From: Fulvivirga ligni
GTDB lineage: Bacteria; Bacteroidota; Bacteroidia; Cytophagales; Cyclobacteriaceae
Reading direction: 5' to 3'
NCBI RefSeq assembly: GCF_021389935.1
Contig: NZ_CP089979.1
Location: forward strand, 3,825,001 to 3,889,000
DNA length: 64,000 bases
Shown here: positions 1-64,000 of the stretch, one piece after another
Layout: the number at the start of each line of letters is the position of its first letter
How positions within the stretch are numbered: the first letter of the stretch is position 1
The notes under the pieces: model-generated
What the model was told of the DNA's origin: nothing
What the model saw: only the letters and a program-made list of their open reading frames with translations
Database searches by the model: none
Program-made: the position numbers and the translations under genes

Positions 1-108
1 TACGTGTTTGTACTCTGAAGACTCTACCTTTCCTCTCAGCTTATTTGCAGTGTTCCATAGAGACTCCTCAATGGATTGTTCTTTCTTACTACTTGTTTTC
101 TTAGCCAT
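1..108 (-). CDS. hsdM: Type I restriction-modification DNA methylase subunit M, N-terminus (partial)
   Basis: The first 36 codons of a minus-strand gene starting at ATG 106-108 and cut by the left edge. The reading is a lysine-rich start followed by SLWNTANKLRG and VESSEYKHV, which matches the opening helices of HsdM (N6_N12-type amino-terminal domain, usually LWxAAxKLRGxxxxxEYKxVVLG). HsdM is the modification subunit of a type I R-M enzyme and methylates adenine using SAM; the catalytic NPPF region lies outside the window. hsdS and hsdR are expected further left but cannot be seen. The family call rests on only 36 residues, though the motif is characteristic. Confidence 0.8.
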   Translation of the reverse strand, partial: MAKKTSSKKEQSIEESLWNTANKLRGKVESSEYKHV

Positions 109-437
109 TTATAGTTTATCCTTACCCCAAGTATATGAACTTACCCCAAGTATATGAATAAATGTATTTTTAATATTGCACTATCCATTACCAATCAGGA
201 TCGAATATAAGTAAATCCTTAAAAACAGCCTTGAGGAATGTTAAGAAAATGAAGGGTGGTAGCTATAAGAGTGAAGGCTACAAAGTATGAACTGTCAGTT
301 TATAAGTTGAGAGTCCCTCTCCATACTGCTGTATTCCTTCACACTAACTTAACCTCCTCACAACCCAATCTTAATCCTATTTCATTACTATTGCCGCGCC
401 AACCGGGTAATGCAATCCGGTTTGCCCAAAATTTTAG
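109..437. other. Intergenic region between hsdM and the glycosyltransferase-like gene
   Basis: About 330 bases between divergent genes. It holds the 19-bp tandem repeat at 121-158 and otherwise AT-rich sequence. A 61-codon open frame from 256 has no recognisable protein features and no homology signal that I can see, so it is not called. Confidence 0.6.
121..158 (-). repeat. Perfect 19-bp tandem direct repeat upstream of hsdM
   Basis: Two identical head-to-tail 19-bp copies (121-139 and 140-158) lie 13 bp upstream of the hsdM start. On the hsdM strand each copy contains TATACTTG, one mismatch from the Bacteroidota -7 element TAnnTTTG, followed by GGGG. The duplication could be a doubled promoter or an operator for hsdM; function is inferred. 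Confidence 0.75.
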
Positions 438-1436
438 ATGAGAGAGATTGAAAAATTGAAGATCGGGATAACTACTTGCTCCATGGGAAATGGCCATTGG
501 ATGAAGGCAATAGCCATCCAGGCCGCGCTTAAAGAAAGAGGTGTTGAGGCTGAGATAGTGGATGAATCACAGGCGCTAAGTCCTGGTGCAGAAAAGGCGA
601 TGAAGTTCTTTGAGGGTATCTACAATTTGGCCTCAAAATCAAGGGTGCTGCAGAAGGTCAACGAATTTATATCTAGCGGTAAGAACTCATACCTGGCTGG
701 GTGGTTTGAGTTCGTGATATCCAAACTGAATGCTGAAGGACCGGCGCTTGAATATGATTGCATCATTTCTACTTATCCTACCATAGATAAGGTGGCAAAG
801 ATTGCTAAAGAGGTGCCTATCATAAGATTACTGCCTGATATCTATGCGCACGATCTTTATTTTGAAAAAAGCAAGCGGCCCATTACCTACGTGGTATCGT
901 CAAAAAAGCTAAAAAAGAGAATAGCCAAGGGTAAAGAAGCTGCATTGACCATCAAGCCCAAAAAATCAAACATTTTCAATACGGGCACTATTACTCATCC
1001 CAAAAGCGCGACATACAAAGAGGATAACGGCACCTTGCTATTAAAGTTAGGTGGCGCGGGTGCACAACAAGCCTTGCTTCTAGCAATATTGGAACATATT
1101 GAGCACGATAATATGGTAGTCTTTGCGCATAACAATCAGGAGTTTTATCAGAAGCTAACTGCCCAGACAACAATCACACAAGTCTCTGAACCATTTTATC
1201 ACACGGAGAAATACAAGATCATCTATCATGAAGACAAGCGTACTGCCCTTGAAGCCTTCGAAGAAGTAAGGCAATATGCTAAGGCATGCATCGCCAAACC
1301 CGGTGATGTGACCAGCGCTGGTACTTCCTACCTTCTCCTCTATCCTATTGGCCTTCAGGAGATTGATAATGCTAACTGGTCAAACGCCAAGGGATTCACT
1401 CAATGGGCCTTATCTAAAAAAGGAGATGCAACTTAG
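438..1436 (+). CDS. GT-B glycosyltransferase-like protein (MurG/MGDG-synthase type)
   Basis: 332 residues. The N-terminus reads IGITTCSMGNGHWMKA, resembling the first Rossmann strand and GxGH loop of the MGDG synthase/MurG group. Near the C-terminus AKPGDVTSAG, then GLQEIDNANW, matches the nucleotide-sugar-binding signature KPGGxTxxE...GQExxNA of glycosyltransferase family 28. No signal peptide is seen, so it is probably cytosolic or membrane-peripheral. Length is close to the ~350-400 of the family. A glycolipid or cell-envelope sugar transfer is plausible but the substrate is unknown. The stop overlaps the start of a small downstream gene, indicating co-transcription. The fold call is moderate because overall similarity is only motif-level. 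Confidence 0.55.
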   Translation: MREIEKLKIGITTCSMGNGHWMKAIAIQAALKERGVEAEIVDESQALSPGAEKAMKFFEGIYNLASKSRVLQKVNEFISSGKNSYLAGWFEFVISKLNAEGPALEYDCIISTYPTIDKVAKIAKEVPIIRLLPDIYAHDLYFEKSKRPITYVVSSKKLKKRIAKGKEAALTIKPKKSNIFNTGTITHPKSATYKEDNGTLLLKLGGAGAQQALLLAILEHIEHDNMVVFAHNNQEFYQKLTAQTTITQVSEPFYHTEKYKIIYHEDKRTALEAFEEVRQYAKACIAKPGDVTSAGTSYLLLYPIGLQEIDNANWSNAKGFTQWALSKKGDAT

Positions 1437-1593
1437 CGAATACGAACAAGGTAAATTGATTGCCGAAAGGATCAATAATGGTGTTTATGATTTTGATGCT
1501 ATGAGATCAACCCTGCAGGATCTGAAAATGAATGGCGCCTTTGATATCGCAGATCTTGCTATAAAAAAGGCCTCTAAAAGGCTGAAGGTATAG
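1426..1593 (+). CDS. Small hypothetical protein (55 aa) overlapping the glycosyltransferase-like gene
   Basis: I chose ATG 1426 because an AGGAG motif lies directly before it, which is unusual in this genome, and it gives an 11-bp overlap with the upstream stop typical of translational coupling. An earlier in-frame ATG at 1348 would need a 90-bp overlap. The product is charged and predicted helical (starts MQLSEYEQGKLIAERINNG, ends with a Lys/Arg-rich tail), with no signal peptide or membrane segment. I do not recognise the family. Its coupling suggests it works with the upstream protein. Confidence 0.55.
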   Translation: MQLSEYEQGKLIAERINNGVYDFDAMRSTLQDLKMNGAFDIADLAIKKASKRLKV

Positions 1594-1757
1594 GGCTATA
1601 AAACATGAGCAAGGACTAAATTATTGCTTAAAAACAGACGCCTCTCCTACTCATTAACTTAAAGGGCTCACTTACGGCTTACAGTCTGTCCATCTCATAA
1701 ATCTCAAAACCAAATTCTATATGTCCTGTTAGTTTTACAGTGATATTTATAATAAGA

Positions 1758-3383
1758 ATGAGGAATTTGAACCAACAACTATACATTAATAATAAGCTCC
1801 CCAAGATCAACCATATTTTGCTGTTTTTGGCTCTCCCACTACTCTACAGCTGTAGTAATCAATGGGTGGATAAGGTGAATCAGCACGATCAACTTCAAGG
1901 TCAGGACCTGGCCAGCTCTGAAGTGGTGGTGGCTCTCAGGCCCGAATATGAAAAGAGCAGTGTCCATGAGATCTTTTTCGGAGGCGAATACAGAGACGTG
2001 TGGGCTCAACCTGTGAAAATTAAGACTATTGATATTTTTAATGAAGGCTATACCGTCCGTAAGGTAAGCGGTGGCAGGCAGTCATTTAACCTGCAGCTTT
2101 ATGACCAGGATAGTAATCAATTTGTCCTTCGGTCTATCGATAAAATGCCCACCAAGGTGTTTTCGCCATCTCTGGCGCATTCTTTTGTAGGTGTAGCACT
2201 GAAAGACCAGGTTTCTTCGGGGCATCCTTATGCCACCCTCACGCTGCCTATTTTGTCTGATGCCCTTGGGGTGTATCATACTAACCCCAAAGTGGTGCTC
2301 ATTAAACCGCATCCTGATCTCCACCAATACTCAGAAAACTTTCCAGGCATGGTGGCCACGCTTGAACATAGGCCGGATGAAGATCAATCGGAATTTGATC
2401 ATCTGGGTAATTCAAAGAATGTGGTGGGCAGTCAAAACATGTTGAATGAGTTGTTACGGGACAATGATTCGGAAGTCAATACTCAGCATTTTCTGAAATC
2501 GCGCTTGTTTGACATGCTCATTGGAGATTGGAGCAGGCATGAAAGCAACTGGCGTTGGGCATCTTATGAAAAAGATAAAGGTGAGCTATACAAAGCCATA
2601 CCCAGAGACCGGGATCACGCTTATTACTATATGGACGGCGTTTTTCCCAAAGCCATCAGAGCCATTGCCAAGCCACATTTTCGCTCTTTTGATGAAGATC
2701 TGCCCAACTTGAAACAGCTTAACCACAGCGGCTATAAGCTGGATATGCTTTTGCTTTCCGGTTTGGATGCTGAAGACTGGGTGAGCATGTCTAACACCAT
2801 TAAGAATGAATTGACTGATGAAATAATAGACTCAGCCATGAAAGCCATGCCGCCTGAGATATATGCCATCAATGGCCCCACCATAGCTAAGAAACTAAAG
2901 AACAGAAGGGATCAGTTGCCCAAGGAAATAATAGATTACTACCGCTATCTGATGAAAGAACCCACTGTGTATGGTACCGATAAGCACGAACATTTTGAAA
3001 TAAAAGTAGTGAATAATGGCGATGTGAATGTTAAGATTTACAAGTCAAAAAAAGATGGTGAGTTGCGCGATTTACTGTATGATAAAACTTTCAAACGCAA
3101 TGAAACCAAAAGGCTCAAACTGGTTGGCCTGGCGGGGAATGATAGTTTTCATTTCTTAGGTGATGAACGCACGCCGATCAATATTACAGTCTATGGTGGC
3201 GCTGATGAAGACGCATACATAAACGAATTGGATGAATATAAAGGAAGGCTCATAGTTGTGGATACCCATGATGGCAGTGACTTTAGTGTCAATAAGGGTA
3301 TAAAGGTGAAAGAAACAGAAAACCCTGAAGTAGAATACTTCGATGCCAACGGAGCTTTGATTAAGTATTACATATGGGATTAG
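1758..3383 (+). CDS. Lipoprotein with kinase-fold-like DxxRHxxN...DRD motifs
   Basis: About 541 residues from ATG 1758; an in-frame GTG at 1740 is the alternative start. The N-terminus has a hydrophobic segment ending in lipobox LYSC, so it is an envelope lipoprotein. Numbering from the GTG start, residues 262-271 read GDWSRHESNW and residues 288-293 read PRDRDH. This resembles the D-x-x-x-H-x-x-N catalytic loop followed by an acidic metal-binding motif in CotH/FAM20/HipA-like atypical kinases, and a similar GDWDRH...PRDRD stretch occurs in large Bacteroidota outer-membrane/metallophosphatase proteins. The C-terminal 150 residues look beta-rich (GLAGNDSFHF). Kinase activity is inference only; otherwise it is a hypothetical lipoprotein. 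It stands alone ahead of a small secreted protein gene. Confidence 0.6.
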   Translation: MRNLNQQLYINNKLPKINHILLFLALPLLYSCSNQWVDKVNQHDQLQGQDLASSEVVVALRPEYEKSSVHEIFFGGEYRDVWAQPVKIKTIDIFNEGYTVRKVSGGRQSFNLQLYDQDSNQFVLRSIDKMPTKVFSPSLAHSFVGVALKDQVSSGHPYATLTLPILSDALGVYHTNPKVVLIKPHPDLHQYSENFPGMVATLEHRPDEDQSEFDHLGNSKNVVGSQNMLNELLRDNDSEVNTQHFLKSRLFDMLIGDWSRHESNWRWASYEKDKGELYKAIPRDRDHAYYYMDGVFPKAIRAIAKPHFRSFDEDLPNLKQLNHSGYKLDMLLLSGLDAEDWVSMSNTIKNELTDEIIDSAMKAMPPEIYAINGPTIAKKLKNRRDQLPKEIIDYYRYLMKEPTVYGTDKHEHFEIKVVNNGDVNVKIYKSKKDGELRDLLYDKTFKRNETKRLKLVGLAGNDSFHFLGDERTPINITVYGGADEDAYINELDEYKGRLIVVDTHDGSDFSVNKGIKVKETENPEVEYFDANGALIKYYIWD

Positions 3384-3423
3384 GTTTTCTGTGATCAATG
3401 GAATTTTAATTAATGTTTAAAAA

Positions 3424-3858
3424 ATGAAGAGATCACTCGTTTATTTCAGTTCTATGGTGCTGTTGGTCCTTTTCTTCACATCCGGTGGTGATTTGCTAGC
3501 ACAGGGAAAAGGGAAAGGAAAGAATAAGCAAAAGAAAAACCAGAAGGAATATGTAAAGGATTACAAAACGGAATACAAGGGTAAAAGTAAGCAAAATGGT
3601 CCACCGCCGTGGGCTCCTGCGCATGGTTATAGAGCCAAAACCAGGTATGTTTATTTTAAAGATCATGATGTTTACTATGATCACGAGCGTGGCGTATATA
3701 TTTCGCTTTCTGGTAAAGGATGGAAAGTAGAAGCCAAACTTCCAGATGTGCTTCAAAAAATAGACCTGAATACCACCGCCAGAATTGATCTTGATTTTGA
3801 TGGGTTAGACCCTCAAAGACTGCATAAAGAACATATGAAATTGTATCCGAAAGGATAA
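3424..3858 (+). CDS. Small secreted basic protein, function unknown
   Basis: 144 residues with a clear signal peptide (MKRSLVYFSSMVLLVLFFTS, cleavage near LLAQ-GKG) and a Lys/Gly/Gln-rich linker. The core contains RYVYFKDHDVYYDHERGVYI followed by a GKGW turn, a pattern found in small exported Bacteroidota proteins of unknown function, possibly one copy of a YXX-type beta fold. It is 40 bp downstream of the kinase-motif lipoprotein and followed by a strong terminator, so the two may form an operon. No catalytic residues are recognisable. Confidence 0.65.
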   Translation: MKRSLVYFSSMVLLVLFFTSGGDLLAQGKGKGKNKQKKNQKEYVKDYKTEYKGKSKQNGPPPWAPAHGYRAKTRYVYFKDHDVYYDHERGVYISLSGKGWKVEAKLPDVLQKIDLNTTARIDLDFDGLDPQRLHKEHMKLYPKG

Positions 3859-3872
3859 GGTGTCAAGAACCT

Positions 3873-3910
3873 AAAAAAGCCAACAGCATTTTATGTTGTT
3901 GGCTTTTTTT
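3873..3910. terminator. Bidirectional intrinsic terminator
   Basis: AAAAAAGCCAACA pairs with TGTTGGCTTTTTTT across an 11-nt loop. The A-run on one side and T-run on the other make it work in both directions, which fits its place between the convergent genes ending at 3858 (+) and 3928 (-). Confidence 0.85.
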
Positions 3911-3927
3911 ATGGTTGAGGTTTTGGT

Positions 3928-6516
3928 TTATTCCTTTCTTAAAAATACCATCGGATTAATCCTGGCCACTTTTAGGGTCTGCCACCCTACGATGAGCCAT
4001 GCTACAAGAATAGCAGAGAGACCCGAGGCTGCGAAGAACCACCATTCCAGGTCTATGCGGTAGGCGAAATCGCTGAGCCAGTGTTTGGTGATCAGGTAGC
4101 TGATGGGGAGCGCCACGACATTAGCCAGCAGAATGATTTTTGTGAATTCACCAGAAATTAGGCGGACAATGCTTAACACGCTGGATCCTAATATTTTACG
4201 AATGCCTATTTCCTTCATTCTTCTTTCGGCGTTGAAAGCGGATAAGCCCAATAATCCCAGGCAGGAAATAAGACATGCCAGGGCGGCGAAGTATTTTGTG
4301 AGTGTGGAGACGCGTTGTTCTGAAACATATAGCTTTTGAAAGTTATCGTCTAAAAAGTGATACTCGAACGGTAAATCTGGGTTCTGAGATTTGTAAAATT
4401 TACTCAGGCGCTCTAAGGTGCTGTGCTCTTGGCCAGATTGGATTTTTAGTATAAGAATGCGGGCGTGGTCACTGTTCAGTACGAAAAAAGCGGGCTTAAT
4501 GCTTTCGTGGAAAGACTCCAGATGGAAATCTTTGGTGATGCCTATGATTTCGCATTCTTTATCAAACAGGCCAATTTTCTTTCCTATGGGATCTTCCAAG
4601 CCCATCATTTCAATGGCTCTTTCATTAAAAATGATCTTATCAGACTCATTTCCAAAGGTTCTTGAAAAACTGCGTCCTTCTTTTAGTGGAATATTAAGCG
4701 TTTCTATGAGGTCATAATTGCCTTCAATCATTTCAAAAGAGATGTCATTTGTTTTTGCCGGCCATCTCAGATTGTCCGTGCTCATGTACTTGCCTGTCAT
4801 GATATGTGTGGTACTAGACGCATTCAACACTCCGCCAACATTTTTTAGTTCAGCTAAGAAGGTGTCTAAATTTTTGGCAGATGCTCCCTCATTATTGATG
4901 TAAATGACATTGTCTTTTTCAAAACCAATATTGGCCGTTTGTATGAATGAAGTTTGCTTATACACCACCAGCACGGCTATGATGAGGATGATGGAGGTGG
5001 CAAACTGAAAAGTGACCAACCCTTTACGGGCCCAAAAGTCAATAATTGAGGTTTTAAACTGCCCTTTTAATATTTTACCAGGACTGAAACGTGAGAGGTA
5101 CAATGCAGGATAGCTACCTGCCAAAAGCCCTGTAACCAGTGCAATGCTGAATATAATGATGATGAGTTCGGTATTGAAATGAAGCTGTATGGCTTTACCA
5201 GCCATGCTGTTGAACCCAGGCAGAAGATAAGTGACAAGGGCTATGGCCATAATGAGTGACATGAAAGCGAGTAAGGAGGATTCAATCAGGTACTGAAAAA
5301 TCAGTGTTGACCTATGGGCACCCACTACTTTTTTCACACCTACTTCTTTAGCACGTCTGGATGCGTTGGCGGTGGTAAGGTTTGTGAAATTAATGCAGGC
5401 AATAAAAAGAATTAATATGGCGATACTCGAAAAAAGCTTTACATAGGCTATTCTTCCGCCATTCAGCTGGCCATTTTCATAGTTGCCATAGAGGTAGCGA
5501 TCAGCATATGACCTGACGAATAGGGATGCCTCTATCTCCTGATCTTTAGATTGTAGAAAGTCGGAAATTTTAGCATTGAAACGGCTCACATCGGTACCTT
5601 TTGCTAACAATAGATAAGTATCTGGGCCACTAGCCGCCCATCTTCCGTTAAAGCGAGGGATAAACTCATAGAGCTTTTCTATCGGGAGCACAAAATCAAA
5701 TTGCTGGGTAGAGTTTTTAGGCACATTCTTGCAAATGCCTGTAATGGTACTTACTCCGCTGAATTCCAGTACTTTCCACTCCAGGGTTTTGCCAATTATA
5801 TTTTCAGTAGTATTAAATATCTGTCTGGCCAGGTCTTCGGAAATTACTACCTCGTTCTTATTGAGAAACAGTTGATTAGCATCTCCCTGAGTCAGGTCAA
5901 AGGAAAACATCTGAAAAAAGCCTATACCTGCAAACTGACCTTTGGCTTTCACTGGCTCTTCTCCTTTTTCTGAAAGGGCAAAATCAGGAAACCAGGTAGC
6001 GGACATCACCGTTACGGCTTGCTCTACTTCAGGCATTTCTGTTGCCAGGGCGTTTGCTAAAAGTCCGGGCGTCCATTCTACCGTGGTTATGCCGGCACCG
6101 CTGCTTTTATTTTGCATCACCTGATACAGCTGTTGATCATTTTTATGAAACTTATCTATGCTGAGCTCATCATTGACCCATAAATAGATAATAAGCACAC
6201 AAGTGAGCCCTGAACAAAGGCCAAGTAGATTGATAAGAAAAGAACTGGAGTGCTTTCGGAAATTTCGGAATGCGATTAATAAGGCGTGTTGTAACATGTT
6301 TATAGGATTTGAGTTGTTTGACTTCACTTTTTTAAGTGCAAAAGGCCTAAGAAATTTAAGAGCATGCCATGCATACAGTCGGTTGGCTTTCCTCTGTCCG
6401 TATTCCTCTATCCAAAACCCATAATATTCCAGTAAGTCGCCCTCTATTTCTTCCAGCAGCTCAGGCTTGCACCACATGCGTAATGGTGTGTTCATCCATT
6501 TGGGAGGAGTAATCAT
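3928..6516 (-). CDS. ABC transporter permease, MacB/FtsX type with permease prefix domain
   Basis: I place the start at ATG 6514-6516, which overlaps the padR stop as ATGA (6513-6516); an upstream in-frame ATG at 6549 would give a 37-bp overlap. The product has 862 residues. Residues ~1-65 (PPKWMNTPLRMWCKPELLEEI) form a cytosolic permease prefix domain, followed by a TM helix (NLLGLCSGLTCVLIIYLWV), a MacB periplasmic core domain, an FtsX domain (ANASRRAKEVGVKKVVGA), a second core, and a second FtsX domain ending near FNAERRMKEIGIRKILG and MVFLRKE. Such duplicated orphan permeases beside PadR regulators are common in Cytophagales and Acidobacteria; no ATPase is adjacent. It probably moves lipids, peptides or drugs, or transmits envelope signals; the substrate is unknown. 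Confidence 0.9.
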   Translation of the reverse strand: MITPPKWMNTPLRMWCKPELLEEIEGDLLEYYGFWIEEYGQRKANRLYAWHALKFLRPFALKKVKSNNSNPINMLQHALLIAFRNFRKHSSSFLINLLGLCSGLTCVLIIYLWVNDELSIDKFHKNDQQLYQVMQNKSSGAGITTVEWTPGLLANALATEMPEVEQAVTVMSATWFPDFALSEKGEEPVKAKGQFAGIGFFQMFSFDLTQGDANQLFLNKNEVVISEDLARQIFNTTENIIGKTLEWKVLEFSGVSTITGICKNVPKNSTQQFDFVLPIEKLYEFIPRFNGRWAASGPDTYLLLAKGTDVSRFNAKISDFLQSKDQEIEASLFVRSYADRYLYGNYENGQLNGGRIAYVKLFSSIAILILFIACINFTNLTTANASRRAKEVGVKKVVGAHRSTLIFQYLIESSLLAFMSLIMAIALVTYLLPGFNSMAGKAIQLHFNTELIIIIFSIALVTGLLAGSYPALYLSRFSPGKILKGQFKTSIIDFWARKGLVTFQFATSIILIIAVLVVYKQTSFIQTANIGFEKDNVIYINNEGASAKNLDTFLAELKNVGGVLNASSTTHIMTGKYMSTDNLRWPAKTNDISFEMIEGNYDLIETLNIPLKEGRSFSRTFGNESDKIIFNERAIEMMGLEDPIGKKIGLFDKECEIIGITKDFHLESFHESIKPAFFVLNSDHARILILKIQSGQEHSTLERLSKFYKSQNPDLPFEYHFLDDNFQKLYVSEQRVSTLTKYFAALACLISCLGLLGLSAFNAERRMKEIGIRKILGSSVLSIVRLISGEFTKIILLANVVALPISYLITKHWLSDFAYRIDLEWWFFAASGLSAILVAWLIVGWQTLKVARINPMVFLRKE

Positions 6517-6842
6517 GTGGCCAGCGCATTTGGTGGCAACTGACTCCATAGCTGTGACCTTACCTGCTGTATCTCTGTGAGGATTCTACTGCCCGAGGTA
6601 GTGACCTTAAAATAGCGCTTACGACGCCCTCCCCTTTCTGCGGTAGCCCCTCCCAAGTGAGAATCCACATAGCCTTTTTCGGCCAGTCGATTAAGCGTAG
6701 CATGTATAGCGCTAATACTCAGCTTCCTGCCCAGCTCCCGCCCCAGATATAGCCCGATGGCCACACCATAGGCTTCCTCCTGTAGCACGGCAACAGTGAG
6801 CAACACCACCTCTTCCAGTTCTCCAATGTAGGTCTTACGCAT
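6513..6842 (-). CDS. PadR-family transcriptional regulator
   Basis: 109 residues. It opens with IGELEEVVLLTVAVLQEEAYGV and continues through LSISAIHATLNRLAEKGYV, the winged-helix DNA-binding core of PadR with its Y/H-A-T-L-x-R-L recognition helix, then GGRRKRYFKVT, the typical PadR wing. Length fits the short PadR-s2 subgroup. It overlaps the permease start by 4 bp (ATGA), so the two are translationally coupled. The usual role is repression of its own operon, released by a ligand, here probably something linked to the exporter. Confidence 0.9.
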   Translation of the reverse strand: MRKTYIGELEEVVLLTVAVLQEEAYGVAIGLYLGRELGRKLSISAIHATLNRLAEKGYVDSHLGGATAERGGRRKRYFKVTTSGSRILTEIQQVRSQLWSQLPPNALAT

Positions 6843-7017
6843 GGTTGATTTTATTTATTCATATTATGTAGAACAAATAGTTTGCCAATGGTGAAAATGA
6901 TGATTAGAGCCTTGTGTGCAGATTTGGTCTGGCTTAGAAGTGTTCGATTTTGAAGGTAGATGTACTTTGGTGGACGGTTTTGGTTGATTCAGGTTAAACT
7001 TTTACCTCCTGGAAATT

Positions 7018-7711
7018 GTCTGAATCATGATTTTCAGGAATTAAAGATGTTAGGATTTGAGTTGTAATTCGGATTAAATACTTTCTTAAATTGTCTAAAC
7101 CTTGATTTCTCATTATTTACCTGATTGCTTGATTTTTTTGTTATTGTGTACCCGTTTAAATTGAAGAGATTTTGAACCGAAGTTGATTAATAAGCCAATT
7201 TCCAGATCATACGCCTCGAGGTAGTTCATGGCTTGTGCCAGGTGCACATCTTCTAAATTAATAACCGCCTTAATTTCCAGCATGACAGATTCTTCTATAA
7301 AAAAGTCTACACGTCTGGTGCCTATCGCTTCGCCTTTGTATTGAATTTCCATTTCATGCTCACGACTAAAATTCAATCCGCGACTTGCCAATTCAATGGC
7401 CAAAGCACGCTGATAAATCACCTCTTGAAATCCATTACCTAATTCTCCATGAACTTCCATGCAGGCTCCTATTATTTTGTGAGTTAACTCCTCATGTTCC
7501 ATACTTTATACACTTAATCAAGTCATCCTAAAATTCAGTAAATCATGGTTAAGACACGTTCCATGCGGCAAATACCTAATCATGTAATCCTTTAATCTTT
7601 TAATCATGGTTTAGACTTATTTGCTCAGCCATTTCAAATCCGTTTTCATAATTTAATTATTTTCTGTTGTCTAAACCTTGATTTCTCATGATTTACCTGA
7701 TTGCTTGATTT
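7018..7711. repeat. Five copies of a degenerate ~40-bp repeat around the GxxExxY gene
   Basis: Copies begin GTCTnAAyCnTGATT and end in GATT about 40 bp later. Plus orientation: 7018-7060, 7093-7135, 7669-7711. Minus orientation: 7516-7555, 7578-7616. Two copies therefore flank the GxxExxY gene on each side in opposite orientation, and a fifth lies beyond. The copies are 60-98% alike by eye. This resembles a dispersed repeat travelling with the gene; mobility is inferred. Confidence 0.7.
7113..7502 (-). CDS. GxxExxY family protein (PD-(D/E)XK nuclease-like)
   Basis: 129 residues with the signature G-F-Q-E-V-I-Y (residues ~24-30) in the context GELGNGFQEVIYQRALAIEL. A later segment, RRVDFFIEESVMLEIKAV, has the D...E-x-K arrangement of a PD-(D/E)XK nuclease fold, followed by QAMNYLEAYDLEIGLLINFG, all standard for the family. 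The family is abundant and multicopy in Bacteroidota and its biological role is unproven. The gene sits alone among 40-bp repeats, and a fragment of a second copy of its 3' end lies at 7667-7738. It is full length for the family. Confidence 0.9.
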   Translation of the reverse strand: MEHEELTHKIIGACMEVHGELGNGFQEVIYQRALAIELASRGLNFSREHEMEIQYKGEAIGTRRVDFFIEESVMLEIKAVINLEDVHLAQAMNYLEAYDLEIGLLINFGSKSLQFKRVHNNKKIKQSGK

Positions 7712-7917
7712 TTTTGTTATTGTGTACCCGTTTAAATTTGTTTCCAATTGAGTAGCACGTTGTATCTGATCAATGTTGGAGATAATTCCAGATGCTCCCT
7801 TTAGCGGTGCTTTTTAAGTAAAGCGAAGACTCGGTATGTGGCAAACCAAACAATAAATCCATCCCCACCACACAAAATCCCAGAGAAATTAATTACTTAG
7901 CGGTCTAATTATTCGAT
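7503..7917. other. Intergenic region with repeats and a GxxExxY gene fragment
   Basis: About 415 bases with three 40-bp repeat copies and a 72-bp duplicate of the 3' end of the GxxExxY gene. From 7740 to 7917 there is only unstructured sequence, with one stray ACACAAA half-site near 7870 that does not form the palindrome seen at the NAD promoters. Confidence 0.6.
7667..7738 (-). pseudogene. Remnant of a second GxxExxY gene (3' end)
   Basis: 72 bp that match 7091-7162 with one mismatch. On the minus strand it would encode FKRVHNNKKIKQSGK, the exact C-terminus of the intact GxxExxY protein, plus the following non-coding bases. No upstream coding sequence survives. It is either the scar of a duplicated gene or part of a larger repeat unit. 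Confidence 0.65.
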
Positions 7918-9426
7918 ATGTATTTATTATTTCCAGGGCGTCATCATTTAATGACGAGTTTTCAGTTTCGTTATCTTCAGAATCTTATCCAAAGTGGGCT
8001 TCATCAGGCGCAGGATGTGGATGGTGAGGTCATAGACCAGCGTTATAAGATTGACGGGGTGATATTTGCAGTTACGTCGGCTAATCATAGTGGTACCAAG
8101 CGCAATCCTATCCCCTTTTATCTGCGCGCTATGATGATTCAGGAGTTTTGCAAAGAACTGGAGGTGCCCTGTTATGTTTATGGTATTGATGATGTGGGGC
8201 AGCTGCCTAACTTCGCGACTTACACCGTAAAACAAGTGAAGCATCAGAGTGACTTGCAACTGAACCTGACGCCTGAAAACACCTTTGTAATCTGTTCTAC
8301 GCCGGTTTTGCAGATGTATCAATCTTTGGGCTTTTCCATATTACCGGCAGAGTTGAAAGACGTGGCCAAGCAGGAATTTAGCACTGACTTGCCTTGGGAC
8401 ATAGTAGAGCAAATAGTGGCGGCAGATCAATGGCAGGATGATGCCAAGCTCATGGATAAGGTGCATCCGGCCACTCAGCATATCTGGCACACTTACCAGC
8501 TGGGGGAAAAGGTTAATAACATCCTCTCCGACCCCATTATAGGTGAAGATGGAGATATCACAGAGTCTAGAGATTATAACACCTATGTGAGGCAGATGGA
8601 TGAGATAGCGGAGATCAAGTTTAAGGATACCAGCCCTTATATTCTCCCAGGACGTATCGGTGATATTGGTTGTGCAGTGGGCTCCTGGATCAAGCAGGCC
8701 AGTGAAGACTCCCGTTTACGTGAGTCAGATTTTTATGGTATTGAGGTGGCTCGCCAGCTGTTTGATATTTGTAATCAGCGAAAGCACAATGGTGAGTTTA
8801 GTAACCCCAATGTATTCTTTGCCCAGAAAAATGCCGTTACCTCGCTGGTGTTTGAAAAAGAGGCCATGAATACCATTCACACTTCTTCATTAACGCATGA
8901 GATAGAATCATACGGAAGTAGAAAAGATCTGTTAACCTTTATAGCCAATAGATATGACGAGCTGGTTTCAGGTGGTGTCTGGATAAATAGAGATGTGATT
9001 GGCCCTGAAAACGGTGAGCAGGAAGTATACATGTGGCTGAATAAGGAAGATGGTAAAAATGATTGCTACGACCAGCAGTTTGATGACCATCAGCAGTTGG
9101 TGGCCTACCTGGATGGCCTTTCTACGTATTCCAGGTTCTTACGCTTCGCCCAGGATTTTAGAAAGACCGAGGATGATGCCATTGTGTATTCCTTAAAAGA
9201 ACTAGGTGACAAGTCTTTTGTTGTAATGAAATTAAAAGATGCGGCTGAATTTATGCTTACCAAGGATTATACTGACAACTGGTATAGCGAAATGCATGAG
9301 CGCTTTTGCTTCTGGAGTATTACTGACTGGGAAGAACAGTTGTTGAAAGCTGGTTTTCAGTTAGTGGAAAGTTCACACGCTTATACCAACCCATGGATTG
9401 CAGAGAATAGTTTGAAGGAAAAGTGA
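7918..9426 (+). CDS. Nucleotidyltransferase-like domain fused to SAM-dependent methyltransferase
   Basis: 502 residues without a signal peptide. The N-terminal ~190 residues open with FPGRHHLMTS and contain VTSANHSGTKRNPIPFYLRA, which closely resembles the TSANHSxTxxNPFxxxER stretch of archaeal-type NMN adenylyltransferases; the catalytic HxGH is degenerate (TSFQ), so this part may bind nucleotide without catalysis. The C-terminal ~270 residues hold a class I methyltransferase, with motif I GDIGCAVGSW at residue ~248 and an acidic FYGIEVA after strand 2. It lies 118 bp before nrtR in the same direction, which links it to NAD metabolism. The methyl acceptor is unknown. The methyltransferase call is firm; the N-terminal call is moderate. 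Confidence 0.7.
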   Translation: MYLLFPGRHHLMTSFQFRYLQNLIQSGLHQAQDVDGEVIDQRYKIDGVIFAVTSANHSGTKRNPIPFYLRAMMIQEFCKELEVPCYVYGIDDVGQLPNFATYTVKQVKHQSDLQLNLTPENTFVICSTPVLQMYQSLGFSILPAELKDVAKQEFSTDLPWDIVEQIVAADQWQDDAKLMDKVHPATQHIWHTYQLGEKVNNILSDPIIGEDGDITESRDYNTYVRQMDEIAEIKFKDTSPYILPGRIGDIGCAVGSWIKQASEDSRLRESDFYGIEVARQLFDICNQRKHNGEFSNPNVFFAQKNAVTSLVFEKEAMNTIHTSSLTHEIESYGSRKDLLTFIANRYDELVSGGVWINRDVIGPENGEQEVYMWLNKEDGKNDCYDQQFDDHQQLVAYLDGLSTYSRFLRFAQDFRKTEDDAIVYSLKELGDKSFVVMKLKDAAEFMLTKDYTDNWYSEMHERFCFWSITDWEEQLLKAGFQLVESSHAYTNPWIAENSLKEK

Positions 9427-9506
9427 AACTTTATAGTGAGGAGATGAAAGAATTGCCCTTCCCTCCTACGAATGCCTTGCTAATAGCACGTAAAGTGTGA
9501 TTTTAA

Positions 9507-9539
9507 TTTGTGTGACTCTTACATAAATTACTACCTTTA
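9507..9539 (+). promoter_or_regulatory. nrtR promoter with overlapping 21-bp operator
   Basis: The palindrome TTTGTGT-N7-ACATAAA occupies 9507-9527, matching the three sites before nadM. Its first TTTG (9507-9510) doubles as a -33 element, followed after 21 bp by TACCTTTA (9532-9539), one mismatch from TAnnTTTG. The predicted transcript start falls close to the nrtR ATG at 9545, so the mRNA may have almost no leader. Binding by NrtR would block the -33 element and give autoregulation. The binding protein is inferred. Confidence 0.7.
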
Positions 9540-9544
9540 CTGCT

Positions 9545-10231
9545 ATGGCACTTATTCAGGATATCAAAGTAGCGGTAGACGCAGTGGTTTTTGGTTACAC
9601 CTCAGCGGAAGGTCTTTCCATTTTATTGATCAAAAGAAACGATGAGACCTACCAGGGCTCTTGGGCTTTGCCGGGTGGTTTGGTTAAAAATGATGAGTCC
9701 CTTGAGGAAGCCGTAGCCCGAGAGTTAAACGAAGAAACTGGTGTATCTATTAATTATCTGGAGCAGCTCTACACCTTTGGTACGCCAGCCAGAGATCCGC
9801 GAAACCGAGTGGTGTCCGTGGCCTATTACGGACTAGTGCAACCCGATGTTTTCGAGCTAGATGCTAATACTGATGCCAGTGATGCGGCCTGGTTCAATGT
9901 AAAAGCCCTCCCCGATCTGGCTTTTGACCACGATCAGATAATACAGGTGGCCATCAAGAGGCTGCAAGGTAAAATCATTTATGAACCCATTGGTTTTGAA
10001 CTTCTTGATAAGAAATTTCCTTTCTCCGAGCTTGAAAAGCTTTATAAAACGGTCCTCGATCGTCCGCTAGACCGAAGAAACTTTAAGAAAAAGATTATGA
10101 AGTTTGGTTTTATTGAAGAAACCACTGAAAAGCAACAATTAGAAGGTGCTGGCCGTCCTGGCTATTTATACCAATTTGATCAGGAAAAATACTTCCAACT
10201 TAAAAAAGACGGTATTAATTTTGAAATTTAA
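9545..10231 (+). CDS. nrtR: NrtR-type Nudix transcriptional regulator of NAD metabolism
   Basis: 228 residues. The N-terminal Nudix domain has an intact box at residues 45-67 (G45, E51, R59-E60, E63-E64, G66: GX5EX7REUXEEXGU), so hydrolase activity is possible even though many NrtR proteins have lost it. After ~150 residues comes a winged-helix region with basic segments (DRPLDRRNFKKKIMKFGFIE) and a GAGRPGYLYQF wing, as in NrtR. Known NrtR proteins repress NAD salvage genes and release DNA when ADP-ribose binds. Here it precedes nadM and nadV, and 21-bp palindromes sit on its own promoter and on the nadM promoter, a strong contextual match. Confidence 0.85.
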   Translation: MALIQDIKVAVDAVVFGYTSAEGLSILLIKRNDETYQGSWALPGGLVKNDESLEEAVARELNEETGVSINYLEQLYTFGTPARDPRNRVVSVAYYGLVQPDVFELDANTDASDAAWFNVKALPDLAFDHDQIIQVAIKRLQGKIIYEPIGFELLDKKFPFSELEKLYKTVLDRPLDRRNFKKKIMKFGFIEETTEKQQLEGAGRPGYLYQFDQEKYFQLKKDGINFEI

Positions 10232-10270
10232 TTTATTGATAATCAATTGGTGGTGGTATAGTTAAAGCTA

Positions 10271-10343
10271 TTTGCGTAAATTTAACATAAATTATTTTGT
10301 GTAATTCAAACGCATATTTATATTTGTGTAACAATAACGCAAA
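10271..10343 (+). promoter_or_regulatory. nadM-nadV promoter with three tandem 21-bp operators
   Basis: Three palindromes of form TTTGYGT-N7-ACRYAWA lie at 10271-10291, 10296-10316 and 10323-10343, centred 25 and 27 bp apart. Between them is a canonical Bacteroidota promoter: -33 TTTG at 10296-10299, a 19-bp spacer, and -7 TATATTTG at 10319-10326, a perfect TAnnTTTG match. The second operator covers the -33 element and the third covers the end of the -7 element and the predicted start site, a layout expected for repression. The ATG follows at 10349. The regulator is inferred to be the adjacent NrtR. Confidence 0.8.
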
Positions 10344-10348
10344 TAATT

Positions 10349-11257
10349 ATGGCTACAGCAGTTATCATCGCCAGATTTCAGACCCCTTATTTACATGAAG
10401 GACATATTGAGCTGATCAATCATGTGAAAACCATTCACTCGAAGGTGGTCATAGTGCTGGGAGTAGCTCCCATTACTGGTAGTAGAAAGAATCCTTTTGA
10501 TTATTATGCTCGTGAGAAAATGATAAAGTCAGCCTACCCTGAGGTGGTGGTGCTGCCATTGTCTGATCATTCTAGTGATGTGAGTTGGTCTTCGCAGTTG
10601 GACGCACTGTTAAGAACCACCTTCCCTACTGAGTCATTCATTCTGTATGGCAGTAGAGATAGCTTTATTCCTTATTATCATGGCCACCTCACCACTCAGG
10701 AACTTCCTGAATATGGTGATTATAATGCCACTGAGCTAAGAAAGCTATATGCAGATCAGGTCAGTGATAGTCGGGATTTTAGAGCCGGTATTTTATATGC
10801 ATATCATCATCAATATCCAAAGGTTTATCCTACTGTAGACATAGCAGTGTTCAGAAATGACAGGTCAGAAATATTGTTGGCTAAAAAGGAAGCTACGGCC
10901 CAATGGCGACTGCCAGGCGGCTTTACTGATCCTACTGATAACAGCTATGAAGAGGCAGCCAATCGTGAGTTAAAAGAAGAATGTGGTGGCCTTGAAATTG
11001 GTTCATTAACCTATGAAACTTCTCAGAAGATCAATGACTGGCGCTATCGAAATGAAGTGGATCAGATCATCACCACCCTGTATAGCTGTGATTATATGGC
11101 AGGCACCCCTACTCCACAAGATGATATTCAGCATCTGCGCTGGTTTCAGGTAGATGAACTTATGCAAATGATTGAAAAACAAGACATTACCGAGGAACAC
11201 AGCGCTATGCTTCAGCTCCTCGCTCATAAATACACAAAAAGTTTAACCCTAAATTAA
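10349..11257 (+). CDS. nadM: Bifunctional NMN adenylyltransferase / Nudix hydrolase
   Basis: 302 residues. The N-terminal ~165 residues form a nucleotidyltransferase domain beginning TAVIIARFQTPYLHEGH, with the catalytic HxGH at H16-H19, followed by GVAPITGSRKNPFDYYAREKM. It should join NMN and ATP to make NAD. The C-terminal domain is Nudix: LPGGFTDPTDNSYEEAANRE then LKEECGG, keeping the metal-binding REL-x-EE glutamates but with a one-residue insertion and Asn where the first box Glu is expected; such variants often act as ADP-ribose pyrophosphatases. The same fusion is known in Synechocystis, Francisella and phage KVP40. It is 6 bp upstream of nadV, forming an operon under three operator sites. 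Confidence 0.9.
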   Translation: MATAVIIARFQTPYLHEGHIELINHVKTIHSKVVIVLGVAPITGSRKNPFDYYAREKMIKSAYPEVVVLPLSDHSSDVSWSSQLDALLRTTFPTESFILYGSRDSFIPYYHGHLTTQELPEYGDYNATELRKLYADQVSDSRDFRAGILYAYHHQYPKVYPTVDIAVFRNDRSEILLAKKEATAQWRLPGGFTDPTDNSYEEAANRELKEECGGLEIGSLTYETSQKINDWRYRNEVDQIITTLYSCDYMAGTPTPQDDIQHLRWFQVDELMQMIEKQDITEEHSAMLQLLAHKYTKSLTLN

Positions 11258-11263
11258 ACAGTT

Positions 11264-12700
11264 ATGAAAACGAATAATTTAATACTACTCGCTGATGCCT
11301 ACAAGTATTCTCACCATAAGCTGTACTACCCAGGCACTACCAAGATTTATAGTTACCTGGAGAGCAGAGGTGGCAAGTTTGATAGCACTGTTTTTTACGG
11401 GCTGCAATATTTCCTCAAAGAATATCTGGAAGGCTTTGCCTTTACCCAGGAAGATCTTGATGAGGCAGAACCCTTCTTACAGCAGGTGTTTGGAAGAGAT
11501 GATGTGTTCGATAAAAGTAAGTTTCAATACATTTTGGATAAATACCATGGCAAATTACCGGTGAAGATCAAGGCAGTACCGGAAGGAACTGTGGTGCCAG
11601 TGAAAAATGTGCTGATGACTATAGAAAACACTGATCCTAACTGTTTCTGGCTTACCAATTTTCTGGAGACTTTGCTCATGCAGGTTTGGTATCCTAGCAC
11701 GGTGGCTACCATTAGTAGAGAAGTAAAAAAGGTAGTAACTCATTACTTTGAAGAGACTGCTACTGATGGTGCTGAAGCAGGAATTGAGTTTGTACTCAAC
11801 GATTTTGGATTCAGAGGTGTAAGCAGTGTAGAGAGTGCCGGCCTGGGCGGAAGTGCTCACCTGGTAAACTTTCAGGGAAGTGATACCATTGCAGGTTCTG
11901 TGCTTGCCCGGAAGTATTATAACACCGATCAGGTATATGGTAAAAGCGTGCCGGCTACTGAGCATAGTATCTGTACTTTGCTCGGTGAGCAGGGTGAACT
12001 GGATATGTTTAAGCATGTGCTGAAGACCTTCCCTACTGGCATAGTTGCCTGTGTATCAGATAGCTATAATATCTTTAAAGCTTGTGAGCAATACTGGGGT
12101 GAAGACCTAAAAACTGAAGTGCTGAGCCGCGAAGGTGTGTTAGTAATTCGTCCTGATAGCGGTGATCCTGTGATGACACTGTTGAGAATATTTGAGATTC
12201 TCTTTGCTAAATTCGGATTTACCACCAATGATAAAGGCTATAAGGTACTCCCTCCACAAGTGAGAGTAATTCAGGGAGACGGTGTAAACTATGATGCCAT
12301 CAAACAGATGTATCAGGCCTTAAAGGACAACGGCATCAGTGCCGAAAATCTGGTACTGGGCATGGGAGGAGCGCTTTTACAGAAACTGGATAGAGATACA
12401 CAAAAATTTGCATTGAAATGTAGCTATGCGCAGGTTAACGGTCAAGACGTGGTGGTGCAGAAAAGCCCTACAGAAATGGATACCATCGGAAATATTACCG
12501 GCAGCTTCAAGAAAAGTAAAGGTGGCAGATTGAAGCTGGTGAAGCTGCAGGGAGAACCGACCACTGTTCTGGAAAGTGACTGCCCTGAGTTGGAAGATGT
12601 GATGATAACAGTATTTGAAAATGGTGAAATGGTGAATGAATGCACTTTCGAACAAGTACGAGAAAACGCAAAAGTACTATTTAAACAACCAGTATTATGA
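11264..12700 (+). CDS. nadV: Nicotinamide phosphoribosyltransferase
   Basis: 478 residues, the normal NAMPT length. It converts nicotinamide and PRPP to NMN, the first step of two-step nicotinamide salvage. Active-site residues are visible: the phosphorylated histidine in ATEHSIC (H234), the base-binding aspartate in NFQGSDT (D207), and the PRPP/phosphate residues of VIRPDSGDP (R296, D298). The N-terminus ILLADAYKYSHHKLYYPGTT is diagnostic. It follows nadM by 6 bp, so NMN is passed to the next enzyme of the same operon, and it overlaps the downstream HAD-like gene by ATGA. Expression is likely controlled by NrtR at the upstream promoter. Confidence 0.95.
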   Translation: MKTNNLILLADAYKYSHHKLYYPGTTKIYSYLESRGGKFDSTVFYGLQYFLKEYLEGFAFTQEDLDEAEPFLQQVFGRDDVFDKSKFQYILDKYHGKLPVKIKAVPEGTVVPVKNVLMTIENTDPNCFWLTNFLETLLMQVWYPSTVATISREVKKVVTHYFEETATDGAEAGIEFVLNDFGFRGVSSVESAGLGGSAHLVNFQGSDTIAGSVLARKYYNTDQVYGKSVPATEHSICTLLGEQGELDMFKHVLKTFPTGIVACVSDSYNIFKACEQYWGEDLKTEVLSREGVLVIRPDSGDPVMTLLRIFEILFAKFGFTTNDKGYKVLPPQVRVIQGDGVNYDAIKQMYQALKDNGISAENLVLGMGGALLQKLDRDTQKFALKCSYAQVNGQDVVVQKSPTEMDTIGNITGSFKKSKGGRLKLVKLQGEPTTVLESDCPELEDVMITVFENGEMVNECTFEQVRENAKVLFKQPVL

Positions 12701-13107
12701 TTACTAGAGCTATAGCGCGTGCTTTTGAACATGCAAAGCGTAAAAACTGGGATAAGACCTTTTGGGCCTTTGATATTCATGAGACCATTATAAAGCCGAA
12801 CTGGTCTACAGAAGAAATCCCAACTGAGTTTTACCCACAGGCTAAAGAAGCACTACAGCTGATCAGTAAGCGCAAGGATATCAGTAGGATACTGTATACC
12901 TGCTCGCATCCTCATGAGGTGCAGAAGTATTTAGACTTCTTTGAGGAAAATGGCATTCACTTCGATCATGTCAATGGCAACCCGGAGGTGCAAAGCAAAA
13001 AGTACGGGTACTATGAAGACAAGCCCTACTTCAACGTGCTATTTGAAGATAAGGCCGGCTTTGATCCTTATCATGATTGGAAGGAAGTGATTGATTTGGT
13101 TAAATGA
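12697..13107 (+). CDS. Small HAD-like phosphatase in the NAD salvage operon
   Basis: 136 residues, starting in the ATGA overlap with nadV, so translationally coupled. FWAFDIHETII is a HAD-type motif I (DxxxT with the second Asp replaced by His), ILYTCSHPHEV fits motif II (Thr/Ser after a strand), and VLFEDKAGFDP fits the acidic motif IV. The protein is very short, lacking a large cap. Its place at the end of nadM-nadV suggests a nucleotide or phosphate substrate in NAD turnover, such as NMN or a pyridine ribonucleotide, but this is inference. The His in motif I may mean altered catalysis. Confidence 0.65.
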   Translation: MITRAIARAFEHAKRKNWDKTFWAFDIHETIIKPNWSTEEIPTEFYPQAKEALQLISKRKDISRILYTCSHPHEVQKYLDFFEENGIHFDHVNGNPEVQSKKYGYYEDKPYFNVLFEDKAGFDPYHDWKEVIDLVK

Positions 13108-13177
13108 TGGAAAAATAGGTTGTCTTAGTTTAATTGGGATAGGGTGAATATGGTGGTGAGATACGCTTTAATATTAG

Positions 13178-14287
13178 CTAGGAGCTAAAATTTCTTATAG
13201 TATCCATCACCTCTTCCCCATCATCAGTAATAGACAACAGCAAATGCTGATACTTTCCTTCTTTCATCATAGATGCCAATAGAGGATACACAGGTCTGTC
13301 ATTGGTCCAATAATCTTCATTCAAAAAGATCATGGGGCTGGCATAGCCAAAGCTGAGGTAGTGGTTTTGGGTCGCCTCTTGAAATATTTCCTGGATGGTG
13401 CCTGCACTTCCTGGAGCGAATACTATTCCACCTTTAGCAATGGTGAGTAATCCATCTTCTCTTACGCTATTCGCAAAGTATTTGGCTATTTTGGAGGCAA
13501 ATGGCGTAGGTGGTTCATGTCCGTAAAGCCAGGTTGGGATACCCAGACTTTCATAGTCATTTTGAGGGTATTGTTCTATCAATTCAAAGGCCTTGTCTAA
13601 CCATAATTCATCTTTATAAGATGGCGCCTCGGAGAGTTTTTCTATGAACACTTTTACTAAGCTTTCATCTCTACCGGCTAGCCAGGCACCAGCATGTGTG
13701 GCCTCCATGGCACCAGGTCCACCTCCAGAAACCATCAAATAGCCCTCTTCTGTCAGTTGCTTACTGATTCGAACTATCTTCTCATAGCTTTCTGCATTTC
13801 TAGAGAGGTTGTGCCCTCCCATAATGGCCACCACCTTCTTCTCGTCCCACTTGCTGATAAATTCTTCAAGACTATCCGTTATGGAGTGATCATGCAGCCT
13901 CCTGGCTAAAGTTTCGTATATGCTATCGGCGATCTTCCCTGTGCTTAAGAAGTGATTATATACTTGATTGTCAAGTGATAATGAATAACTTTCAGGTTGG
14001 CCTAAGGTGTAATTATTAAGCAGCGAATGCCTATCATAAAGCTGACCAGGAAAGCAGTTATATGGCAACCCTGGTAAGGTGGGGATGATAATGTTATTAA
14101 TGCTCAACCTCTCAATTAGAGGCTCATGCATAATACAGCCTAAAAACACATTATCACTAAAAGTATAATCATAAATATTTTCAGGTAGACTAAGGTTTAT
14201 ATTTTGAAAAACGCATTTAGATATGTGATTCTTTCCTTCCAGTAGCTGTTCAAACTTCTCTTTAGAATCAATTTCGGTGTATGACAT
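13178..14287 (-). CDS. LOG-family (PpnN-like) nucleotide-binding protein
   Basis: 369 residues. Residues ~150-350 form a Rossmann LOG/lysine-decarboxylase-like domain: VVAIMGGHNLSRN, LMVSGGGPGAMEATHAGAWL, and the signature APGSAGTIQEIFQEA, corresponding to PGGxGTxxEhhx. Proteins of this fold cleave nucleoside monophosphates to base and ribose 5-phosphate. The first ~125 residues have an additional domain I do not recognise (FQNINLSLPENIYDYTFSDN), giving a length nearer to PpnN than to simple LOG proteins. It converges on the NAD salvage operon, leaving 70 bp between them. A role in nucleotide or cytokinin-like metabolism is expected; the substrate is unknown. Confidence 0.75.
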   Translation of the reverse strand: MSYTEIDSKEKFEQLLEGKNHISKCVFQNINLSLPENIYDYTFSDNVFLGCIMHEPLIERLSINNIIIPTLPGLPYNCFPGQLYDRHSLLNNYTLGQPESYSLSLDNQVYNHFLSTGKIADSIYETLARRLHDHSITDSLEEFISKWDEKKVVAIMGGHNLSRNAESYEKIVRISKQLTEEGYLMVSGGGPGAMEATHAGAWLAGRDESLVKVFIEKLSEAPSYKDELWLDKAFELIEQYPQNDYESLGIPTWLYGHEPPTPFASKIAKYFANSVREDGLLTIAKGGIVFAPGSAGTIQEIFQEATQNHYLSFGYASPMIFLNEDYWTNDRPVYPLLASMMKEGKYQHLLLSITDDGEEVMDTIRNFSS

Positions 14288-14416
14288 TTGCTTTTAATAA
14301 ATGAGACTTCAAATCTAAGAAAATTGGACCTTTAATTCTCTGACCTTTTTAACTTGATGTTTCTTGCTATATATTTAATCGCATTATATTAATATCATTT
14401 GTATGTTTGTTCCGTT

Positions 14417-14959
14417 ATGCGCCTATTTGCTTTGTTAGTAACATTTATGTTAGTGATCTTTTCATGTAAAGACCAAACTGATGATAAGAATTTTCAAGAA
14501 ATAGTTTTAAATGATAGTACAAAGGTTTCTCTGATATTAGGAGATAATAATAAGCTTGTTTGTACAGTAAATGATTCTATTAGCAGTGAATGGCCTTTAA
14601 GATACCCTGTTTATCAGTTCCAGTCTGGAACAATCAATGATGATGATGATATAGACATAGCAGTAGGTGTGTATAAAGCTACGAGGTATGATTCTATCAA
14701 AAGGAATCGTTTGTTTCTATTTCAGGTGAGAGATGGGGGTATTATTCCACTTTGGCTAGGTTCGTCGGTGGGACATCCTATTATTGATTTTAAAGTGGTT
14801 TATGATGATGAAGGTGAATGTTATATCAGAGTTTTAGCTGAAGAGAAGAGTGATAAATATTTGGTAGCGGATTATGAATGGTATGGCTTTGGACTGTCCC
14901 TTTCTCATTACCTACAAAGGGAAATAAGCTTTGAAATAGCTAAAAAATATCTGGACTAA
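14417..14959 (+). CDS. Hypothetical lipoprotein
   Basis: About 180 residues from ATG 14417, chosen because it directly begins a lipoprotein signal (MRLFALLVTFMLVIFSC, lipobox VIFSC); an ATG 18 bp upstream is possible. The mature part contains an acidic DDDDIDIAVGVYK stretch like an FG-GAP-type repeat, and FLFQVRDGGIIPLWLGS. I do not recognise a family. It is 30 bp upstream of the DUF3160 lipoprotein and is probably the first gene of an operon with that and the CapA-like gene. Confidence 0.6.
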   Translation: MRLFALLVTFMLVIFSCKDQTDDKNFQEIVLNDSTKVSLILGDNNKLVCTVNDSISSEWPLRYPVYQFQSGTINDDDDIDIAVGVYKATRYDSIKRNRLFLFQVRDGGIIPLWLGSSVGHPIIDFKVVYDDEGECYIRVLAEEKSDKYLVADYEWYGFGLSLSHYLQREISFEIAKKYLD

Positions 14960-14988
14960 ATGGTTTGAAAATAATTGATAAATTGGAA

Positions 14989-17496
14989 ATGAAGTTAGTA
15001 GATTATAATAAGACTGGCAGAATAACTTTTGGAATCGTTCTATCTCTTATGTTAGCAGCTTGTGGCAGCGACAATAAAAAAGAGCAACAAAATAAAGAAG
15101 ACTCATTAGTTGTAATTAAAGATGAACCAGCTTCTATAGCACCCGAAATAGAAGAGCAAGAAGGAGAATTTTTGGGCTGGAATTTTGGATCCTATGACTC
15201 ACTTCGCGAGGCACTACACCCGTTTGATCTAAATCAGAATTTGGATGGGAAAACTGCTCACCAATTACGTATTTTAAGAAATACCATTCCTGCTCGATAT
15301 GGCTATTTATTTATGAAATCTGATTTGAGAGGCTATTTCTATGACAAACCATGGTACCGCAATTTGATGGAATCAAGATGGTATGGCGACTGTGAAAATA
15401 GTGGCCTTCAGCCTGCCCCACCTATTGTATACACAAATGAAGAGATTGCATTTATGGATAGAGTTAAAAAGCGTGAAGCAGAGTTGAGAAATGAAAATTT
15501 TCATGAACAAGGTGGCTTGAGATTAGCCAATATTAATAATATTATAAATGGATGGCAATACAAGAGTATTCCTCAAAAACTGATTGATCAATTAGGAAAG
15601 AACGGCTTTGCAATTGTTCCTAACAATAACGTGCAGCTATTTCATCTTTACGAAGAGAATGACTATAGTCAAACTCAGAATTTTGTAACTACAGACTTAT
15701 ATCTTCAACTTTTTCATATGCATTTTTCATTTATGCTAAGGCAGTTAGAAGAAGAACAGTTTATACCGATATTAAAAGAGCTTTTATCAGGATTTTTGAA
15801 TGAATTGGATGAGGAAATGTTCAAAAGTACGGATCAAGAAACTAAGGATGCATTACGTTACAATGCCATTTCATTTTCCATCCCACTTTCTATCTTAGAT
15901 GAAACTGCCACTATACCTGAAAAATACGAGACAATTATAAATTCAGAATTATCAAAGATAAAAGCTGCTCAAGCTTCAACTTCTGATTTTATACCTGCTT
16001 ATTCGGATTTTAAATTTCCATATGATCAGTTTAAACCTAGAGGACATTATACCAGAACGGAATCTTTGCAGAAATACTTCAATGCTATGCAATGGCTTCA
16101 GTTAGTTCCATATTGTTTAAAGGATCAAAATGACCTCTCTATGGCTGTAACTGCAGCATTTATCTTGGCTAATGGTCATTCTCAAAAATCAGGTAAGTCG
16201 CTATTGCAACTTTATGAATCTATACTAACACCCACAACATTTCTTATAGGTCAGCCTGATAACTTATCCATATCAGATATTTGCAATGTGCTAAAGAAAA
16301 AACAATTTGATAATCTGACAGAGGTTTTAGAGCCTTCTAACTTGCAATTGATTTCCGAGGATTTAGAGCTTCTGGCTAAGAATAAGAATATCATAAAGCC
16401 TAAAGTTGAGAACACTTGCGCAGATAAGATCAATTTTATGCCCGCCCGCTTTGTTTTGGATAATGAGATTTTGCAAACAATGACTCATTTGGCAAAACGC
16501 CCTTACCCCAAGGGATTAGATGTATTGGCAGGTTTCGGGAGCGAAGCAGCTGAAAAAATATTGATAGATGAGCTTAAGGAAACCACCCAGTGGTCAGAGT
16601 TTCTGCCTCATTTGGATGAAATGAAAGCCAAATACAGCAATTATGATAAATGGGATGAAACGGTCTATGCCAAATGGGTTCAAGGGCTGAATCTCATGCT
16701 TGAAAAAGATGATAGGTACCCCTATTTCATGCAAATACCGCAGTGGAACAAGAAAAATCTGAATACTGCTTTAGCCTCCTGGGCTGAATTAAAGCATGAT
16801 GCTATATTATATACTGAACAAGTAGGTGCTGCCGAATGTGGTGGCGGTGAAGATTGTGAGCCTCCTCCAAATCCCTATGTAGTGGGCTATGTGGAGCCTA
16901 ATGTGAAATATTGGAAGTCTGCCATTGAATTGCTTGACCTATCAAGCTCAATGCTGGAAGAACATGAGCTATTAAATAATTCAATGAGACATGATTTTAA
17001 TAGTTTGAGAGAGACCTGTACTTTTCTTCTTACTGTGAGCAGAAAAGAGCTCAGAGGTGAAAAGCTTTCTGAGCAGGAGTATCGGACCATAGAACTCATT
17101 GGAAGTTCGGTAGATTATCTCACACGCGGGATATTAAATGTCAACGAATGGAGAGAAGTTACAGGACCTGATAAAGAAATATCTGTAGTGGCGGATATAT
17201 ATACCAATAATCAAGGAGATCAGGCAGGTATTCTGCATGTGGCTGTAGGGTATGCCAATGATATATATGTTTTGGTAGAGATAGAAGGAAGTCTTTACAT
17301 CACTAAGGGAGCGACATTTAGCTATTATGAGTTTCCAACTCCTCTAGACAAAAGAATGACAGATGAAGAATGGCAGGAGATGCTTAAGAATAAGCAAGTT
17401 TACCCAACTCCAAGCTGGATGGATGAAATAATACTCGATTTGAACGAAGATGTTAGGCCACAAACTGTCGAATATATTTACAGTTCAGGATGTTAA
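14989..17496 (+). CDS. YARHG/DUF3160 domain lipoprotein
   Basis: About 835 residues from ATG 14989, which precedes a lipoprotein signal with lipobox LAAC; a TTG 24 bp upstream is less likely. Residues ~80-160 (LRILRNTIPARYGYLF, then YFYDKPWYRN) match the YARHG domain found in cell-surface proteins. The rest is DUF3160: NFVTTDLYLQLFHMHFSFM near the start and a C-terminal YANDIYVLVEIEG. The family is extracytoplasmic and its activity is unknown. Its stop overlaps the CapA-like start by 7 bp, so the two are co-translated and likely act together in the envelope. Confidence 0.85.
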   Translation: MKLVDYNKTGRITFGIVLSLMLAACGSDNKKEQQNKEDSLVVIKDEPASIAPEIEEQEGEFLGWNFGSYDSLREALHPFDLNQNLDGKTAHQLRILRNTIPARYGYLFMKSDLRGYFYDKPWYRNLMESRWYGDCENSGLQPAPPIVYTNEEIAFMDRVKKREAELRNENFHEQGGLRLANINNIINGWQYKSIPQKLIDQLGKNGFAIVPNNNVQLFHLYEENDYSQTQNFVTTDLYLQLFHMHFSFMLRQLEEEQFIPILKELLSGFLNELDEEMFKSTDQETKDALRYNAISFSIPLSILDETATIPEKYETIINSELSKIKAAQASTSDFIPAYSDFKFPYDQFKPRGHYTRTESLQKYFNAMQWLQLVPYCLKDQNDLSMAVTAAFILANGHSQKSGKSLLQLYESILTPTTFLIGQPDNLSISDICNVLKKKQFDNLTEVLEPSNLQLISEDLELLAKNKNIIKPKVENTCADKINFMPARFVLDNEILQTMTHLAKRPYPKGLDVLAGFGSEAAEKILIDELKETTQWSEFLPHLDEMKAKYSNYDKWDETVYAKWVQGLNLMLEKDDRYPYFMQIPQWNKKNLNTALASWAELKHDAILYTEQVGAAECGGGEDCEPPPNPYVVGYVEPNVKYWKSAIELLDLSSSMLEEHELLNNSMRHDFNSLRETCTFLLTVSRKELRGEKLSEQEYRTIELIGSSVDYLTRGILNVNEWREVTGPDKEISVVADIYTNNQGDQAGILHVAVGYANDIYVLVEIEGSLYITKGATFSYYEFPTPLDKRMTDEEWQEMLKNKQVYPTPSWMDEIILDLNEDVRPQTVEYIYSSGC

Positions 17497-18449
17497 AAAA
17501 GTTTTACTATCTGCTTTTTATTGGCATCATTGGATGTGATTCGCGAGATGATATGGCGATTGTATTTGGTGGAGATGTAATGCTGGACCGTGGTGTAAAA
17601 CTTAAAGCTGATCAGCGCGGTATGGATTACTTGCTTAATGATATTAGCCATGTTTTTACTGAAGCCGATTATGGAGTTGTAAATCTTGAGTGTCCTATTG
17701 GAACGGAACCCACCCCGTTAACAAAAAAGTATGTCTTTTTGGGTAATCCTGAATCATTAACACCTCTTCGTTCAGCAGGAATTACGCATGCTATAATGGC
17801 AAATAATCATGCGTATGATCATGGCAGGCGGGTCATGACAGGAACAGCCAAGCTTTTGTTGGAAAACAATATTATTCCAATCGGATATGGCATATCTCAG
17901 CAAGATGCTTGCACTCCGGTTATTTTAGAAAAAGGTGACATTAAAGTGGCTCTTTTTGCATCTGTAACTCTTGGTCTTGAAGCCTGGATGTATCTAGAGG
18001 ATGAACCAGGAATGTGCCAGTCTACAATTTCTGATTTGGTCAGTAGTATAAAAGTTTACAAAGAAAATAATCCAAATAGTTTGATTATTGTGTCCTTGCA
18101 CTGGGGTTTAGAATATCAGCGTAGACCCACCTCAATACAGCGTAGAGAAGCGCGGGCTTTAGTGAGTGCTGGTGCAGATGCAATAATAGGTCACCACCCC
18201 CATGTGGTTCAGAGCTACGAAAATATTGACGGTCATCCTGTTTTTTATAGTGTAGGCAACCTTCTTTTTGATAATCAAAACCCAATAACCCATGATGGTA
18301 TCCTGGTAAAGTTGGTTATCAACGCCGATAGAAAAATAAGGCCCGAGATTATTCCCTATCACGCAGAAGATTGTAAGCCCTATATTATGCCTAATCCAGA
18401 AAAATCTAAATTTATTATTGAGCTCCAAAAGCGCTCCGAACTTCTATGA
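17490..18449 (+). CDS. CapA-family (poly-gamma-glutamate-type) metallophosphoesterase lipoprotein
   Basis: 319 residues with lipobox GIIGC near residue 16. The PGA_cap/CapA calcineurin-like fold is shown by FGGDVMLDRG, VVNLECPIG, IMANNHAYDHG, IVSLHWGLEY, and IIGHHPHVVQ, which carry the metal-binding Asp, Asn and His residues of the family. In Bacillus CapA takes part in poly-gamma-glutamate anchoring or export; elsewhere the family may act on envelope polymers. The gene overlaps DUF3160 by 7 bp and is followed by a terminator. The polymer concerned is unknown. Confidence 0.9.
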   Translation: MLKKFYYLLFIGIIGCDSRDDMAIVFGGDVMLDRGVKLKADQRGMDYLLNDISHVFTEADYGVVNLECPIGTEPTPLTKKYVFLGNPESLTPLRSAGITHAIMANNHAYDHGRRVMTGTAKLLLENNIIPIGYGISQQDACTPVILEKGDIKVALFASVTLGLEAWMYLEDEPGMCQSTISDLVSSIKVYKENNPNSLIIVSLHWGLEYQRRPTSIQRREARALVSAGADAIIGHHPHVVQSYENIDGHPVFYSVGNLLFDNQNPITHDGILVKLVINADRKIRPEIIPYHAEDCKPYIMPNPEKSKFIIELQKRSELL

Positions 18450-18467
18450 TAAATTTGAAGCTAATAC

Positions 18468-18504
18468 AAAAAGCCCAGCAACCACACGGCCGCCGGGCTT
18501 TCCC
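18468..18504 (+). terminator. Intrinsic terminator between convergent genes
   Basis: AAAGCCC (18470-18476) pairs with GGGCTTT (18495-18501), with further G/C pairing inside. It is flanked by A-rich sequence on one side, so it can stop transcription of the CapA-like gene and probably also the papain-family gene from the other side. Confidence 0.7.
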
Positions 18505-18523
18505 CTTCATCAATCATTAACGT

Positions 18524-20209
18524 TTAGTTACTTTCTATGCGGGTCATGCTGAATGGTCTGATGTCTACTGTTTCTGGGGTGTGGCCTGTGATTAACCCAC
18601 CTTCCCAGCTGAGGTGCCTGCCTATGAAGCTTTCAGGCTCACCATCGAAATCAATGATTTGGACATAGACCTTGCTCGGATCATTATAATACATCTTGAG
18701 TTGCGCAGCCACTGCTGTGGTAGACCCATTTTTTAAGAATGTGCCATCGAGCAAGAGGAATTCATTATTATTACCAGCCTGTTTAGTAAAAGTAAGAACA
18801 CCCTTTTTGCCGTTGCAGTCCAGTTGCCACATACTAGGGTAATAGGATTGTGTACTGAAAGGTCGAGGTGTCTGTGGTCCGCCGTTCAAATAACTGCCTT
18901 TTACTGCGTAGCCGGCATATTCCTGACCGTTTTCTAATTCATAAAAGCCAGCCATGTAGTCATAGTCATCCATGTAAAAAACATGAGGAGTACCTCTTAT
19001 CACATCCCAGCGTACTAAAGGCTCATCAGGGTCAATGTAAAACTCTAGCTTATTGCCATTTACTGAGCCGTTGACCCGGAAAGGATTGCCTTGCGTGTCA
19101 TAATAAGTACCAATGCGATAATCTTCATATTGCTCAGGAATTACATTTCTAAGATAGTTGAACTCAAAGGTATAGTCAGACATACCGGGAAGGTGGTAAA
19201 TGTCTAGCGTTCCTTTCCAGCCATCTAGATTGGTTTTCCACCTGCCTACAAATGGTATTTCCGGCCATGCTTCAGGTGCGGTAGGCCATAGAATATAGGC
19301 TGCTTCTACACCGTAATTCTTTACATAATCGTAAGAGATAGTAGTAAAGCCATCCATGTCTGTTCCTGTTAAATAATCAGTTCCCCAGCTGTTCTTTACT
19401 ATGAAATGATGTTTAGCAGGATCTGGATCTCGCTTATCAAACCCTACAATGAGCATGCTATGGCCAATTATAGCGCAATCTGAGCAAGCTTGCCAAATGT
19501 TGTTGTCATCTATAGATTCCGCAGGGTTAGCACCGGCAAAATCCCATACTACTTCATTACCTGCTTTTAGAATTTTTTCTATCTCATCAGTATCTTTTGC
19601 ATCTGCTAGCTCTTTGTAAGAGCCCACACTGTACCATTTTTCTGTTTTGAGAATGTTCGATGTTAAAATTCTAGGATCAAGATTGAAATCACTATAATCT
19701 TTTTGTGTGGCATCTGATCCTTTGTCAATGGCTTGAACCAAGGCAGGGAAATTAGATTCGTAGTAGTTGTTTACATCTACATAGGGCATTACATTCTCTA
19801 GAGGCAATTTATAGGCTTTGCCTAGTTCTGCAACTACCCCTACTCCACCACCGCCGCCAGTGGATCCAAGTTGTGTTTCTCTTGCCGTTACTCCTTTGTT
19901 TAGATGGTCTTGCCAGATGGGATGTAGATAGAATGACTTTCTTGTGAAATTGATAAATTCTTCTGAAAGATCGAGATCGCCGTAGCCAAACTTCTTGTAT
20001 GAAGCTTCTAATGCCGCTACTCCGGCGAATACGATACAGGTTGTTCTGCTTCCTTGCCAACGGATGGGGGTTTGCCTGGGCCGCAAATCTACGTATTCGT
20101 CGGAAGATTCCACTTCTGGTGGTTCTTCGTAATCATCTCTACATCCAGAAGACATCCATGATGCAAGTAATAAAAATACCGATATGAGTTTTGTGATGTT
20201 TTTTTTCAT
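18524..20209 (-). CDS. Papain-family (C1A) cysteine peptidase lipoprotein
   Basis: 561 residues. A lipoprotein signal ends at SSGC. The peptidase domain (~40-290) contains the oxyanion Gln and catalytic Cys in WQGSRTTCIVFAG (C58), the catalytic His in IIGHSMLIVGFD (H250) and the catalytic Asn in VKNSWGTDYL (N273), the full C1 triad. A glycine run (STGGGGGVG) sits mid-domain. The C-terminal ~270 residues are beta-rich and unassigned. It probably acts on the cell surface in protein degradation. It is monocistronic, with a terminator shared with the CapA operon. Confidence 0.88.
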   Translation of the reverse strand: MKKNITKLISVFLLLASWMSSGCRDDYEEPPEVESSDEYVDLRPRQTPIRWQGSRTTCIVFAGVAALEASYKKFGYGDLDLSEEFINFTRKSFYLHPIWQDHLNKGVTARETQLGSTGGGGGVGVVAELGKAYKLPLENVMPYVDVNNYYESNFPALVQAIDKGSDATQKDYSDFNLDPRILTSNILKTEKWYSVGSYKELADAKDTDEIEKILKAGNEVVWDFAGANPAESIDDNNIWQACSDCAIIGHSMLIVGFDKRDPDPAKHHFIVKNSWGTDYLTGTDMDGFTTISYDYVKNYGVEAAYILWPTAPEAWPEIPFVGRWKTNLDGWKGTLDIYHLPGMSDYTFEFNYLRNVIPEQYEDYRIGTYYDTQGNPFRVNGSVNGNKLEFYIDPDEPLVRWDVIRGTPHVFYMDDYDYMAGFYELENGQEYAGYAVKGSYLNGGPQTPRPFSTQSYYPSMWQLDCNGKKGVLTFTKQAGNNNEFLLLDGTFLKNGSTTAVAAQLKMYYNDPSKVYVQIIDFDGEPESFIGRHLSWEGGLITGHTPETVDIRPFSMTRIESN

Positions 20210-20331
20210 CTCAGCTTAGTTTTAGGTTGAAAAATGTTTTAATAAAACTAGCTAGGATAAGGCCTGTAGCATATTATAAATGTAACAGGTTCTATGAATA
20301 TTGTAACATATGCTACTTAGTTGATACTATT

Positions 20332-20383
20332 TACTCAATACTCTATACTCTATTCTATACTCAATACTCAATACTCTTTACTC
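20332..20383. repeat. Degenerate ACTC/TACTCAATACTC simple-sequence array
   Basis: Irregular tandem units of 8-9 bp such as TACTCAA and TACTCTA in the 243-bp gap between the papain-family gene and the T9SS gene. A very similar array is found at 51765-51840. No gene is visible in the gap. Function unknown. Confidence 0.6.
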
Positions 20384-20479
20384 CCAACTATTTAGCGAAC
20401 GACACTTTTTACTTAGTGAACGCCAAGGCACTCTGCCATTGACCATATTATCTTGCAGCAGGCTTTTAATCAATCTGTT

Positions 20480-23316
20480 ATGAGATATATTTTTACCGTT
20501 TTATTCATCTGTTTTTCTTTTTATTCATCACTGGCTCAGTCTGATTACTATTGGGTGGGCGATGGTGGCAACTGGTCCGACCTGGGGCATTGGGCTACCA
20601 GCTCCGGAGGCTCTACTTTTCATACGGAGCCTCCAGGTGAGGAAGACAATGTATATTTTGATGCCTTCTCGTTTTCACTAGAAGATCAGGAGCTATCATT
20701 AGATGTGGATGGCTATTGTCTCAATATGGACTGGACAGGAACGGCACATACGCCCTACTTTAAATCTTTAGGTACATCGAATCAGAACCTTTTATATGTA
20801 TATGGTTCTTTAACTTTCAATAATTCGGTACAAAAAAAGCTGAGTAAGGTAATCCTGAGATCTACAGAGGCCGGAAATGTGATTCATTCAGGAGAAAAGA
20901 CATTAGGAAGCACTTGTTCAATAGTTTTTGATGGCCCAGGTGAATGGAGTCTGCAGGATTCTTTGGCTGTTGGCTGGATGAGGTTTAATGGATTAGGTAC
21001 TCTAAATACTAACAACCACCCGGTACACACTAACTTTTTTTTTTAGAATGTAATAGTGCAGGCACACTTAATGCTGGTAGTTCTACTTTCTACCTGGATT
21101 TTGGAATTGTCATCATTGAAGAGACGTTCAACTTTAATGAAGGCACATCTACTTTAATTATTACGGAAGGAAACAGGTTTAGAGGTAATGATAATACATT
21201 TCACAATGTAATAGTGAAAAACAATGCCACTCTGTTTGTGCAGGGAAACAATACATTTAATGAATTTAAAGCTGAGAAAGGTGTTAATCTAACCCTTGAA
21301 AGTGGAAGTGTTCAGACCGTCAATACGCTAGATCTTGTAGGCGGGAAAACCACTCCTGTAGATATTAATGCGAGCACTCCGGGTTCTCAAGCCACCATAT
21401 CAAAGAGCTCAGGCACTGTAAATGCCAGTTTTCTAATACTTGAGGATATCAACGCTACCGGAGGAGCCACATGCAACGCTCAGAACTCTATAGATAACGG
21501 CAATAACTCAGGCTGGAACATCACACCCTATAACGGACTTGATTATTACTGGGTAGGCGGCAATGGTATATGGGATGACGTAAACCATTGGGCCAAAACC
21601 AGTGGTGGAAATACCTTTTATACAGAACCTCCGGGTGTTTTAGATAATGTATTTTTTAATAGTGCATCTGGCGGGGCTGGAACCACCGTTACGCTCACAG
21701 ATGAAAACCTCGCTGCCAACCTGACCTTTTCTAGTTTGGCTACTAATTTCGTGGTTCAAGGTATTGGTAATGAACTTCAGGTGTACGGCGCACTGGTATT
21801 GGATGATGCTTTAAATCTTTCTGCACAAGTAAGAATGCAATCTTCTGAAACAGAGTCAGTTACTTTTAATGATGCTCAGAGACTGCTGGGGATTACTTTT
21901 GATGGTTCGGGTACTTTCAATCTGACGGATGACATTACAGCAGACAACTTCTTTCTGTATCGCGGCACCTTAAATACCAATAACAAAGTTATAAATGCTC
22001 TTTCCAAATTCTTTATAATGCCAGAAACGGAAGATGACAGATCTGATTACATCAGATTTAATGGAGGAACTTCTTCCATTTATACTTCCTATTTTACTAC
22101 AGATCAGTATTGGATTTATAGTCAAAACATTACTTCAGATGAAGTGGATCTCACGGAAACCACTATTCATTTGTTAGAGAATACTTCTAAATCAATACTT
22201 GGAGGTGGTCTGGTATTCAATAATATTATCTTTAGCTCAGGAACCACCAATATTTATGGTAGTATCAATGGCGGTATTGTAGCTCACACAATTACGGTGC
22301 TGCCTGGTACGGAATTGAAAATATCTCCTGAAGAAGAAGATGCTGTAATGTTTGAAACGCTTGTTGCTGAAGGCACTGAGAATGATCCTATAGAGTTCAG
22401 ATCTTTAATTACAGGAGAGCAAGCTTACTTTAAAAGTACTTCAGGAACAGCCTTTGAAGGGATGTATCTTCAGATTCAGGATATGAATGCCTCTGGTGCC
22501 ACTTTTACTGCTGAAGAAAGTGTTGACTTAGGAAATAACACCGGCTGGAACATATCATCTACTAAGCAGAACCAGACCATTACGTTTCAGAATATTCCGG
22601 ATAAAACCTTTGGTGATGGCGATTTTGAACTGAATGTAAGTGCCAGTTCAGGTCTGGAGGTACTATTAACCACAGCGAGCCCCAACATAGAAATCAACGG
22701 CAAAACCGTGACTATCACAGGTGGAGGTTCAGCCACCATAAGAGCCAGACAATTAGGAAACGATAATTATAATGCCGCGGCTGAAGTATATAAAACCTTT
22801 ATGGTGAACAAAGCCAGCCAAACCATCAGTTTTGATGAGATAGATGATATGGATATAGAAGAAACCACTACCATAAATTTAAATGCTTCGGCCAGTTCTG
22901 ACCTGCCAGTTACTTTTTCGGTAGTTGCTGGCCCTGCTTCGGTAGAAGGTAATGCACTCACTATAACCGGAACAGGTAATATTACAGTAAGAGCAACCCA
23001 AGCCGGAGATAATGACTACGCTGCTGCAACCTTTGTAGATCATACTTTCGAGGTAACAGGAAATGTCACTGGCATTGATGCGTTAAACACCTCCTTTAAA
23101 CTATACCCCAACCCTACTCAACATCAGTTTGTGCTGGAGAATGGTGGTCAGGATATCAAAGAGCTTTATTTAGTGAATGCTAATGGAGGCAGAAGGATTA
23201 TACGCTCTCCTAAAACCAAACACATCACATTTGGAGAGGATCTGGCTGCAGGAATCTGGATACTGGAAGTTCACACTGCACAGGGTATATACCATAGAAA
23301 GCTAATTAAACAATAG
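20480..23316 (+). pseudogene. T9SS-sorted surface protein with apparent frameshift in a T10 run
   Basis: The reading frame from ATG 20480 (signal peptide MRYIFTVLFICFSFYSSLAQ) stops at TAG 21044-21046, just after ten T (21035-21044). Frame +1 relative to this stop is open from 21043 to 23316, and its translation continues the protein (LECNSAGTLNAG). One extra T would restore a single ~945-residue protein. Two copies of a YYWVG...W.....HWA.SGG repeat occur (before and after the shift), then two MBG/immunoglobulin-like repeats beginning QTITFQNIPDKTFGDG and QTISFDEIDDM, then a type A T9SS domain (FKLYPNPTQHQF). It should be exported and anchored or secreted. Sequencing error, phase variation or polymerase slippage are all possible. 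Confidence 0.75.
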
Positions 23317-23374
23317 ATTTTACATAGGACCAGATAATAGTTTACATAGTTTATTAAGTTAATGATTAGAGAAT

Positions 23375-23413
23375 GTGTCGGTACTTTTTTGAAGTGCCGG
23401 CACTTCTTTTTTT
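23375..23413 (+). terminator. Intrinsic terminator after the T9SS gene
   Basis: GTGTCGGTACTT (23375-23386) pairs with AAGTGCCGGCAC (23392-23403) with two G-U pairs and a 5-nt loop, followed by a T-rich tail. The stretch GAAGTGCCGGCACTTC is itself a perfect 16-bp palindrome. Confidence 0.85.
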
Positions 23414-23476
23414 ATAGTCCTTCCCTTCTTTTGGCAGATTTGTTTTAATGTTAATCTAAGTTTTTTGAATTTAAGA

Positions 23477-23531
23477 TTTGCAAATCCCAAAAATTAACAT
23501 TACCATTGTACTGTATTAGTTAAGTAGTACA
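23477..23531 (+). promoter_or_regulatory. Promoter with GntR-type operator for the ABC exporter operon
   Basis: TTTG at 23477-23480 and TACCATTG at 23501-23508 are 20 bp apart and match the Bacteroidota promoter with one mismatch. Overlapping the -7 element and start site is the inverted repeat TGTACT-N13-AGTACA (23507-23531). The operon encodes a YtrA-type GntR protein, which usually represses its own ABC transporter operon from such a site. Binding is inferred. Confidence 0.65.
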
Positions 23532-23545
23532 CTAAATCAGTAACA

Positions 23546-24376
23546 ATGATTGAGATAAAAAATTTGAATTTCAACTATGCTAAAAAGAAAGAGCCACTCT
23601 TTCAAGATCTGGATTGCATCTTGCGTCCGGGAAGCATTGTTGGTCTGCTAGGGAAAAATGGTGCCGGAAAAACTACTTTACTGAAGTTGATCATTGGCCT
23701 GTTAACTCCTACGCATGGTGATGTGAAGATTATGGGTTATGAGCCTTCTAAAAGAGAGCCTTCACTCCTACAGGATATCTATCTGGTGCCGGAAGAGTTT
23801 TATATTCCGGGCATATCTATTAAAAACTACATTAAGGCAAATGCAGGTTTTTACCCTCGCTTCGATGAGGCTTTGCTGCAAAAGTTGCTCAATGAGTTTG
23901 AACTGCCAGAAACTAAAAGCTTACAAAAGCTTTCTTACGGTCAGAAAAAGAAGTTTTTGATATCCTTCGCCTTGTCTACCAAGTGTCGCCTACTTATTCT
24001 AGATGAGCCTACTAACGGGTTAGATATTCCTTCAAAAGCAATTTTTAGAAGAATATTGGCAGGTTCACTGGATGAAGATCAGGTGGTGGTGATTTCTACT
24101 CACCAGGTAAAAGATGTAGAAAATCTGATAGACAGGATCTTAATGCTGGAGAAAGGTAAATTCATCATGCAAAAAGACTTGTTTGACATTTCATCTCAGC
24201 TAAGCTTCTCTACTGCAGCTACACCAGAGGGTGAAAATGTATTGTACAGTGAAATGGTGCCGGGTGGTTATAGGGTCATCACCCCGCAGACTAATGGCAA
24301 TTCATCTGTAGATATTGAACTATTGTTTAACGCGGTGTCTAACGGTACCGAAAAAATGAAAGACTATGTCCAGTAA
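23546..24376 (+). CDS. ABC transporter ATP-binding protein (YtrB/CcmA type)
   Basis: 276 residues. Walker A GKNGAGKTT (~38-46), a modified Q-loop region, signature LSYGQKKKF, Walker B LLILDEPTNGLD and the H-loop STHQ are all present, so it should hydrolyse ATP. The shortened LSYGQ signature is typical of ATPases paired with GntR-regulated ABC-2 exporters. The C-terminal extension from ~220 is variable. Its last 11 bp overlap the permease gene, and it heads the operon ATPase-permease-GntR-DUF2807-like. The substrate is unknown; related systems respond to cell-wall antibiotics. Confidence 0.92.
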   Translation: MIEIKNLNFNYAKKKEPLFQDLDCILRPGSIVGLLGKNGAGKTTLLKLIIGLLTPTHGDVKIMGYEPSKREPSLLQDIYLVPEEFYIPGISIKNYIKANAGFYPRFDEALLQKLLNEFELPETKSLQKLSYGQKKKFLISFALSTKCRLLILDEPTNGLDIPSKAIFRRILAGSLDEDQVVVISTHQVKDVENLIDRILMLEKGKFIMQKDLFDISSQLSFSTAATPEGENVLYSEMVPGGYRVITPQTNGNSSVDIELLFNAVSNGTEKMKDYVQ

Positions 24377-25184
24377 CAACACTTTTAGCATGAGGCGCTT
24401 TCTTTTGCTATTCAGGCAGAATTTCATTCATCATAATAAGCTGTTTTTGTTTTCAAGTATTGCTTATATAGGTGTTATCTTCATTCTGCTATCAATAGTG
24501 CAAATGGGGTCAGATAAGCATCCTCATGATTTAGAAAATTACAGAGGTTTTCTTATCGGATTTGTAGCAGTATTCGGCATTCTGTATGTCGGTTATTCGT
24601 TTCCGTCTCTAAGGTCAAAAGAGAGCACCATCAACTATCTCATGGTACCCGGGTCAGTACTAGAGAAGTTTCTATCCGAATTCATCATTCGCATTGTGCT
24701 CATGCTTTTCCTTCTTCCCATTCTATTTTGGGTCACGTTTAACATCCAGGGTCTGTTCTTCGACATGTTTACTGAAGAAAGCTTTCAATCTGTTGGTCTG
24801 TTTGAGCCCTTCAATGCGGATCTCTCCAACGTCTTAAATGGTGATGTTTTTAATGACAGGAGTACTACGATATGGTTTGTGATTATGATCGCCAATTTGA
24901 TAGGGCTTGGACTGGTATTGCCCTTTACAGGTGGTGCTACATTCTCTAAACAACCCTTGGTGAAGACATTGTTTGCGTTGGCTGTGATAGTGTTGTTCTA
25001 TGTGTTAGTCATTTACATAGCAATAGAAGTGGTTGGAATAGGAAATTTCAGAACTAATGATGACTTGGTACTTATTCCACATGATGAGACGGGAGCTTTC
25101 AGGCTCTTTGCAGGAGCGGCATTTATGGCTAATCTGGTTATGCTTTATGTAGCCTATAGAAAATTAAAGGAAAAGGAGGTTTAG
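24366..25184 (+). CDS. ABC-2 type transporter permease
   Basis: 272 residues with about six predicted membrane segments (for example LFLFSSIAYIGVIFILLSIV, FLIGFVAVFGILYVGYSF, FIIRIVLMLFLLPILFWV, MIANLIGLGLVLPFTGGA, TLFALAVIVLFYVLVIYIA, and LFAGAAFMANLVMLYVAYR). It overlaps the ATPase by 11 bp and is followed after 1 bp by the GntR gene, so it is the membrane partner of that ATPase. A divergent family with no substrate signature. Confidence 0.85.
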   Translation: MSSNNTFSMRRFLLLFRQNFIHHNKLFLFSSIAYIGVIFILLSIVQMGSDKHPHDLENYRGFLIGFVAVFGILYVGYSFPSLRSKESTINYLMVPGSVLEKFLSEFIIRIVLMLFLLPILFWVTFNIQGLFFDMFTEESFQSVGLFEPFNADLSNVLNGDVFNDRSTTIWFVIMIANLIGLGLVLPFTGGATFSKQPLVKTLFALAVIVLFYVLVIYIAIEVVGIGNFRTNDDLVLIPHDETGAFRLFAGAAFMANLVMLYVAYRKLKEKEV

Positions 25185-25185
25185 A

Positions 25186-25542
25186 ATGGAGTTTCAAAAT
25201 GGCAAAAGTATATTTCTGCAAATAGCAGATAGTATTGCCGAGAAAGTGGTGAGTGGAGAGTTTCCTGTGGGTGAAAAAATACCATCAGTAAGGGAGCTGG
25301 CATCCCAAATGGGTGTAAATCCTAACACAATTATGAGAACTTATAGTGAATTACAAGCAATGAATATTATTGAAAACCAAAGGGGAATCGGATACTTCGT
25401 TAACCCTGAAGCTCAGAATATCATCCTGGAAGGTAAGAAGAAAGAGTTTTTTGATAAAATACTACCAGAATTTATCAGACAGGCCGAATTGCTTGGTATC
25501 ACAGCAGATGACTTACAGAAGCATATAACAACATTAAAATAA
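25186..25542 (+). CDS. GntR-family regulator, YtrA subfamily
   Basis: 118 residues, the short YtrA length. It opens IFLQIADSIAEKVVSGEF and continues with EKIPSVRELASQMGVNPNTIMRTYSEL, the GntR winged-helix with its recognition helix, then a GIGYFVN wing. The C-terminal ~45 residues form a short helical dimerisation tail without an effector domain. It lies inside the ABC exporter operon, and the inverted repeat at 23507-23531 is a good candidate for its operator, giving autoregulation. Confidence 0.93.
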   Translation: MEFQNGKSIFLQIADSIAEKVVSGEFPVGEKIPSVRELASQMGVNPNTIMRTYSELQAMNIIENQRGIGYFVNPEAQNIILEGKKKEFFDKILPEFIRQAELLGITADDLQKHITTLK

Positions 25543-25548
25543 TAAGCG

Positions 25549-26241
25549 ATGAAATTAAGCAACAAAATACTTATTGGTTTCTTCGGTTTTATCCTGGTGT
25601 ATATGATCGTGGCTTTTACCGAAATAAGGCTCAATGGCACACCTAATAGTATTCATGGTAATATTGGCATTATGGATTCCATAGATATTACAGGTATTAA
25701 GTACATAGATTTCAATAATGTGAATAATTCACACTTCTCAATTAAAAGTGCGGCAGATGTACCTTCCAGAATTGAAGTTTGGAGTGAAAAAGGCGGGGCT
25801 GCATCTAATATAAAGTATAGCGTAACGAATGACACTTTGAGAATTACCCAAGTGGTTGAAGATGAGAATCATATTAATTCTTTGAGAATTACGGTTCAGC
25901 CTGGGCAGCTAAACTACCTGAGTATGGTAAATAGTAGAGTTACTGTCACTGAACTTGATCAGGAGAGTTTAAATATTTCACAAAAGGATGGATACTTTAG
26001 TTTGATGAACTGTCCTGACCTTAATGAGGTGAGAATGAACGCAGGGCCTGGCTCATCAGCGGATTTTAATTCGCTTGATCTTGATAAATTAGAATTTTTG
26101 GGTGACAATGCCAGTGTGCGTCTGTATGTCCCAATAAAGCACCTCCAGGGATCAATTAAAAACAATACTTATATATATGTGCAATCTGTGGAAGATATCC
26201 AGTTTAAGAAGGATAACTCCAGTAGGCTGAACATCAACTAA
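25549..26241 (+). CDS. Membrane-anchored beta-helix-like protein (DUF2807-like)
   Basis: 230 residues. The N-terminus has one membrane/signal helix (ILIGFFGFILVYMIVAF). The rest alternates short strands: IDFNNVNNSHFSIKS, DTLRITQVV, ITVQPGQLNYLSMVNSRVTV, pointing to a GIN/DUF2807 adhesin-head type beta-helix that is often found behind GntR-regulated ABC operons in Bacteroidota. It is 6 bp after the GntR gene and closes the operon. Function unknown; the family assignment rests on pattern rather than exact motif. Confidence 0.55.
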   Translation: MKLSNKILIGFFGFILVYMIVAFTEIRLNGTPNSIHGNIGIMDSIDITGIKYIDFNNVNNSHFSIKSAADVPSRIEVWSEKGGAASNIKYSVTNDTLRITQVVEDENHINSLRITVQPGQLNYLSMVNSRVTVTELDQESLNISQKDGYFSLMNCPDLNEVRMNAGPGSSADFNSLDLDKLEFLGDNASVRLYVPIKHLQGSIKNNTYIYVQSVEDIQFKKDNSSRLNIN

Positions 26242-26289
26242 GTAACAAATAAATAGTGATAGTTAATTCTATCTGATAACAACAACACC

Positions 26290-26387
26290 TTACAAATCCT
26301 TTCAGGTCTTTAACTCAGCCGCTAGCGGGATTTGTAAACCATTAATCGAACCTATTAGGTTATATTTCAAATAACCTACAGAACCTC
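26290..26387 (+). promoter_or_regulatory. Two inverted repeats upstream of the hybrid ABC/RND operon
   Basis: TTACAAATCC (26290-26299) and GGATTTGTAA (26338-26347) are perfect 10-bp arms with a 38-bp loop. Just before the ATG at 26396, AGGTTAT-N7-ATAACCT (26367-26387) is a perfect 7-bp-arm palindrome. The second resembles an operator; the first may be a terminator-like stem or another binding site. No regulator is encoded right next to it. Confidence 0.5.
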
Positions 26388-26395
26388 AATAGCTG

Positions 26396-27286
26396 ATGAA
26401 TATAGAGATCAAAGGCTTAACCAAAGTGTATCCTAACGGGCATGCCGCTATTCGCAATATCGATCTTGAGATTGGTAGCGGCATGTTCGGATTGCTTGGT
26501 CCTAATGGAGCCGGTAAGTCAAGCTTTATGCGCACATTGGTCACTGTGCAGCAGGCGTCTTCAGGCACCATTCTTATCAACGGAATGGACATCAATAAGC
26601 AAAGACAGAAAATAAGGCCTCTTATTGGTTATCTCCCGCAGGATTTTACCTTTTTCACAAAGCTCAAAACCTGGGAGTTCCTTGATTATGCCGCCAGACT
26701 TGGTACTTCATTAAAGAAGAAAGACAGGAATGTAAAGGTAGATCAGCTGCTTGATCAGGTGGGTTTATTGGACGTGCGAGAGCGAATGGCCAATAAATTG
26801 TCCGGTGGTATGAAGCGTCGCTTGGGTATTGCTCAGGCATTAATTGGCAACCCTCAACTGCTGGTAATAGATGAGCCTACCACCGGGCTAGATCCCGAAG
26901 AGCGTATCAGGTTCCGAAACATTCTTTCAGACCTCAGTCAGAAGGATGTTACCATTATCTTGTCTACACACATAGTAGGTGATATAAGTAGTACATGTGA
27001 GCATATGGCCATGCTGAACAAAGGCGAAGTGGCTTTCAAAGGATCACCGGAAGGCATGATCAATCAGGTTCGCGGTCATGTTTGGGAAGTAACTTTAGAT
27101 GATGAGGCTTTCTTTGAGCTGAAATCCAAATTTCCAGTAGTATCAACTATTCCCGTAGATGGCAAATGGGAAGTGGAGCTTATTGCTAATGAAAAGCCGC
27201 ACCCGGATGCAGACCATGCCAATCCTAACCTGGAGCATGCCTATGTATATTTTATGGAAAATGAATTAGGAGTGTCGCTGGTATGA
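26396..27286 (+). CDS. ABC transporter ATP-binding protein
   Basis: 296 residues. Walker A GPNGAGKSS, Q-loop IGYLPQDF, signature LSGGMKRRLGIAQA, Walker B LLVIDEPTTGLDP and H-loop STHIVGD are intact. The C-terminal tail ends PDADHANPNLEHAYVYFM, closely matching the C-terminus of the ATPase part of the RND-ABC fusion encoded at 36391-41094 (PDATQTKANLEDAYLWLM), so the two NBDs are paralogues. Its stop overlaps the next gene by 4 bp. It is likely the ATPase of the permease that follows. Confidence 0.95.
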   Translation: MNIEIKGLTKVYPNGHAAIRNIDLEIGSGMFGLLGPNGAGKSSFMRTLVTVQQASSGTILINGMDINKQRQKIRPLIGYLPQDFTFFTKLKTWEFLDYAARLGTSLKKKDRNVKVDQLLDQVGLLDVRERMANKLSGGMKRRLGIAQALIGNPQLLVIDEPTTGLDPEERIRFRNILSDLSQKDVTIILSTHIVGDISSTCEHMAMLNKGEVAFKGSPEGMINQVRGHVWEVTLDDEAFFELKSKFPVVSTIPVDGKWEVELIANEKPHPDADHANPNLEHAYVYFMENELGVSLV

Positions 27287-30200
27287 TATCATTAAAAAAC
27301 ATATTCACCATCTCCAAATACGAAGGCAAGGTACTTTGGAGAAACTGGTTCTTCAGAATAGTGGCGCTGGCCGGGGTTATTTTTGTCACCATTTTGAATA
27401 TCGCGGTTTTCTCAGGTTTAGATAATACCAGATGGCTTTCTATTTCTAATAATCATATCATTCCTTACGCTACGCTGGTGATGATAAGCATACCACAGGT
27501 AGCAGCAGTTATTTTCCTGGCTACTGGTCTTATCAAAAAGGATAAGAAAATAGACACTAACGAAGTGTTCTTTGTCCGCCCGATTACCAATCTGGATTAT
27601 GTATTTGGAAAGGCTCTGGCCATATTCAAACTCTTCTTTATCCTTAACATGGTGTTGCTTTCTATCGCTTTTGTGGTCAACATCATTAATGGTAATGCTG
27701 AGCTTAACCCTGCTGCCTATTTTTTGTACCCTTTTCTTACCAGCGTGCCTAGCATCATTTTTACTACTGGTCTGGCTTTTCTTCTGGTAACATTAATAAG
27801 AAATCAACCTATCACCATTGTATTGCTTCTAGGGCTGGCAGCTGTGCAGCTCTTTAAATACTTTGATAAGTTCGCCAACATTCTGGATTTCAGTGCTTTC
27901 AGGCTCTCAATGCTTATCTCTGAGATCTCAGGCTTTGCTGATATGAAGTTTGCCTTGAACCAACGCCTTTTCTATACACTTGTTGGTATCGCTTGTATGT
28001 GGCTCACCGCTTTCTTCCTGGATCGCTTACCGAGCTACAGAAGAGTAAAGGTTGTTACAGGTATTGTAGGCCTTGTACTAGTGGCGGCCTCTGCCCTATC
28101 TATGGTAAATTTATGGGCTATCAGAAGCCATGAATTAACTCACCGTGCAGCAATGGTGACCATAAATTATAAATGGGCTAAAACGCCAAATGTAGATATT
28201 ACTGCCGCTTCCATAGACCTGGAGCATCGTGGTGATCAGATCTATTGCACAGCCAATCTTACCATAAAGAATAACTCGGGAGCACAGCTGGATTCTATCT
28301 ATTTTACATTAAATCCTGGCCTTATCGTTGATCAGTTAAGTATAGGAAATGATGATATTAAAGCTTTAAGAGATGATTATTTAGTATCTATTAATCAAGG
28401 TGTTAAGATAAGTAATGGCGCGACAAGGAAAGTCCAGATAAAGTATCATGGTACCATTCAAGATGAGGCGGCTCACCTGGAGGTAGATGATGAAAGGTAT
28501 GAGTCTCCTGTACAGTATCTGATGTATTCATTGCAAAAGAAATATGCGTTTCTACAACCAGATTATGCCCTTCTTACCTCCGATGTTATGTGGTACCCGG
28601 GCACTGAGATTGGCTACAGTCATAAAGCCATAGCTCAGCAAAAGGCTAATTTCATTGACTTTGAGCTTTATGTAAAAACTCAAAATGGTTTAACGGCGAT
28701 ATCACAGGGAGATGTTACCAGCTCAGAGGGTAATTATCATTTCAAGCCTGAATATCCGCTGCCACAAATATCACTGGCCATTGGCAATTATGTAAAGAAA
28801 GGTATCACGTTGGATAGTGTTACTTACGCCATTTACCACTATCCTAACCATAACTTTCTGGAGAACAACCTGGGGGCTCTATCGGATACGCTTTCTTATT
28901 TGATTGATGATATTGTGAGCTCTTACGAAGATGTGAGGAAATTGAAATATCCTTTCAAAAGGCTACAATTCGTGGAGGCGCCAATTCATTTTATGGCCTA
29001 TGCCAAAATCTATGAAAGCAGTCAGGCCTTTGTGCAGCCGGAGATGGTTTTTTGGCCGGAAGAAGGTGGCGATCTTGACCGTTTTGATTTTAGACGGCAG
29101 CTTAGAGACCTGGAGCATCAGGCCAGGCAAGACAATCAGGTGTATGATGATAAGCAGAAACAGGCTTATTTATTCAAAAACTTAATTAGTCATGTATTCA
29201 CAAAGGTGAGTAACGAAGGCTGGTTTTTCGCTGGTCGAAATGCTGATGATCCTGATTATTCCATATTCCCCAATTACTATAGCTTTAACTCAGCTGTGAT
29301 TAGTAAAGAATGGCCATTGCTTAACCGCGGTATTGCCAAATACATCGGCAGCGAAGGTGAAGGCGGCTATGATTATTCTAGAGATATGAATGGCATTTCG
29401 TTCATAGAGGAATGTAACCAACTGATGAGAGAAGCAGGCTTGCAAAAAATCATCGCTAATGAGCCATTTAGCAAGATCAAACAGTCAGTTTCTCTAAAAA
29501 GTGAATATCTCTTTGCCTACCTGGGCCAGATTATTGGCGAGAACCAATTAAAGAGTTTTCTGTATAACTGGGTAAACACACATCAGCACCAACCTGTAAC
29601 CTACGAGACACTTCGTTCGGCTTTGATAGAGCAGTTTCAGGTGGACATCACTCCTATTATCAAAAAAGTTTATCAGTCTACTTCACAGCCTGCCTTTGAT
29701 ATATTCAATGTAGAAAAATATGAAGTAGTAGATGGTGATAAGAAGCGCTATCAGGTAATAATTGATGTGAAGAATGTGGGCGAAAATGACGGGATACTTG
29801 AAGTAATATTTAATCATTTTGATGATAAAAAGGAGAACGATTCTGACGAACCAAAGCCCGAAGAGAAAACCGGCAAGCTAGCCATCATTAAGAAGGGTGA
29901 GATAAAACGATTGGGCTACATTTTAGATGAAAGACCTAACGAAATTAAGTTCAACACCATTATTTCAAGAAATATACCTTCAGAAATCTATATGTCTGTG
30001 GGTGAGCTGGACAAAATGAAGCATCAAAAGCTTTTTGAGGGAGAGCAAGTGCTGGCGAATGTTCCTCAACCAGATCAGTATCAGGTAATTGTGGATAATG
30101 AAGATTCACTTTCTTTTACCACTTTTAGTCCTATAAAACCAACGTATCTAAGAGCATTCCTGGATAATAGAGATGATTCTAACCAGAAGTACTTCGGCCA

Positions 30201-30597
30201 GTGGCACCGTTCTTATGCCAAATGGCTTCCTACTACAGGCACCGATTTTTACGGTAGTGTAATCCGTTCTGCCCATTTTACAAGGGCTGGCAGTGGTGAG
30301 AAAACAGCTACCTGGGCACCTACTTTTAAAGAGCCAGGGTTCTATGACATTTACATTTACCTGAGAGGTAAAAATCAAAAAGATTATCAACCAAGCGGTC
30401 AGCAGTCACACTACCGCTACATCATACATCATGCTGATGGTGAGGATGATATAAAATACAATTTAGCTAATGCAGAGCCAGGATGGAACTATCTGGGGTC
30501 TTATTACTTCAATGCTTCTGGCGGCAGCGTGGAGCTGTCAGATGACTGTGAACTCCGAACGGTGTATGCAGATGCAATTAAATGGGTCAAGCAATAA
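27283..30597 (+). CDS. ABC permease fused to degenerate M1-peptidase-like and golvesin-like domains
   Basis: 1104 residues, start in the ATGA overlap with the ATPase. Residues ~1-290 hold about seven membrane helices of an ABC-2 permease (FFRIVALAGVIFVTILNI, then SIPQVAAVIFLATGLI and others). Residues ~300-800 resemble the beta-sandwich and helical part of M1 aminopeptidases, but the zinc motif HEXXH is missing; the region near LEHQARQDNQ is the closest, so it is probably not a peptidase. Residues ~960-1104 match the golvesin/Xly carbohydrate-binding-like domain (WAPTFKEPGFYDIYIYLRG, YRYIIHHADG, WNYLGSYYFNA). The permease-peptidase fusion is known in Bacteroidota; the golvesin end is uncommon. 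Confidence 0.85.
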   Translation: MISLKNIFTISKYEGKVLWRNWFFRIVALAGVIFVTILNIAVFSGLDNTRWLSISNNHIIPYATLVMISIPQVAAVIFLATGLIKKDKKIDTNEVFFVRPITNLDYVFGKALAIFKLFFILNMVLLSIAFVVNIINGNAELNPAAYFLYPFLTSVPSIIFTTGLAFLLVTLIRNQPITIVLLLGLAAVQLFKYFDKFANILDFSAFRLSMLISEISGFADMKFALNQRLFYTLVGIACMWLTAFFLDRLPSYRRVKVVTGIVGLVLVAASALSMVNLWAIRSHELTHRAAMVTINYKWAKTPNVDITAASIDLEHRGDQIYCTANLTIKNNSGAQLDSIYFTLNPGLIVDQLSIGNDDIKALRDDYLVSINQGVKISNGATRKVQIKYHGTIQDEAAHLEVDDERYESPVQYLMYSLQKKYAFLQPDYALLTSDVMWYPGTEIGYSHKAIAQQKANFIDFELYVKTQNGLTAISQGDVTSSEGNYHFKPEYPLPQISLAIGNYVKKGITLDSVTYAIYHYPNHNFLENNLGALSDTLSYLIDDIVSSYEDVRKLKYPFKRLQFVEAPIHFMAYAKIYESSQAFVQPEMVFWPEEGGDLDRFDFRRQLRDLEHQARQDNQVYDDKQKQAYLFKNLISHVFTKVSNEGWFFAGRNADDPDYSIFPNYYSFNSAVISKEWPLLNRGIAKYIGSEGEGGYDYSRDMNGISFIEECNQLMREAGLQKIIANEPFSKIKQSVSLKSEYLFAYLGQIIGENQLKSFLYNWVNTHQHQPVTYETLRSALIEQFQVDITPIIKKVYQSTSQPAFDIFNVEKYEVVDGDKKRYQVIIDVKNVGENDGILEVIFNHFDDKKENDSDEPKPEEKTGKLAIIKKGEIKRLGYILDERPNEIKFNTIISRNIPSEIYMSVGELDKMKHQKLFEGEQVLANVPQPDQYQVIVDNEDSLSFTTFSPIKPTYLRAFLDNRDDSNQKYFGQWHRSYAKWLPTTGTDFYGSVIRSAHFTRAGSGEKTATWAPTFKEPGFYDIYIYLRGKNQKDYQPSGQQSHYRYIIHHADGEDDIKYNLANAEPGWNYLGSYYFNASGGSVELSDDCELRTVYADAIKWVKQ

Positions 30598-30602
30598 TTA
30601 TT

Positions 30603-32117
30603 ATGATTGGTAAACTAAAAATGCTAACAACAAAACGAATGGGGCGGACAAGCCTGCATAAGCTGGGATGGGTGCTCCTCATTTCAGTGGCTTGTGGTCT
30701 CAAATTTTCAGGGGTAAACGGTCAGCATACCCTCACACTGGAAGAGTCTATCCAGATAGCCCAAACCAGTAGCCCTGAGATAAAGAAGTCCAAACTGAAC
30801 CTGTTCAGTAACCAGCGGAGCCTTGATGCTCAACGAGCTGCTATGAGGTCGCAGTTTGCGCTGGATATTACCCCTTTCCAGTATGATCGTACCAGAACAT
30901 TTAATGACTTATTTTCCACATGGTACACCACTGAAGATTATAATTCTTTTGCTAACCTTTCTGTGAGTCAGCCGATTGGCGCCACAGATGGTACTATTTC
31001 ATTGATCAACAGGTTCGGTTATAGAGATAATTACTCTGAGTTTAATGATCTAAGAACTAAAACTTACAGTAACAACCTCTATTTGCAGGTAGACCAACCT
31101 ATTTTCACTTATAATCGTAACAGGCTGCAACTAAAGGAGCTTGAGCTAAACCTGGAAAATGCCCAGATCAGCAATGCCCTACAGCTACTCAACTTGGAGA
31201 AATTAGTTACGGAAAGCTTCTATAACCTCTATAAAGGTCAAAATAATGTAGAGATATCCAGAGATGAGTACAATAACCAACAGGTGAGTTTTGACATCAC
31301 AGAAAAGAAAGTGGAGGCCGACCTTCTGGCTCGGGAAGAGCTGTATCAGGCAGAGCTAAACCTGGCCAGTTCTAAATCTACACTGGAAAATGATCAGGTA
31401 TTTTTGGATAATGCAGAAGACGATTTCAAACTTCTTTTAGGCCTTGATCTGGATGAAGAGTTGACCGTAGAGATAGATATAGATTTCATTACTCGCAAGG
31501 TAGATTTAAATCAGGCTATTCAGCATGGCCTGGAAAACAGACTTGAGCTAAGAGAGCGAAACATTGCCCTTGAGCGTTCTCAGTTTGAGCTAATTAAAAC
31601 CAAGGGTTTGAACGAATTCAAAGGTAGCATAGGCCTTTCACTAGGTGTGTTTGGAGATAATCCGCAAGCACCAGATGTTTATCAAAACCCAACTATGAAC
31701 CCAAGTGTAGCTGTTTCATTTAGAATACCTATCTGGGACTGGGGCGAAAATAGGGCCCGTATCGAAGCCACCAATGCCAATCTTCAGATCAATGAAATTG
31801 ACCTGGAAACGGAAAGAAGAAACATTACCATAGATATCAGAAAGGTTTACAGAAGTCTGCAAAACCTTGAAAATCAGATAGAAATAGCTCAGCAGAACGT
31901 GAAAAATGCAGAGCTTACCTATGACCTGAATCTGGAAAGATACAAGAATGGAGACCTTACCAGTATCGATCTTAACCAGTTTCAGAACCAGCTTTCTGAT
32001 AAGAAAAGTGCTTTAGCAGATGCACTGATCAATTATAAAATAGAGCTACTGAATTTAAAAATTCTATCGCTTTATGATTTTGAAAAGCAGGAACCAGTAA
32101 TGCTTCAAACCTACTAA
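30603..32117 (+). CDS. TolC-family outer-membrane efflux protein
   Basis: About 504 residues from ATG 30603 (an upstream ATG at 30582 would overlap the previous stop). A signal peptide ends near GVNGQ. HTLTLEESIQIAQTSSPEI opens the first TolC coiled-coil repeat, and a second begins DLNQAIQHGLENRLELRERN; long Asn/Gln/Glu-rich heptads follow, ending ...LNLKILSLYDFE. It forms the outer-membrane channel of the tripartite pump encoded downstream. Position: 5 bp after the ABC permease-peptidase gene and 40 bp before the adaptor. Confidence 0.93.
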   Translation: MIGKLKMLTTKRMGRTSLHKLGWVLLISVACGLKFSGVNGQHTLTLEESIQIAQTSSPEIKKSKLNLFSNQRSLDAQRAAMRSQFALDITPFQYDRTRTFNDLFSTWYTTEDYNSFANLSVSQPIGATDGTISLINRFGYRDNYSEFNDLRTKTYSNNLYLQVDQPIFTYNRNRLQLKELELNLENAQISNALQLLNLEKLVTESFYNLYKGQNNVEISRDEYNNQQVSFDITEKKVEADLLAREELYQAELNLASSKSTLENDQVFLDNAEDDFKLLLGLDLDEELTVEIDIDFITRKVDLNQAIQHGLENRLELRERNIALERSQFELIKTKGLNEFKGSIGLSLGVFGDNPQAPDVYQNPTMNPSVAVSFRIPIWDWGENRARIEATNANLQINEIDLETERRNITIDIRKVYRSLQNLENQIEIAQQNVKNAELTYDLNLERYKNGDLTSIDLNQFQNQLSDKKSALADALINYKIELLNLKILSLYDFEKQEPVMLQTY

Positions 32118-32157
32118 TCACCTTCAGAACTCTTACATTATGCAACCAATAACATAC

Positions 32158-33216
32158 ATGCAAAACTCAAAAAAATGGATTTTCTTTCTTTTGATTATCA
32201 GTGGCTTCTGGTCCTGTAATAATGAGAAATCTAATATCCAGACAGATATTAAAATTCCGGTGTCAGTACAGAGTATCAAGCCTCAGAGCATTTCTCGTTT
32301 CATTGAAACCACAGGTACGGTGTACTCTTCTAAGGAGGCCATCATGAAATCTGAGCTGGCGGGTATTTACAAGATCCAGACTAATCCTGACACGGGTAAA
32401 CCCTATGCTCTGGGTGATGCTGTGAAAGCGGGTCAGATCATCATTAAAATAGAAGATAAAGAGTTTGAAAATAACCTGCAGCTGGAAGGTAAAAGGCTTA
32501 ATCTTGAGCTCACCGAGAGTAATCTTCAAAAACAAAAGTCTTTATATGACAAAGGCGGTGTAACGCAGACGGAGCTAAAGAACTCTAATATTGAGTATGT
32601 AAATTCTAAATACTCTTATGAGAATGCTGAGATTCAGATGGCTAAAATGTACGTTAGAGCGCCATTTTCCGGAGTTGTTGTAGAAATGCCTTACCACACC
32701 ATTGGCGTGAGAATAGATCAGGGTCAGGATCTGTTCAAGGTGATGGAATACGAACATCTTCTCATGGATGTAAAACTGCCGGAAAAGCATCAGTCTGAGG
32801 TGAATGTAAACCAGCAGGTACAAATCACTAACTACAATGTAGCCAAAGATACCATTTACGGTAAAATAGATCAGATATCACCTGTAATTGACGCAGATAC
32901 CAGGACCTTCCAAAGCGTGCTGCAGATCGATAACGGCAAAAGTCTTCTACGTCCGGGCATGTTCATCAAAGCGGCCATTCTTGCCGAGAAGCGAGACAGC
33001 ACCATTGTGATACCAAAAGAGACTATCATCAGCAGACAGGATGGTAAAATTGTGTTCACCGTGGAAAATGGTATTGCCAGTGAGAAGCGCATCACCACAG
33101 GTCTGGAAAATATGGATGTGATCGAGGTCACGTCAGGACTAAAAGTTAATGACAGGCTTGTTACCAGTGGTTTTGAAACGCTGAGAGATAAGTCCAAAGT
33201 CAGTGTAGTTCAATAA
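32158..33216 (+). CDS. RND efflux periplasmic adaptor (membrane fusion protein), lipoprotein
   Basis: About 352 residues from ATG 32158; a further ATG at 32140 is possible. A lipobox (GFWSC) anchors it to a membrane. Order of domains: lipoyl/barrel-sandwich half (ETTGTVYSSKEAIMKSELAG), alpha-hairpin (LQLEGKRLNLELTESNLQKQ), second lipoyl half (MYVRAPFSGVVVEMP), beta-barrel and membrane-proximal domain (GLENMDVIEVTSGLKVNDRL). It connects the RND pumps to TolC. Confidence 0.93.
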   Translation: MQNSKKWIFFLLIISGFWSCNNEKSNIQTDIKIPVSVQSIKPQSISRFIETTGTVYSSKEAIMKSELAGIYKIQTNPDTGKPYALGDAVKAGQIIIKIEDKEFENNLQLEGKRLNLELTESNLQKQKSLYDKGGVTQTELKNSNIEYVNSKYSYENAEIQMAKMYVRAPFSGVVVEMPYHTIGVRIDQGQDLFKVMEYEHLLMDVKLPEKHQSEVNVNQQVQITNYNVAKDTIYGKIDQISPVIDADTRTFQSVLQIDNGKSLLRPGMFIKAAILAEKRDSTIVIPKETIISRQDGKIVFTVENGIASEKRITTGLENMDVIEVTSGLKVNDRLVTSGFETLRDKSKVSVVQ

Positions 33217-33239
33217 GTTGATCATCTAAATCCTTTAGT

Positions 33240-36200
33240 GTGAAAAAAATTGTTTCGCTGGCTGTGTCCTACCCTGTTACCATTCTTATGATGGTGCTTG
33301 CCGTAATACTTTTGGGGAGTATTTCGTTTGGCAAGTTGGGTATCGAGTTGTTCCCCGATCTGAAGAATCCTACGCTCTTTGTGGAGCTGAAAGTAGGTAT
33401 AAAGCCTCCTTCTGAGGTTGAAAAGCAATTTATTGAATCCATTGAGTCGGTAGCTATTCGCCAAAGTGGTGCCGTGGAAGTCAGTTCTATCAGCCAGACA
33501 GGTTATGGCCGGGTTACGGTGGAGTATGACTGGGGTAAAGATATGGATGAGGCCTTCCTTGATCTTCAAAAGTCGCTTTCTAACTTTTCATTAAATGAAG
33601 AGATCGATGAATTTGTGATCTCACAGTTTGATCCGAATGCTACTCCTATCATGATTCTGGGTATCTACAACCCTAATTCTGATGACACCGATGCTTTACG
33701 AAAGGTAGCGGAGAATAACTTCAGAAATGCATTAGTGCGATTGCCTGGTGTGGCTGAGGTGAAATTATCAGGTGCTCAGGAAAAGGAAGTAGTGCTTGAA
33801 ACGGATCCTCACTTGTTGGCCGCATTTGGTCTTACGGTTAACGATCTTGTCGCCAAAATTCAGAATTATAATCGTAATGTTTCTGGTGGCTACATTGAGG
33901 AGCTGGGTAAGAAATATGTAATAAAAGGCCTTGGTATTATTGAAAAGCCTGAAGATCTACAGGATTTAGTGGTGGGTTACACTACTCGCCAAAATATAGC
34001 TGGCACCACTCCTACTACTAGCTCCACTGGCACTTCACAAGCTGCTGGAAATCAGCAAGGAACGAGCAATCAGGTTCCCGTATTGCTTCGCGAAGTGGCT
34101 ACCATGAAAGTGATGGACAAAGAAGCTAGTAGCATCGTACGTGTCAACCAGCAGAGAAGTTTGGGCATGTCCATTTACAAGGAAACTCAATACAATACAG
34201 TAAATGCTGTGAATGAGCTTACCGAGGTGCTTGAAGATTTGAAAAAATCTGTACCTGGCTACGAGTTTGTCATCATCCAAAATCAGGGAAGATTCATTCA
34301 GGGCGCGATTGATGAAGTGAAGGAATCAGGCTTGTACGGTGCTTTATTCGCCATGTTGGTATTGTTTGTTTTTCTCAGACGAATTGGCTCTACGTTGATC
34401 ATTAGTATCGCTATTCCAATTTCTATTATCGCGACTTTCAATCTTATGTACTTCAATGGCCTTACACTAAATGTAATGACGTTGGGCGGACTGGCTTTAG
34501 GTGCAGGGATGTTGGTGGATAATGCCATTGTGGTGGTAGAAAGCATTTTCAGAAAGCGCGAAGAAGGCCTCAGCGTTATTGACGCTGCTATTCAGGGAAC
34601 CAGTGAAGTAAGTGGTGCTATTACCGCTTCTACGCTGACGACTATCATCGTTTTCCTTCCCATTGTATACATGCAAGGACCATCAGGTGAGCTATTTAAG
34701 GATCAGGCCTGGACGGTAGCTTTCTCACTCATCTCGTCACTGGTAGTGGCTGTTTTGGTAATCCCCATGTTATTCGCCAAGATTTTTAAGAAAGATAAAA
34801 CTGTACCTGAAGTACAACCTTTAAAGTTCAAAGCTTATCGCAATCTGCTGGATAAGGTGCTTCGGTTTAGAATAGCCTTTATCATTGCTTCGTTTGTAAT
34901 GGTGTTTGGTGCCTATTTGCTAATTGATGTGATCGGTAGTGAATACATGCCTCAATCAGGTACAAGAGCTGTTTCGGTAGACCTTACTTTAACCAACGGA
35001 ACGCCACTACAGCGTACGTCATCAACGGTAAACCAAATTGAAGGTCAACTGCTGCAACTATTTGAAGGACAGATAGATAAGGTATACTCTCACATTGGTC
35101 CTAAGGAAAGTCAGTCGGGCATTGAGAATGAGAATGTCTATGATGAAAATAAGGCCAATTTGAAGCTAATTTTCTCCGAAGAAGCGGAATTAGATATTGC
35201 TAATATCACCACAGTTCTATCAGACTACTTTGAAAAAATCCCTGGCTTGGAAGCTACTTTTTCTAATGATGAAAGTGCTTTGAGTTCGGTACTGGGTGAT
35301 GAGCAAATGCCTTTAGTGGTAGAAGTAAGTGGAGCTGACTTTGATGCTCTCAGCCCCCTCTCCGATTCTGTGATGCTGATCATGGGCAGCAATGCCGATG
35401 TGTTTGAACCAGTATCCAACCTGGAAGAAGGTGTGCCGCAGGTTCAGGTAGACGTAGATAAATACCGGGCTGGGCTTTTGAACTTGTCTATCGATGACAT
35501 CATCAATCAAATAAAGGATCAGCTGGAAGGAAAGAACGCAGGTAGCCTGGAGCGTGGCGGTGAAATGCAGGACATTCAGATCAAGGTGCCGAAGATTTCA
35601 TTGGCAGGTTTGGAGAATATGACCATTAAAAGCAATAACAAAGAGTTTCCGTTAGGCGATGTAGCGAAGATCAATATCAAGTATGCTGCTAATTCCATCT
35701 ATCGTAGAAATCAGACAAGAATGGTTTCCATCGGAGCTCGTGTGAATCAAGACAAGCCTTATGACAAGATTGTGGAATCGATAGAAGGTTCATTTTCAGG
35801 CCTTTCTGTACCGCCTCAGTACAAAATAGATGTTGCAGGTCAGGAGATCAAGCGCCAGGAGTCTATGAAAAACCTAACTTTCTCATTGATCTTGTCCGTC
35901 TTACTCGTGTACATGGTGCTGGCTTCGCAGTTTGAATCGCTGCTACATCCCTTCACCATTTTGCTTACTATTCCGTTGGCTGGTGTGGGTGCGCTTCTCT
36001 CCTTCTTTATTTTAGGCATGCCGCTGAACATGATGGCTTTCATAGGTATCATTATGCTTACCGGTATCGCGGTGAATGACTCTATCATATTGGTAGACAG
36101 CATAAACAAGAATAAAGTAGCAGGAATGCCGCTTCGTGAAGCTATACTGGATGCTGGTCAGCGCAGGTTCAGACCAATCATTATGACCAGTCTAACTACC

Positions 36201-36398
36201 ATTTTGGCCTTGTTACCATTGACTTTTGGTTTTGGCGAAAGTGCCGCCTTGCGTGCGCCGATGGCAGTGGCTGTTATCGGTGGTTTGGTTACGTCTACCC
36301 TACTCACTTTGATAGTGATCCCTTGCTTTTATGAGAGCATTGAGAATGTGGTAAACAGGATCAGAGGTAAGAGAGAAAAGACTACTTCTCATGGGTAA
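33240..36398 (+). CDS. RND-family (AcrB/SwrC-like) efflux pump subunit
   Basis: 1052 residues, GTG start. It has the two-fold RND layout: TM1 followed by a large porter domain, TM2-7, second porter domain, TM8-12. TM4 carries GMLVDNAIVVVES (AcrB D407 retained, D408 replaced by Asn) and TM10 carries TGIAVNDSIILVDS in place of the AcrB Lys region, the usual VDN/VND pattern of the HAE1/SwrC group. It overlaps the next RND gene by 8 bp, so a heteromeric pump like MdtBC is possible. Confidence 0.93.
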   Translation: MKKIVSLAVSYPVTILMMVLAVILLGSISFGKLGIELFPDLKNPTLFVELKVGIKPPSEVEKQFIESIESVAIRQSGAVEVSSISQTGYGRVTVEYDWGKDMDEAFLDLQKSLSNFSLNEEIDEFVISQFDPNATPIMILGIYNPNSDDTDALRKVAENNFRNALVRLPGVAEVKLSGAQEKEVVLETDPHLLAAFGLTVNDLVAKIQNYNRNVSGGYIEELGKKYVIKGLGIIEKPEDLQDLVVGYTTRQNIAGTTPTTSSTGTSQAAGNQQGTSNQVPVLLREVATMKVMDKEASSIVRVNQQRSLGMSIYKETQYNTVNAVNELTEVLEDLKKSVPGYEFVIIQNQGRFIQGAIDEVKESGLYGALFAMLVLFVFLRRIGSTLIISIAIPISIIATFNLMYFNGLTLNVMTLGGLALGAGMLVDNAIVVVESIFRKREEGLSVIDAAIQGTSEVSGAITASTLTTIIVFLPIVYMQGPSGELFKDQAWTVAFSLISSLVVAVLVIPMLFAKIFKKDKTVPEVQPLKFKAYRNLLDKVLRFRIAFIIASFVMVFGAYLLIDVIGSEYMPQSGTRAVSVDLTLTNGTPLQRTSSTVNQIEGQLLQLFEGQIDKVYSHIGPKESQSGIENENVYDENKANLKLIFSEEAELDIANITTVLSDYFEKIPGLEATFSNDESALSSVLGDEQMPLVVEVSGADFDALSPLSDSVMLIMGSNADVFEPVSNLEEGVPQVQVDVDKYRAGLLNLSIDDIINQIKDQLEGKNAGSLERGGEMQDIQIKVPKISLAGLENMTIKSNNKEFPLGDVAKINIKYAANSIYRRNQTRMVSIGARVNQDKPYDKIVESIEGSFSGLSVPPQYKIDVAGQEIKRQESMKNLTFSLILSVLLVYMVLASQFESLLHPFTILLTIPLAGVGALLSFFILGMPLNMMAFIGIIMLTGIAVNDSIILVDSINKNKVAGMPLREAILDAGQRRFRPIIMTSLTTILALLPLTFGFGESAALRAPMAVAVIGGLVTSTLLTLIVIPCFYESIENVVNRIRGKREKTTSHG

Positions 36399-39300
36399 GA
36401 GCAGCATTTTACATACCATTATCAAAAGGAAAGTCCTGGTGTCGATGTTATTCATCGGGTTCACCGTGATGGGCTATATTTCCTACAAAAAGTTGCCGGT
36501 AGAGCTCTTTCCTAATGTGGAGTTTCCGGTGCTCATTGTGCAGGTCGGCTCTATGTCAGAGGTGAATCCTAAATACATGGAGAGCCAGGCCATTGTGCCT
36601 TTGGAGGGCGTAATTAGTGCGCTGGAAGGTATCGAAGAGATAAATTCCAGTGTTGATAGCCGTCAGGGAATGATCTTTATTTCCTTTAAGCAGGATGTTA
36701 ATATCAAATATGCCTATCTCAAGCTGGAGCAGAAAGTAGGTGCCATCAAGGCTGATCTTGCACCTGAGTTTATGGTCCAAATAGTGAAAATAGACACGGA
36801 GCAGCTCACCAACTCATTTATGGAGCTGCAGGTGCTGGGCAGTGGTGGCGTAGATCGTGTCAGAAATGTTACTGATCAATACATCGCTGATCGGCTGAGT
36901 GATGTTGATGGCGTGGGTGGTATTGAAGTGTATGGCGGAAGGCAGAAAACAGTGGAGATCATTATGGATGATGCTGTTTGTGAAGCCAATGGCATTACTC
37001 CGAACACCATCAGTAATGTGCTTTCGCAAAATGCCAATAAAAGTGCTTTTGTAGGTCAAGTGGAAAGAAACGGCCAGCAGATATTCGTGAACGTAACCGC
37101 TGAGCTGAAAGACATCAAAAACATTCAAAGTCTGGTGGTTTCAGAAAAAGGACCATTACTACTAAGTGATGTAGCTGATGTGTTTTTTGGTGTGAAAGAA
37201 CAAACATCCCTCAGCCGTGTCAATGGCAAAGATGCTGTCTCTATTCGTATTTCAAAAGATACTCAAGCCAACCTTATTGATCTGTCTGACAGGACTTTAG
37301 AGGTTATTGATGAAATTAATGATGAACTGGCTCCACTGGATGTAAAGATTGAAGTACAGAACAACCAGGCCGAGTTGATGACGGATAATATTGACCAGAT
37401 CAAAAACCTGGCTCTAACAGGTGGCTTGCTGGCTATATTCGTATTGTGGGTGTTCCTGAGAAGGCTCAAATTCATTCTAAGCATTGCTTTAGCTATACCC
37501 ATTTCCGTGTATACTGCATTCAACTTCTTTTATGCCGCAGGTATTTCTGTTAATAGTCTTACCCTTATCGGAATGGCCTTGGCCATTGGTATGTTGCTGG
37601 ATAACAGCGTGGTAGTAATCGAAAACATCTACCGACATGTTGTAAATAGAAAGAAAACAGAAGATGCTGTGGTAGATGGCACCAAAGAGGTGATGCGTTC
37701 GGTTATAGCAGCCACCTTAACTACGGTGACCGTTTTCTTACCTTTTATCTTCTCCACTAACTTTCTGGTGACTTTAATTGGTACCCACATAGGGGTATCT
37801 ATCATTTCTACCTTGTTAGTGTCTTTAGTGGTATCGTTGGTATTGATTCCAATGCTGGCACATGCAGCTATCAGTAAAGATGATCAGTCGAAGGCGCCTT
37901 TGATTAAAAATGCATCTATTCGTCAGCGGATTATTCAGATATATATGGTGGTGCTGAAGGCCTGCTTCAGAAGGCCTGCCTTTACCATTGTGGGTGGTTT
38001 GGTGCTGTTTTTCGTGACCATCGGCCTAAGTCTTCTGGTGAGTATAGCAAGTCTTAGTGAGGTAGAGAAAACTCAGATGAATCTGTTTTTGACCATGCCT
38101 CAGGGAACTACGTTGAACTCTACAGATGAGCGTGTTCGCCATCTCGAAGAGAAGATTATGGAGATTCCGGTAGTGGAGAAAGTGATCAGCCAGATATCAG
38201 AAGGTGATGCAGTAATTGCTGTCAATCTGAAAGAAGACATTAAGGATGATAAGCTAAACTCTATCCCTGCTATCCGAAATAAACTGCTTGGCTTGGCTCG
38301 ATTCTATGGAGATATGAACGTATCTATGGACGCTCCACCTCAAAGGAATGGTGGCGGTGCCGCCAGTGCTGCTGGTTCTGCAGCAGCTGATTTTGAGCGG
38401 TTGCTCGGCATTGGAAGTGCTCAGGAGCGTGTGGTAATCAAAGGCCAGGATTTTGAGCTGATGCAGACCATAGCCAATGACATCAACAGCTTTATCTCTG
38501 GCATGCAGTCTATACAAATGAGTTACATTGATGTAACGCCGGAGCGTCCTGAAGCCCATATTCGCTTCAACCAGCAAGAGATGAGCGCCAATAATATTAC
38601 GCAGGAGAACGTGGCGGTGGCGCTCAACGATTTCCAGCCAGCATTCGCCTCAGGTACCCGATTTGTTAGTGGGGATGAAGAGTTTGAAATAACCATTCAA
38701 ACCCAAAAGCAAATGGATTACACCGCCAAGGATATGAAGGACCTTCGGCAGATGCCCATCACCAGTAACACTGGCGCGAAGCATTCCCTGTCAGATATTG
38801 GCTCGGTCATGTACTCTTCCGGAGAAAGCGTGATTACACGTGTAAACCAGGAAAAGAGAATTGAGATCAACTATCAGTTTATTGATGAAGTAGTGGGCTC
38901 AGAATCATTACTGGAAGCTTCAAGAGTAGAAATTGACGAATTGGTAAATAGTGTGAACATTCCATCGGGTATGGTGGTAGAGGTTATTCATGATGACAAT
39001 CTGTATGATGAGTTTTACTTTCTCATTTTTGCAGCAGTCATCGTGATATTCATGATCCTGGCCGCAGTATTTGAATCACTCTATTTACCGATCGTGATCA
39101 TGTTTTCTATACCATTGGCAGGTATCGGAGCATTTCTCGGCCTGACTTTAACCGGTAATTCATTACTTAACGCCAACACATTAATCGGCTTTTTAATATT
39201 ACTGGGCGTGGTGGTGAACAATGGTATCATCCTCATCGACTACAGTCGTATCCTGAGAAGACAAGGATACACTAAATATAGAGCCTTGATAGTCAGTGGA

Positions 39301-41094
39301 ATATCTCGTATCAGACCGATATTGATTACTTCAATTACTACTATAGTGGCCATGTTGCCGTTGGCGCTTGGTGAAGCAGAATATGTAGTGAGCATTGGTC
39401 AGCCATTTGCCATTACCGTTATGGGTGGACTTGCTTTTGCTACGGTGCTCACACTAATTTACATACCCACCATGAGTGCAGGTTTGGAAAGCGTATTGAA
39501 TTGGTTTAGGAATCTCAGCACTGTTAATAAGGTCACTCAAATTGTATTGTTAATCGTGATCGCAGCAATCATCTATGTTCAGGTAGATGGGGGCATGTGG
39601 CAAGCCATTTGGTTTCTTACAGCCCTGCTGCTGGTGCCTGGAAGTACTTACTTTGTGATGAGTTCATTGCGTCAGGCGAATGCCAAAATGGTAGCCCCTG
39701 ATGATAAAATGCACATTGAGATTCAGAACCTAACCAAAGTGTATGGCAGAGACAAACGCTGGATCAGAGAATGGAAAGGCAATAAACAGCTATACGATGA
39801 GCGTGGTGGATCAGTAGTCTCCAGAAAAATGGTGTTGCAAAATATGATCTGGCAGAGTGCCTTAATCGCCTTTCTTGTTTATTTTATCTATTTCTATCTG
39901 GACAAGGCCTTTTGGCAACTGGTATTCATGATCAGCCTGCATGTACTGCTGATCTCCATCTTCACTGAAGTGACTCAGCTGCTCAAAAAGAGATACAAAA
40001 TCATTAGCTTGATAAGATGGCTGCTGTTCTGGGGTTTCCCTATCGTGAGCTCTGTTTTCATCTATGCCGATATTACTTCCAAAGGAGCTGGTATATTCCT
40101 GATTATCATATGGTTTGTGGGATTGTTCCTGGTTCGAACATCGAAGAGACTAGAGGAAAAACCGGTGAATGTAAAAGAGATCAGTGGCAGATTTAAGAGA
40201 ATCAGAAAGCTGTATTATAAGATTATATTGGCCATTCCTTTTGTGAAACCCAAGAAGCCAGCATTCAGAGCACTCAAAGGTGTTAATCTGACCATTGAAC
40301 AAGGCATGTTCGGTCTTTTGGGGCCAAACGGTGCCGGTAAAACTACTTTGATGCGGATTTTATGTGGTATCATGGATCAGAGCTATGGTAAAATCTGGAT
40401 CAACGGCCATGATACTAATCTCTATCGTGAGGAGCTCCAGGGGCTGATTGGATATTTACCCCAGGCCTTTGGAACCTATGAAAACATGACTCCTTATCAA
40501 TTCCTTGATTATCAGGCTATTTTAAGGAAAATCACCAACAAAAAGGAAAGAGAAGATCGTGTACAATATGTGCTAAAAGCAGTGCATATGTTAGAGCATC
40601 AGCACAAAAAGATAGGCTCTTTCTCAGGTGGTATGAAACAAAGAATTGGTATAGCCCAGATTCTGCTGCATTTGCCTAAAATACTGGTAGTAGATGAGCC
40701 AACCGCTGGCTTGGATCCACTAGAAAGAATCAGGTTCAGAAACCTGTTGGTTGAGCTCAGTCGTGAGCGGATTGTGGTATTCTCCACCCACATTATTGAA
40801 GATATAGCCAGCAGCTGTAACAACCTGGCTGTGCTGATTTCAGGTAACATCGAATACATTGGAAGCCCCACCGCCATGGCCGAACTGGCTCATGACAAAG
40901 TATGGGAATTCCACCTGACACCAGCACAGTTCGAAGAAGAAAAAGAAAACTACCTGATCGTCCACCACATGCGTGAAGGCGACCAGATAAGAGTAAAATG
41001 CCTCTCAGCCCACCAGCCTCGCCCAGACGCCACCCAAACCAAGGCCAACCTGGAAGATGCTTACCTGTGGCTGATGAAGAGTAGTAGGGAGTGA
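36391..41094 (+). CDS. Fusion of a full RND pump with an ABC ATPase
   Basis: 1567 residues. Residues 1-~1036 are a complete RND pump with TM4 GMLLDNSVVVIEN and TM10 LGVVVNNGIILID. After two membrane segments (~1045-1095) comes MHIEIQNLTKVYG at residue 1107, a normal ABC-ATPase start, but then ~170 residues with about four predicted membrane helices follow before the NBD resumes at FRALKGVNLTIEQG. Walker A GPNGAGKT is at 1311-1318, signature SFSGGMKQRIG near 1411, Walker B ILVVDEPTAGLDP near 1431, and H-loop STHIIED; all look functional. The frame is continuous, so no frameshift is needed. The NBD is similar to the ATPase at 26396. A machine using both proton and ATP energy, or ATPase-gated RND transport, is inferred. 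Confidence 0.9.
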   Translation: MGKSSILHTIIKRKVLVSMLFIGFTVMGYISYKKLPVELFPNVEFPVLIVQVGSMSEVNPKYMESQAIVPLEGVISALEGIEEINSSVDSRQGMIFISFKQDVNIKYAYLKLEQKVGAIKADLAPEFMVQIVKIDTEQLTNSFMELQVLGSGGVDRVRNVTDQYIADRLSDVDGVGGIEVYGGRQKTVEIIMDDAVCEANGITPNTISNVLSQNANKSAFVGQVERNGQQIFVNVTAELKDIKNIQSLVVSEKGPLLLSDVADVFFGVKEQTSLSRVNGKDAVSIRISKDTQANLIDLSDRTLEVIDEINDELAPLDVKIEVQNNQAELMTDNIDQIKNLALTGGLLAIFVLWVFLRRLKFILSIALAIPISVYTAFNFFYAAGISVNSLTLIGMALAIGMLLDNSVVVIENIYRHVVNRKKTEDAVVDGTKEVMRSVIAATLTTVTVFLPFIFSTNFLVTLIGTHIGVSIISTLLVSLVVSLVLIPMLAHAAISKDDQSKAPLIKNASIRQRIIQIYMVVLKACFRRPAFTIVGGLVLFFVTIGLSLLVSIASLSEVEKTQMNLFLTMPQGTTLNSTDERVRHLEEKIMEIPVVEKVISQISEGDAVIAVNLKEDIKDDKLNSIPAIRNKLLGLARFYGDMNVSMDAPPQRNGGGAASAAGSAAADFERLLGIGSAQERVVIKGQDFELMQTIANDINSFISGMQSIQMSYIDVTPERPEAHIRFNQQEMSANNITQENVAVALNDFQPAFASGTRFVSGDEEFEITIQTQKQMDYTAKDMKDLRQMPITSNTGAKHSLSDIGSVMYSSGESVITRVNQEKRIEINYQFIDEVVGSESLLEASRVEIDELVNSVNIPSGMVVEVIHDDNLYDEFYFLIFAAVIVIFMILAAVFESLYLPIVIMFSIPLAGIGAFLGLTLTGNSLLNANTLIGFLILLGVVVNNGIILIDYSRILRRQGYTKYRALIVSGISRIRPILITSITTIVAMLPLALGEAEYVVSIGQPFAITVMGGLAFATVLTLIYIPTMSAGLESVLNWFRNLSTVNKVTQIVLLIVIAAIIYVQVDGGMWQAIWFLTALLLVPGSTYFVMSSLRQANAKMVAPDDKMHIEIQNLTKVYGRDKRWIREWKGNKQLYDERGGSVVSRKMVLQNMIWQSALIAFLVYFIYFYLDKAFWQLVFMISLHVLLISIFTEVTQLLKKRYKIISLIRWLLFWGFPIVSSVFIYADITSKGAGIFLIIIWFVGLFLVRTSKRLEEKPVNVKEISGRFKRIRKLYYKIILAIPFVKPKKPAFRALKGVNLTIEQGMFGLLGPNGAGKTTLMRILCGIMDQSYGKIWINGHDTNLYREELQGLIGYLPQAFGTYENMTPYQFLDYQAILRKITNKKEREDRVQYVLKAVHMLEHQHKKIGSFSGGMKQRIGIAQILLHLPKILVVDEPTAGLDPLERIRFRNLLVELSRERIVVFSTHIIEDIASSCNNLAVLISGNIEYIGSPTAMAELAHDKVWEFHLTPAQFEEEKENYLIVHHMREGDQIRVKCLSAHQPRPDATQTKANLEDAYLWLMKSSRE

Positions 41095-41630
41095 CGCAAT
41101 GACCTCATCCCCGACCCTTCTCATGAGAGGAGAAAGGAGAATGTTGGAGCAAAGTGCTCCTTACGCACAAAGCGTCATTCCGGCCGCAGCGCAGCGGAGA
41201 GCCGGAATCTTGCTGCTCGGTAACAGAGGCTGAACAGTAAGATTCCGGATATTCTTCCGCTACGCTACAGAATTCCGGAATGACGTTATGGGATAACGTG
41301 AGGATGGTGTGAAGTACAGAAATGACAAGACAAACAGAGTCACCCTGAGGCAGCGAAGTGCTCCTTACGCACAAAGCGTCATTCTGGCCGCAGCGCAGCG
41401 GAGAGCCGGAATCTTATCGCTCGGTAGCAGAGACTGAACAGTAAGATTCTGGATATTCTTCCGCTACGCTACAGAATTCCGGAATGACGTTATGGGATAA
41501 CGTGAGGATGGTTTGAAGTGCAGAAATGATAAGATGAACAGAGTCACCCTGAGGTACTCGAAGGGTAGATGGTTTAAAAGCAGTATAAGAAGATAACAGC
41601 AAAACAGAATAAAAAACAAGTAAAGCAAAA
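41095..41630. repeat. Repeat-rich gap: 204-bp tandem duplication with two long-inverted-repeat elements
   Basis: No gene. 41152-41355 and 41356-41559 are two copies of a 204-bp unit with about 93% identity by eye. Each holds one ~113-bp element (R1 41173-41285, R2 41377-41489) whose ends CGTCATTCCGG and CCGGAATGACG are inverted, with the arms continuing imperfectly inward. Before them (41101-41140) lies an inverted copy of the ~75-bp tail found at 43933-44007 and 45681-45752, and 41537-41572 is an inverted match to 44018-44054 (core TCACCCTGAGG...AAGGGT). Confidence 0.8.
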
Positions 41631-42332
41631 ATGAACAGCTACCTCCTACTCCTATACAAAATCATCACCTACAACGTGAAGGTAATCTTTGCTAACAAGT
41701 TCATTTACTTTGTAATAGCGGCCTTTTTGTTTTTTGGGTTCATCATCACCATCACCATCTTCGATGACCCCGACTTCAACGAAGCCGTGATCTACGGTTT
41801 CCTGGTATTCCCGGGTTTACTGCTCATCTTCTACCCCATGGCCTACGGCATCCAAAATGATGACGATTCCAAGATGCTGGAAACCATTTTTGGGATACCA
41901 AATTATCGATACAAAGTCTGGTTAGTACGTTTCGTTCTAACCATTGGAGTAGCGGCGGTTATACTGTTTGTGCTAACCAGTATTGCCAACCTCACCCTCT
42001 ACCGCTTCAGCATACTCCCGATGCTGGGCCAGGTGCTGTTCCCAATCGCCTTCTTATCGTCATTGGCCTTTATGCTTTCCACCTTAATCAAAAATGGCAA
42101 CGGAACGGCCATTGTTATTGTGATAGTATCCTTCCTCTTCTTCGTATTTGCCGAGCCCTTAGAATACAACCCATACAATGTGTTCCTGAACCCCTTCTCA
42201 GAACCACAAGACATGAGCGAGTTCATCTGGGTAACCATCATCTTCAAAAACAGAGTTTACCTGATGGTAGCCAGCTCCCTTTGCTTGCTGTACGGAATGT
42301 TTAATCTGCAGTTTAGGGAGAGGTTTGTTTAG
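41631..42332 (+). CDS. Small ABC-2 type permease-like membrane protein
   Basis: 233 residues with about six membrane helices (for example FIYFVIAAFLFFGFIITITI, AVIYGFLVFPGLLLIFYPMA, VRFVLTIGVAAVILFVLTSI, LFPIAFLSSLAFMLSTLI, GTAIVIVIVSFLFFVFAEP, MVASSLCLLYGMFNLQF) and the ABC-2 motif DDDSKMLETIFGIP after TM2. No ATPase is adjacent except the one fused to the RND pump upstream, so it may be the permease partner of that NBD; the 536-bp repeat gap between them could be a late insertion into the operon. Inference on the partnership. Confidence 0.8.
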   Translation: MNSYLLLLYKIITYNVKVIFANKFIYFVIAAFLFFGFIITITIFDDPDFNEAVIYGFLVFPGLLLIFYPMAYGIQNDDDSKMLETIFGIPNYRYKVWLVRFVLTIGVAAVILFVLTSIANLTLYRFSILPMLGQVLFPIAFLSSLAFMLSTLIKNGNGTAIVIVIVSFLFFVFAEPLEYNPYNVFLNPFSEPQDMSEFIWVTIIFKNRVYLMVASSLCLLYGMFNLQFRERFV

Positions 42333-42341
42333 GTTCGTTGA

Positions 42342-42387
42342 AGTAAAGAGGTTACTCTTGCCCGGTGGCAAGAGTAACCTCTTTACT
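42342..42387. repeat. 21-bp-arm perfect hairpin overlapping the RAYT stop codon
   Basis: Perfect inverted repeat: arms 42342-42362 and 42367-42387, loop CGGT. It covers the last three codons and TAA stop of the RAYT gene (42383-42385) and lies between convergent genes. No T-run follows, so it may be a repeat element or RAYT target rather than an ordinary terminator, although it would also slow transcription. Confidence 0.85.
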
Positions 42388-43000
42388 CCAACAGAAAATC
42401 CGGAGGTATCGCCTTCGCCGAAATATTCTGATTTCGATGAAAATCAGAATAACCATCCTGACCACCAAACCACTCTAGAACATCCTCTCGACTTAGTTTT
42501 GTGATTCTACCTTCGTGGAGATGAGTGTGATAGGATGAGTAGGGATAATCTTTATAGTCATCTACAATTCCATGTTTCTGAGGGTTTTGATGAATATATG
42601 CCACCAATCTAGAGAAGTAATGTTCATCTTCCACTAAAATTCGCTTAACGGGTGATTCAAAGAGAGGGCCAGTTCTGTCATACATTTTGTTCATAGCCCT
42701 GGTGTAACTTTGAAGGAAGCTGGACAAAGCATTACTAACATGCCAGTATAAAGGCTTTTCTTTATACCGAACAATTAAAGACTCTATCAACTTTTCGCTG
42801 CGAACCCTTAGCAAAATATGGAAATGGTTTCCTAACAGACAGTAAGCATAAGTCTCCACATATGGGTGAACATACTTTGTGTATTGTTGGAGAAAGTAAT
42901 TATAATTTTTGGATTCGAAGAAAACTGGTGCACCATTTACTCCTCTATTGAAAAGATGAAAGACAGCATTAGGGTGAAATTGAGAGTTTCTGATGTCCAT
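42383..43000 (-). CDS. REP-associated tyrosine transposase (RAYT), Y1/HUH family
   Basis: 205 residues from ATG 42998-43000, which begins MDIRNSQFHPNAVFHLFNRG, the usual RAYT start; an upstream ATG at 43336 would cover the divergent DUF2293 gene and is rejected. The HUH metal motif is in YCLLGNHFHILLRV, and the catalytic Tyr region YIHQNPQKHGIV follows. RAYTs are domesticated IS200/IS605-like transposases that act on REP hairpins. Five inverted-repeat elements lie within 2.7 kb on either side, and a 21-bp hairpin overlaps its stop, a REPtron-like setting. No flanking transposon ends of an autonomous IS are clear. Confidence 0.9.
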   Translation of the reverse strand: MDIRNSQFHPNAVFHLFNRGVNGAPVFFESKNYNYFLQQYTKYVHPYVETYAYCLLGNHFHILLRVRSEKLIESLIVRYKEKPLYWHVSNALSSFLQSYTRAMNKMYDRTGPLFESPVKRILVEDEHYFSRLVAYIHQNPQKHGIVDDYKDYPYSSYHTHLHEGRITKLSREDVLEWFGGQDGYSDFHRNQNISAKAIPPDFLLE

Positions 43001-43091
43001 TCTCGAGAGTATTAAAGATTTTACTTTAAGTGGTGACTTTAATAAGATACTAACTTTTCCATAGATTTGCACCCTCAAAAAAACTACTCCC

Positions 43092-43757
43092 ATGCCCAAT
43101 CCCCGCATCATGAGCCCCGGTAAAAACGGGCACGTTATTAATGAATTTGGTCGGCCAGAACAACCACCTAAAGGCTGGGCTTTTCTGCCGGCTGGTGATG
43201 CCGCTGTTACCAGAAAGGTAACGGCTAAAGGAGACTTTTGGAGAGTGCAGGTGAAGAAAGGCAGGCGGATGCAGTCGTTGGGCATATGGGCACCTGCAGA
43301 GCATATTGATGAAGCCAAGAAAGCTGTTGATGTCATGCGTGCGGCTCCGGATTATGAGAAGAAAAAGGCAAGTGCTGCTAAGTCAAGAGATAAGAAACAG
43401 GCGGCTTATAAAGAGGAGTTTGAGCAAGCTGTGAGGCAACATTTGAACTTCCATGCTAAATATAAGGCCTTGGAATCAAAGATGGCTCATCTGGTGACTG
43501 AGCATGCTATTCCAGTAGGCAGTGGCACAGTGGCTCGTACAGCCATGATTCCCATCGAGGAGCGAGCTTCAAAAGCCGTTATCGCCTGGATGCGTCATAA
43601 AACTACCAACTATGATAATATGAAGATTGCCCGGGTAAAAGGTGAAAGACGAGCAGTCAGGAGGCGATTAGCACAGGGATCCGTGAAGGTGCTGAATGCC
43701 TATCGTGCTGGTGATGAAGTTGTTGAGGGGTGTGTTTTGTATAGGGCTCTGCGTTGA
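43092..43757 (+). CDS. DUF2293 domain-containing protein
   Basis: 221 residues, transcribed divergently from the RAYT gene, 91 bp apart. The C-terminal half contains IPIEERASKAVIAWMRHKTT and NYDNMKIARVKGERRAVRRR, the conserved core of DUF2293 (IP...RA..AV.AxIRHxxTxYD). The N-terminal ~80 residues resemble a small basic domain (KGWAFLPAGDAAVTRKV). The family is of unknown function and is probably nucleic-acid-associated given its charge. No signal peptide. Confidence 0.8.
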   Translation: MPNPRIMSPGKNGHVINEFGRPEQPPKGWAFLPAGDAAVTRKVTAKGDFWRVQVKKGRRMQSLGIWAPAEHIDEAKKAVDVMRAAPDYEKKKASAAKSRDKKQAAYKEEFEQAVRQHLNFHAKYKALESKMAHLVTEHAIPVGSGTVARTAMIPIEERASKAVIAWMRHKTTNYDNMKIARVKGERRAVRRRLAQGSVKVLNAYRAGDEVVEGCVLYRALR

Positions 43758-44063
43758 GGTCCTTTATTGATCAATACAGCTATGCGTCACTCCGGCCGTA
43801 GCGCAGCTTCTTCCCTCTCGTCACTCCGGCCGTAGCGCAGCGGAGAGCCGGAGTCTTGCTGATCGGGACTGCTGGCTGAACATTAGAGATGCCGGATATT
43901 TTTCCACTACGTTCCAAAATTCCGGCATGACGGTTTTTGAAATGTTAAAACCATTCAAAAACCTGTCGCTCCCTTCTCCTCACAGGAGAAGGGCTGGGGA
44001 TGAGGTGCTTATCTAACCCGTCTACCCTTCGAGTACCTCAGGGTGACTCAGTTTGAGCTAAAC
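43758..44063. repeat. Inverted-repeat element R3 with its ~75-bp tail and a truncated head copy
   Basis: No gene. R3 is at 43819-43932 (ends CGTCACTCCGG and CCGGCATGACG). A truncated head copy (CGTCACTCCGGCCGTA) begins at 43785. The tail 43933-44007 contains CTTCTCCTCACAGGAGAAG, a small hairpin, and GGGATGAGGT, and is nearly the same as 45681-45752. At 44018-44054 is an inverted match to 41537-41572. Confidence 0.75.
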
Positions 44064-44330
44064 TTATTCCTTCTTCCTAGTAATCACCCCTTTCTTGATT
44101 TCCTTTTTAGGCCTCTCTCCTCTCAAGTGGATAATCAGTCCGTCAAGGAAGTTTCTTAGGATTTGGTCTCCTGCTTCTACGAATTTTGGGTGGTCTTCGC
44201 TTCTAAATAGATCTCCGAGGGCACCTTTGGAAATTTCAAAATCAACTTTTTTGAGGATCTCAACAATCTGCTCATCGCGGAGCTTGTGGGCTACTCTTAG
44301 TTTTTTAAGGATATCGTTATTAGTAAGCAT
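44064..44330 (-). CDS. DUF1456 family protein
   Basis: 88 residues. MLTNNDILKKLRVAHKLRDEQIVEILKKVDFEIS is the first helix pair of the DUF1456 (YehS-like) family, followed by GALGDLFRSEDHP and FLDGLIIHLRGE. The usual family protein has two such repeats (~150 residues); this is a single-repeat form. The family is a small helical protein of unknown function. It ends next to R3/tail and starts close to R4, so it is bracketed by repeats. Confidence 0.85.
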   Translation of the reverse strand: MLTNNDILKKLRVAHKLRDEQIVEILKKVDFEISKGALGDLFRSEDHPKFVEAGDQILRNFLDGLIIHLRGERPKKEIKKGVITRKKE

Positions 44331-44735
44331 TGAATATGTTTGGCTTGAAGTGCGAAGTTAGGCTATTTGTTTGGGTTGGCTTTATAATGTTAGCTTTTTG
44401 TGTGGTATTTAAAGTATGATGGCACTCTAGCTATATTCAATTGCCTTCGGTGTTACCATGTTTGCTGTGCTTCCTATAGTCGCTAAGGCTACTTTCCTTT
44501 CACTTTCTTGACTTTGGCGGCTTTCCTTTCCCTCTCGTCACTCCGGCCGCTTTCCTTTCCCTCTCGTCACTCCGGCCGCTTTCCTTTCCCTCCCGTCACT
44601 CCGGCCGCAGCGTAGCGGAGAGCCGGAGTCTTGCTGATCGGGACTGCTGGCTGAACAGTGGAGATGCCGGATATTCTTTAGCTACGATACAGAATTCCGG
44701 CATGACGGTGATTGGCGTGGTTGCGCCAAACCGTC
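44331..44735. repeat. Inverted-repeat element R4 with tandem heads every 29 bp
   Basis: No gene. R4 occupies 44594-44707. Its head CGTCACTCCGGCCG is repeated upstream at 44536 and 44565, giving exact 29-bp periodicity with a spacer of TTTCCTTTCCCTCT. The first ~170 bases (44331-44500) are unstructured. Confidence 0.75.
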
Positions 44736-45410
44736 TTAGTCATCGTTTAGTGAAAAAGAGCTGAAAAGCTCTTCATGCTTCTCATCAAAAGATAGTATGG
44801 GTGCCATTAGCTTTTTGATCGCGGCATCCAGGTTGGTGTAGTTGGAGTGTGGGATGTGTAATGGAATTTTGTATAGCTTCTCGTCTTTCTTGTCGAAGGG
44901 ACAAGGCTCTTTTGAGTTGTATAGATATGGGATAAGTGTGTTATTGCAGTTGAGGGCAATACGATCGAAATCGTGGTCTTCGAAAAGTTCGGTTAAGGTG
45001 GCGTTGATGTTTTCGAAGAACATGGTGGTGGCGTTTAATCTTACACGGGAGCCAGCTCTGGATTTTCCTTTTTTGTTCAGGTATTTGATCTGGCTGAAAC
45101 CTTGCTTTTTACGCGTCATGTAAGCGCCGAAGGTGGTGTGGTAAATGTTCTCCTTACCTTCCATAACACAGATAGCGGCATTGCCTGACTCTATGCTCAG
45201 ATAAATCACAACATTCTCATCATTAATCAGTTGCAATGATTCGTTGATGGATATATGTAAGGGCAACCTCAGAAAACCTATTGGGTCATAATTGTCATCT
45301 AAAAGGTTAATCGCATGCTTTTTGAAATCATATTCATAATGAGGAAACCCCTCCTTGATCTGACGGAAGATTTGCTTGAAAGGGATATGATATAAGTTGA
45401 GTGATTTCAT
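44736..45410 (-). CDS. Vms1/ANKZF1-like release factor (VLRF1 family)
   Basis: 224 residues. Residues 99-110 read TRKKQGFSQIKY and residues 114-125 read KGKSRAGSRVRL, closely matching the catalytic loop of Vms1/ANKZF1 (TRRKQGGSQ...KGKSNSAGSxLRR). The catalytic glutamine corresponds to Q107. In eukaryotes this domain releases stalled nascent chains from 60S-bound tRNA during ribosome quality control; bacterial VLRF1 proteins are predicted to act on peptidyl-tRNA. Length and single-domain form fit bacterial members. No signal peptide. It is monocistronic between repeat elements. Function by family inference. Confidence 0.75.
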   Translation of the reverse strand: MKSLNLYHIPFKQIFRQIKEGFPHYEYDFKKHAINLLDDNYDPIGFLRLPLHISINESLQLINDENVVIYLSIESGNAAICVMEGKENIYHTTFGAYMTRKKQGFSQIKYLNKKGKSRAGSRVRLNATTMFFENINATLTELFEDHDFDRIALNCNNTLIPYLYNSKEPCPFDKKDEKLYKIPLHIPHSNYTNLDAAIKKLMAPILSFDEKHEELFSSFSLNDD

Positions 45411-45753
45411 TCGGGTGCAAAGTAGTGGTATTTAGAGATAGAGAGCAAGTGTTCATTGCCATGGAGGTACACTACTAATAGGTCACTTCTACTGCAGTCC
45501 TTATCTCTTCCGTCACTCCGGCCGGAGCCACTTCCCTCTCGTCACTCCGGCCGCAACCCTTTCCCCCTCGTCACTCCGGCCGAAGTGCAGCGGAGAGCCG
45601 GAGTCTCGCTGATCAGCCCTGCTACCGAACGGTAAGATGCCGGATATTCTTCCGCTTCGCTATAGAATTCCGGCATGACGGTTTTTGAATTGTTTTTAAC
45701 AATTCAAAACCTGTTGCTCCCTTCTCCTCCCTGGAGAAGGGCTGGGGATGAGG
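45411..45753. repeat. Inverted-repeat element R5 with tandem heads and tail
   Basis: No gene. R5 is at 45569-45680; heads at 45511 and 45540 again have 29-bp spacing. The ~75-bp tail (45681-45752) is like that of R3 and runs directly to the stop codon of the downstream helicase gene. Confidence 0.78.
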
Positions 45754-47091
45754 TCATTTCCTCTTATTCTGTCTCTTATCTCCTCTGGTCTTAGGCTTTT
45801 TATATTTGGCTGCGATCTTCGCTTTGTAGGAGCTGCCGGAGTTGACTTTCATGTTTTTGGCTTTCTTCTCGGCGTCTTTCACTTTTGGTTTTAGCTTGGG
45901 TTGCTTGCCGTAGCTGCCTTGTTTTTCTTTTGGTCGCTCTTCGGGGATGAGTTCGTGATTGATCTCTGTTTCTTCGGGGAATTCCAGCTCATTAATAGTG
46001 AGATTCATTAGGGCTTCTATTTCCTTTTTTGCGTCCTCTTCCGGATCGGAATACAAAAGAATGGACTCTCCTTTTTCAGAGGCTCTACCCGTTCTGCCAA
46101 TTCGGTGCATGTAGTTTTCAGGATATTTCGGGGTATCCATATTAATAACATGGCTCACCTTTTGAAAATCCAGACCACGAGCGATGACATCAGTGGCGAT
46201 CAAGATGCGGATTGATCCGTTCTCAAATTCTTCAACAGTTCTTAACCTGTGATTTTGAGTTTTATTTGAATGAATTATACCAATTCCTGAACCAAGAGAT
46301 TCTTCCAGCTTTTGTAGTAAGTAGTCAGCTAAGCGCTTGCTGGAGACGAATACTAAGACTTTGTTATAAGTAGCCTTATCTCTCAGTAAATCTGCTAACA
46401 GATTAATTTTAGTATTGAAATTCAGTACCTTATAACTGGCCTGAGTGATATTGTCCAAAGGAGTTCCGCTTACTGCCACCGTTATCTGCTCTGGAGTATG
46501 GAAGAAATCATGGATCAGCTCATTCACTTCTTCAGTCATTGTGGCTGAAAACATGATGTTTTGCCTTTTATCTGGCAGTAGATCAAACAGATGGTTGAGC
46601 TGCGTTCTGAAACCCATATCAAGCATTACATCTACTTCATCAATAACCAGCTTTTTAGTTTCCTTCATGGTTACGGCTCTTGCCAATATGAGGTCATATA
46701 ATCGGCCTGGAGTCGCTACAATGAGATCCTGCCCTTCTGCTAAAGCCTCTTTTTGCAGCCTGATGTTGGATTCTCCAAATATGCCCAGCGTTCTAACCGT
46801 AACATAAGTTGTTAGACTTTCGATAGCGGCCACCACCTGAGTTACTAATTCTCTGGTAGGAACCAATATAAGCACACGCGGATTGGGACTTTTTGAGAAT
46901 TTTAGATCTTGCAATAATGGTAGTAAATAAGCCAGGGTTTTACCTGTACCGGTCTGGGATATACCCACTACATCAGTACCTGAAGCAATTACCGGAAAGG
47001 CTTTTTCCTGTATTTCCGTGGCTGCGGTGAAACCTAATTCATCAATTGCATTACGCAGTTGATTGCTGATCTTAAATTCATCAAAATTCAT
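45754..47091 (-). CDS. DEAD-box RNA helicase
   Basis: 445 residues. Helicase motifs in order: Q motif region (FTAATEIQEKAFP), Walker A SQTGTGKT, PTRELV, TPGRLYDL, DEVD in place of DEAD, SAT, RGLD, and HRIGRTGRA. The C-terminal ~70 residues are Lys/Arg-rich, probably for RNA binding. Length and order fit the RhlE/CshA type involved in ribosome assembly or mRNA decay. The motif II variant DEVD still keeps the acidic pair. It is preceded by no operon partner and its 3' end abuts repeat R5. Confidence 0.92.
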   Translation of the reverse strand: MNFDEFKISNQLRNAIDELGFTAATEIQEKAFPVIASGTDVVGISQTGTGKTLAYLLPLLQDLKFSKSPNPRVLILVPTRELVTQVVAAIESLTTYVTVRTLGIFGESNIRLQKEALAEGQDLIVATPGRLYDLILARAVTMKETKKLVIDEVDVMLDMGFRTQLNHLFDLLPDKRQNIMFSATMTEEVNELIHDFFHTPEQITVAVSGTPLDNITQASYKVLNFNTKINLLADLLRDKATYNKVLVFVSSKRLADYLLQKLEESLGSGIGIIHSNKTQNHRLRTVEEFENGSIRILIATDVIARGLDFQKVSHVINMDTPKYPENYMHRIGRTGRASEKGESILLYSDPEEDAKKEIEALMNLTINELEFPEETEINHELIPEERPKEKQGSYGKQPKLKPKVKDAEKKAKNMKVNSGSSYKAKIAAKYKKPKTRGDKRQNKRK

Positions 47092-47192
47092 GGTGTACTC
47101 TCTGCTTTGTGCAAAGCTACTGGTTTTGACTGACTATTCGGGAGGCATTTCGCTTTTATACCTGCATTGATCTAATCTGGAAATAGAATAGG

Positions 47193-47918
47193 TTATATCA
47201 GCTCCTTGACCAGCTTTTCAAACTCTTCACCCTGATCTTCCACACCTTTTTCTACGTATAATAGTTTTCCCTCTTTATCTATAAAAATGGTGGTAGGATA
47301 ATCCATAATACCCAGACTATCAATGAATGATGCAGCATCAACCACTTGTGTGAATTGAAAGGGGTGCTTTTGGGTAAATTTATTGACCTCATCTTTCTTG
47401 CTGAAGGTCATGGCAACAAAATCCATCTGGTCTTTATACTGCTCCTTTATTCTATTGAGAATCGGTATCTCTCTTACACATGGGGCACATTGAGTAAACC
47501 AAAAATTGATCATCATAGGCTTGCCTTCCTGGGCTAAAGAAATAGAGCCATCTCTTAGTGTTGTAAATTCCTTTTTAGGAAATTGTTTATTTAAATAGCT
47601 AAACAAATTAGCTTTAGATCCACTGAAAATGTATTCATGCCCTTGCTTTACGGTGTATTTAAACTCCTGAATAACAGAGTCTTCTGAAGTAGATTTATCG
47701 TAAAGATGGAAGGCCACCTCACTATTATTGGCATACTGATCCTGCAGCTTTTTTCGAAACTGCAGGTATTCTTTTTTGCTAAGTGTTTTGCCAGTGATGA
47801 GGTCTTTATAATATAACTGAGGCGTTTTGGGTTGGCTTTCTTCCCCTGTGGTTTGCTCAGTATTTTGATTACAAGCAGTTAATAAAGAAGCCGCCAGTAG
47901 AATTAAAAAGTATCTCAT
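47193..47918 (-). CDS. TlpA-like thioredoxin-fold lipoprotein
   Basis: 241 residues. The signal ends with lipobox LLTAC. The C-terminal ~130 residues form a redoxin fold with CxxC as CAPC in WFTQCAPCVREIP, followed by DYPTTIFIDKEG with the cis-Pro loop. Such periplasmic proteins reduce disulfides for cytochrome maturation or oxidative stress. The N-terminal ~100 residues are unassigned. It overlaps the TonB-domain gene by ATGA, so it is translated after it. Confidence 0.88.
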   Translation of the reverse strand: MRYFLILLAASLLTACNQNTEQTTGEESQPKTPQLYYKDLITGKTLSKKEYLQFRKKLQDQYANNSEVAFHLYDKSTSEDSVIQEFKYTVKQGHEYIFSGSKANLFSYLNKQFPKKEFTTLRDGSISLAQEGKPMMINFWFTQCAPCVREIPILNRIKEQYKDQMDFVAMTFSKKDEVNKFTQKHPFQFTQVVDAASFIDSLGIMDYPTTIFIDKEGKLLYVEKGVEDQGEEFEKLVKELI

Positions 47919-48379
47919 GACTCTTTCTTTCCTTTTTTCTTATCTTTTTTCTTTTTTGGTTCAGCCGGTGTGGCCATAACAAAGGTGATTGGCAGAATTA
48001 TCCTTTGTGAAGCTTTTTCACCATTGGCTTTTTCACCGGGTATCCAATCAGGACAATTTTCTATAATTCTTATAGCCTCCGCACTCAGAAGTGGATCTGG
48101 GCTTCTCACTATTTCAATGGACTCATCATTAATTTCTCCTGTCTTTGTCACAACGAATTGTACAAATACTTTCCCTTGAATTCCTTTCTGCCTGGCTTCC
48201 GCAGGGTATTGAAGAGAGTTGCCGACATAAAAATAAAAACCTTGATATCCATTTTCTTTATAAATCGCCGGTTTGTCCAGAATCTGAAAAACCTCTTCTT
48301 TCTCTTTATCCTGACCGTTTGAATCAAGGCAGAGGAATAACAATAATAGATTTATTGCAATAATCTTTAATATTTTCAT
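47915..48379 (-). CDS. TonB C-terminal domain protein (secreted)
   Basis: 154 residues with a signal peptide (IIAINLLLLFLCLDSNGQ) in place of the usual TonB anchor. Residues ~50-135 match the TonB C-terminal domain: YPAEARQKGIQGKVFVQFVV, then PLLSAEAIRIIENCPDWIPG. The tail is a lysine-rich run (EPKKKKDKKKGKKES). With no transmembrane anchor in the usual place it may act as a periplasmic soluble partner or receive a substrate. Upstream and coupled by ATGA to the thioredoxin gene. Confidence 0.85.
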   Translation of the reverse strand: MKILKIIAINLLLLFLCLDSNGQDKEKEEVFQILDKPAIYKENGYQGFYFYVGNSLQYPAEARQKGIQGKVFVQFVVTKTGEINDESIEIVRSPDPLLSAEAIRIIENCPDWIPGEKANGEKASQRIILPITFVMATPAEPKKKKDKKKGKKES

Positions 48380-48398
48380 GGTGTAAATCTATTAATAA

Positions 48399-49172
48399 TT
48401 AATCAAACTCCACCCCCTTCAAAATCAATCCCGAGGCAGGAGCGATATAACTGAAGGCCCCAGCTTCTGAACCATCTATGGATTGTTGAAGCGCTGCTAG
48501 CGTAATTTCCCCTTTTCCTAATAGAAATAGGGCGCCCATCATTAGCCTTACCTGGTAACGCATGAATCCTTCGCCTTTTACTCTAAAGATGTAGCTTTTC
48601 TCTGGGAAGAAGTTGGCTGTGTAAAGGTTGTTTTCTATGATTTCTGCTTCATCAATCACTCTGTCAAATACCGTAATGTCAGAAGGCTTGTAGGCGTAAT
48701 TTTTGAAATGATGAGGGCCTTGAAACAGCTTGGCTCCTTTTTTCATAATCTCAAGGTCTAAATCCTGGATAATGTAACTCATAAAAGGTGCTGCAAAGGG
48801 ATGATTTTTAGCTCCAAAGGAAAAAAGGTAAAGATATTCCTTGGTTTTGGAGTGTTGAATGATGTTGAAATGCTTATCTGTTTCCTCTATTTTCAAAGCT
48901 CTGATGTCGCTAGGAAGATTTTCGTTAAGTAAATCGAAAATAGCTTCTGTATCTATAGGTTCTTTGGTGAATAGCTCAAATACTCCGCCTTCGGCAGAAA
49001 CCATGGCGTCGGTTCGGGAAGAGCCTAAAGTACGGTAATTATCATGGCCAAGTACAAAAGTCAATGTCTTTTCCAGCATGCCTTGCACGGTTTTCACCTG
49101 CGGCTGCTTCTGCCAGCCATGATATCGGAAACCCAAAAACTGAAAATGAATGAGGTAATAATATTTCTTCAT
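48399..49172 (-). CDS. truA: tRNA pseudouridine synthase A
   Basis: 257 residues. FLGFRYHGWQKQPQ is the family opening, SSRTDAMVSAEGGVF carries the catalytic aspartate (GRTDAGVHA in the standard form), and the C-terminal FMRYQVRLMMGALFLLGKGE is diagnostic. It isomerises uridines 38-40 of the anticodon stem. The substituted sequence SRTDAMVSA is typical of a divergent Bacteroidota branch. Confidence 0.9.
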   Translation of the reverse strand: MKKYYYLIHFQFLGFRYHGWQKQPQVKTVQGMLEKTLTFVLGHDNYRTLGSSRTDAMVSAEGGVFELFTKEPIDTEAIFDLLNENLPSDIRALKIEETDKHFNIIQHSKTKEYLYLFSFGAKNHPFAAPFMSYIIQDLDLEIMKKGAKLFQGPHHFKNYAYKPSDITVFDRVIDEAEIIENNLYTANFFPEKSYIFRVKGEGFMRYQVRLMMGALFLLGKGEITLAALQQSIDGSEAGAFSYIAPASGLILKGVEFD

Positions 49173-49205
49173 TGCCTCAAAGGTAGGCCATCTCTCCTAC
49201 TCGGC

Positions 49206-50759
49206 TTACCAATCTATCGGGAAATAGTCTTTTAAAAACTGTCCACACCAGTGCTTTCCGGTGTTGATGCCATCGAAAAATGGATCACAAACACGTGCCG
49301 CGCCATCTACAATGTCCAACGGTGGCTGAAAATCATGCTTATCTTGTTTTATCTTGGCCAGTTCTACAGGATCTTCATCAGTAACCCAACCGGTGTCTAC
49401 CGCATTCATAAAAATGCCTTCTTTCCCTAAATCGCCAGCGGCGGTATGAGTAAGCATATTCAGGGCTGCCTTAGCCATATTGGTATGTGGGTGACGACTT
49501 TCTTTTTTAAATCGGTAAAACTTACCTTCCATAGCCGTTACGTTTACCACGTGCTTCTTGCCCGTGTAGTCACGTTGCATCAGGTCAATTAATCGATTAC
49601 AGAGCACAAATGGAGCAATCGAGTTCACCAGCTGTACTTCAAGCATTTCATGGGTATGAACCTCGCCAAGCTTTAATCTCCAACTGTTGGTTTTTCTTAA
49701 GTCAACTTGCTGAAGATCAGCATCCAGTTTGCCTTCCGGGAATACCTCGGCGGCCTCCAGTGAGTTATCAAACTTATAAGGTACTTGTGAAAGCTGGGCT
49801 GAAGCTCTAATACCGATGCCAGGCTCCTGACTATTCCAGGTAACGGGCAGCTGTCCCATTTTGCTTTCTTTGCCGCTATCCAGCAAGTGATGTAGTAGGT
49901 CTTCATGGTCATGCAGAAGCATTTGCACCTGCGGTGAATGATCATGATATCCTAAGCGCTCATTTTCCATCAGATGGGTGTAGAAGCCTGCGGGTCTCCT
50001 AACGGTTTGTGCGGCGTTATTAATGAGAATGTCCAAACGATCATATTGCTGCTCTATATAGGTGGCAAACAGCTCCACGCTTGGAATGTGTCTTAAATCC
50101 AGACCATGGATCTTCAGCCTGTGTCCCCATTCCGAGAAGTCTTCCTCTTTAGCAAATCTAATGGCAGAATCAGCTGGGAATCTGGTGGTAGCAATGACTG
50201 TAGCTCCGGCTCTAAGCATCATCAAAGTGGCCTGGTAGCCAATCTTTAGACGTGAACCAGTGATCAAAGCTACCTGACCGGTAAGCTCTGCCGTTTGGAA
50301 TCTTTTTGCATAATTTAAATCACCACATTCCTGACACATAGAATCATAAAAATGATGGAGCGTAGTGTATTCCTTTTTACAGACATAACAGTTGCGAGGT
50401 GAGCTCAGCTTCCTGGCTTCATCTTCCTCCTGCTGTGGTCCTTCAATCTGCTTAGGGGCGGTGAAAATAGTGGCTTCTCTGGCGCTTCTTATTCCTGTAG
50501 TAGCTCTGGCTTCACGGTCTTGCTCGCGAACAAGTTGCTTCTGCACCTTCCTTTTTAAACGACCGCGCTTTCTGATCTCTGTGCGGTCTGGCCTGGAAAG
50601 CTTACCTGCCAACGTGATGAGTTCTATTTTCTTCTCTTCTGTAAGGCTGACGAGCTGCTCAGTATCTTCAAGTAAAAGTTTTAGTGTTTCAATACACTGA
50701 TCTATATCGGCATCATTCACTTGCTTATTCACCTCTTCTTGTTGCTGATTCATAATCAT
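49206..50759 (-). CDS. SDR oxidoreductase with N-terminal zinc-ribbon-like extension
   Basis: 517 residues (an in-frame ATG at 50753 is also plausible). Residues ~1-120 are charged and helical. Then CYVCKKEY...MCQECGD has two CxxC pairs, a likely zinc ribbon. The SDR domain begins at ~165: [20 protein letters not shown] is a TGxxxxxG nucleotide-binding motif, [10 protein letters not shown] fits NNAG, and the catalytic region is altered: [12 protein letters not shown] stands where S...YxxxK is expected, with [14 protein letters not shown] nearby. Either a variant active site or a non-catalytic SDR. An insertion of ~100 residues separates the two SDR parts. Confidence 0.7.
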
Positions 50760-50941
50760 TCAAAATAACGTACGAATATAAGCTTTACTTGAAAGCAAAA
50801 GCTTTTATTCGGTTGTATATTTTTCTAACGTGAAAATATCTTTAACTGTACATTAAAAATTTAACATTCATACGCATTAAATTTTTGCAAAAATCTAATA
50901 CATTTAACCCTCTCAAAATTTGTAATAGTTTTAGATGATGT

Positions 50942-51457
50942 ATGGAGATAGAGTTTAAAAGATGCACTTTAAATGAACTGGATCAACTATTAGAAATTTC
51001 AAAGGCTACCTACTTTGAAGCATTTTCTGCTGGGGAAGCGTCTGAGAATGTGCAGCAATATGTGGCTAACGCATTCAACGAAGACCGTCTTTGGCATGAG
51101 CTAAATAACCCATTCTCAGAGTTTTATCTCGCCGAATCTGATGGTGATGTGGTGGGTTATATAAAACTAAACTACAAAGAAGCACAGCAGAAGTATAGCG
51201 ACAGAAATAGCATAGAGCTGCAGCGCATTTATACCGTAGGTAAAGTACACGGACAGGGTGCCGGCCAGGTGCTACTTAATGAAGCCATCAGAATAGCCAG
51301 ACAAAATCACGCTGAGTTCTTATGGCTAGGCGTTTGGGACCAAAACCCTCGTGCCATTCACTTTTATCAGAAAAACGGATTTGACAAACTTGGCCAGATG
51401 CACTTTTACATGGGCGATAAGAAGTATACTGATACTATTATGATGATTGAGTTGTAG
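50942..51457 (+). CDS. GNAT-family N-acetyltransferase
   Basis: 171 residues. Acetyl-CoA binding is shown by LQRIYTVGKVHGQGAGQVLL (Q/RxxGxG/A loop), followed by FLWLGVWDQNPRAIHFYQKNGF, the standard GNAT C-terminal motif. It groups with YkkB/SpeG-like acetyltransferases; substrate unknown. It stands alone, divergent from the SDR gene. Confidence 0.9.
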   Translation: MEIEFKRCTLNELDQLLEISKATYFEAFSAGEASENVQQYVANAFNEDRLWHELNNPFSEFYLAESDGDVVGYIKLNYKEAQQKYSDRNSIELQRIYTVGKVHGQGAGQVLLNEAIRIARQNHAEFLWLGVWDQNPRAIHFYQKNGFDKLGQMHFYMGDKKYTDTIMMIEL

Positions 51458-51934
51458 GTGGCTTAGCTGGAGGTGCTAATCTAACTGGTTATTCTTTTGC
51501 TGCTTAGTGGGTGCTGTTTTGATGGGGGAGTTATTGGGTTATTGGTTATTGAGTTATTGGTTGTTTTGTGGCTTTTCTGGTTAAACTAGGTACTCGTTAC
51601 TTCTTACTATCTACTCTTTTATGATTGTTGGTTATTATGTTATTATTGATTTTGTAGGTAGGCTTTTTAACTAGTTACTCATTACTTCTTGCTATCTACT
51701 CTTTTATAGTTATTGGTTATTGAGTTATTTGTTTTTGTGGCTTTTCTGGTTAAACTAGGTACTCAATACTTCTTACTATTCACTACTCACTACTATCTAC
51801 TAACATCTCAATACTCACTACTATCTACTCACATCTCTATACACCATGTCTCAATAGTAATTGCCATTTGTGGTAAATGCCATGGTTTGGAGTTGGGATA
51901 TTGTGGTAATATTGGGCTTTAACTTCCTTGTATT
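51458..51934. repeat. Intergenic region of AT-rich direct repeats
   Basis: No gene. A unit beginning GAGTTAT...GTGGCTTTTCTGG and ending in TTACTATCTACTC is present at 51551-51620 and 51722-51790, with a shorter diverged copy at 51646-51705. From 51765 to 51840 irregular TACTCACTACTATCTAC repeats occur. TTTG at about 51885 and TAATATTG about 17 bp later are a weak promoter candidate for the GH5 gene. Confidence 0.65.
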
Positions 51935-52948
51935 ATGATTTTGTATCGGTATATATTTCTTTCTCTTTTTGTCATTTGTTTGGTTCAATGTGATTTGGTG
52001 GCTCAGGATAATTCGGGTCTTGGTCAAATTAGGGTGGATGGAAAGCACTTTGTGGATGAGTCTGGGGAGGTAATTGTCTTTAGAGGTTTGGATACTAGTG
52101 ATCCTGATAAGTTGGCTTCGGAGGGGCATTGGAATAGGCGGTATTTTGAGGAGATGGCTGACTGGGGAGCTAATATGGTTCGCTTTCCGGTTCATCCCGG
52201 GGCATGGAGACATAGAGGTGAGCAGGAATATTTGAAGCTTTTGGATCAAGGGGTGCAATGGGCTGGTGAGCAGGGCATGTATGTGATGATTGATTGGCAT
52301 AGCATCGGGAATTTGAAGGAGGAGAAGTTTCATGGTAAGGGATATGTCACCACGTTTAAAGAGACTAAGCAGTTTTGGGATACTATTTCGAAGCATTTTA
52401 AGGGGAATAATACTGTGGCTATGCTGGAGCTTTTTAATGAGCCCACTACCAGAAATGGTGAATATGGAAGCATAACCTGGCAGGAATGGAAGCCTATGAT
52501 GGAGGAGATTATCAAGTTGATCAGGGATAATGGAAATGATGCTATTCCATTGGTGGCTGGGTTTAATTGGGCCTATGATCTTACTGTGGTAAAGGATAAT
52601 CCTATTGAGGCTGAGGGCATTGCTTATGTGAGTCACCCGTATCCTCAAAAGAGAGAGAAACCATGGTTTACGGCCTGGACGGAAGATTGGGGATTTGTGG
52701 CCGAGAAATATCCTGTTATTTTAACTGAAGTAGGCTTTTGCGGACCTAATGACAGAGGGGCTCATATACCGGTAATCAGCGATGAATCTTATGGTGAGGC
52801 GCTGGATGAATACTGCGATAAGCATGGCATCTCCTACATGGTTTGGGTTTTTGATGCGCAATGGTCACCCATGTTGATCTCGGATTGGGACTTCACTCCT
52901 ACTACTCAGGGAAAATATTTCAAAAAATCACTGCAAAGTCGTAAATAG
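51935..52948 (+). CDS. Glycoside hydrolase family 5 (cellulase-like) protein
   Basis: 337 residues with a signal peptide (FLSLFVICLVQCDLVAQ; the Cys suggests a lipoprotein is also possible). The (beta/alpha)8 fold shows GANMVRFPVHP, VMIDWHSIG, catalytic acid E169 in ELFNEPT and nucleophile E265 in ILTEVGF. Glu positions and spacing fit GH5. It probably degrades beta-glucan or cellulose outside the cytoplasm. The gene stands alone; it faces a transglutaminase-like gene 1 bp away at the 3' end. Confidence 0.92.
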   Translation: MILYRYIFLSLFVICLVQCDLVAQDNSGLGQIRVDGKHFVDESGEVIVFRGLDTSDPDKLASEGHWNRRYFEEMADWGANMVRFPVHPGAWRHRGEQEYLKLLDQGVQWAGEQGMYVMIDWHSIGNLKEEKFHGKGYVTTFKETKQFWDTISKHFKGNNTVAMLELFNEPTTRNGEYGSITWQEWKPMMEEIIKLIRDNGNDAIPLVAGFNWAYDLTVVKDNPIEAEGIAYVSHPYPQKREKPWFTAWTEDWGFVAEKYPVILTEVGFCGPNDRGAHIPVISDESYGEALDEYCDKHGISYMVWVFDAQWSPMLISDWDFTPTTQGKYFKKSLQSRK

Positions 52949-52949
52949 A

Positions 52950-53954
52950 TCAGTTTACTTCAATCTTAAAGGTGCAGATATATTCTGTGTAGTTTAAAAT
53001 ATGAACCAGGTATTTGCCCTTGTTATTGAAGGTGTGGTCAAAGGCAATTTCTCCCTCTAGATTAGGATGAACCTCAGCTTCAAGCAACTCTACGTCATTT
53101 CCTTTAACTATCTGATAAGTAATGAATTGTGGAGAAGAAGCATTGTTTTTTTTCAATGTAAATGGTACGGTGTCTCCTTTGTTAATTTCCCTTTTAAAGG
53201 CCTTCGCGGTAGGTAATAGCTTCTCGTTGAAAGCGCCTTTGTAAAGCAGAGGTGCGTTCAAAAATTGATCAAAAGATGGTTTTTTATCCATCAATAGCCA
53301 GGCCGTGTCCAGCGGGTAATGATTCTTAGCGAATAATGATGGTTCTGTCAGAAAATAACCTTCACTAAAGCTTGTAATGAATCTCCCTTGAGCGGGATTA
53401 ATGATTCCACTGGACCAGGTAGCATCGCATAAATACCATTTGCCGTTGAGTTTTACTGCATTCCAGGAGTGATTAGGGATACTTTTGGTCTCTACGTTCG
53501 AAACAACAGTTCGGCCGTAGCCATCTATAATTACGCATTCAATATCAGAATGATAGGCCAGTTGTTTTATTAAATATGCATAGCCACTGCACACAGTAGA
53601 ATAGTTTTTTCTCAGTTGTTTGAAAACCTTTTGCACGAAGGATTTATTCCATTCATTGAGTTCAAATGGCTCATTTTGATACTTCTCTCTCTTGCGCTTA
53701 TTGATTTCATATAGCGTAGGATCATTGGCAATGTTATCACAGACCCACCGATAGATAGCTCTGAACTTTTGTTCGTCATCTGGTAAGTTCGTGGTGAGAC
53801 CAAGGGATAATGCCCTTAAGTTATCCAAGGAATTGCCTTTGAAAACTGTAGCTATGCTATCCGCTTTAGAGTAACGGGCATTATCATTATCTGACCCTTG
53901 TGCATAAAGTGTGATGTTTATGCCCAGGACTAATATTAAGATGAAGATTCTCAC
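52950..53954 (-). CDS. Transglutaminase-like cysteine peptidase-fold protein
   Basis: 334 residues, GTG start adjacent to the stop of the next gene. A signal peptide (FILILVLGINITLYAQG) is present. The catalytic triad is visible: Cys in NYSTVCSGYAYL, His in NHSWNAVKLNGKWYL and Asp in CDATWSSG, as in the transglutaminase-like/DUF fold. The C-terminal ~90 residues look like a beta domain. Cooperation with the carboxypeptidase-regulatory gene upstream is likely since they are directly adjacent. Confidence 0.85.
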   Translation of the reverse strand: MRIFILILVLGINITLYAQGSDNDNARYSKADSIATVFKGNSLDNLRALSLGLTTNLPDDEQKFRAIYRWVCDNIANDPTLYEINKRKREKYQNEPFELNEWNKSFVQKVFKQLRKNYSTVCSGYAYLIKQLAYHSDIECVIIDGYGRTVVSNVETKSIPNHSWNAVKLNGKWYLCDATWSSGIINPAQGRFITSFSEGYFLTEPSLFAKNHYPLDTAWLLMDKKPSFDQFLNAPLLYKGAFNEKLLPTAKAFKREINKGDTVPFTLKKNNASSPQFITYQIVKGNDVELLEAEVHPNLEGEIAFDHTFNNKGKYLVHILNYTEYICTFKIEVN

Positions 53955-54662
53955 TTAGAATATGTTCTTTATTTTATCCCATAGATTTTCTTTTGGCTCC
54001 TGGTAAACTTTACCCACCACTACTTCTCCTAATATGGACACTGTAATTTTCATTTCTATTTCCAGGTTTTCGACGCTCTTGTTGGGCACTTTATATTCCT
54101 CAGTTTCGAAGCCGATAAAAGAAAACAATAGTATGTCACCCTCTTCTAAAGCTTGAGGAAATTCAAAACGACCATCTTTGTCGGCTACAGTCCCTATTTC
54201 ACTGCCTTTTAATATGATGTTAGCACCCGGAACGGCTTGTCCTTCTCCATCTTTTACCACACCTTTTATCCAGTGTTTCTCAGCGGCCGAAGATGCATGA
54301 GTACTTTTGTCATTAGCCGTAGTCAGCACTGTTTCTTCTACAAAGTTTGTTTGCGCCTTCACTGTTGGCGTAAAAGCAAGTACTGATAAGCCAATAACTG
54401 CCGCTTTTACCCACAGCCAGTTATTGATTTTGGGCATGTCTACCAATTCATAGGTTTTTAATTGTTCACCTCTAAACATACCACATACTTTTCCTCCTTT
54501 GTGATTCAGGAAGTAGTCTTTTAATTCAACATCAGTCATGCTGGTAAAGTCTACTACATTTCTTTCGCAGACTGCGCAGTAGCCACCTTCTTTGGTTGGT
54601 GTAAACTCTGACCAGTTTTCATTGCAAGGATTCTCTACGGAAAGTGTTATGTGTTTTTTCAT
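53955..54662 (-). CDS. Carboxypeptidase-regulatory-like domain membrane protein with Cys-rich N-terminus
   Basis: 235 residues. The N-terminal 65 residues have CNENW...GGYCAVCERNVVDFT...VCGMF, a conserved Cys arrangement probably binding metal and characteristic of Bacteroidota proteins of this type. A membrane helix follows (WVKAAVIGLSVLAFTPTV), then a beta-sandwich CarbopepD_reg_2 domain: IKGVVKDGEGQAVPGANI and GTVADKDGRFEF. Topology would put the Cys part in the cytoplasm and the beta domain outside. Followed immediately by the transglutaminase-like gene. Confidence 0.85.
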   Translation of the reverse strand: MKKHITLSVENPCNENWSEFTPTKEGGYCAVCERNVVDFTSMTDVELKDYFLNHKGGKVCGMFRGEQLKTYELVDMPKINNWLWVKAAVIGLSVLAFTPTVKAQTNFVEETVLTTANDKSTHASSAAEKHWIKGVVKDGEGQAVPGANIILKGSEIGTVADKDGRFEFPQALEEGDILLFSFIGFETEEYKVPNKSVENLEIEMKITVSILGEVVVGKVYQEPKENLWDKIKNIF

Positions 54663-54860
54663 AATTATAGGATTTTAGAAGTAGGATGCAGGATGTTTAA
54701 AGATTCCATAAACAGAAATCATTTTTTTTAAATTTTATTTTCCATTCCATGGATTGGGCATTTTTTTCTACAGTAGGAAAATGCTATTTGAGCATTTTAT
54801 AGCTTCATGGCGACTTTTGGTTATGGCACACTTATCTCTATATGAGAGAAGACTATAACT

Positions 54861-56162
54861 ATGATTATGATTAAACATACCAACACCCTCGTATTTGCAT
54901 TTATTTCTTTTTTATTATTCTCCTGTGCCAGCAATAAGCCTGTTTATAACAATAAAGTAGCTAATGATACGCTACCGGCGGCTTATGCTACGAAGTCCGT
55001 AATGAACTTTAGTAACGTTACAGGCTGGGAAGATGGCCTGAAACCTAAGGCGCCAGAGGGATTTGAGGTTAATCCTTTTTATGGGGGCCTGGAAAATCCA
55101 AGGTGGTTATATGAGTTGCCCAATGGAGACATTCTAGTCGCTGAAAGTAATTCTAATCATAGCTTCCTGGAGCAATTCGGAGCCATATTTATTGGGGCTA
55201 ATAAGTCAAATAATTTAAAAAAGAGTGCAGATAGAATCTCCTTGCTAAAAGATACAAATAATGATGGCACAGCGGATGAAAGGCATATACTTGTTGAAGA
55301 TCTTAATCAGCCTTTAGGTATGCTTTTGATGAATGATTATCTATATATCGCTAATACGGAAGCTTTGGTCAGATATAATTTCAAGGTTGGGGAAACTAAG
55401 CTCACAGGTAAAAGTGAAAAGATAATGGATTTCCCTTCTGGAAAACATAACAGACACTGGACAAGAAATATCATTGCAAATAAAGATGAATCCAAGATTT
55501 ATGTGGCTATTGGTTCTGGTAGCAACGTGGCAGAATACGGCGTTTCGAACGAAATATTAAGAGCTGACATTCTGGAGATTAACCCTGATGGATCTGCCAT
55601 GCGCATATTTGCTGATGGTATCAGAAATCCTGTGGGTATGGACTGGAACCCAGATACAGGCGAGCTCTGGACTGTGGTGAATGAGCGCGATGAGCTCGGC
55701 GATAACTTAGTGCCAGACTACCTTACTCATGTAGAAGAAAATGGCTTCTATGGCTGGCCTTACGTATACTTCGGACAGCATGATGACCCTAGAATTGGAG
55801 ACGATCCGGCTGTAGTTAAGAATACTATTGTGCCAGATTATGCTTTGGGGGCACACACCGCCTCTTTAGGATTACAATTTTATAAGGGTGATGCATTCCC
55901 TTCAAAATATAGAAATGGAGCCTTTATAGCACAGCATGGTTCTTGGAATAGATCAACGTTGGCAGGCTATAAAGTGATATTTGTGCCGTTTAAAAACGGA
56001 AAACCAGCTGGCAATTCTGAAGATTTCCTGACCGGCTTTGTAGAAAATTTAGATAAGGAGAAAGTTCATGGACGACCTGTTTGTGTGATACAGGATCATG
56101 AAGGTAATCTGCTCGTTACTGATGATACTTCTGGTATGATATGGAGAGTTAGTGCCAAATAA
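54861..56162 (+). CDS. PQQ-dependent sugar (sorbosone) dehydrogenase-like lipoprotein
   Basis: 433 residues, with ATG 54867 as an alternative start. A lipobox (FLLFSC) gives an envelope lipoprotein. The six-bladed beta-propeller of soluble glucose/sorbosone dehydrogenases is shown by GIRNPVGMDWNPDTGELWTV, NGFYGWPYVYFG, IAQHGSWNRSTLAGYK and VHGRPVCVIQDHEGNLLVTD. It probably oxidises sugars in the periplasm with PQQ or another cofactor. No biosynthetic or partner genes are nearby. Confidence 0.9.
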   Translation: MIMIKHTNTLVFAFISFLLFSCASNKPVYNNKVANDTLPAAYATKSVMNFSNVTGWEDGLKPKAPEGFEVNPFYGGLENPRWLYELPNGDILVAESNSNHSFLEQFGAIFIGANKSNNLKKSADRISLLKDTNNDGTADERHILVEDLNQPLGMLLMNDYLYIANTEALVRYNFKVGETKLTGKSEKIMDFPSGKHNRHWTRNIIANKDESKIYVAIGSGSNVAEYGVSNEILRADILEINPDGSAMRIFADGIRNPVGMDWNPDTGELWTVVNERDELGDNLVPDYLTHVEENGFYGWPYVYFGQHDDPRIGDDPAVVKNTIVPDYALGAHTASLGLQFYKGDAFPSKYRNGAFIAQHGSWNRSTLAGYKVIFVPFKNGKPAGNSEDFLTGFVENLDKEKVHGRPVCVIQDHEGNLLVTDDTSGMIWRVSAK

Positions 56163-56184
56163 GGCACCAACCCAGATCTATATC

Positions 56185-59010
56185 TTAGTAGTGTGCTATA
56201 CTTGTAAGCTCAGCTAATATTTTATCGCAGTTTTCAATCACCTTTCTATGAAGGCCGTTGATAGATGCTGTTCCTTCCATTTGGTTAATTTCTCTCAGAA
56301 TACTAGCAAGCTCCTCCTGCTCAAAAACTTTGTTTAAGCTGGTAATTTTATGGATGGCATCTTTTAATCTCTTTTCATCTGAAGTCTTTATCGCACCGTT
56401 AAAATCCTTTAAAAACTCCTCATAATTTTTGATGCAGTTGTTGGCAAAGTCCATTATAAAGTCCTTATCGCCGTCAGCATAGATATTGATTACATCTGCA
56501 ATTCTGCTCTCATCCGTGTTTATCATCTCGTTCATAACTTTACCGTTTACTCGTTCTGAAAATTTGTACAATGTTTTATATAGCTCAGCAGGTCTGAAAG
56601 GCTTGCTCAAGTAGCCGTCCATTCCCAACTTAAATACTTCGTCTTTTACTTCTGCCAATGCATCTGCCGTTAGGGCAATAATGGGGATTGACCTAAAGTA
56701 TGGATCATGTGATAGTCTGATCTTAGCAGTAGCTTCGTATCCATTCACTTCAGGCATTCTAAGGTCCATAAGTATCATGTCAAACCTTTTGGTTGAAACA
56801 AGATTCAGGGCTTCCATACCATTGTTAGCCATTTCATAGGTTACATTGGCTCTCTTTAAGAATTTACCTATAAGTATCTGATTAGCAGTGTTATCTTCAG
56901 CTACTAATACATGTAAATCTTTCTTTCTGATATCTTCTAAGGTAATGTCGTTATAGAGTTCGCTCACCGTAGGCTGACCTTCTTCCAGATATAAATCAAA
57001 GTAGAATTCAGATCCCTCTCCCAGCCTGCTGTAAATTTTGATATCGCTGCCCATCATGTTCAGAAGTTTTCTGGTGATGTATAGTCCCAGGCCGGTGCCA
57101 CCGTATTTTCTGGTGGTTCCTGTTTCAGCTTGCTCAAAAGATTCAAAGATCTTGGATTGGTTCTCTGGTGCAATTCCTATTCCTGAATCCTTTACAGAGA
57201 ATTTCATTCCGTACTTGCCATCTTTTTGCTCCAGATATTTTACTGATATATCCACATATCCGTCAGTGGTGAATTTCACGGCATTACCAACCAAATTGTA
57301 AATGATCTGGCTTATTCTGGTAATATCACCAATGAAGTGTGTAGGCAATTTCTCATCATAATTCGTTCTGATAGTTACCAAGTTTTCATCTGCCTTTTGG
57401 AATAATGAATTTTGAATGTTCTTAATCAATTCATGTAAGCCAAATACATTCTGCTCAAGCTTAAGCTTGTTAGATTCTATCTTATTGATATCTAAAATAT
57501 CATTGACCAAATTCAGGAGATTGTCACCCGAAAACTTTAAAAGCTTAAGGTGCTCCAGTTGATCAGGACGTGGGTTTTCAGACATTAATAAATGAGATAA
57601 ACCGTTGATAGCATTTAGTGGAGTCCGGATTTCATGACTCATGGTGGCTAGAAACTGCGCTTTAGCCTTGGTGGCTTTCTCGGCTTCTTCTGTGGCTCTT
57701 TCAGCTTCCTCTTTAGCCTTTAGCAATTGCAGGTTTCGCTCTTTTAGAGTGGTAATATCTTCAGTAAGAACGAGTACGCCGCCTATTTCGTCGTCACTTA
57801 TGAACCACGGTCTTACTTCCCATTTTAACCATATTTTTCCCTCTCCATTTGTTCTACCAAAAGATTCTTCATTACTGTATTCAATGGCGCCCTTTAGGCA
57901 TCTCTCATAGATTTTTTTCCATTTTTCTACATCCATGGTTGGGAAGGTATCGTAAATTTTCCTTCCCAATATCATACCGCCTGGAGCGTGATAATCTTCC
58001 CTCCATTTCTTGCTCACCGTAATGAATTCCATGTGCCTGTTGAACATGGCTACAGTAGCTGGTGTGTATTCGATAAAGGCGCTTAATTGATTCTTAATTA
58101 CCTTCTTTTTATGTATATCAATCACTCGACCCACCAAAAGAATAATTTTTCCTTTTTCTCTTCTGACGTTACCGGTTACTTCTACCCAGCGGTACTCCCC
58201 TTTTTTTGTTAAAACTCTGATTTCAACGGGCGCATGATTTTCCTTTTTCCCTGCTGCTGATATGGCTCTCTTGAGAAGCATTTTATCTGCAGGGTGTACT
58301 CTGCTAAGCAGGTTTTTGATAGTAGCTTCTATCTCAGATTTTTTGAAACCTAGTATCTTGTATAGATGATTAGACCAAGTTTCAGTGCCTTCTATTATAC
58401 TTTTTTCAAAAATTCCAACCTTGATAGAGTTGCTTAAAAACTCCATTTTCTTTACTCTAAAATCAGCTTCTTGTTTAGCCTGTTGTAATTTTATCTGTGT
58501 TTTATCAAGATTTTCTACAGTATGTTGAAGCTCATCTCTTCGCATTCTTAATTCAATAAGGTTCATGGCTTGTTTGGCCAGAAGATTTAATGAATTGATC
58601 TGTTGGTCAGTTAATGTTTTAGGTTTGTCATCAAGCACACAAAGAGAGCCTAGCTTAGTGCCATCATAAGATGTAAGAGCAATGCCTGCATAAAATCTTA
58701 TGTATGGCTTCCCGGTAACTAAAGGATTGTTTTTAAACCTATCATCTTTATGAGCATCTTCTACTATAAAAACATTATTTGAAGATTTTAAAGTGTAATT
58801 GCAGAAGGTGTGGTTGATTGGTATGTTAACAATATCATCCAGTTCGCAAGCTCTGTAGTAGACCTCATCTTCGCTGATAAGTGTAAGTAAAGCACCAGGT
58901 GTCTCACAAATTTGTGAGGCCAGTGTTGTGATGGCATCAATGTCTGACTGTGGTAACGCTTGTAACAGTTTTACAGGACTTGCCTTCTCCGCTTTTAAAG
59001 CTTTGCTCAT
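56185..59010 (-). CDS. Hybrid sensor histidine kinase (GAF-PAS-PAS-HisKA-HATPase-REC-HPt)
   Basis: 941 residues without membrane segments, so a cytosolic sensor. Order: GAF (~15-150), two PAS domains (~195-300 and ~305-425), a short coiled-coil (AEEAEKATKAKAQ), HisKA with MSHEIRTPLNAI (His near 460), HATPase (~515-685), receiver (~705-825) with the phospho-acceptor Asp in ILMDLRMPE (~746) and Lys in YLSKPFRP, and C-terminal HPt with AIHKITS. It should perform a complete phosphorelay inside one protein and hand on to an unlinked response regulator. The opening SDIDAITTLASQICETPGA is typical of GAF-kinases. Confidence 0.93.
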   Translation of the reverse strand: MSKALKAEKASPVKLLQALPQSDIDAITTLASQICETPGALLTLISEDEVYYRACELDDIVNIPINHTFCNYTLKSSNNVFIVEDAHKDDRFKNNPLVTGKPYIRFYAGIALTSYDGTKLGSLCVLDDKPKTLTDQQINSLNLLAKQAMNLIELRMRRDELQHTVENLDKTQIKLQQAKQEADFRVKKMEFLSNSIKVGIFEKSIIEGTETWSNHLYKILGFKKSEIEATIKNLLSRVHPADKMLLKRAISAAGKKENHAPVEIRVLTKKGEYRWVEVTGNVRREKGKIILLVGRVIDIHKKKVIKNQLSAFIEYTPATVAMFNRHMEFITVSKKWREDYHAPGGMILGRKIYDTFPTMDVEKWKKIYERCLKGAIEYSNEESFGRTNGEGKIWLKWEVRPWFISDDEIGGVLVLTEDITTLKERNLQLLKAKEEAERATEEAEKATKAKAQFLATMSHEIRTPLNAINGLSHLLMSENPRPDQLEHLKLLKFSGDNLLNLVNDILDINKIESNKLKLEQNVFGLHELIKNIQNSLFQKADENLVTIRTNYDEKLPTHFIGDITRISQIIYNLVGNAVKFTTDGYVDISVKYLEQKDGKYGMKFSVKDSGIGIAPENQSKIFESFEQAETGTTRKYGGTGLGLYITRKLLNMMGSDIKIYSRLGEGSEFYFDLYLEEGQPTVSELYNDITLEDIRKKDLHVLVAEDNTANQILIGKFLKRANVTYEMANNGMEALNLVSTKRFDMILMDLRMPEVNGYEATAKIRLSHDPYFRSIPIIALTADALAEVKDEVFKLGMDGYLSKPFRPAELYKTLYKFSERVNGKVMNEMINTDESRIADVINIYADGDKDFIMDFANNCIKNYEEFLKDFNGAIKTSDEKRLKDAIHKITSLNKVFEQEELASILREINQMEGTASINGLHRKVIENCDKILAELTSIAHY

Positions 59011-59389
59011 TCCGTTTCATTTATTGAAAAACTAGCGTTGGTTTTTTTTGGTATTTGGTTGTGTTATTTCAGGCTGTTTGCTCATTTATATGCAAATCTT
59101 ACATGGTGTAACCCTCTAAAAGTACCTAAAAATCCACAAAAAAGCCAATGTGTTGGGTTGACGTATTCTAAATAGGTTTAGCAAAACCAAATAAATTGGA
59201 TAATATTATCTATTTAGGCCTCAGAGCTAAAAATAGCACCTCTCTAATCAGAAAAATGTAAGTATATATTGATGATTCTAGCTCTTTTTTTTTGTGATCA
59301 TTCGTATATATAACATGTGTAATTTTAGAAAGTGTCGATATGTCGACCTCATATGAGTCTAGGATAATGCTCTTCCGTTAGTTTGCGGT
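59011..59389. other. Intergenic region between histidine kinase and FtsX permease
   Basis: No gene. CTAAATAG (59168-59175) and CTATTTAG (59210-59217) form an 8-bp inverted repeat; near 59335 lies GTCGATATGTCGAC. Nothing else stands out. Confidence 0.5.
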
Positions 59390-61774
59390 TCAGTCCATTC
59401 GAATTGTATCAACAGGATTCTTGCTGATAGCTACAAACATCTGCTTAAAAATGACGATGAATATAAGCGTGAAAACTATAATGAATGGAAGCATAAAAAA
59501 CCAGCTGCCAATGTCCACTTGATCAATGAAACTGCCTAACCACTCTTTCATAGCATAATAGGCCAAGCTTATAGCAATGGTGTATGCCAGGGCCGCAAGA
59601 ATGAAATATGTTCTAGTCAAATTCAAAAATAAATGCTTAAACGAGGCGCCAAGTACCTTTCTTATAGCCACTTCCTTTTCCCTTTCCCTTACTGTCTGAA
59701 GTGATAAACCTACCAAACCAATAGATGAGATGATAATTGATAATATACAGAGCACAGTAAAGAATTTCTGAAAACGAAGGTCATTGCTATATTGTTGGTT
59801 GTAGAAATGATCTAAATAGAAATGATCAAAGGGAGAGTCAGGAAAGGCCTTTTTCCATGATTGCTCTATCTGATTAATTAGATGGGGTGATGCATCTTGA
59901 GCAAAGTCGATGACATAGTAATTCATATCTCCTTTGATCTCATTATAAATTGTAGGGCTAATTTTATTTTTCAGTCCTTGCTGATGTACATCTTTCGCCA
60001 CACCCAAAATAGTGATGGCCTGATCATTAGAATATATTGTGCTGCCAATCGCATGATTATCATCATTAAACCCTAATAAAGCCGCTGCTGTCTCATTAAG
60101 GATCACGCCATCATTTTCCTGATCAGTTTTAAACTTATCTCCGGCTACAGTCTGTATGTTGAAAATGTCGAAATAACTAGCCTCTACATTTAAATAGGTG
60201 AAGTCATAGTCAGAAACTTGGCCTTTATCCCGGCTATATTGATTAGATCGCCAATATACCTCCATGCCCGGTACCGCATCTGTAGCAGTAATTCCTTTTA
60301 TACCAGACAAACTGCTTAATGATGAAGATAATTTTGTGAATGTGTTGTTGGAATCGTCTATGTTGGGCTGCTTGATTACCAGTTTATTACGGGTGTTTAC
60401 CCCTTTATCAAAATTCAGAATGTAATCAATTTGCTGATAAACAGTGAGTGAGCCCGCAATGAGAAAGATGGTGATAACAAACTGTAAAACCAGTATACCG
60501 CTTCTCAACTTAATCCCTCCTATTGACGTGTGTGCAGTTCCCTTAAGTACCAATTGAGGTTTCCAACCAGACATGATTAATGCAGGGTAGCAGCCGGTAA
60601 GTAAGGTTCCTATAACCAGTATAATCATCATTTCCAGCCAGTAGTCAGCAATTGAATGAAGATGGATTGATCCTTGTATCTGGAAAAAGCTTTCGAAGTA
60701 TGGCGTTAAAGTTTGGATCACAGTAACAGCTAATAGCATACCCATAGCATTAATTAAAAAGGATTCTGTCATAAACTGCCAAAAGAGTTGCTTTCGCACG
60801 GCGCCAGAGGCCTTTCTTACACCTACTTCTTTCATTCTTTTGTTGGAAATAGAGGCATAGAGGTTAATGACATTTACATAGATAATCATCAGTATTAAAA
60901 TGCCCAATAAAAGAAGATACCATAGAGTCTCACCATTGACCGGCTCATCAAACTCCGAAAATACTGTAGAGTCATTATGAATTTCGGTAATAGGCTGAAA
61001 AACGTATGTTTCAACATCCTGATTCTGAATATTTGCCACATAGTGATTAAACTGATCCTGTAATTGATTTATGGAGATCCCCTTGTCCACTTGGATATAA
61101 GTGAATAGATTATTCCAATGCCAATTGCTCTCAATTTCATCTCCAAGAAACTGCTTCACGGTGGCGAAGGACATCAAGAGTTCAGGTTTTAAATGGCTAT
61201 CTTTCCGAATGTCTTCATAGACGCCTTTGACGGTAAACTCCACGCTTCCTCCCAGGTTCGGGCTATTGATTTTCACCACTTGCCCCACCGGATCAATATC
61301 TCCATAGAGCTTATTCGCCAGCTTGTCAGACATCACCACTGTACCGGGAACATCGAAGCCCTCGAGCTGACTACCAGGCTTAAACTGGAAGGAGAATACA
61401 TCAAAATGCCGCTTTTCTACCAACAGAATATCTGATTCCTTAACACTCTTAGCTTCAGTAATTACACTGGCGTCTCCAAATAGCACCACTCTTGAAAAGT
61501 CCTTGACGGTCGGGAAATTATCCATCAAAGCTTTAGCTACTGCGGGTGATGTTCTTGCTGAGCTTTGTTCTGTATCATTCTGACTCACCATGTTCACCCT
61601 GTACAGCTCGTCCGAATGTTCCAGATATGCATCATAGTTGCTCTCAAAGCTGTAATATTTATATAGCAGTACAGAAGTAGATATGCCGATACCAAGGCAA
61701 ACAATGTATAGAATGCCTAATATTTTGTACTTGAGCAGTTGTCTGAAGGCTATTTTGAGGTAATGTTTAATCAT
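59390..61774 (-). CDS. ABC transporter permease (MacB/FtsX family)
   Basis: 794 residues. N-terminal membrane helix (LLKYKILGILYIVCLGIGIST) then a MacB periplasmic domain (SSARTSPAVAKALMDNFPTV), an FtsX domain with ISNKRMKEVGVRKASGAVRK, a second periplasmic domain and a second FtsX domain ending in REREKEVAIRKVLGASFKH and KNPVDTIRMD. Duplicated FtsX domains as in the gene that follows. The permease is encoded directly downstream (7 bp) of the next permease, a paralogue pair common in Cytophagales. No ATPase in view. Confidence 0.92.
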   Translation of the reverse strand: MIKHYLKIAFRQLLKYKILGILYIVCLGIGISTSVLLYKYYSFESNYDAYLEHSDELYRVNMVSQNDTEQSSARTSPAVAKALMDNFPTVKDFSRVVLFGDASVITEAKSVKESDILLVEKRHFDVFSFQFKPGSQLEGFDVPGTVVMSDKLANKLYGDIDPVGQVVKINSPNLGGSVEFTVKGVYEDIRKDSHLKPELLMSFATVKQFLGDEIESNWHWNNLFTYIQVDKGISINQLQDQFNHYVANIQNQDVETYVFQPITEIHNDSTVFSEFDEPVNGETLWYLLLLGILILMIIYVNVINLYASISNKRMKEVGVRKASGAVRKQLFWQFMTESFLINAMGMLLAVTVIQTLTPYFESFFQIQGSIHLHSIADYWLEMMIILVIGTLLTGCYPALIMSGWKPQLVLKGTAHTSIGGIKLRSGILVLQFVITIFLIAGSLTVYQQIDYILNFDKGVNTRNKLVIKQPNIDDSNNTFTKLSSSLSSLSGIKGITATDAVPGMEVYWRSNQYSRDKGQVSDYDFTYLNVEASYFDIFNIQTVAGDKFKTDQENDGVILNETAAALLGFNDDNHAIGSTIYSNDQAITILGVAKDVHQQGLKNKISPTIYNEIKGDMNYYVIDFAQDASPHLINQIEQSWKKAFPDSPFDHFYLDHFYNQQYSNDLRFQKFFTVLCILSIIISSIGLVGLSLQTVREREKEVAIRKVLGASFKHLFLNLTRTYFILAALAYTIAISLAYYAMKEWLGSFIDQVDIGSWFFMLPFIIVFTLIFIVIFKQMFVAISKNPVDTIRMD

Positions 61775-61781
61775 GACTTTG

Positions 61782-64000
61782 CTATTCAGATTTTAAGTGC
61801 TCTACTGGGTTGGCTCTAATGCTTTTCAGTATCTGAGAAAGAGATGTAATCAGAGCAATGACCAGGAGAGTTGATAATGGCAGTACATAATAATATGCCC
61901 CCACTCCTATTTTTGACGCATATTGCTGAAGCCATAGAGCTGATAGATAGTAAAAGACGGGAAAGCTTAATGCCGAGCTTAGAATAATGAGCAGAATATA
62001 TTTCTGAGTGAGCACTTTACTTAGATCAATGGCACTTGCACCTAATACTTTTCTTATACTCAGCTCTTTCATTCTCAGGTTAGCATTATAATTGGCTAGC
62101 CCCATCAGCCCCAGGCATGCCAGAAATATGGCTAACACTGAAAATCCCATTAAAGCCTGTAGCAGGCGATGATCTGCCTGAAACTGGTGCATCATATGAT
62201 CATCTATGAAGAAGTATTCAAAAGGCTTATCTGGAAATAGCTTTTCCCACTCTGTTCTCGTAGCTTCAATGGCCTCCTTATAATTACCTTGTTGGAAAGC
62301 TACCGACAAGAAGGACTTATGCCCATGAACGAGCGTGTACATGGTAGCTTCAATTTTACTTCTCGGGGAAACCATGTGAAAGTCTTCCAAAACTCCAATA
62401 ATTGTGGTTTCTGAGCCAAACAAGCTTAGCTTCCTTCCAATAGCCTTTTCTGTGTCCTGATAGCCCATGTCAGATGCCATCTTCTTATTAATAACCAGTT
62501 GATTTAAAGGATGTAATTCATCCTCAGCTTGGTAAAATCTACCTGCCAGAAGCTTTATGTCATACACTTTAGCAAAATTTTCATCAATCATGGTGCGGGC
62601 GGCGCTTATTCTAGTGTCATTACCAAGGTCTATTTGTCCGACCCAGCTATAATCCTGGCCAGGAATATTGGAACTGATTGTGGCTGCTTCTATACTCGGA
62701 TAATCAGATAGTTCTTTGCCCAATAGATGAAATTTATCGAGATAAGTAGTGTCCATGTTTTCCTGAACGGTTTCATAAGATTTGACCACCATAACATTTT
62801 GGTTAAAATCTTTGCTGAGGTCCACTATGTAATTGATCTGTGAATACACCAAAAGAGCCATGGCACATAGCAGCATGGCTATACCAAACTGAAAAGTCAT
62901 CAGTACAGAGCGGAAGGAATACTTTTTGGTTCTATTGCCTCCTTCTTTCAATAGTCTCGAGGGGGCAAATCGACTAAGAACTAAGGATGGATAAAATCCT
63001 GCTAAAAGGGTAATTACAATAGTGCTTAAGCTGAGGTACCCATAAAATCTGGCGTTCATCCACCAATCCGTTTTAATAGCACTTCCCATCCAGTGATTGA
63101 AGAGAGGCGTACTCAGCTGAATAGCAGTAACTGCTAAAATATGAGCCAACAACACCATACAGAATGATTCTAATAAAAACTGTAATCGGAGTTGAAACTG
63201 GCTGGAGCCAATAACTTTACGCACACCTACCTCTCGAGACCGCTCCAGAGAGCTGGAGGTTGAGAGGTTGATGTAATTAAATATGGCTATCATCAAAATA
63301 GCAATGGCTATGACTAGCAGAGCATTGACTACCTTTCCGTTACCATTGGCCTCCGTTTCTCCCCGAAGATTAGAATTGAGGTGAATATCTGTTAGCGGTT
63401 GTAAACTTATCTCTGAACTCAAGTTCTTGCCTTTGTTGTAGTCTTCCAGGTAGGCTTTAGAGAAGTTATTGACCTTAGCTTCCAACGCTTCAGGATCAAC
63501 GTTCCTATCAGTTAAAACATAAGTATAAAAGCCATCCCAGGATTTAAGGCTCCTGTCTCCATAAACTTTCGCCCAACTCATGAGCATATTAAAATGTAGG
63601 TGACTGTTAGCCGGAATATCTTTAAAAACTGCTGTTATTTCATAGTTAGGATTAAACATTCCTTGCCATTGTAACTGCTCGCCTACAACATCAGTTGTAT
63701 TGAAAACTTTCCGGGCCAGTGATTCTGATATAATCAGTTTGTTGGGCAGACTCAATGCTGAATGCAAATCTCCGGCTACAGCTTCCAGGTCAAAAATATC
63801 AATAAAAGAACTGTCTGTAAGAAAAATAGAGTTCTCCGAAAAACTATCCTCTCCATCATTATAAGTGAACACAGGCTCATATTCTGATGCAATATTGAAC
63901 AGTCTGCATGTATTCTCTATCTCTGGCAGAGCACGCTGAAGCTCCAAGCCTAATTCAGGAAAAACCGAAGCACGTTGATAAGATTCTTCACCGTTGACAG
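61782..64000 (-). CDS. ABC transporter permease (MacB/FtsX family), N-terminus outside window
   Basis: At least 739 residues. The reading frame is open through position 64000, with VNGEESYQRASVFPEL preceding the first internal TTG start, as expected for the MacB periplasmic domain after TM1, so the true start is to the right of the window. Conserved points are SSLERSREVGVRKVIGSS and NANLRMKELSIRKVLGAS, both FtsX signatures, and the end NPVEHLKSE. It is a paralogue of the next gene (7-bp gap). A possible role in outer-membrane-directed export or signalling; unknown. Confidence 0.9.
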   Translation of the reverse strand, partial: VNGEESYQRASVFPELGLELQRALPEIENTCRLFNIASEYEPVFTYNDGEDSFSENSIFLTDSSFIDIFDLEAVAGDLHSALSLPNKLIISESLARKVFNTTDVVGEQLQWQGMFNPNYEITAVFKDIPANSHLHFNMLMSWAKVYGDRSLKSWDGFYTYVLTDRNVDPEALEAKVNNFSKAYLEDYNKGKNLSSEISLQPLTDIHLNSNLRGETEANGNGKVVNALLVIAIAILMIAIFNYINLSTSSSLERSREVGVRKVIGSSQFQLRLQFLLESFCMVLLAHILAVTAIQLSTPLFNHWMGSAIKTDWWMNARFYGYLSLSTIVITLLAGFYPSLVLSRFAPSRLLKEGGNRTKKYSFRSVLMTFQFGIAMLLCAMALLVYSQINYIVDLSKDFNQNVMVVKSYETVQENMDTTYLDKFHLLGKELSDYPSIEAATISSNIPGQDYSWVGQIDLGNDTRISAARTMIDENFAKVYDIKLLAGRFYQAEDELHPLNQLVINKKMASDMGYQDTEKAIGRKLSLFGSETTIIGVLEDFHMVSPRSKIEATMYTLVHGHKSFLSVAFQQGNYKEAIEATRTEWEKLFPDKPFEYFFIDDHMMHQFQADHRLLQALMGFSVLAIFLACLGLMGLANYNANLRMKELSIRKVLGASAIDLSKVLTQKYILLIILSSALSFPVFYYLSALWLQQYASKIGVGAYYYVLPLSTLLVIALITSLSQILKSIRANPVEHLKSE

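Follow-up and report, generated by a model that had tools for sequence, protein, structure and literature searches.

A conserved fusion of an RND pump and an ABC ATPase in a TolC operon of Fulvivirga ligni

Can one polypeptide carry both an RND pump and an ABC ATPase, and if so, which membrane partner does the ATPase serve? The question is raised by a gene in a 64,000-nt stretch of the Fulvivirga ligni genome (GCF_021389935.1, NZ_CP089979.1, 3,825,001-3,889,000 of the forward strand), which we call the window and to which all coordinates refer. Positions 36391-41094 form a single uninterrupted frame that starts with ATG and encodes 1567 amino acids. The Pfam family ACR_tran spans residues 7-1028 (E 7e-157, 524 bits against a cut-off of 28), covering the whole RND pump, and ABC_tran matches residues 1295-1439 far above its cut-off (E 2e-28). 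These matches bear out the sequence-only reading, which had proposed a full RND pump (residues 1 to about 1036) and a complete ABC ATPase in one frame.

Five segments follow one another along the plus strand. An AcrB/MdtB-like RND permease (residues 1-1036, 36391-39498), whose best solved relative by sequence is MdtB (9lyq), is joined through a linker that adds two membrane helices, TM13-14 (residues 1037-1106, 39499-39708), to the first strand of the ABC ATPase (residues 1107-1118, 39709-39744). This strand is present in the AlphaFold2 model, aligns to residues 1-12 of a neighboring stand-alone ATPase, ABC1, and ends at an invariant tyrosine. A four-helix membrane insert, TM15-18, defined by the model, hydropathy and alignment, then interrupts the ATPase (residues 1119-1287, 39745-40251), and the remainder, with all motifs and a C-terminal domain, occupies residues 1288-1567 and the stop codon (40252-41094; assigned by Pfam and conserved motifs). 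The model and hydropathy thus place six extra helices in the protein instead of the two counted earlier, with two ahead of the ATPase (about residues 1051-1090) and four within it (about 1152-1250), and the insert of roughly 170 residues separates the first two strands of the ATPase. No Pfam family exceeds its cut-off across the linker-insert region (39493-40263). This region evolves as protein: among five pairwise comparisons, dN/dS is 0.14 and 0.18 in the two with unsaturated dS, and pN/pS is 0.24-0.34 where dS is saturated.

When the same fusion was sought in related genomes it was found, and with the present genome the count is 42 (35 further members of the family and 6 more distant genomes; about 46-82% identity). 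Because all 42 keep a single reading frame across the junction, an assembly join or frameshift is ruled out. Thirty-seven of the 42 frames are full-length, and the remaining five are cut short by the end of a contig. Split homologues are absent from the matches listed for the whole protein in 58 relatives, and from the strong matches listed (E <= 1e-60) for the C-terminal 544 residues against 390 family genomes, a threshold that a strongly diverged split form could escape. A profile of the linker and insert retrieves the fused genes and three weak matches. One of these (G532) looks by eye like a sensor kinase; the other two (G829 and G417) match at E 2e-4 and 0.001. Separately, eight loci (L043-L050) match at 26-39%, mostly across the ATPase part. 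The sequence-only reading knew of no characterized example, and our literature search likewise found no RND-ABC fusion in the portions covered, including those of PMC8277102, PMC3924187, PMC9629497 and PMC4338810, with most subscription journals outside its scope.

The ATPase had also been described as having intact Walker A, Q-loop, signature, Walker B and H-loop motifs, and the alignment agrees, with the key residues conserved in relatives. K1317, Q1358, the signature SGG, D1435, E1436 and H1467 are invariant across the 36 family sequences that extend this far, and T1318 of Walker A is threonine in 35 of the 36 and serine in one. The six distant sequences retain Walker A, an SGGM signature, Walker B and STHI; five of them have serine at the T1318 position, and one carries tyrosine in place of the signature phenylalanine. 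Y1118, which we take to be an A-loop-like tyrosine, is kept in 36/36 family sequences. An internal start at Met1107, giving a separate ATPase, is unlikely as a conserved device, since methionine is found in 28 of the 36 sequences with a residue there, although the window copy itself might use one. By sequence, the nearest proteins are the ABCA proteins. Fold matches include ABCA4 and NosF, but also LptB and importer ATPases, so the fold of the ATPase does not single out type V exporters.

The fusion gene is part of a conserved seven-gene operon, entirely on the plus strand. ABC1 (26396-27286) is followed by a large ABC-2-like permease (27283-30597) with a periplasmic domain and a Golvesin_C end (Golvesin_C over and ABC2_membrane_4 under the cut-off), a TolC-type outer membrane channel (30582-32117; OEP), a periplasmic adaptor, or membrane fusion protein (32140-33216; RND_mfp over the cut-off), and the partner RND permease RND1 (33240-36398), whose gene shares its last 8 nt with the beginning of the fusion gene. 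The last gene encodes PERM2 (41631-42332), a small permease of 233 amino acids that appears type V-like (ABC-2) by weak fold matches. In the window, a gap of 536 nt separates the fusion gene from PERM2 and bears two 203-nt repeats (41148-41554, no strand assigned) with 58 genome matches, a figure that includes some places twice, once for each strand. The identical seven-gene order is present in 32 of 42 other loci. Genes are missing from the remaining ten where the contig ends, except at one locus (L112), where a different open frame follows the fusion ahead of the contig end. RND1 orthologues co-occur with the fusion: of 196 family genomes, 25 encode one, and each of these 25 also encodes the fusion. 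RND1 and the fusion may be subunits of one mixed, heteromeric RND pump.

PERM2 lies downstream of the fusion in 40/42 other loci and, with each frame read from its first start codon, overlaps the fusion gene in 29 of these 40, by 29 nt in 18. Across the phylum it is found in 4 of 198 sampled genomes, and all four carry the fusion. The same four are those retrieved by the linker-insert profile among 345 phylum genomes, a sample within which the 198 may not all lie. Of the 50 fold matches listed for the PERM2 model, all but one are entries for ABC transporters or efflux pumps, with PmtCD, NosY and ABCG2, whose families we take to be type V, at the top; these matches are weak, with a TM-score to the query of up to 0.65, a best E of 0.017 and none at 0.001 or better. 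The Pfam family ABC2_membrane_3 is detected in 4 of 15 PERM2 relatives (best E 6e-5). The window copy matches no Pfam family, a PERM2 profile against the PDB gives chance-level matches only, to BCL6, and no MacB/FtsX-type Pfam family is listed for either the fusion or PERM2. The joint occurrence of all operon members is, taken alone, no guide to which permease works with the ATPase. Type V-like by weak fold matches and sampled only with the fusion, PERM2 would be a conventional partner.

The fusion is genuine and conserved, which gives good support to a functional connection between its RND and ABC parts. With moderate confidence, we propose that the fused ATPase powers PERM2, forming a type V ABC exporter tethered to a heteromeric RND-TolC pump, with ATP and then the ion gradient moving cargo outward. 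The fusion would serve as one subunit of an export machine that spans the envelope and physically ties RND1 and the fusion's own RND part, the adaptor and TolC to the ABC exporter. Held in the membrane by the six extra helices, the fused ATPase would pair with PERM2 and spend ATP on moving or flipping cargo from the cytoplasm or out of the inner membrane; the RND part, predicted to be powered by the ion gradient, would capture this cargo on the periplasmic side and push it outward through TolC. The sequence-only reading, which considered the fused gene alone, had suggested dual energy coupling or ATPase-controlled RND function. Of these, dual energization of one machine is plausible, with the ATPase most likely acting on its neighbor PERM2. 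A bolder version, which we hold only tentatively, is a single machine energized at once by ATP and the ion gradient, in which the ATPase, held by the helices that pass through its fold, would mechanically time the RND cycle, and inner-membrane cargo would pass from the ABC part to RND and TolC without release.

The fused ATPase might instead pair with ABC1, the two driving a mixed permease composed of the large ABC-2-like permease and PERM2, so that one asymmetric ABC exporter is tethered to the RND pump. No other protein of the genome matches the fused ATPase as well as ABC1 does (42%, 230 bits, versus 37%, 130 bits, for the next), the two can be aligned through a common C-terminal extension, and all four parts are retained together in the operon. 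We nevertheless consider this pairing unlikely. Many heterodimeric ABC proteins show a degenerate site, whereas both ATPases in the window have canonical catalytic motifs by eye. Furthermore, ABC1 groups in the tree not with the fused ATPase but with stand-alone proteins from genomes lacking the fusion (support 91/86, moderate), and these ABC1-like genes adjoin a large protein of 1099-1203 amino acids with no fusion in the fetched stretch (7/7).

ATP binding and hydrolysis could also gate or drive the cycle of the RND part itself, placing dual energization within one polypeptide. None of the genomes found breaks the covalent link between the two halves, and two parts of the AcrB-type ion relay, the second TM4 aspartate and the TM10 lysine, are absent from the fusion when aligned to MdtB (N405 in 41/41 and N943 in 42/42 sequences). 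RND1 also lacks both, with asparagine (30/36) or isoleucine (6/36) at the second TM4 aspartate and asparagine (36/36) at the TM10 lysine. Against this, the TM4 aspartate D404 (41/41) and the TM11 arginine R975 (42/42) are invariant where aligned, so ion coupling of the RND part is not visibly lost. Another RND protein of the same genome (L137/L139, one gene) shows the identical D-N/N-N pattern, and the pattern therefore does not show loss of ion coupling or prove an ATP drive; three others (L131, L132 and L133) have Asp-Asp in TM4 and lysine in TM10. With PERM2 offering a conventional partner, direct action of ATP on the RND part is possible but improbable. That the fusion is a mere scaffold or assembly aid, tying two independent transporters together for equal amounts or co-location, is very hard to credit: gene fusions frequently join neighbors, and sequence conservation is lowest in the linker and in part of the insert (mean identity 0.55 at residues 1041-1080 and 0.53 at 1201-1240), but the six extra helices, including those inside the ATPase, are kept over distances of 46-50% identity, beyond the needs of a tether.

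The proposed exporter, tethered to an RND-TolC pump, can be compared with several known systems. MdtABC-TolC likewise has an adaptor, an outer membrane channel and a pair of neighboring RND genes, and MdtB is the best solved RND relative; here, however, an RND subunit bears an ABC ATPase and six more helices, and the operon includes permeases. To our knowledge, MdtB and MdtC contain no ATPase. NosDFY and other type V exporters (NosF/NosY, PmtCD, ABCA/ABCG) are similar in that ABCA proteins are close to the ATPase in both sequence and fold, NosF is close to it in fold, and the PERM2 model resembles NosY and PmtCD, with weak E-values. They differ in that the ATPase here is fused to an RND pump and split by a four-helix insert, with the permease encoded by a separate gene. 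MacAB-TolC exports cargo through TolC using ATP and an adaptor, an arrangement shared here if the predicted use of ATP holds, whereas the membrane part in our case is an RND pump with a type V-like permease and no MacB-type family. RND-OEP (CusA-CusC-like) fusions, one of which, of 1437 amino acids, is encoded in this genome, likewise extend an RND permease at its C terminus, but their extension is an outer membrane channel domain rather than an ATPase.

Primary export pumps, which use ATP, and secondary pumps, which use an ion gradient, are treated as separate classes, and here a conserved polypeptide within a TolC operon carries both. The fusion offers a direct way to ask whether cells pass cargo from an ATP-driven to an ion-driven step, and how an ABC ATPase works when a membrane domain interrupts its core.

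The fusion gene (36391-41094, + strand) is a single ATG-started open frame of 1567 aa in which the Pfam families ACR_tran (residues 7-1028) and ABC_tran (residues 1295-1439) both score far over cut-off, bearing out the proposal of a sequence-only reading that one uninterrupted frame carries an RND pump and an ABC ATPase. Among the 25 of 191 NCBIfam families listed, RND permease and ABC ATPase models, including GldA, DrrA and RbbA, all fall below cut-off. The genome carrying the window is 6.52 Mb in one contig. Most sequence of a congener (G007) at this locus coincides with a contig of Fulvivirga lutimaris, 42 of 54 sampled 40-mers of L031 being common to both; the genus Fulvivirga is placed in Bacteroidota. 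The join is not an artefact of assembly or of a frameshift, a concern raised in the sequence-only reading: the RND-ABC junction is read in one frame in 36 of 36 family loci, with 31 frames full length and five running off contig ends.

Related genomes carry the same fusion, as the earlier reading had suggested checking, with 36 of 390 family genomes and six more distant ones containing it. The family count, which includes the window genome, comes from whole matches to a C-terminal 544-aa query; matches spanning the entire protein occur in 7 of 57 other genomes among relatives (50-82% identity among the matches listed), and one further match is cut by a contig edge. The C-terminal part is also found at 71-80% identity in 12 contigs, including those of Fulvivirga lutimaris, Fulvivirga sp. 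M361, Xanthovirga aplysinae and Imperialibacter sp., which overlap genomes already counted and are not additional. For more distant genomes the search used a profile built only from the linker and membrane insert. This profile matched 7 of 390 genomes in the order sample (the window genome, four family members, one new fused gene from another family of the order, and one protein that, judged by eye, is a sensor kinase), 7 of 395 in the class sample (the window genome, four fused genes in other families and two weak matches), and 4 of 345 in the phylum sample (the window genome, two found before and one new from another class). The six distant fused genes have frames of 1569-1633 aa and are 46-50% identical to the window protein; in the longer, 1633-aa fusion (L151:11438-16339, oriented; genome G809) the profile matches as two pieces about 35 residues apart. 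The fusion is a minority trait among relatives, the rest of each sample being without it at the thresholds used. The window genome also holds a second RND fusion, a 1437-aa RND permease whose C-terminal domain is an outer membrane channel, OEP (L134:289-4602; G000:C1 near 1773931-1777020).

Residues 1-1036 form the RND pump, with MdtB the closest among solved structures. An AlphaFold2 model of residues 1036-1567 (pLDDT 80, pTM 0.55) and family-alignment hydropathy place six helices beyond this part, two at about 1051-1090 (TM13-14) and four at about 1152-1250 (TM15-18), the third of the four being the weakest in hydropathy (1.27). The two parts and the two helices ahead of the ATPase thus stand as first described; the count of only two helices does not, as six are seen, four of them inside the ATPase. 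The fused ATPase starts at residue 1107, where MHIEIQNLTKVY aligns with MNIEIKGLTKVY of ABC1, the stand-alone ABC ATPase of the operon, and is then interrupted by ~170 residues ahead of the strand leading to Walker A. This alignment therefore sets the four helices between the first two strands of the ATPase, and the model shows one strand at residues 1108-1118 and another at 1292-1303. Neither linker nor insert matches a Pfam family over cut-off. In segments picked by eye from the window protein, K/R counts are 13 after TM14, 4 between TM16 and TM17, and 14 after TM18, and 0-1 between TM13-14, TM15-16 and TM17-18; this distribution therefore points to an ATPase on the cytoplasmic side. The segment after TM12, which is cytoplasmic in an RND pump, is short with only 1 K/R and adds no support to this sidedness.

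The ABC motifs are intact, as the sequence-only reading held: K1317, Q1358, the signature SGG, D1435, E1436 and H1467 are invariant in the 36 family sequences, and T1318 is Thr in 35 and Ser in one. These motifs are also preserved in the six distant sequences, five of which have Ser at the T1318 position and one Tyr in place of the signature Phe. In the RND part, D404 (41/41 sequences) and R975 (42/42) are conserved, as are N405 (41/41) and N943 (42/42), which stand where AcrB-type relays have a second Asp and a Lys. This D-N/N-N pattern is no proof of lost ion coupling, since another RND protein of the window genome shares it and the partner permease RND1 is nearly alike.

Upstream of the fusion gene lie ABC1 (26396-27286), a large ABC-2-like permease with a Golvesin_C end (27283-30597), TolC (30582-32117), an adaptor (32140-33216) and RND1 (33240-36398); downstream is PERM2 (41631-42332), a small, putatively type V-like permease. 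All seven genes keep their order and strand in 32 of 42 other loci; the remaining ten lack genes at the point where their contig stops. PERM2 follows the fusion in 40 of the 42; at L112 (genome G165) a different open frame stands after the fusion gene ahead of the contig end. With frames taken from the first start codon, 29 of the 40 loci show an overlap of PERM2 with the fusion gene, 29 nt long in 18 of them, and in the other 11 a gap of 1-810 nt lies between the two. The window's gap contains two tandem 203-nt repeat copies (41148-41350 and 41352-41554) of an interspersed family with 58 genome matches, a number in which some sites count twice, once per strand; in six relatives the gap is 114-810 nt. 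Adjoining the repeats is an open frame (42383-43336, - strand) with no Pfam match over cut-off, whose product, judged by eye, presumably resembles an IS200-like/REP-associated transposase. Upstream of the operon are a further ABC ATPase and an adjoining protein without a Pfam match (23546-25184), and a small protein (25549-26241); relatives of the latter, at 27-38%, precede the operon in 18 of 36 loci.

Across the phylum, PERM2 occurs in 4 of 198 genomes (E <= 1e-10, single copy each), the same four that match the linker-insert profile among 345 phylum genomes, the two samples being possibly not nested. Of 196 family genomes, 25 have an RND1 orthologue (48% or more), and every one of these belongs to the 36 fusion carriers; this is a one-way count, taken from RND1 to the fusion. 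One other RND1 match (29%, G172) comes from a genome without the fusion in the 390-genome family sample. In the samples made, the operon genes behave as one unit.

In a maximum-likelihood tree of 45 ATPases, with the root drawn at midpoint only and long outgroup branches, 14 fused ATPases lie on one side of a branch (support 100/98) and 13 ABC1 proteins are set off by their own (99/99). Seven stand-alone ABC1-like proteins from fusion-free genomes join ABC1 and not the fused ATPase (91/86, moderate), so in this tree the fused ATPase does not stem from a late ABC1 copy. A single fusion event would fit this topology. G1172, from another class, is placed weakly among family rows (81/39), which may reflect transfer. 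Each of the seven stand-alone ATPases has as neighbour a 1099-1203-aa protein bearing an M1-type HEXXH motif; four of these proteins match the operon's large permease by BLAST (19-26%), and Pfam, run on one of the seven, reports Peptidase_M1. HEXXH is found in 0 of 34 operon relatives of the large permease, the window copy having HELTH elsewhere, and this permease may contain an M1-type domain whose zinc site was lost.

By sequence the fused ATPase is most ABCA-family-like, and its fold matches 4yer, ABCA4, LptB and NosF, and also importer ATPases. The PERM2 model (pLDDT 76, pTM 0.74) matches PmtCD, NosY, ABCG2, ABCG25, ABCG5/8 and ABCA entries; 49 of 50 listed matches are ABC transporters or efflux pumps, the remaining one being a designed protein, and all are weak (TM-score to query at most 0.65; E 0.017 at best, with none reaching 0.001). 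ABC2_membrane_3 is found in 4 of 15 PERM2 relatives; the window PERM2 has no Pfam match, and its profile gave chance-level matches only against PDB sequences. Because the ATPase resembles NosF and the PERM2 model NosY, we infer from fold, position and co-occurrence that NosF with NosY is the natural model for this pair.

In the most likely reading, PERM2 and the fused ATPase would make up an ATP-driven exporter tethered to a heteromeric RND pump, which would be composed of RND1 plus the fusion and work with the adaptor and TolC. An ABC transporter needs two ATPases, and MdtB2C1 has two MdtB per trimer; by analogy, and speculatively, an RND trimer with two fusion subunits would provide both. 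In rival readings the fused ATPase would pair with ABC1, or ATP would directly control the RND cycle. For the tethered ATPase-PERM2 exporter, likeness to ABCA- and NosF-like systems, which handle lipids and other substrates, offers no more than a hint of the cargo. The sequence-only reading knew of no characterised fusion of this kind, and none is described in the part of the matching literature that our search covered. Each half is of a known kind; what is new is their join, the membrane insert within the ATPase and the conserved operon.
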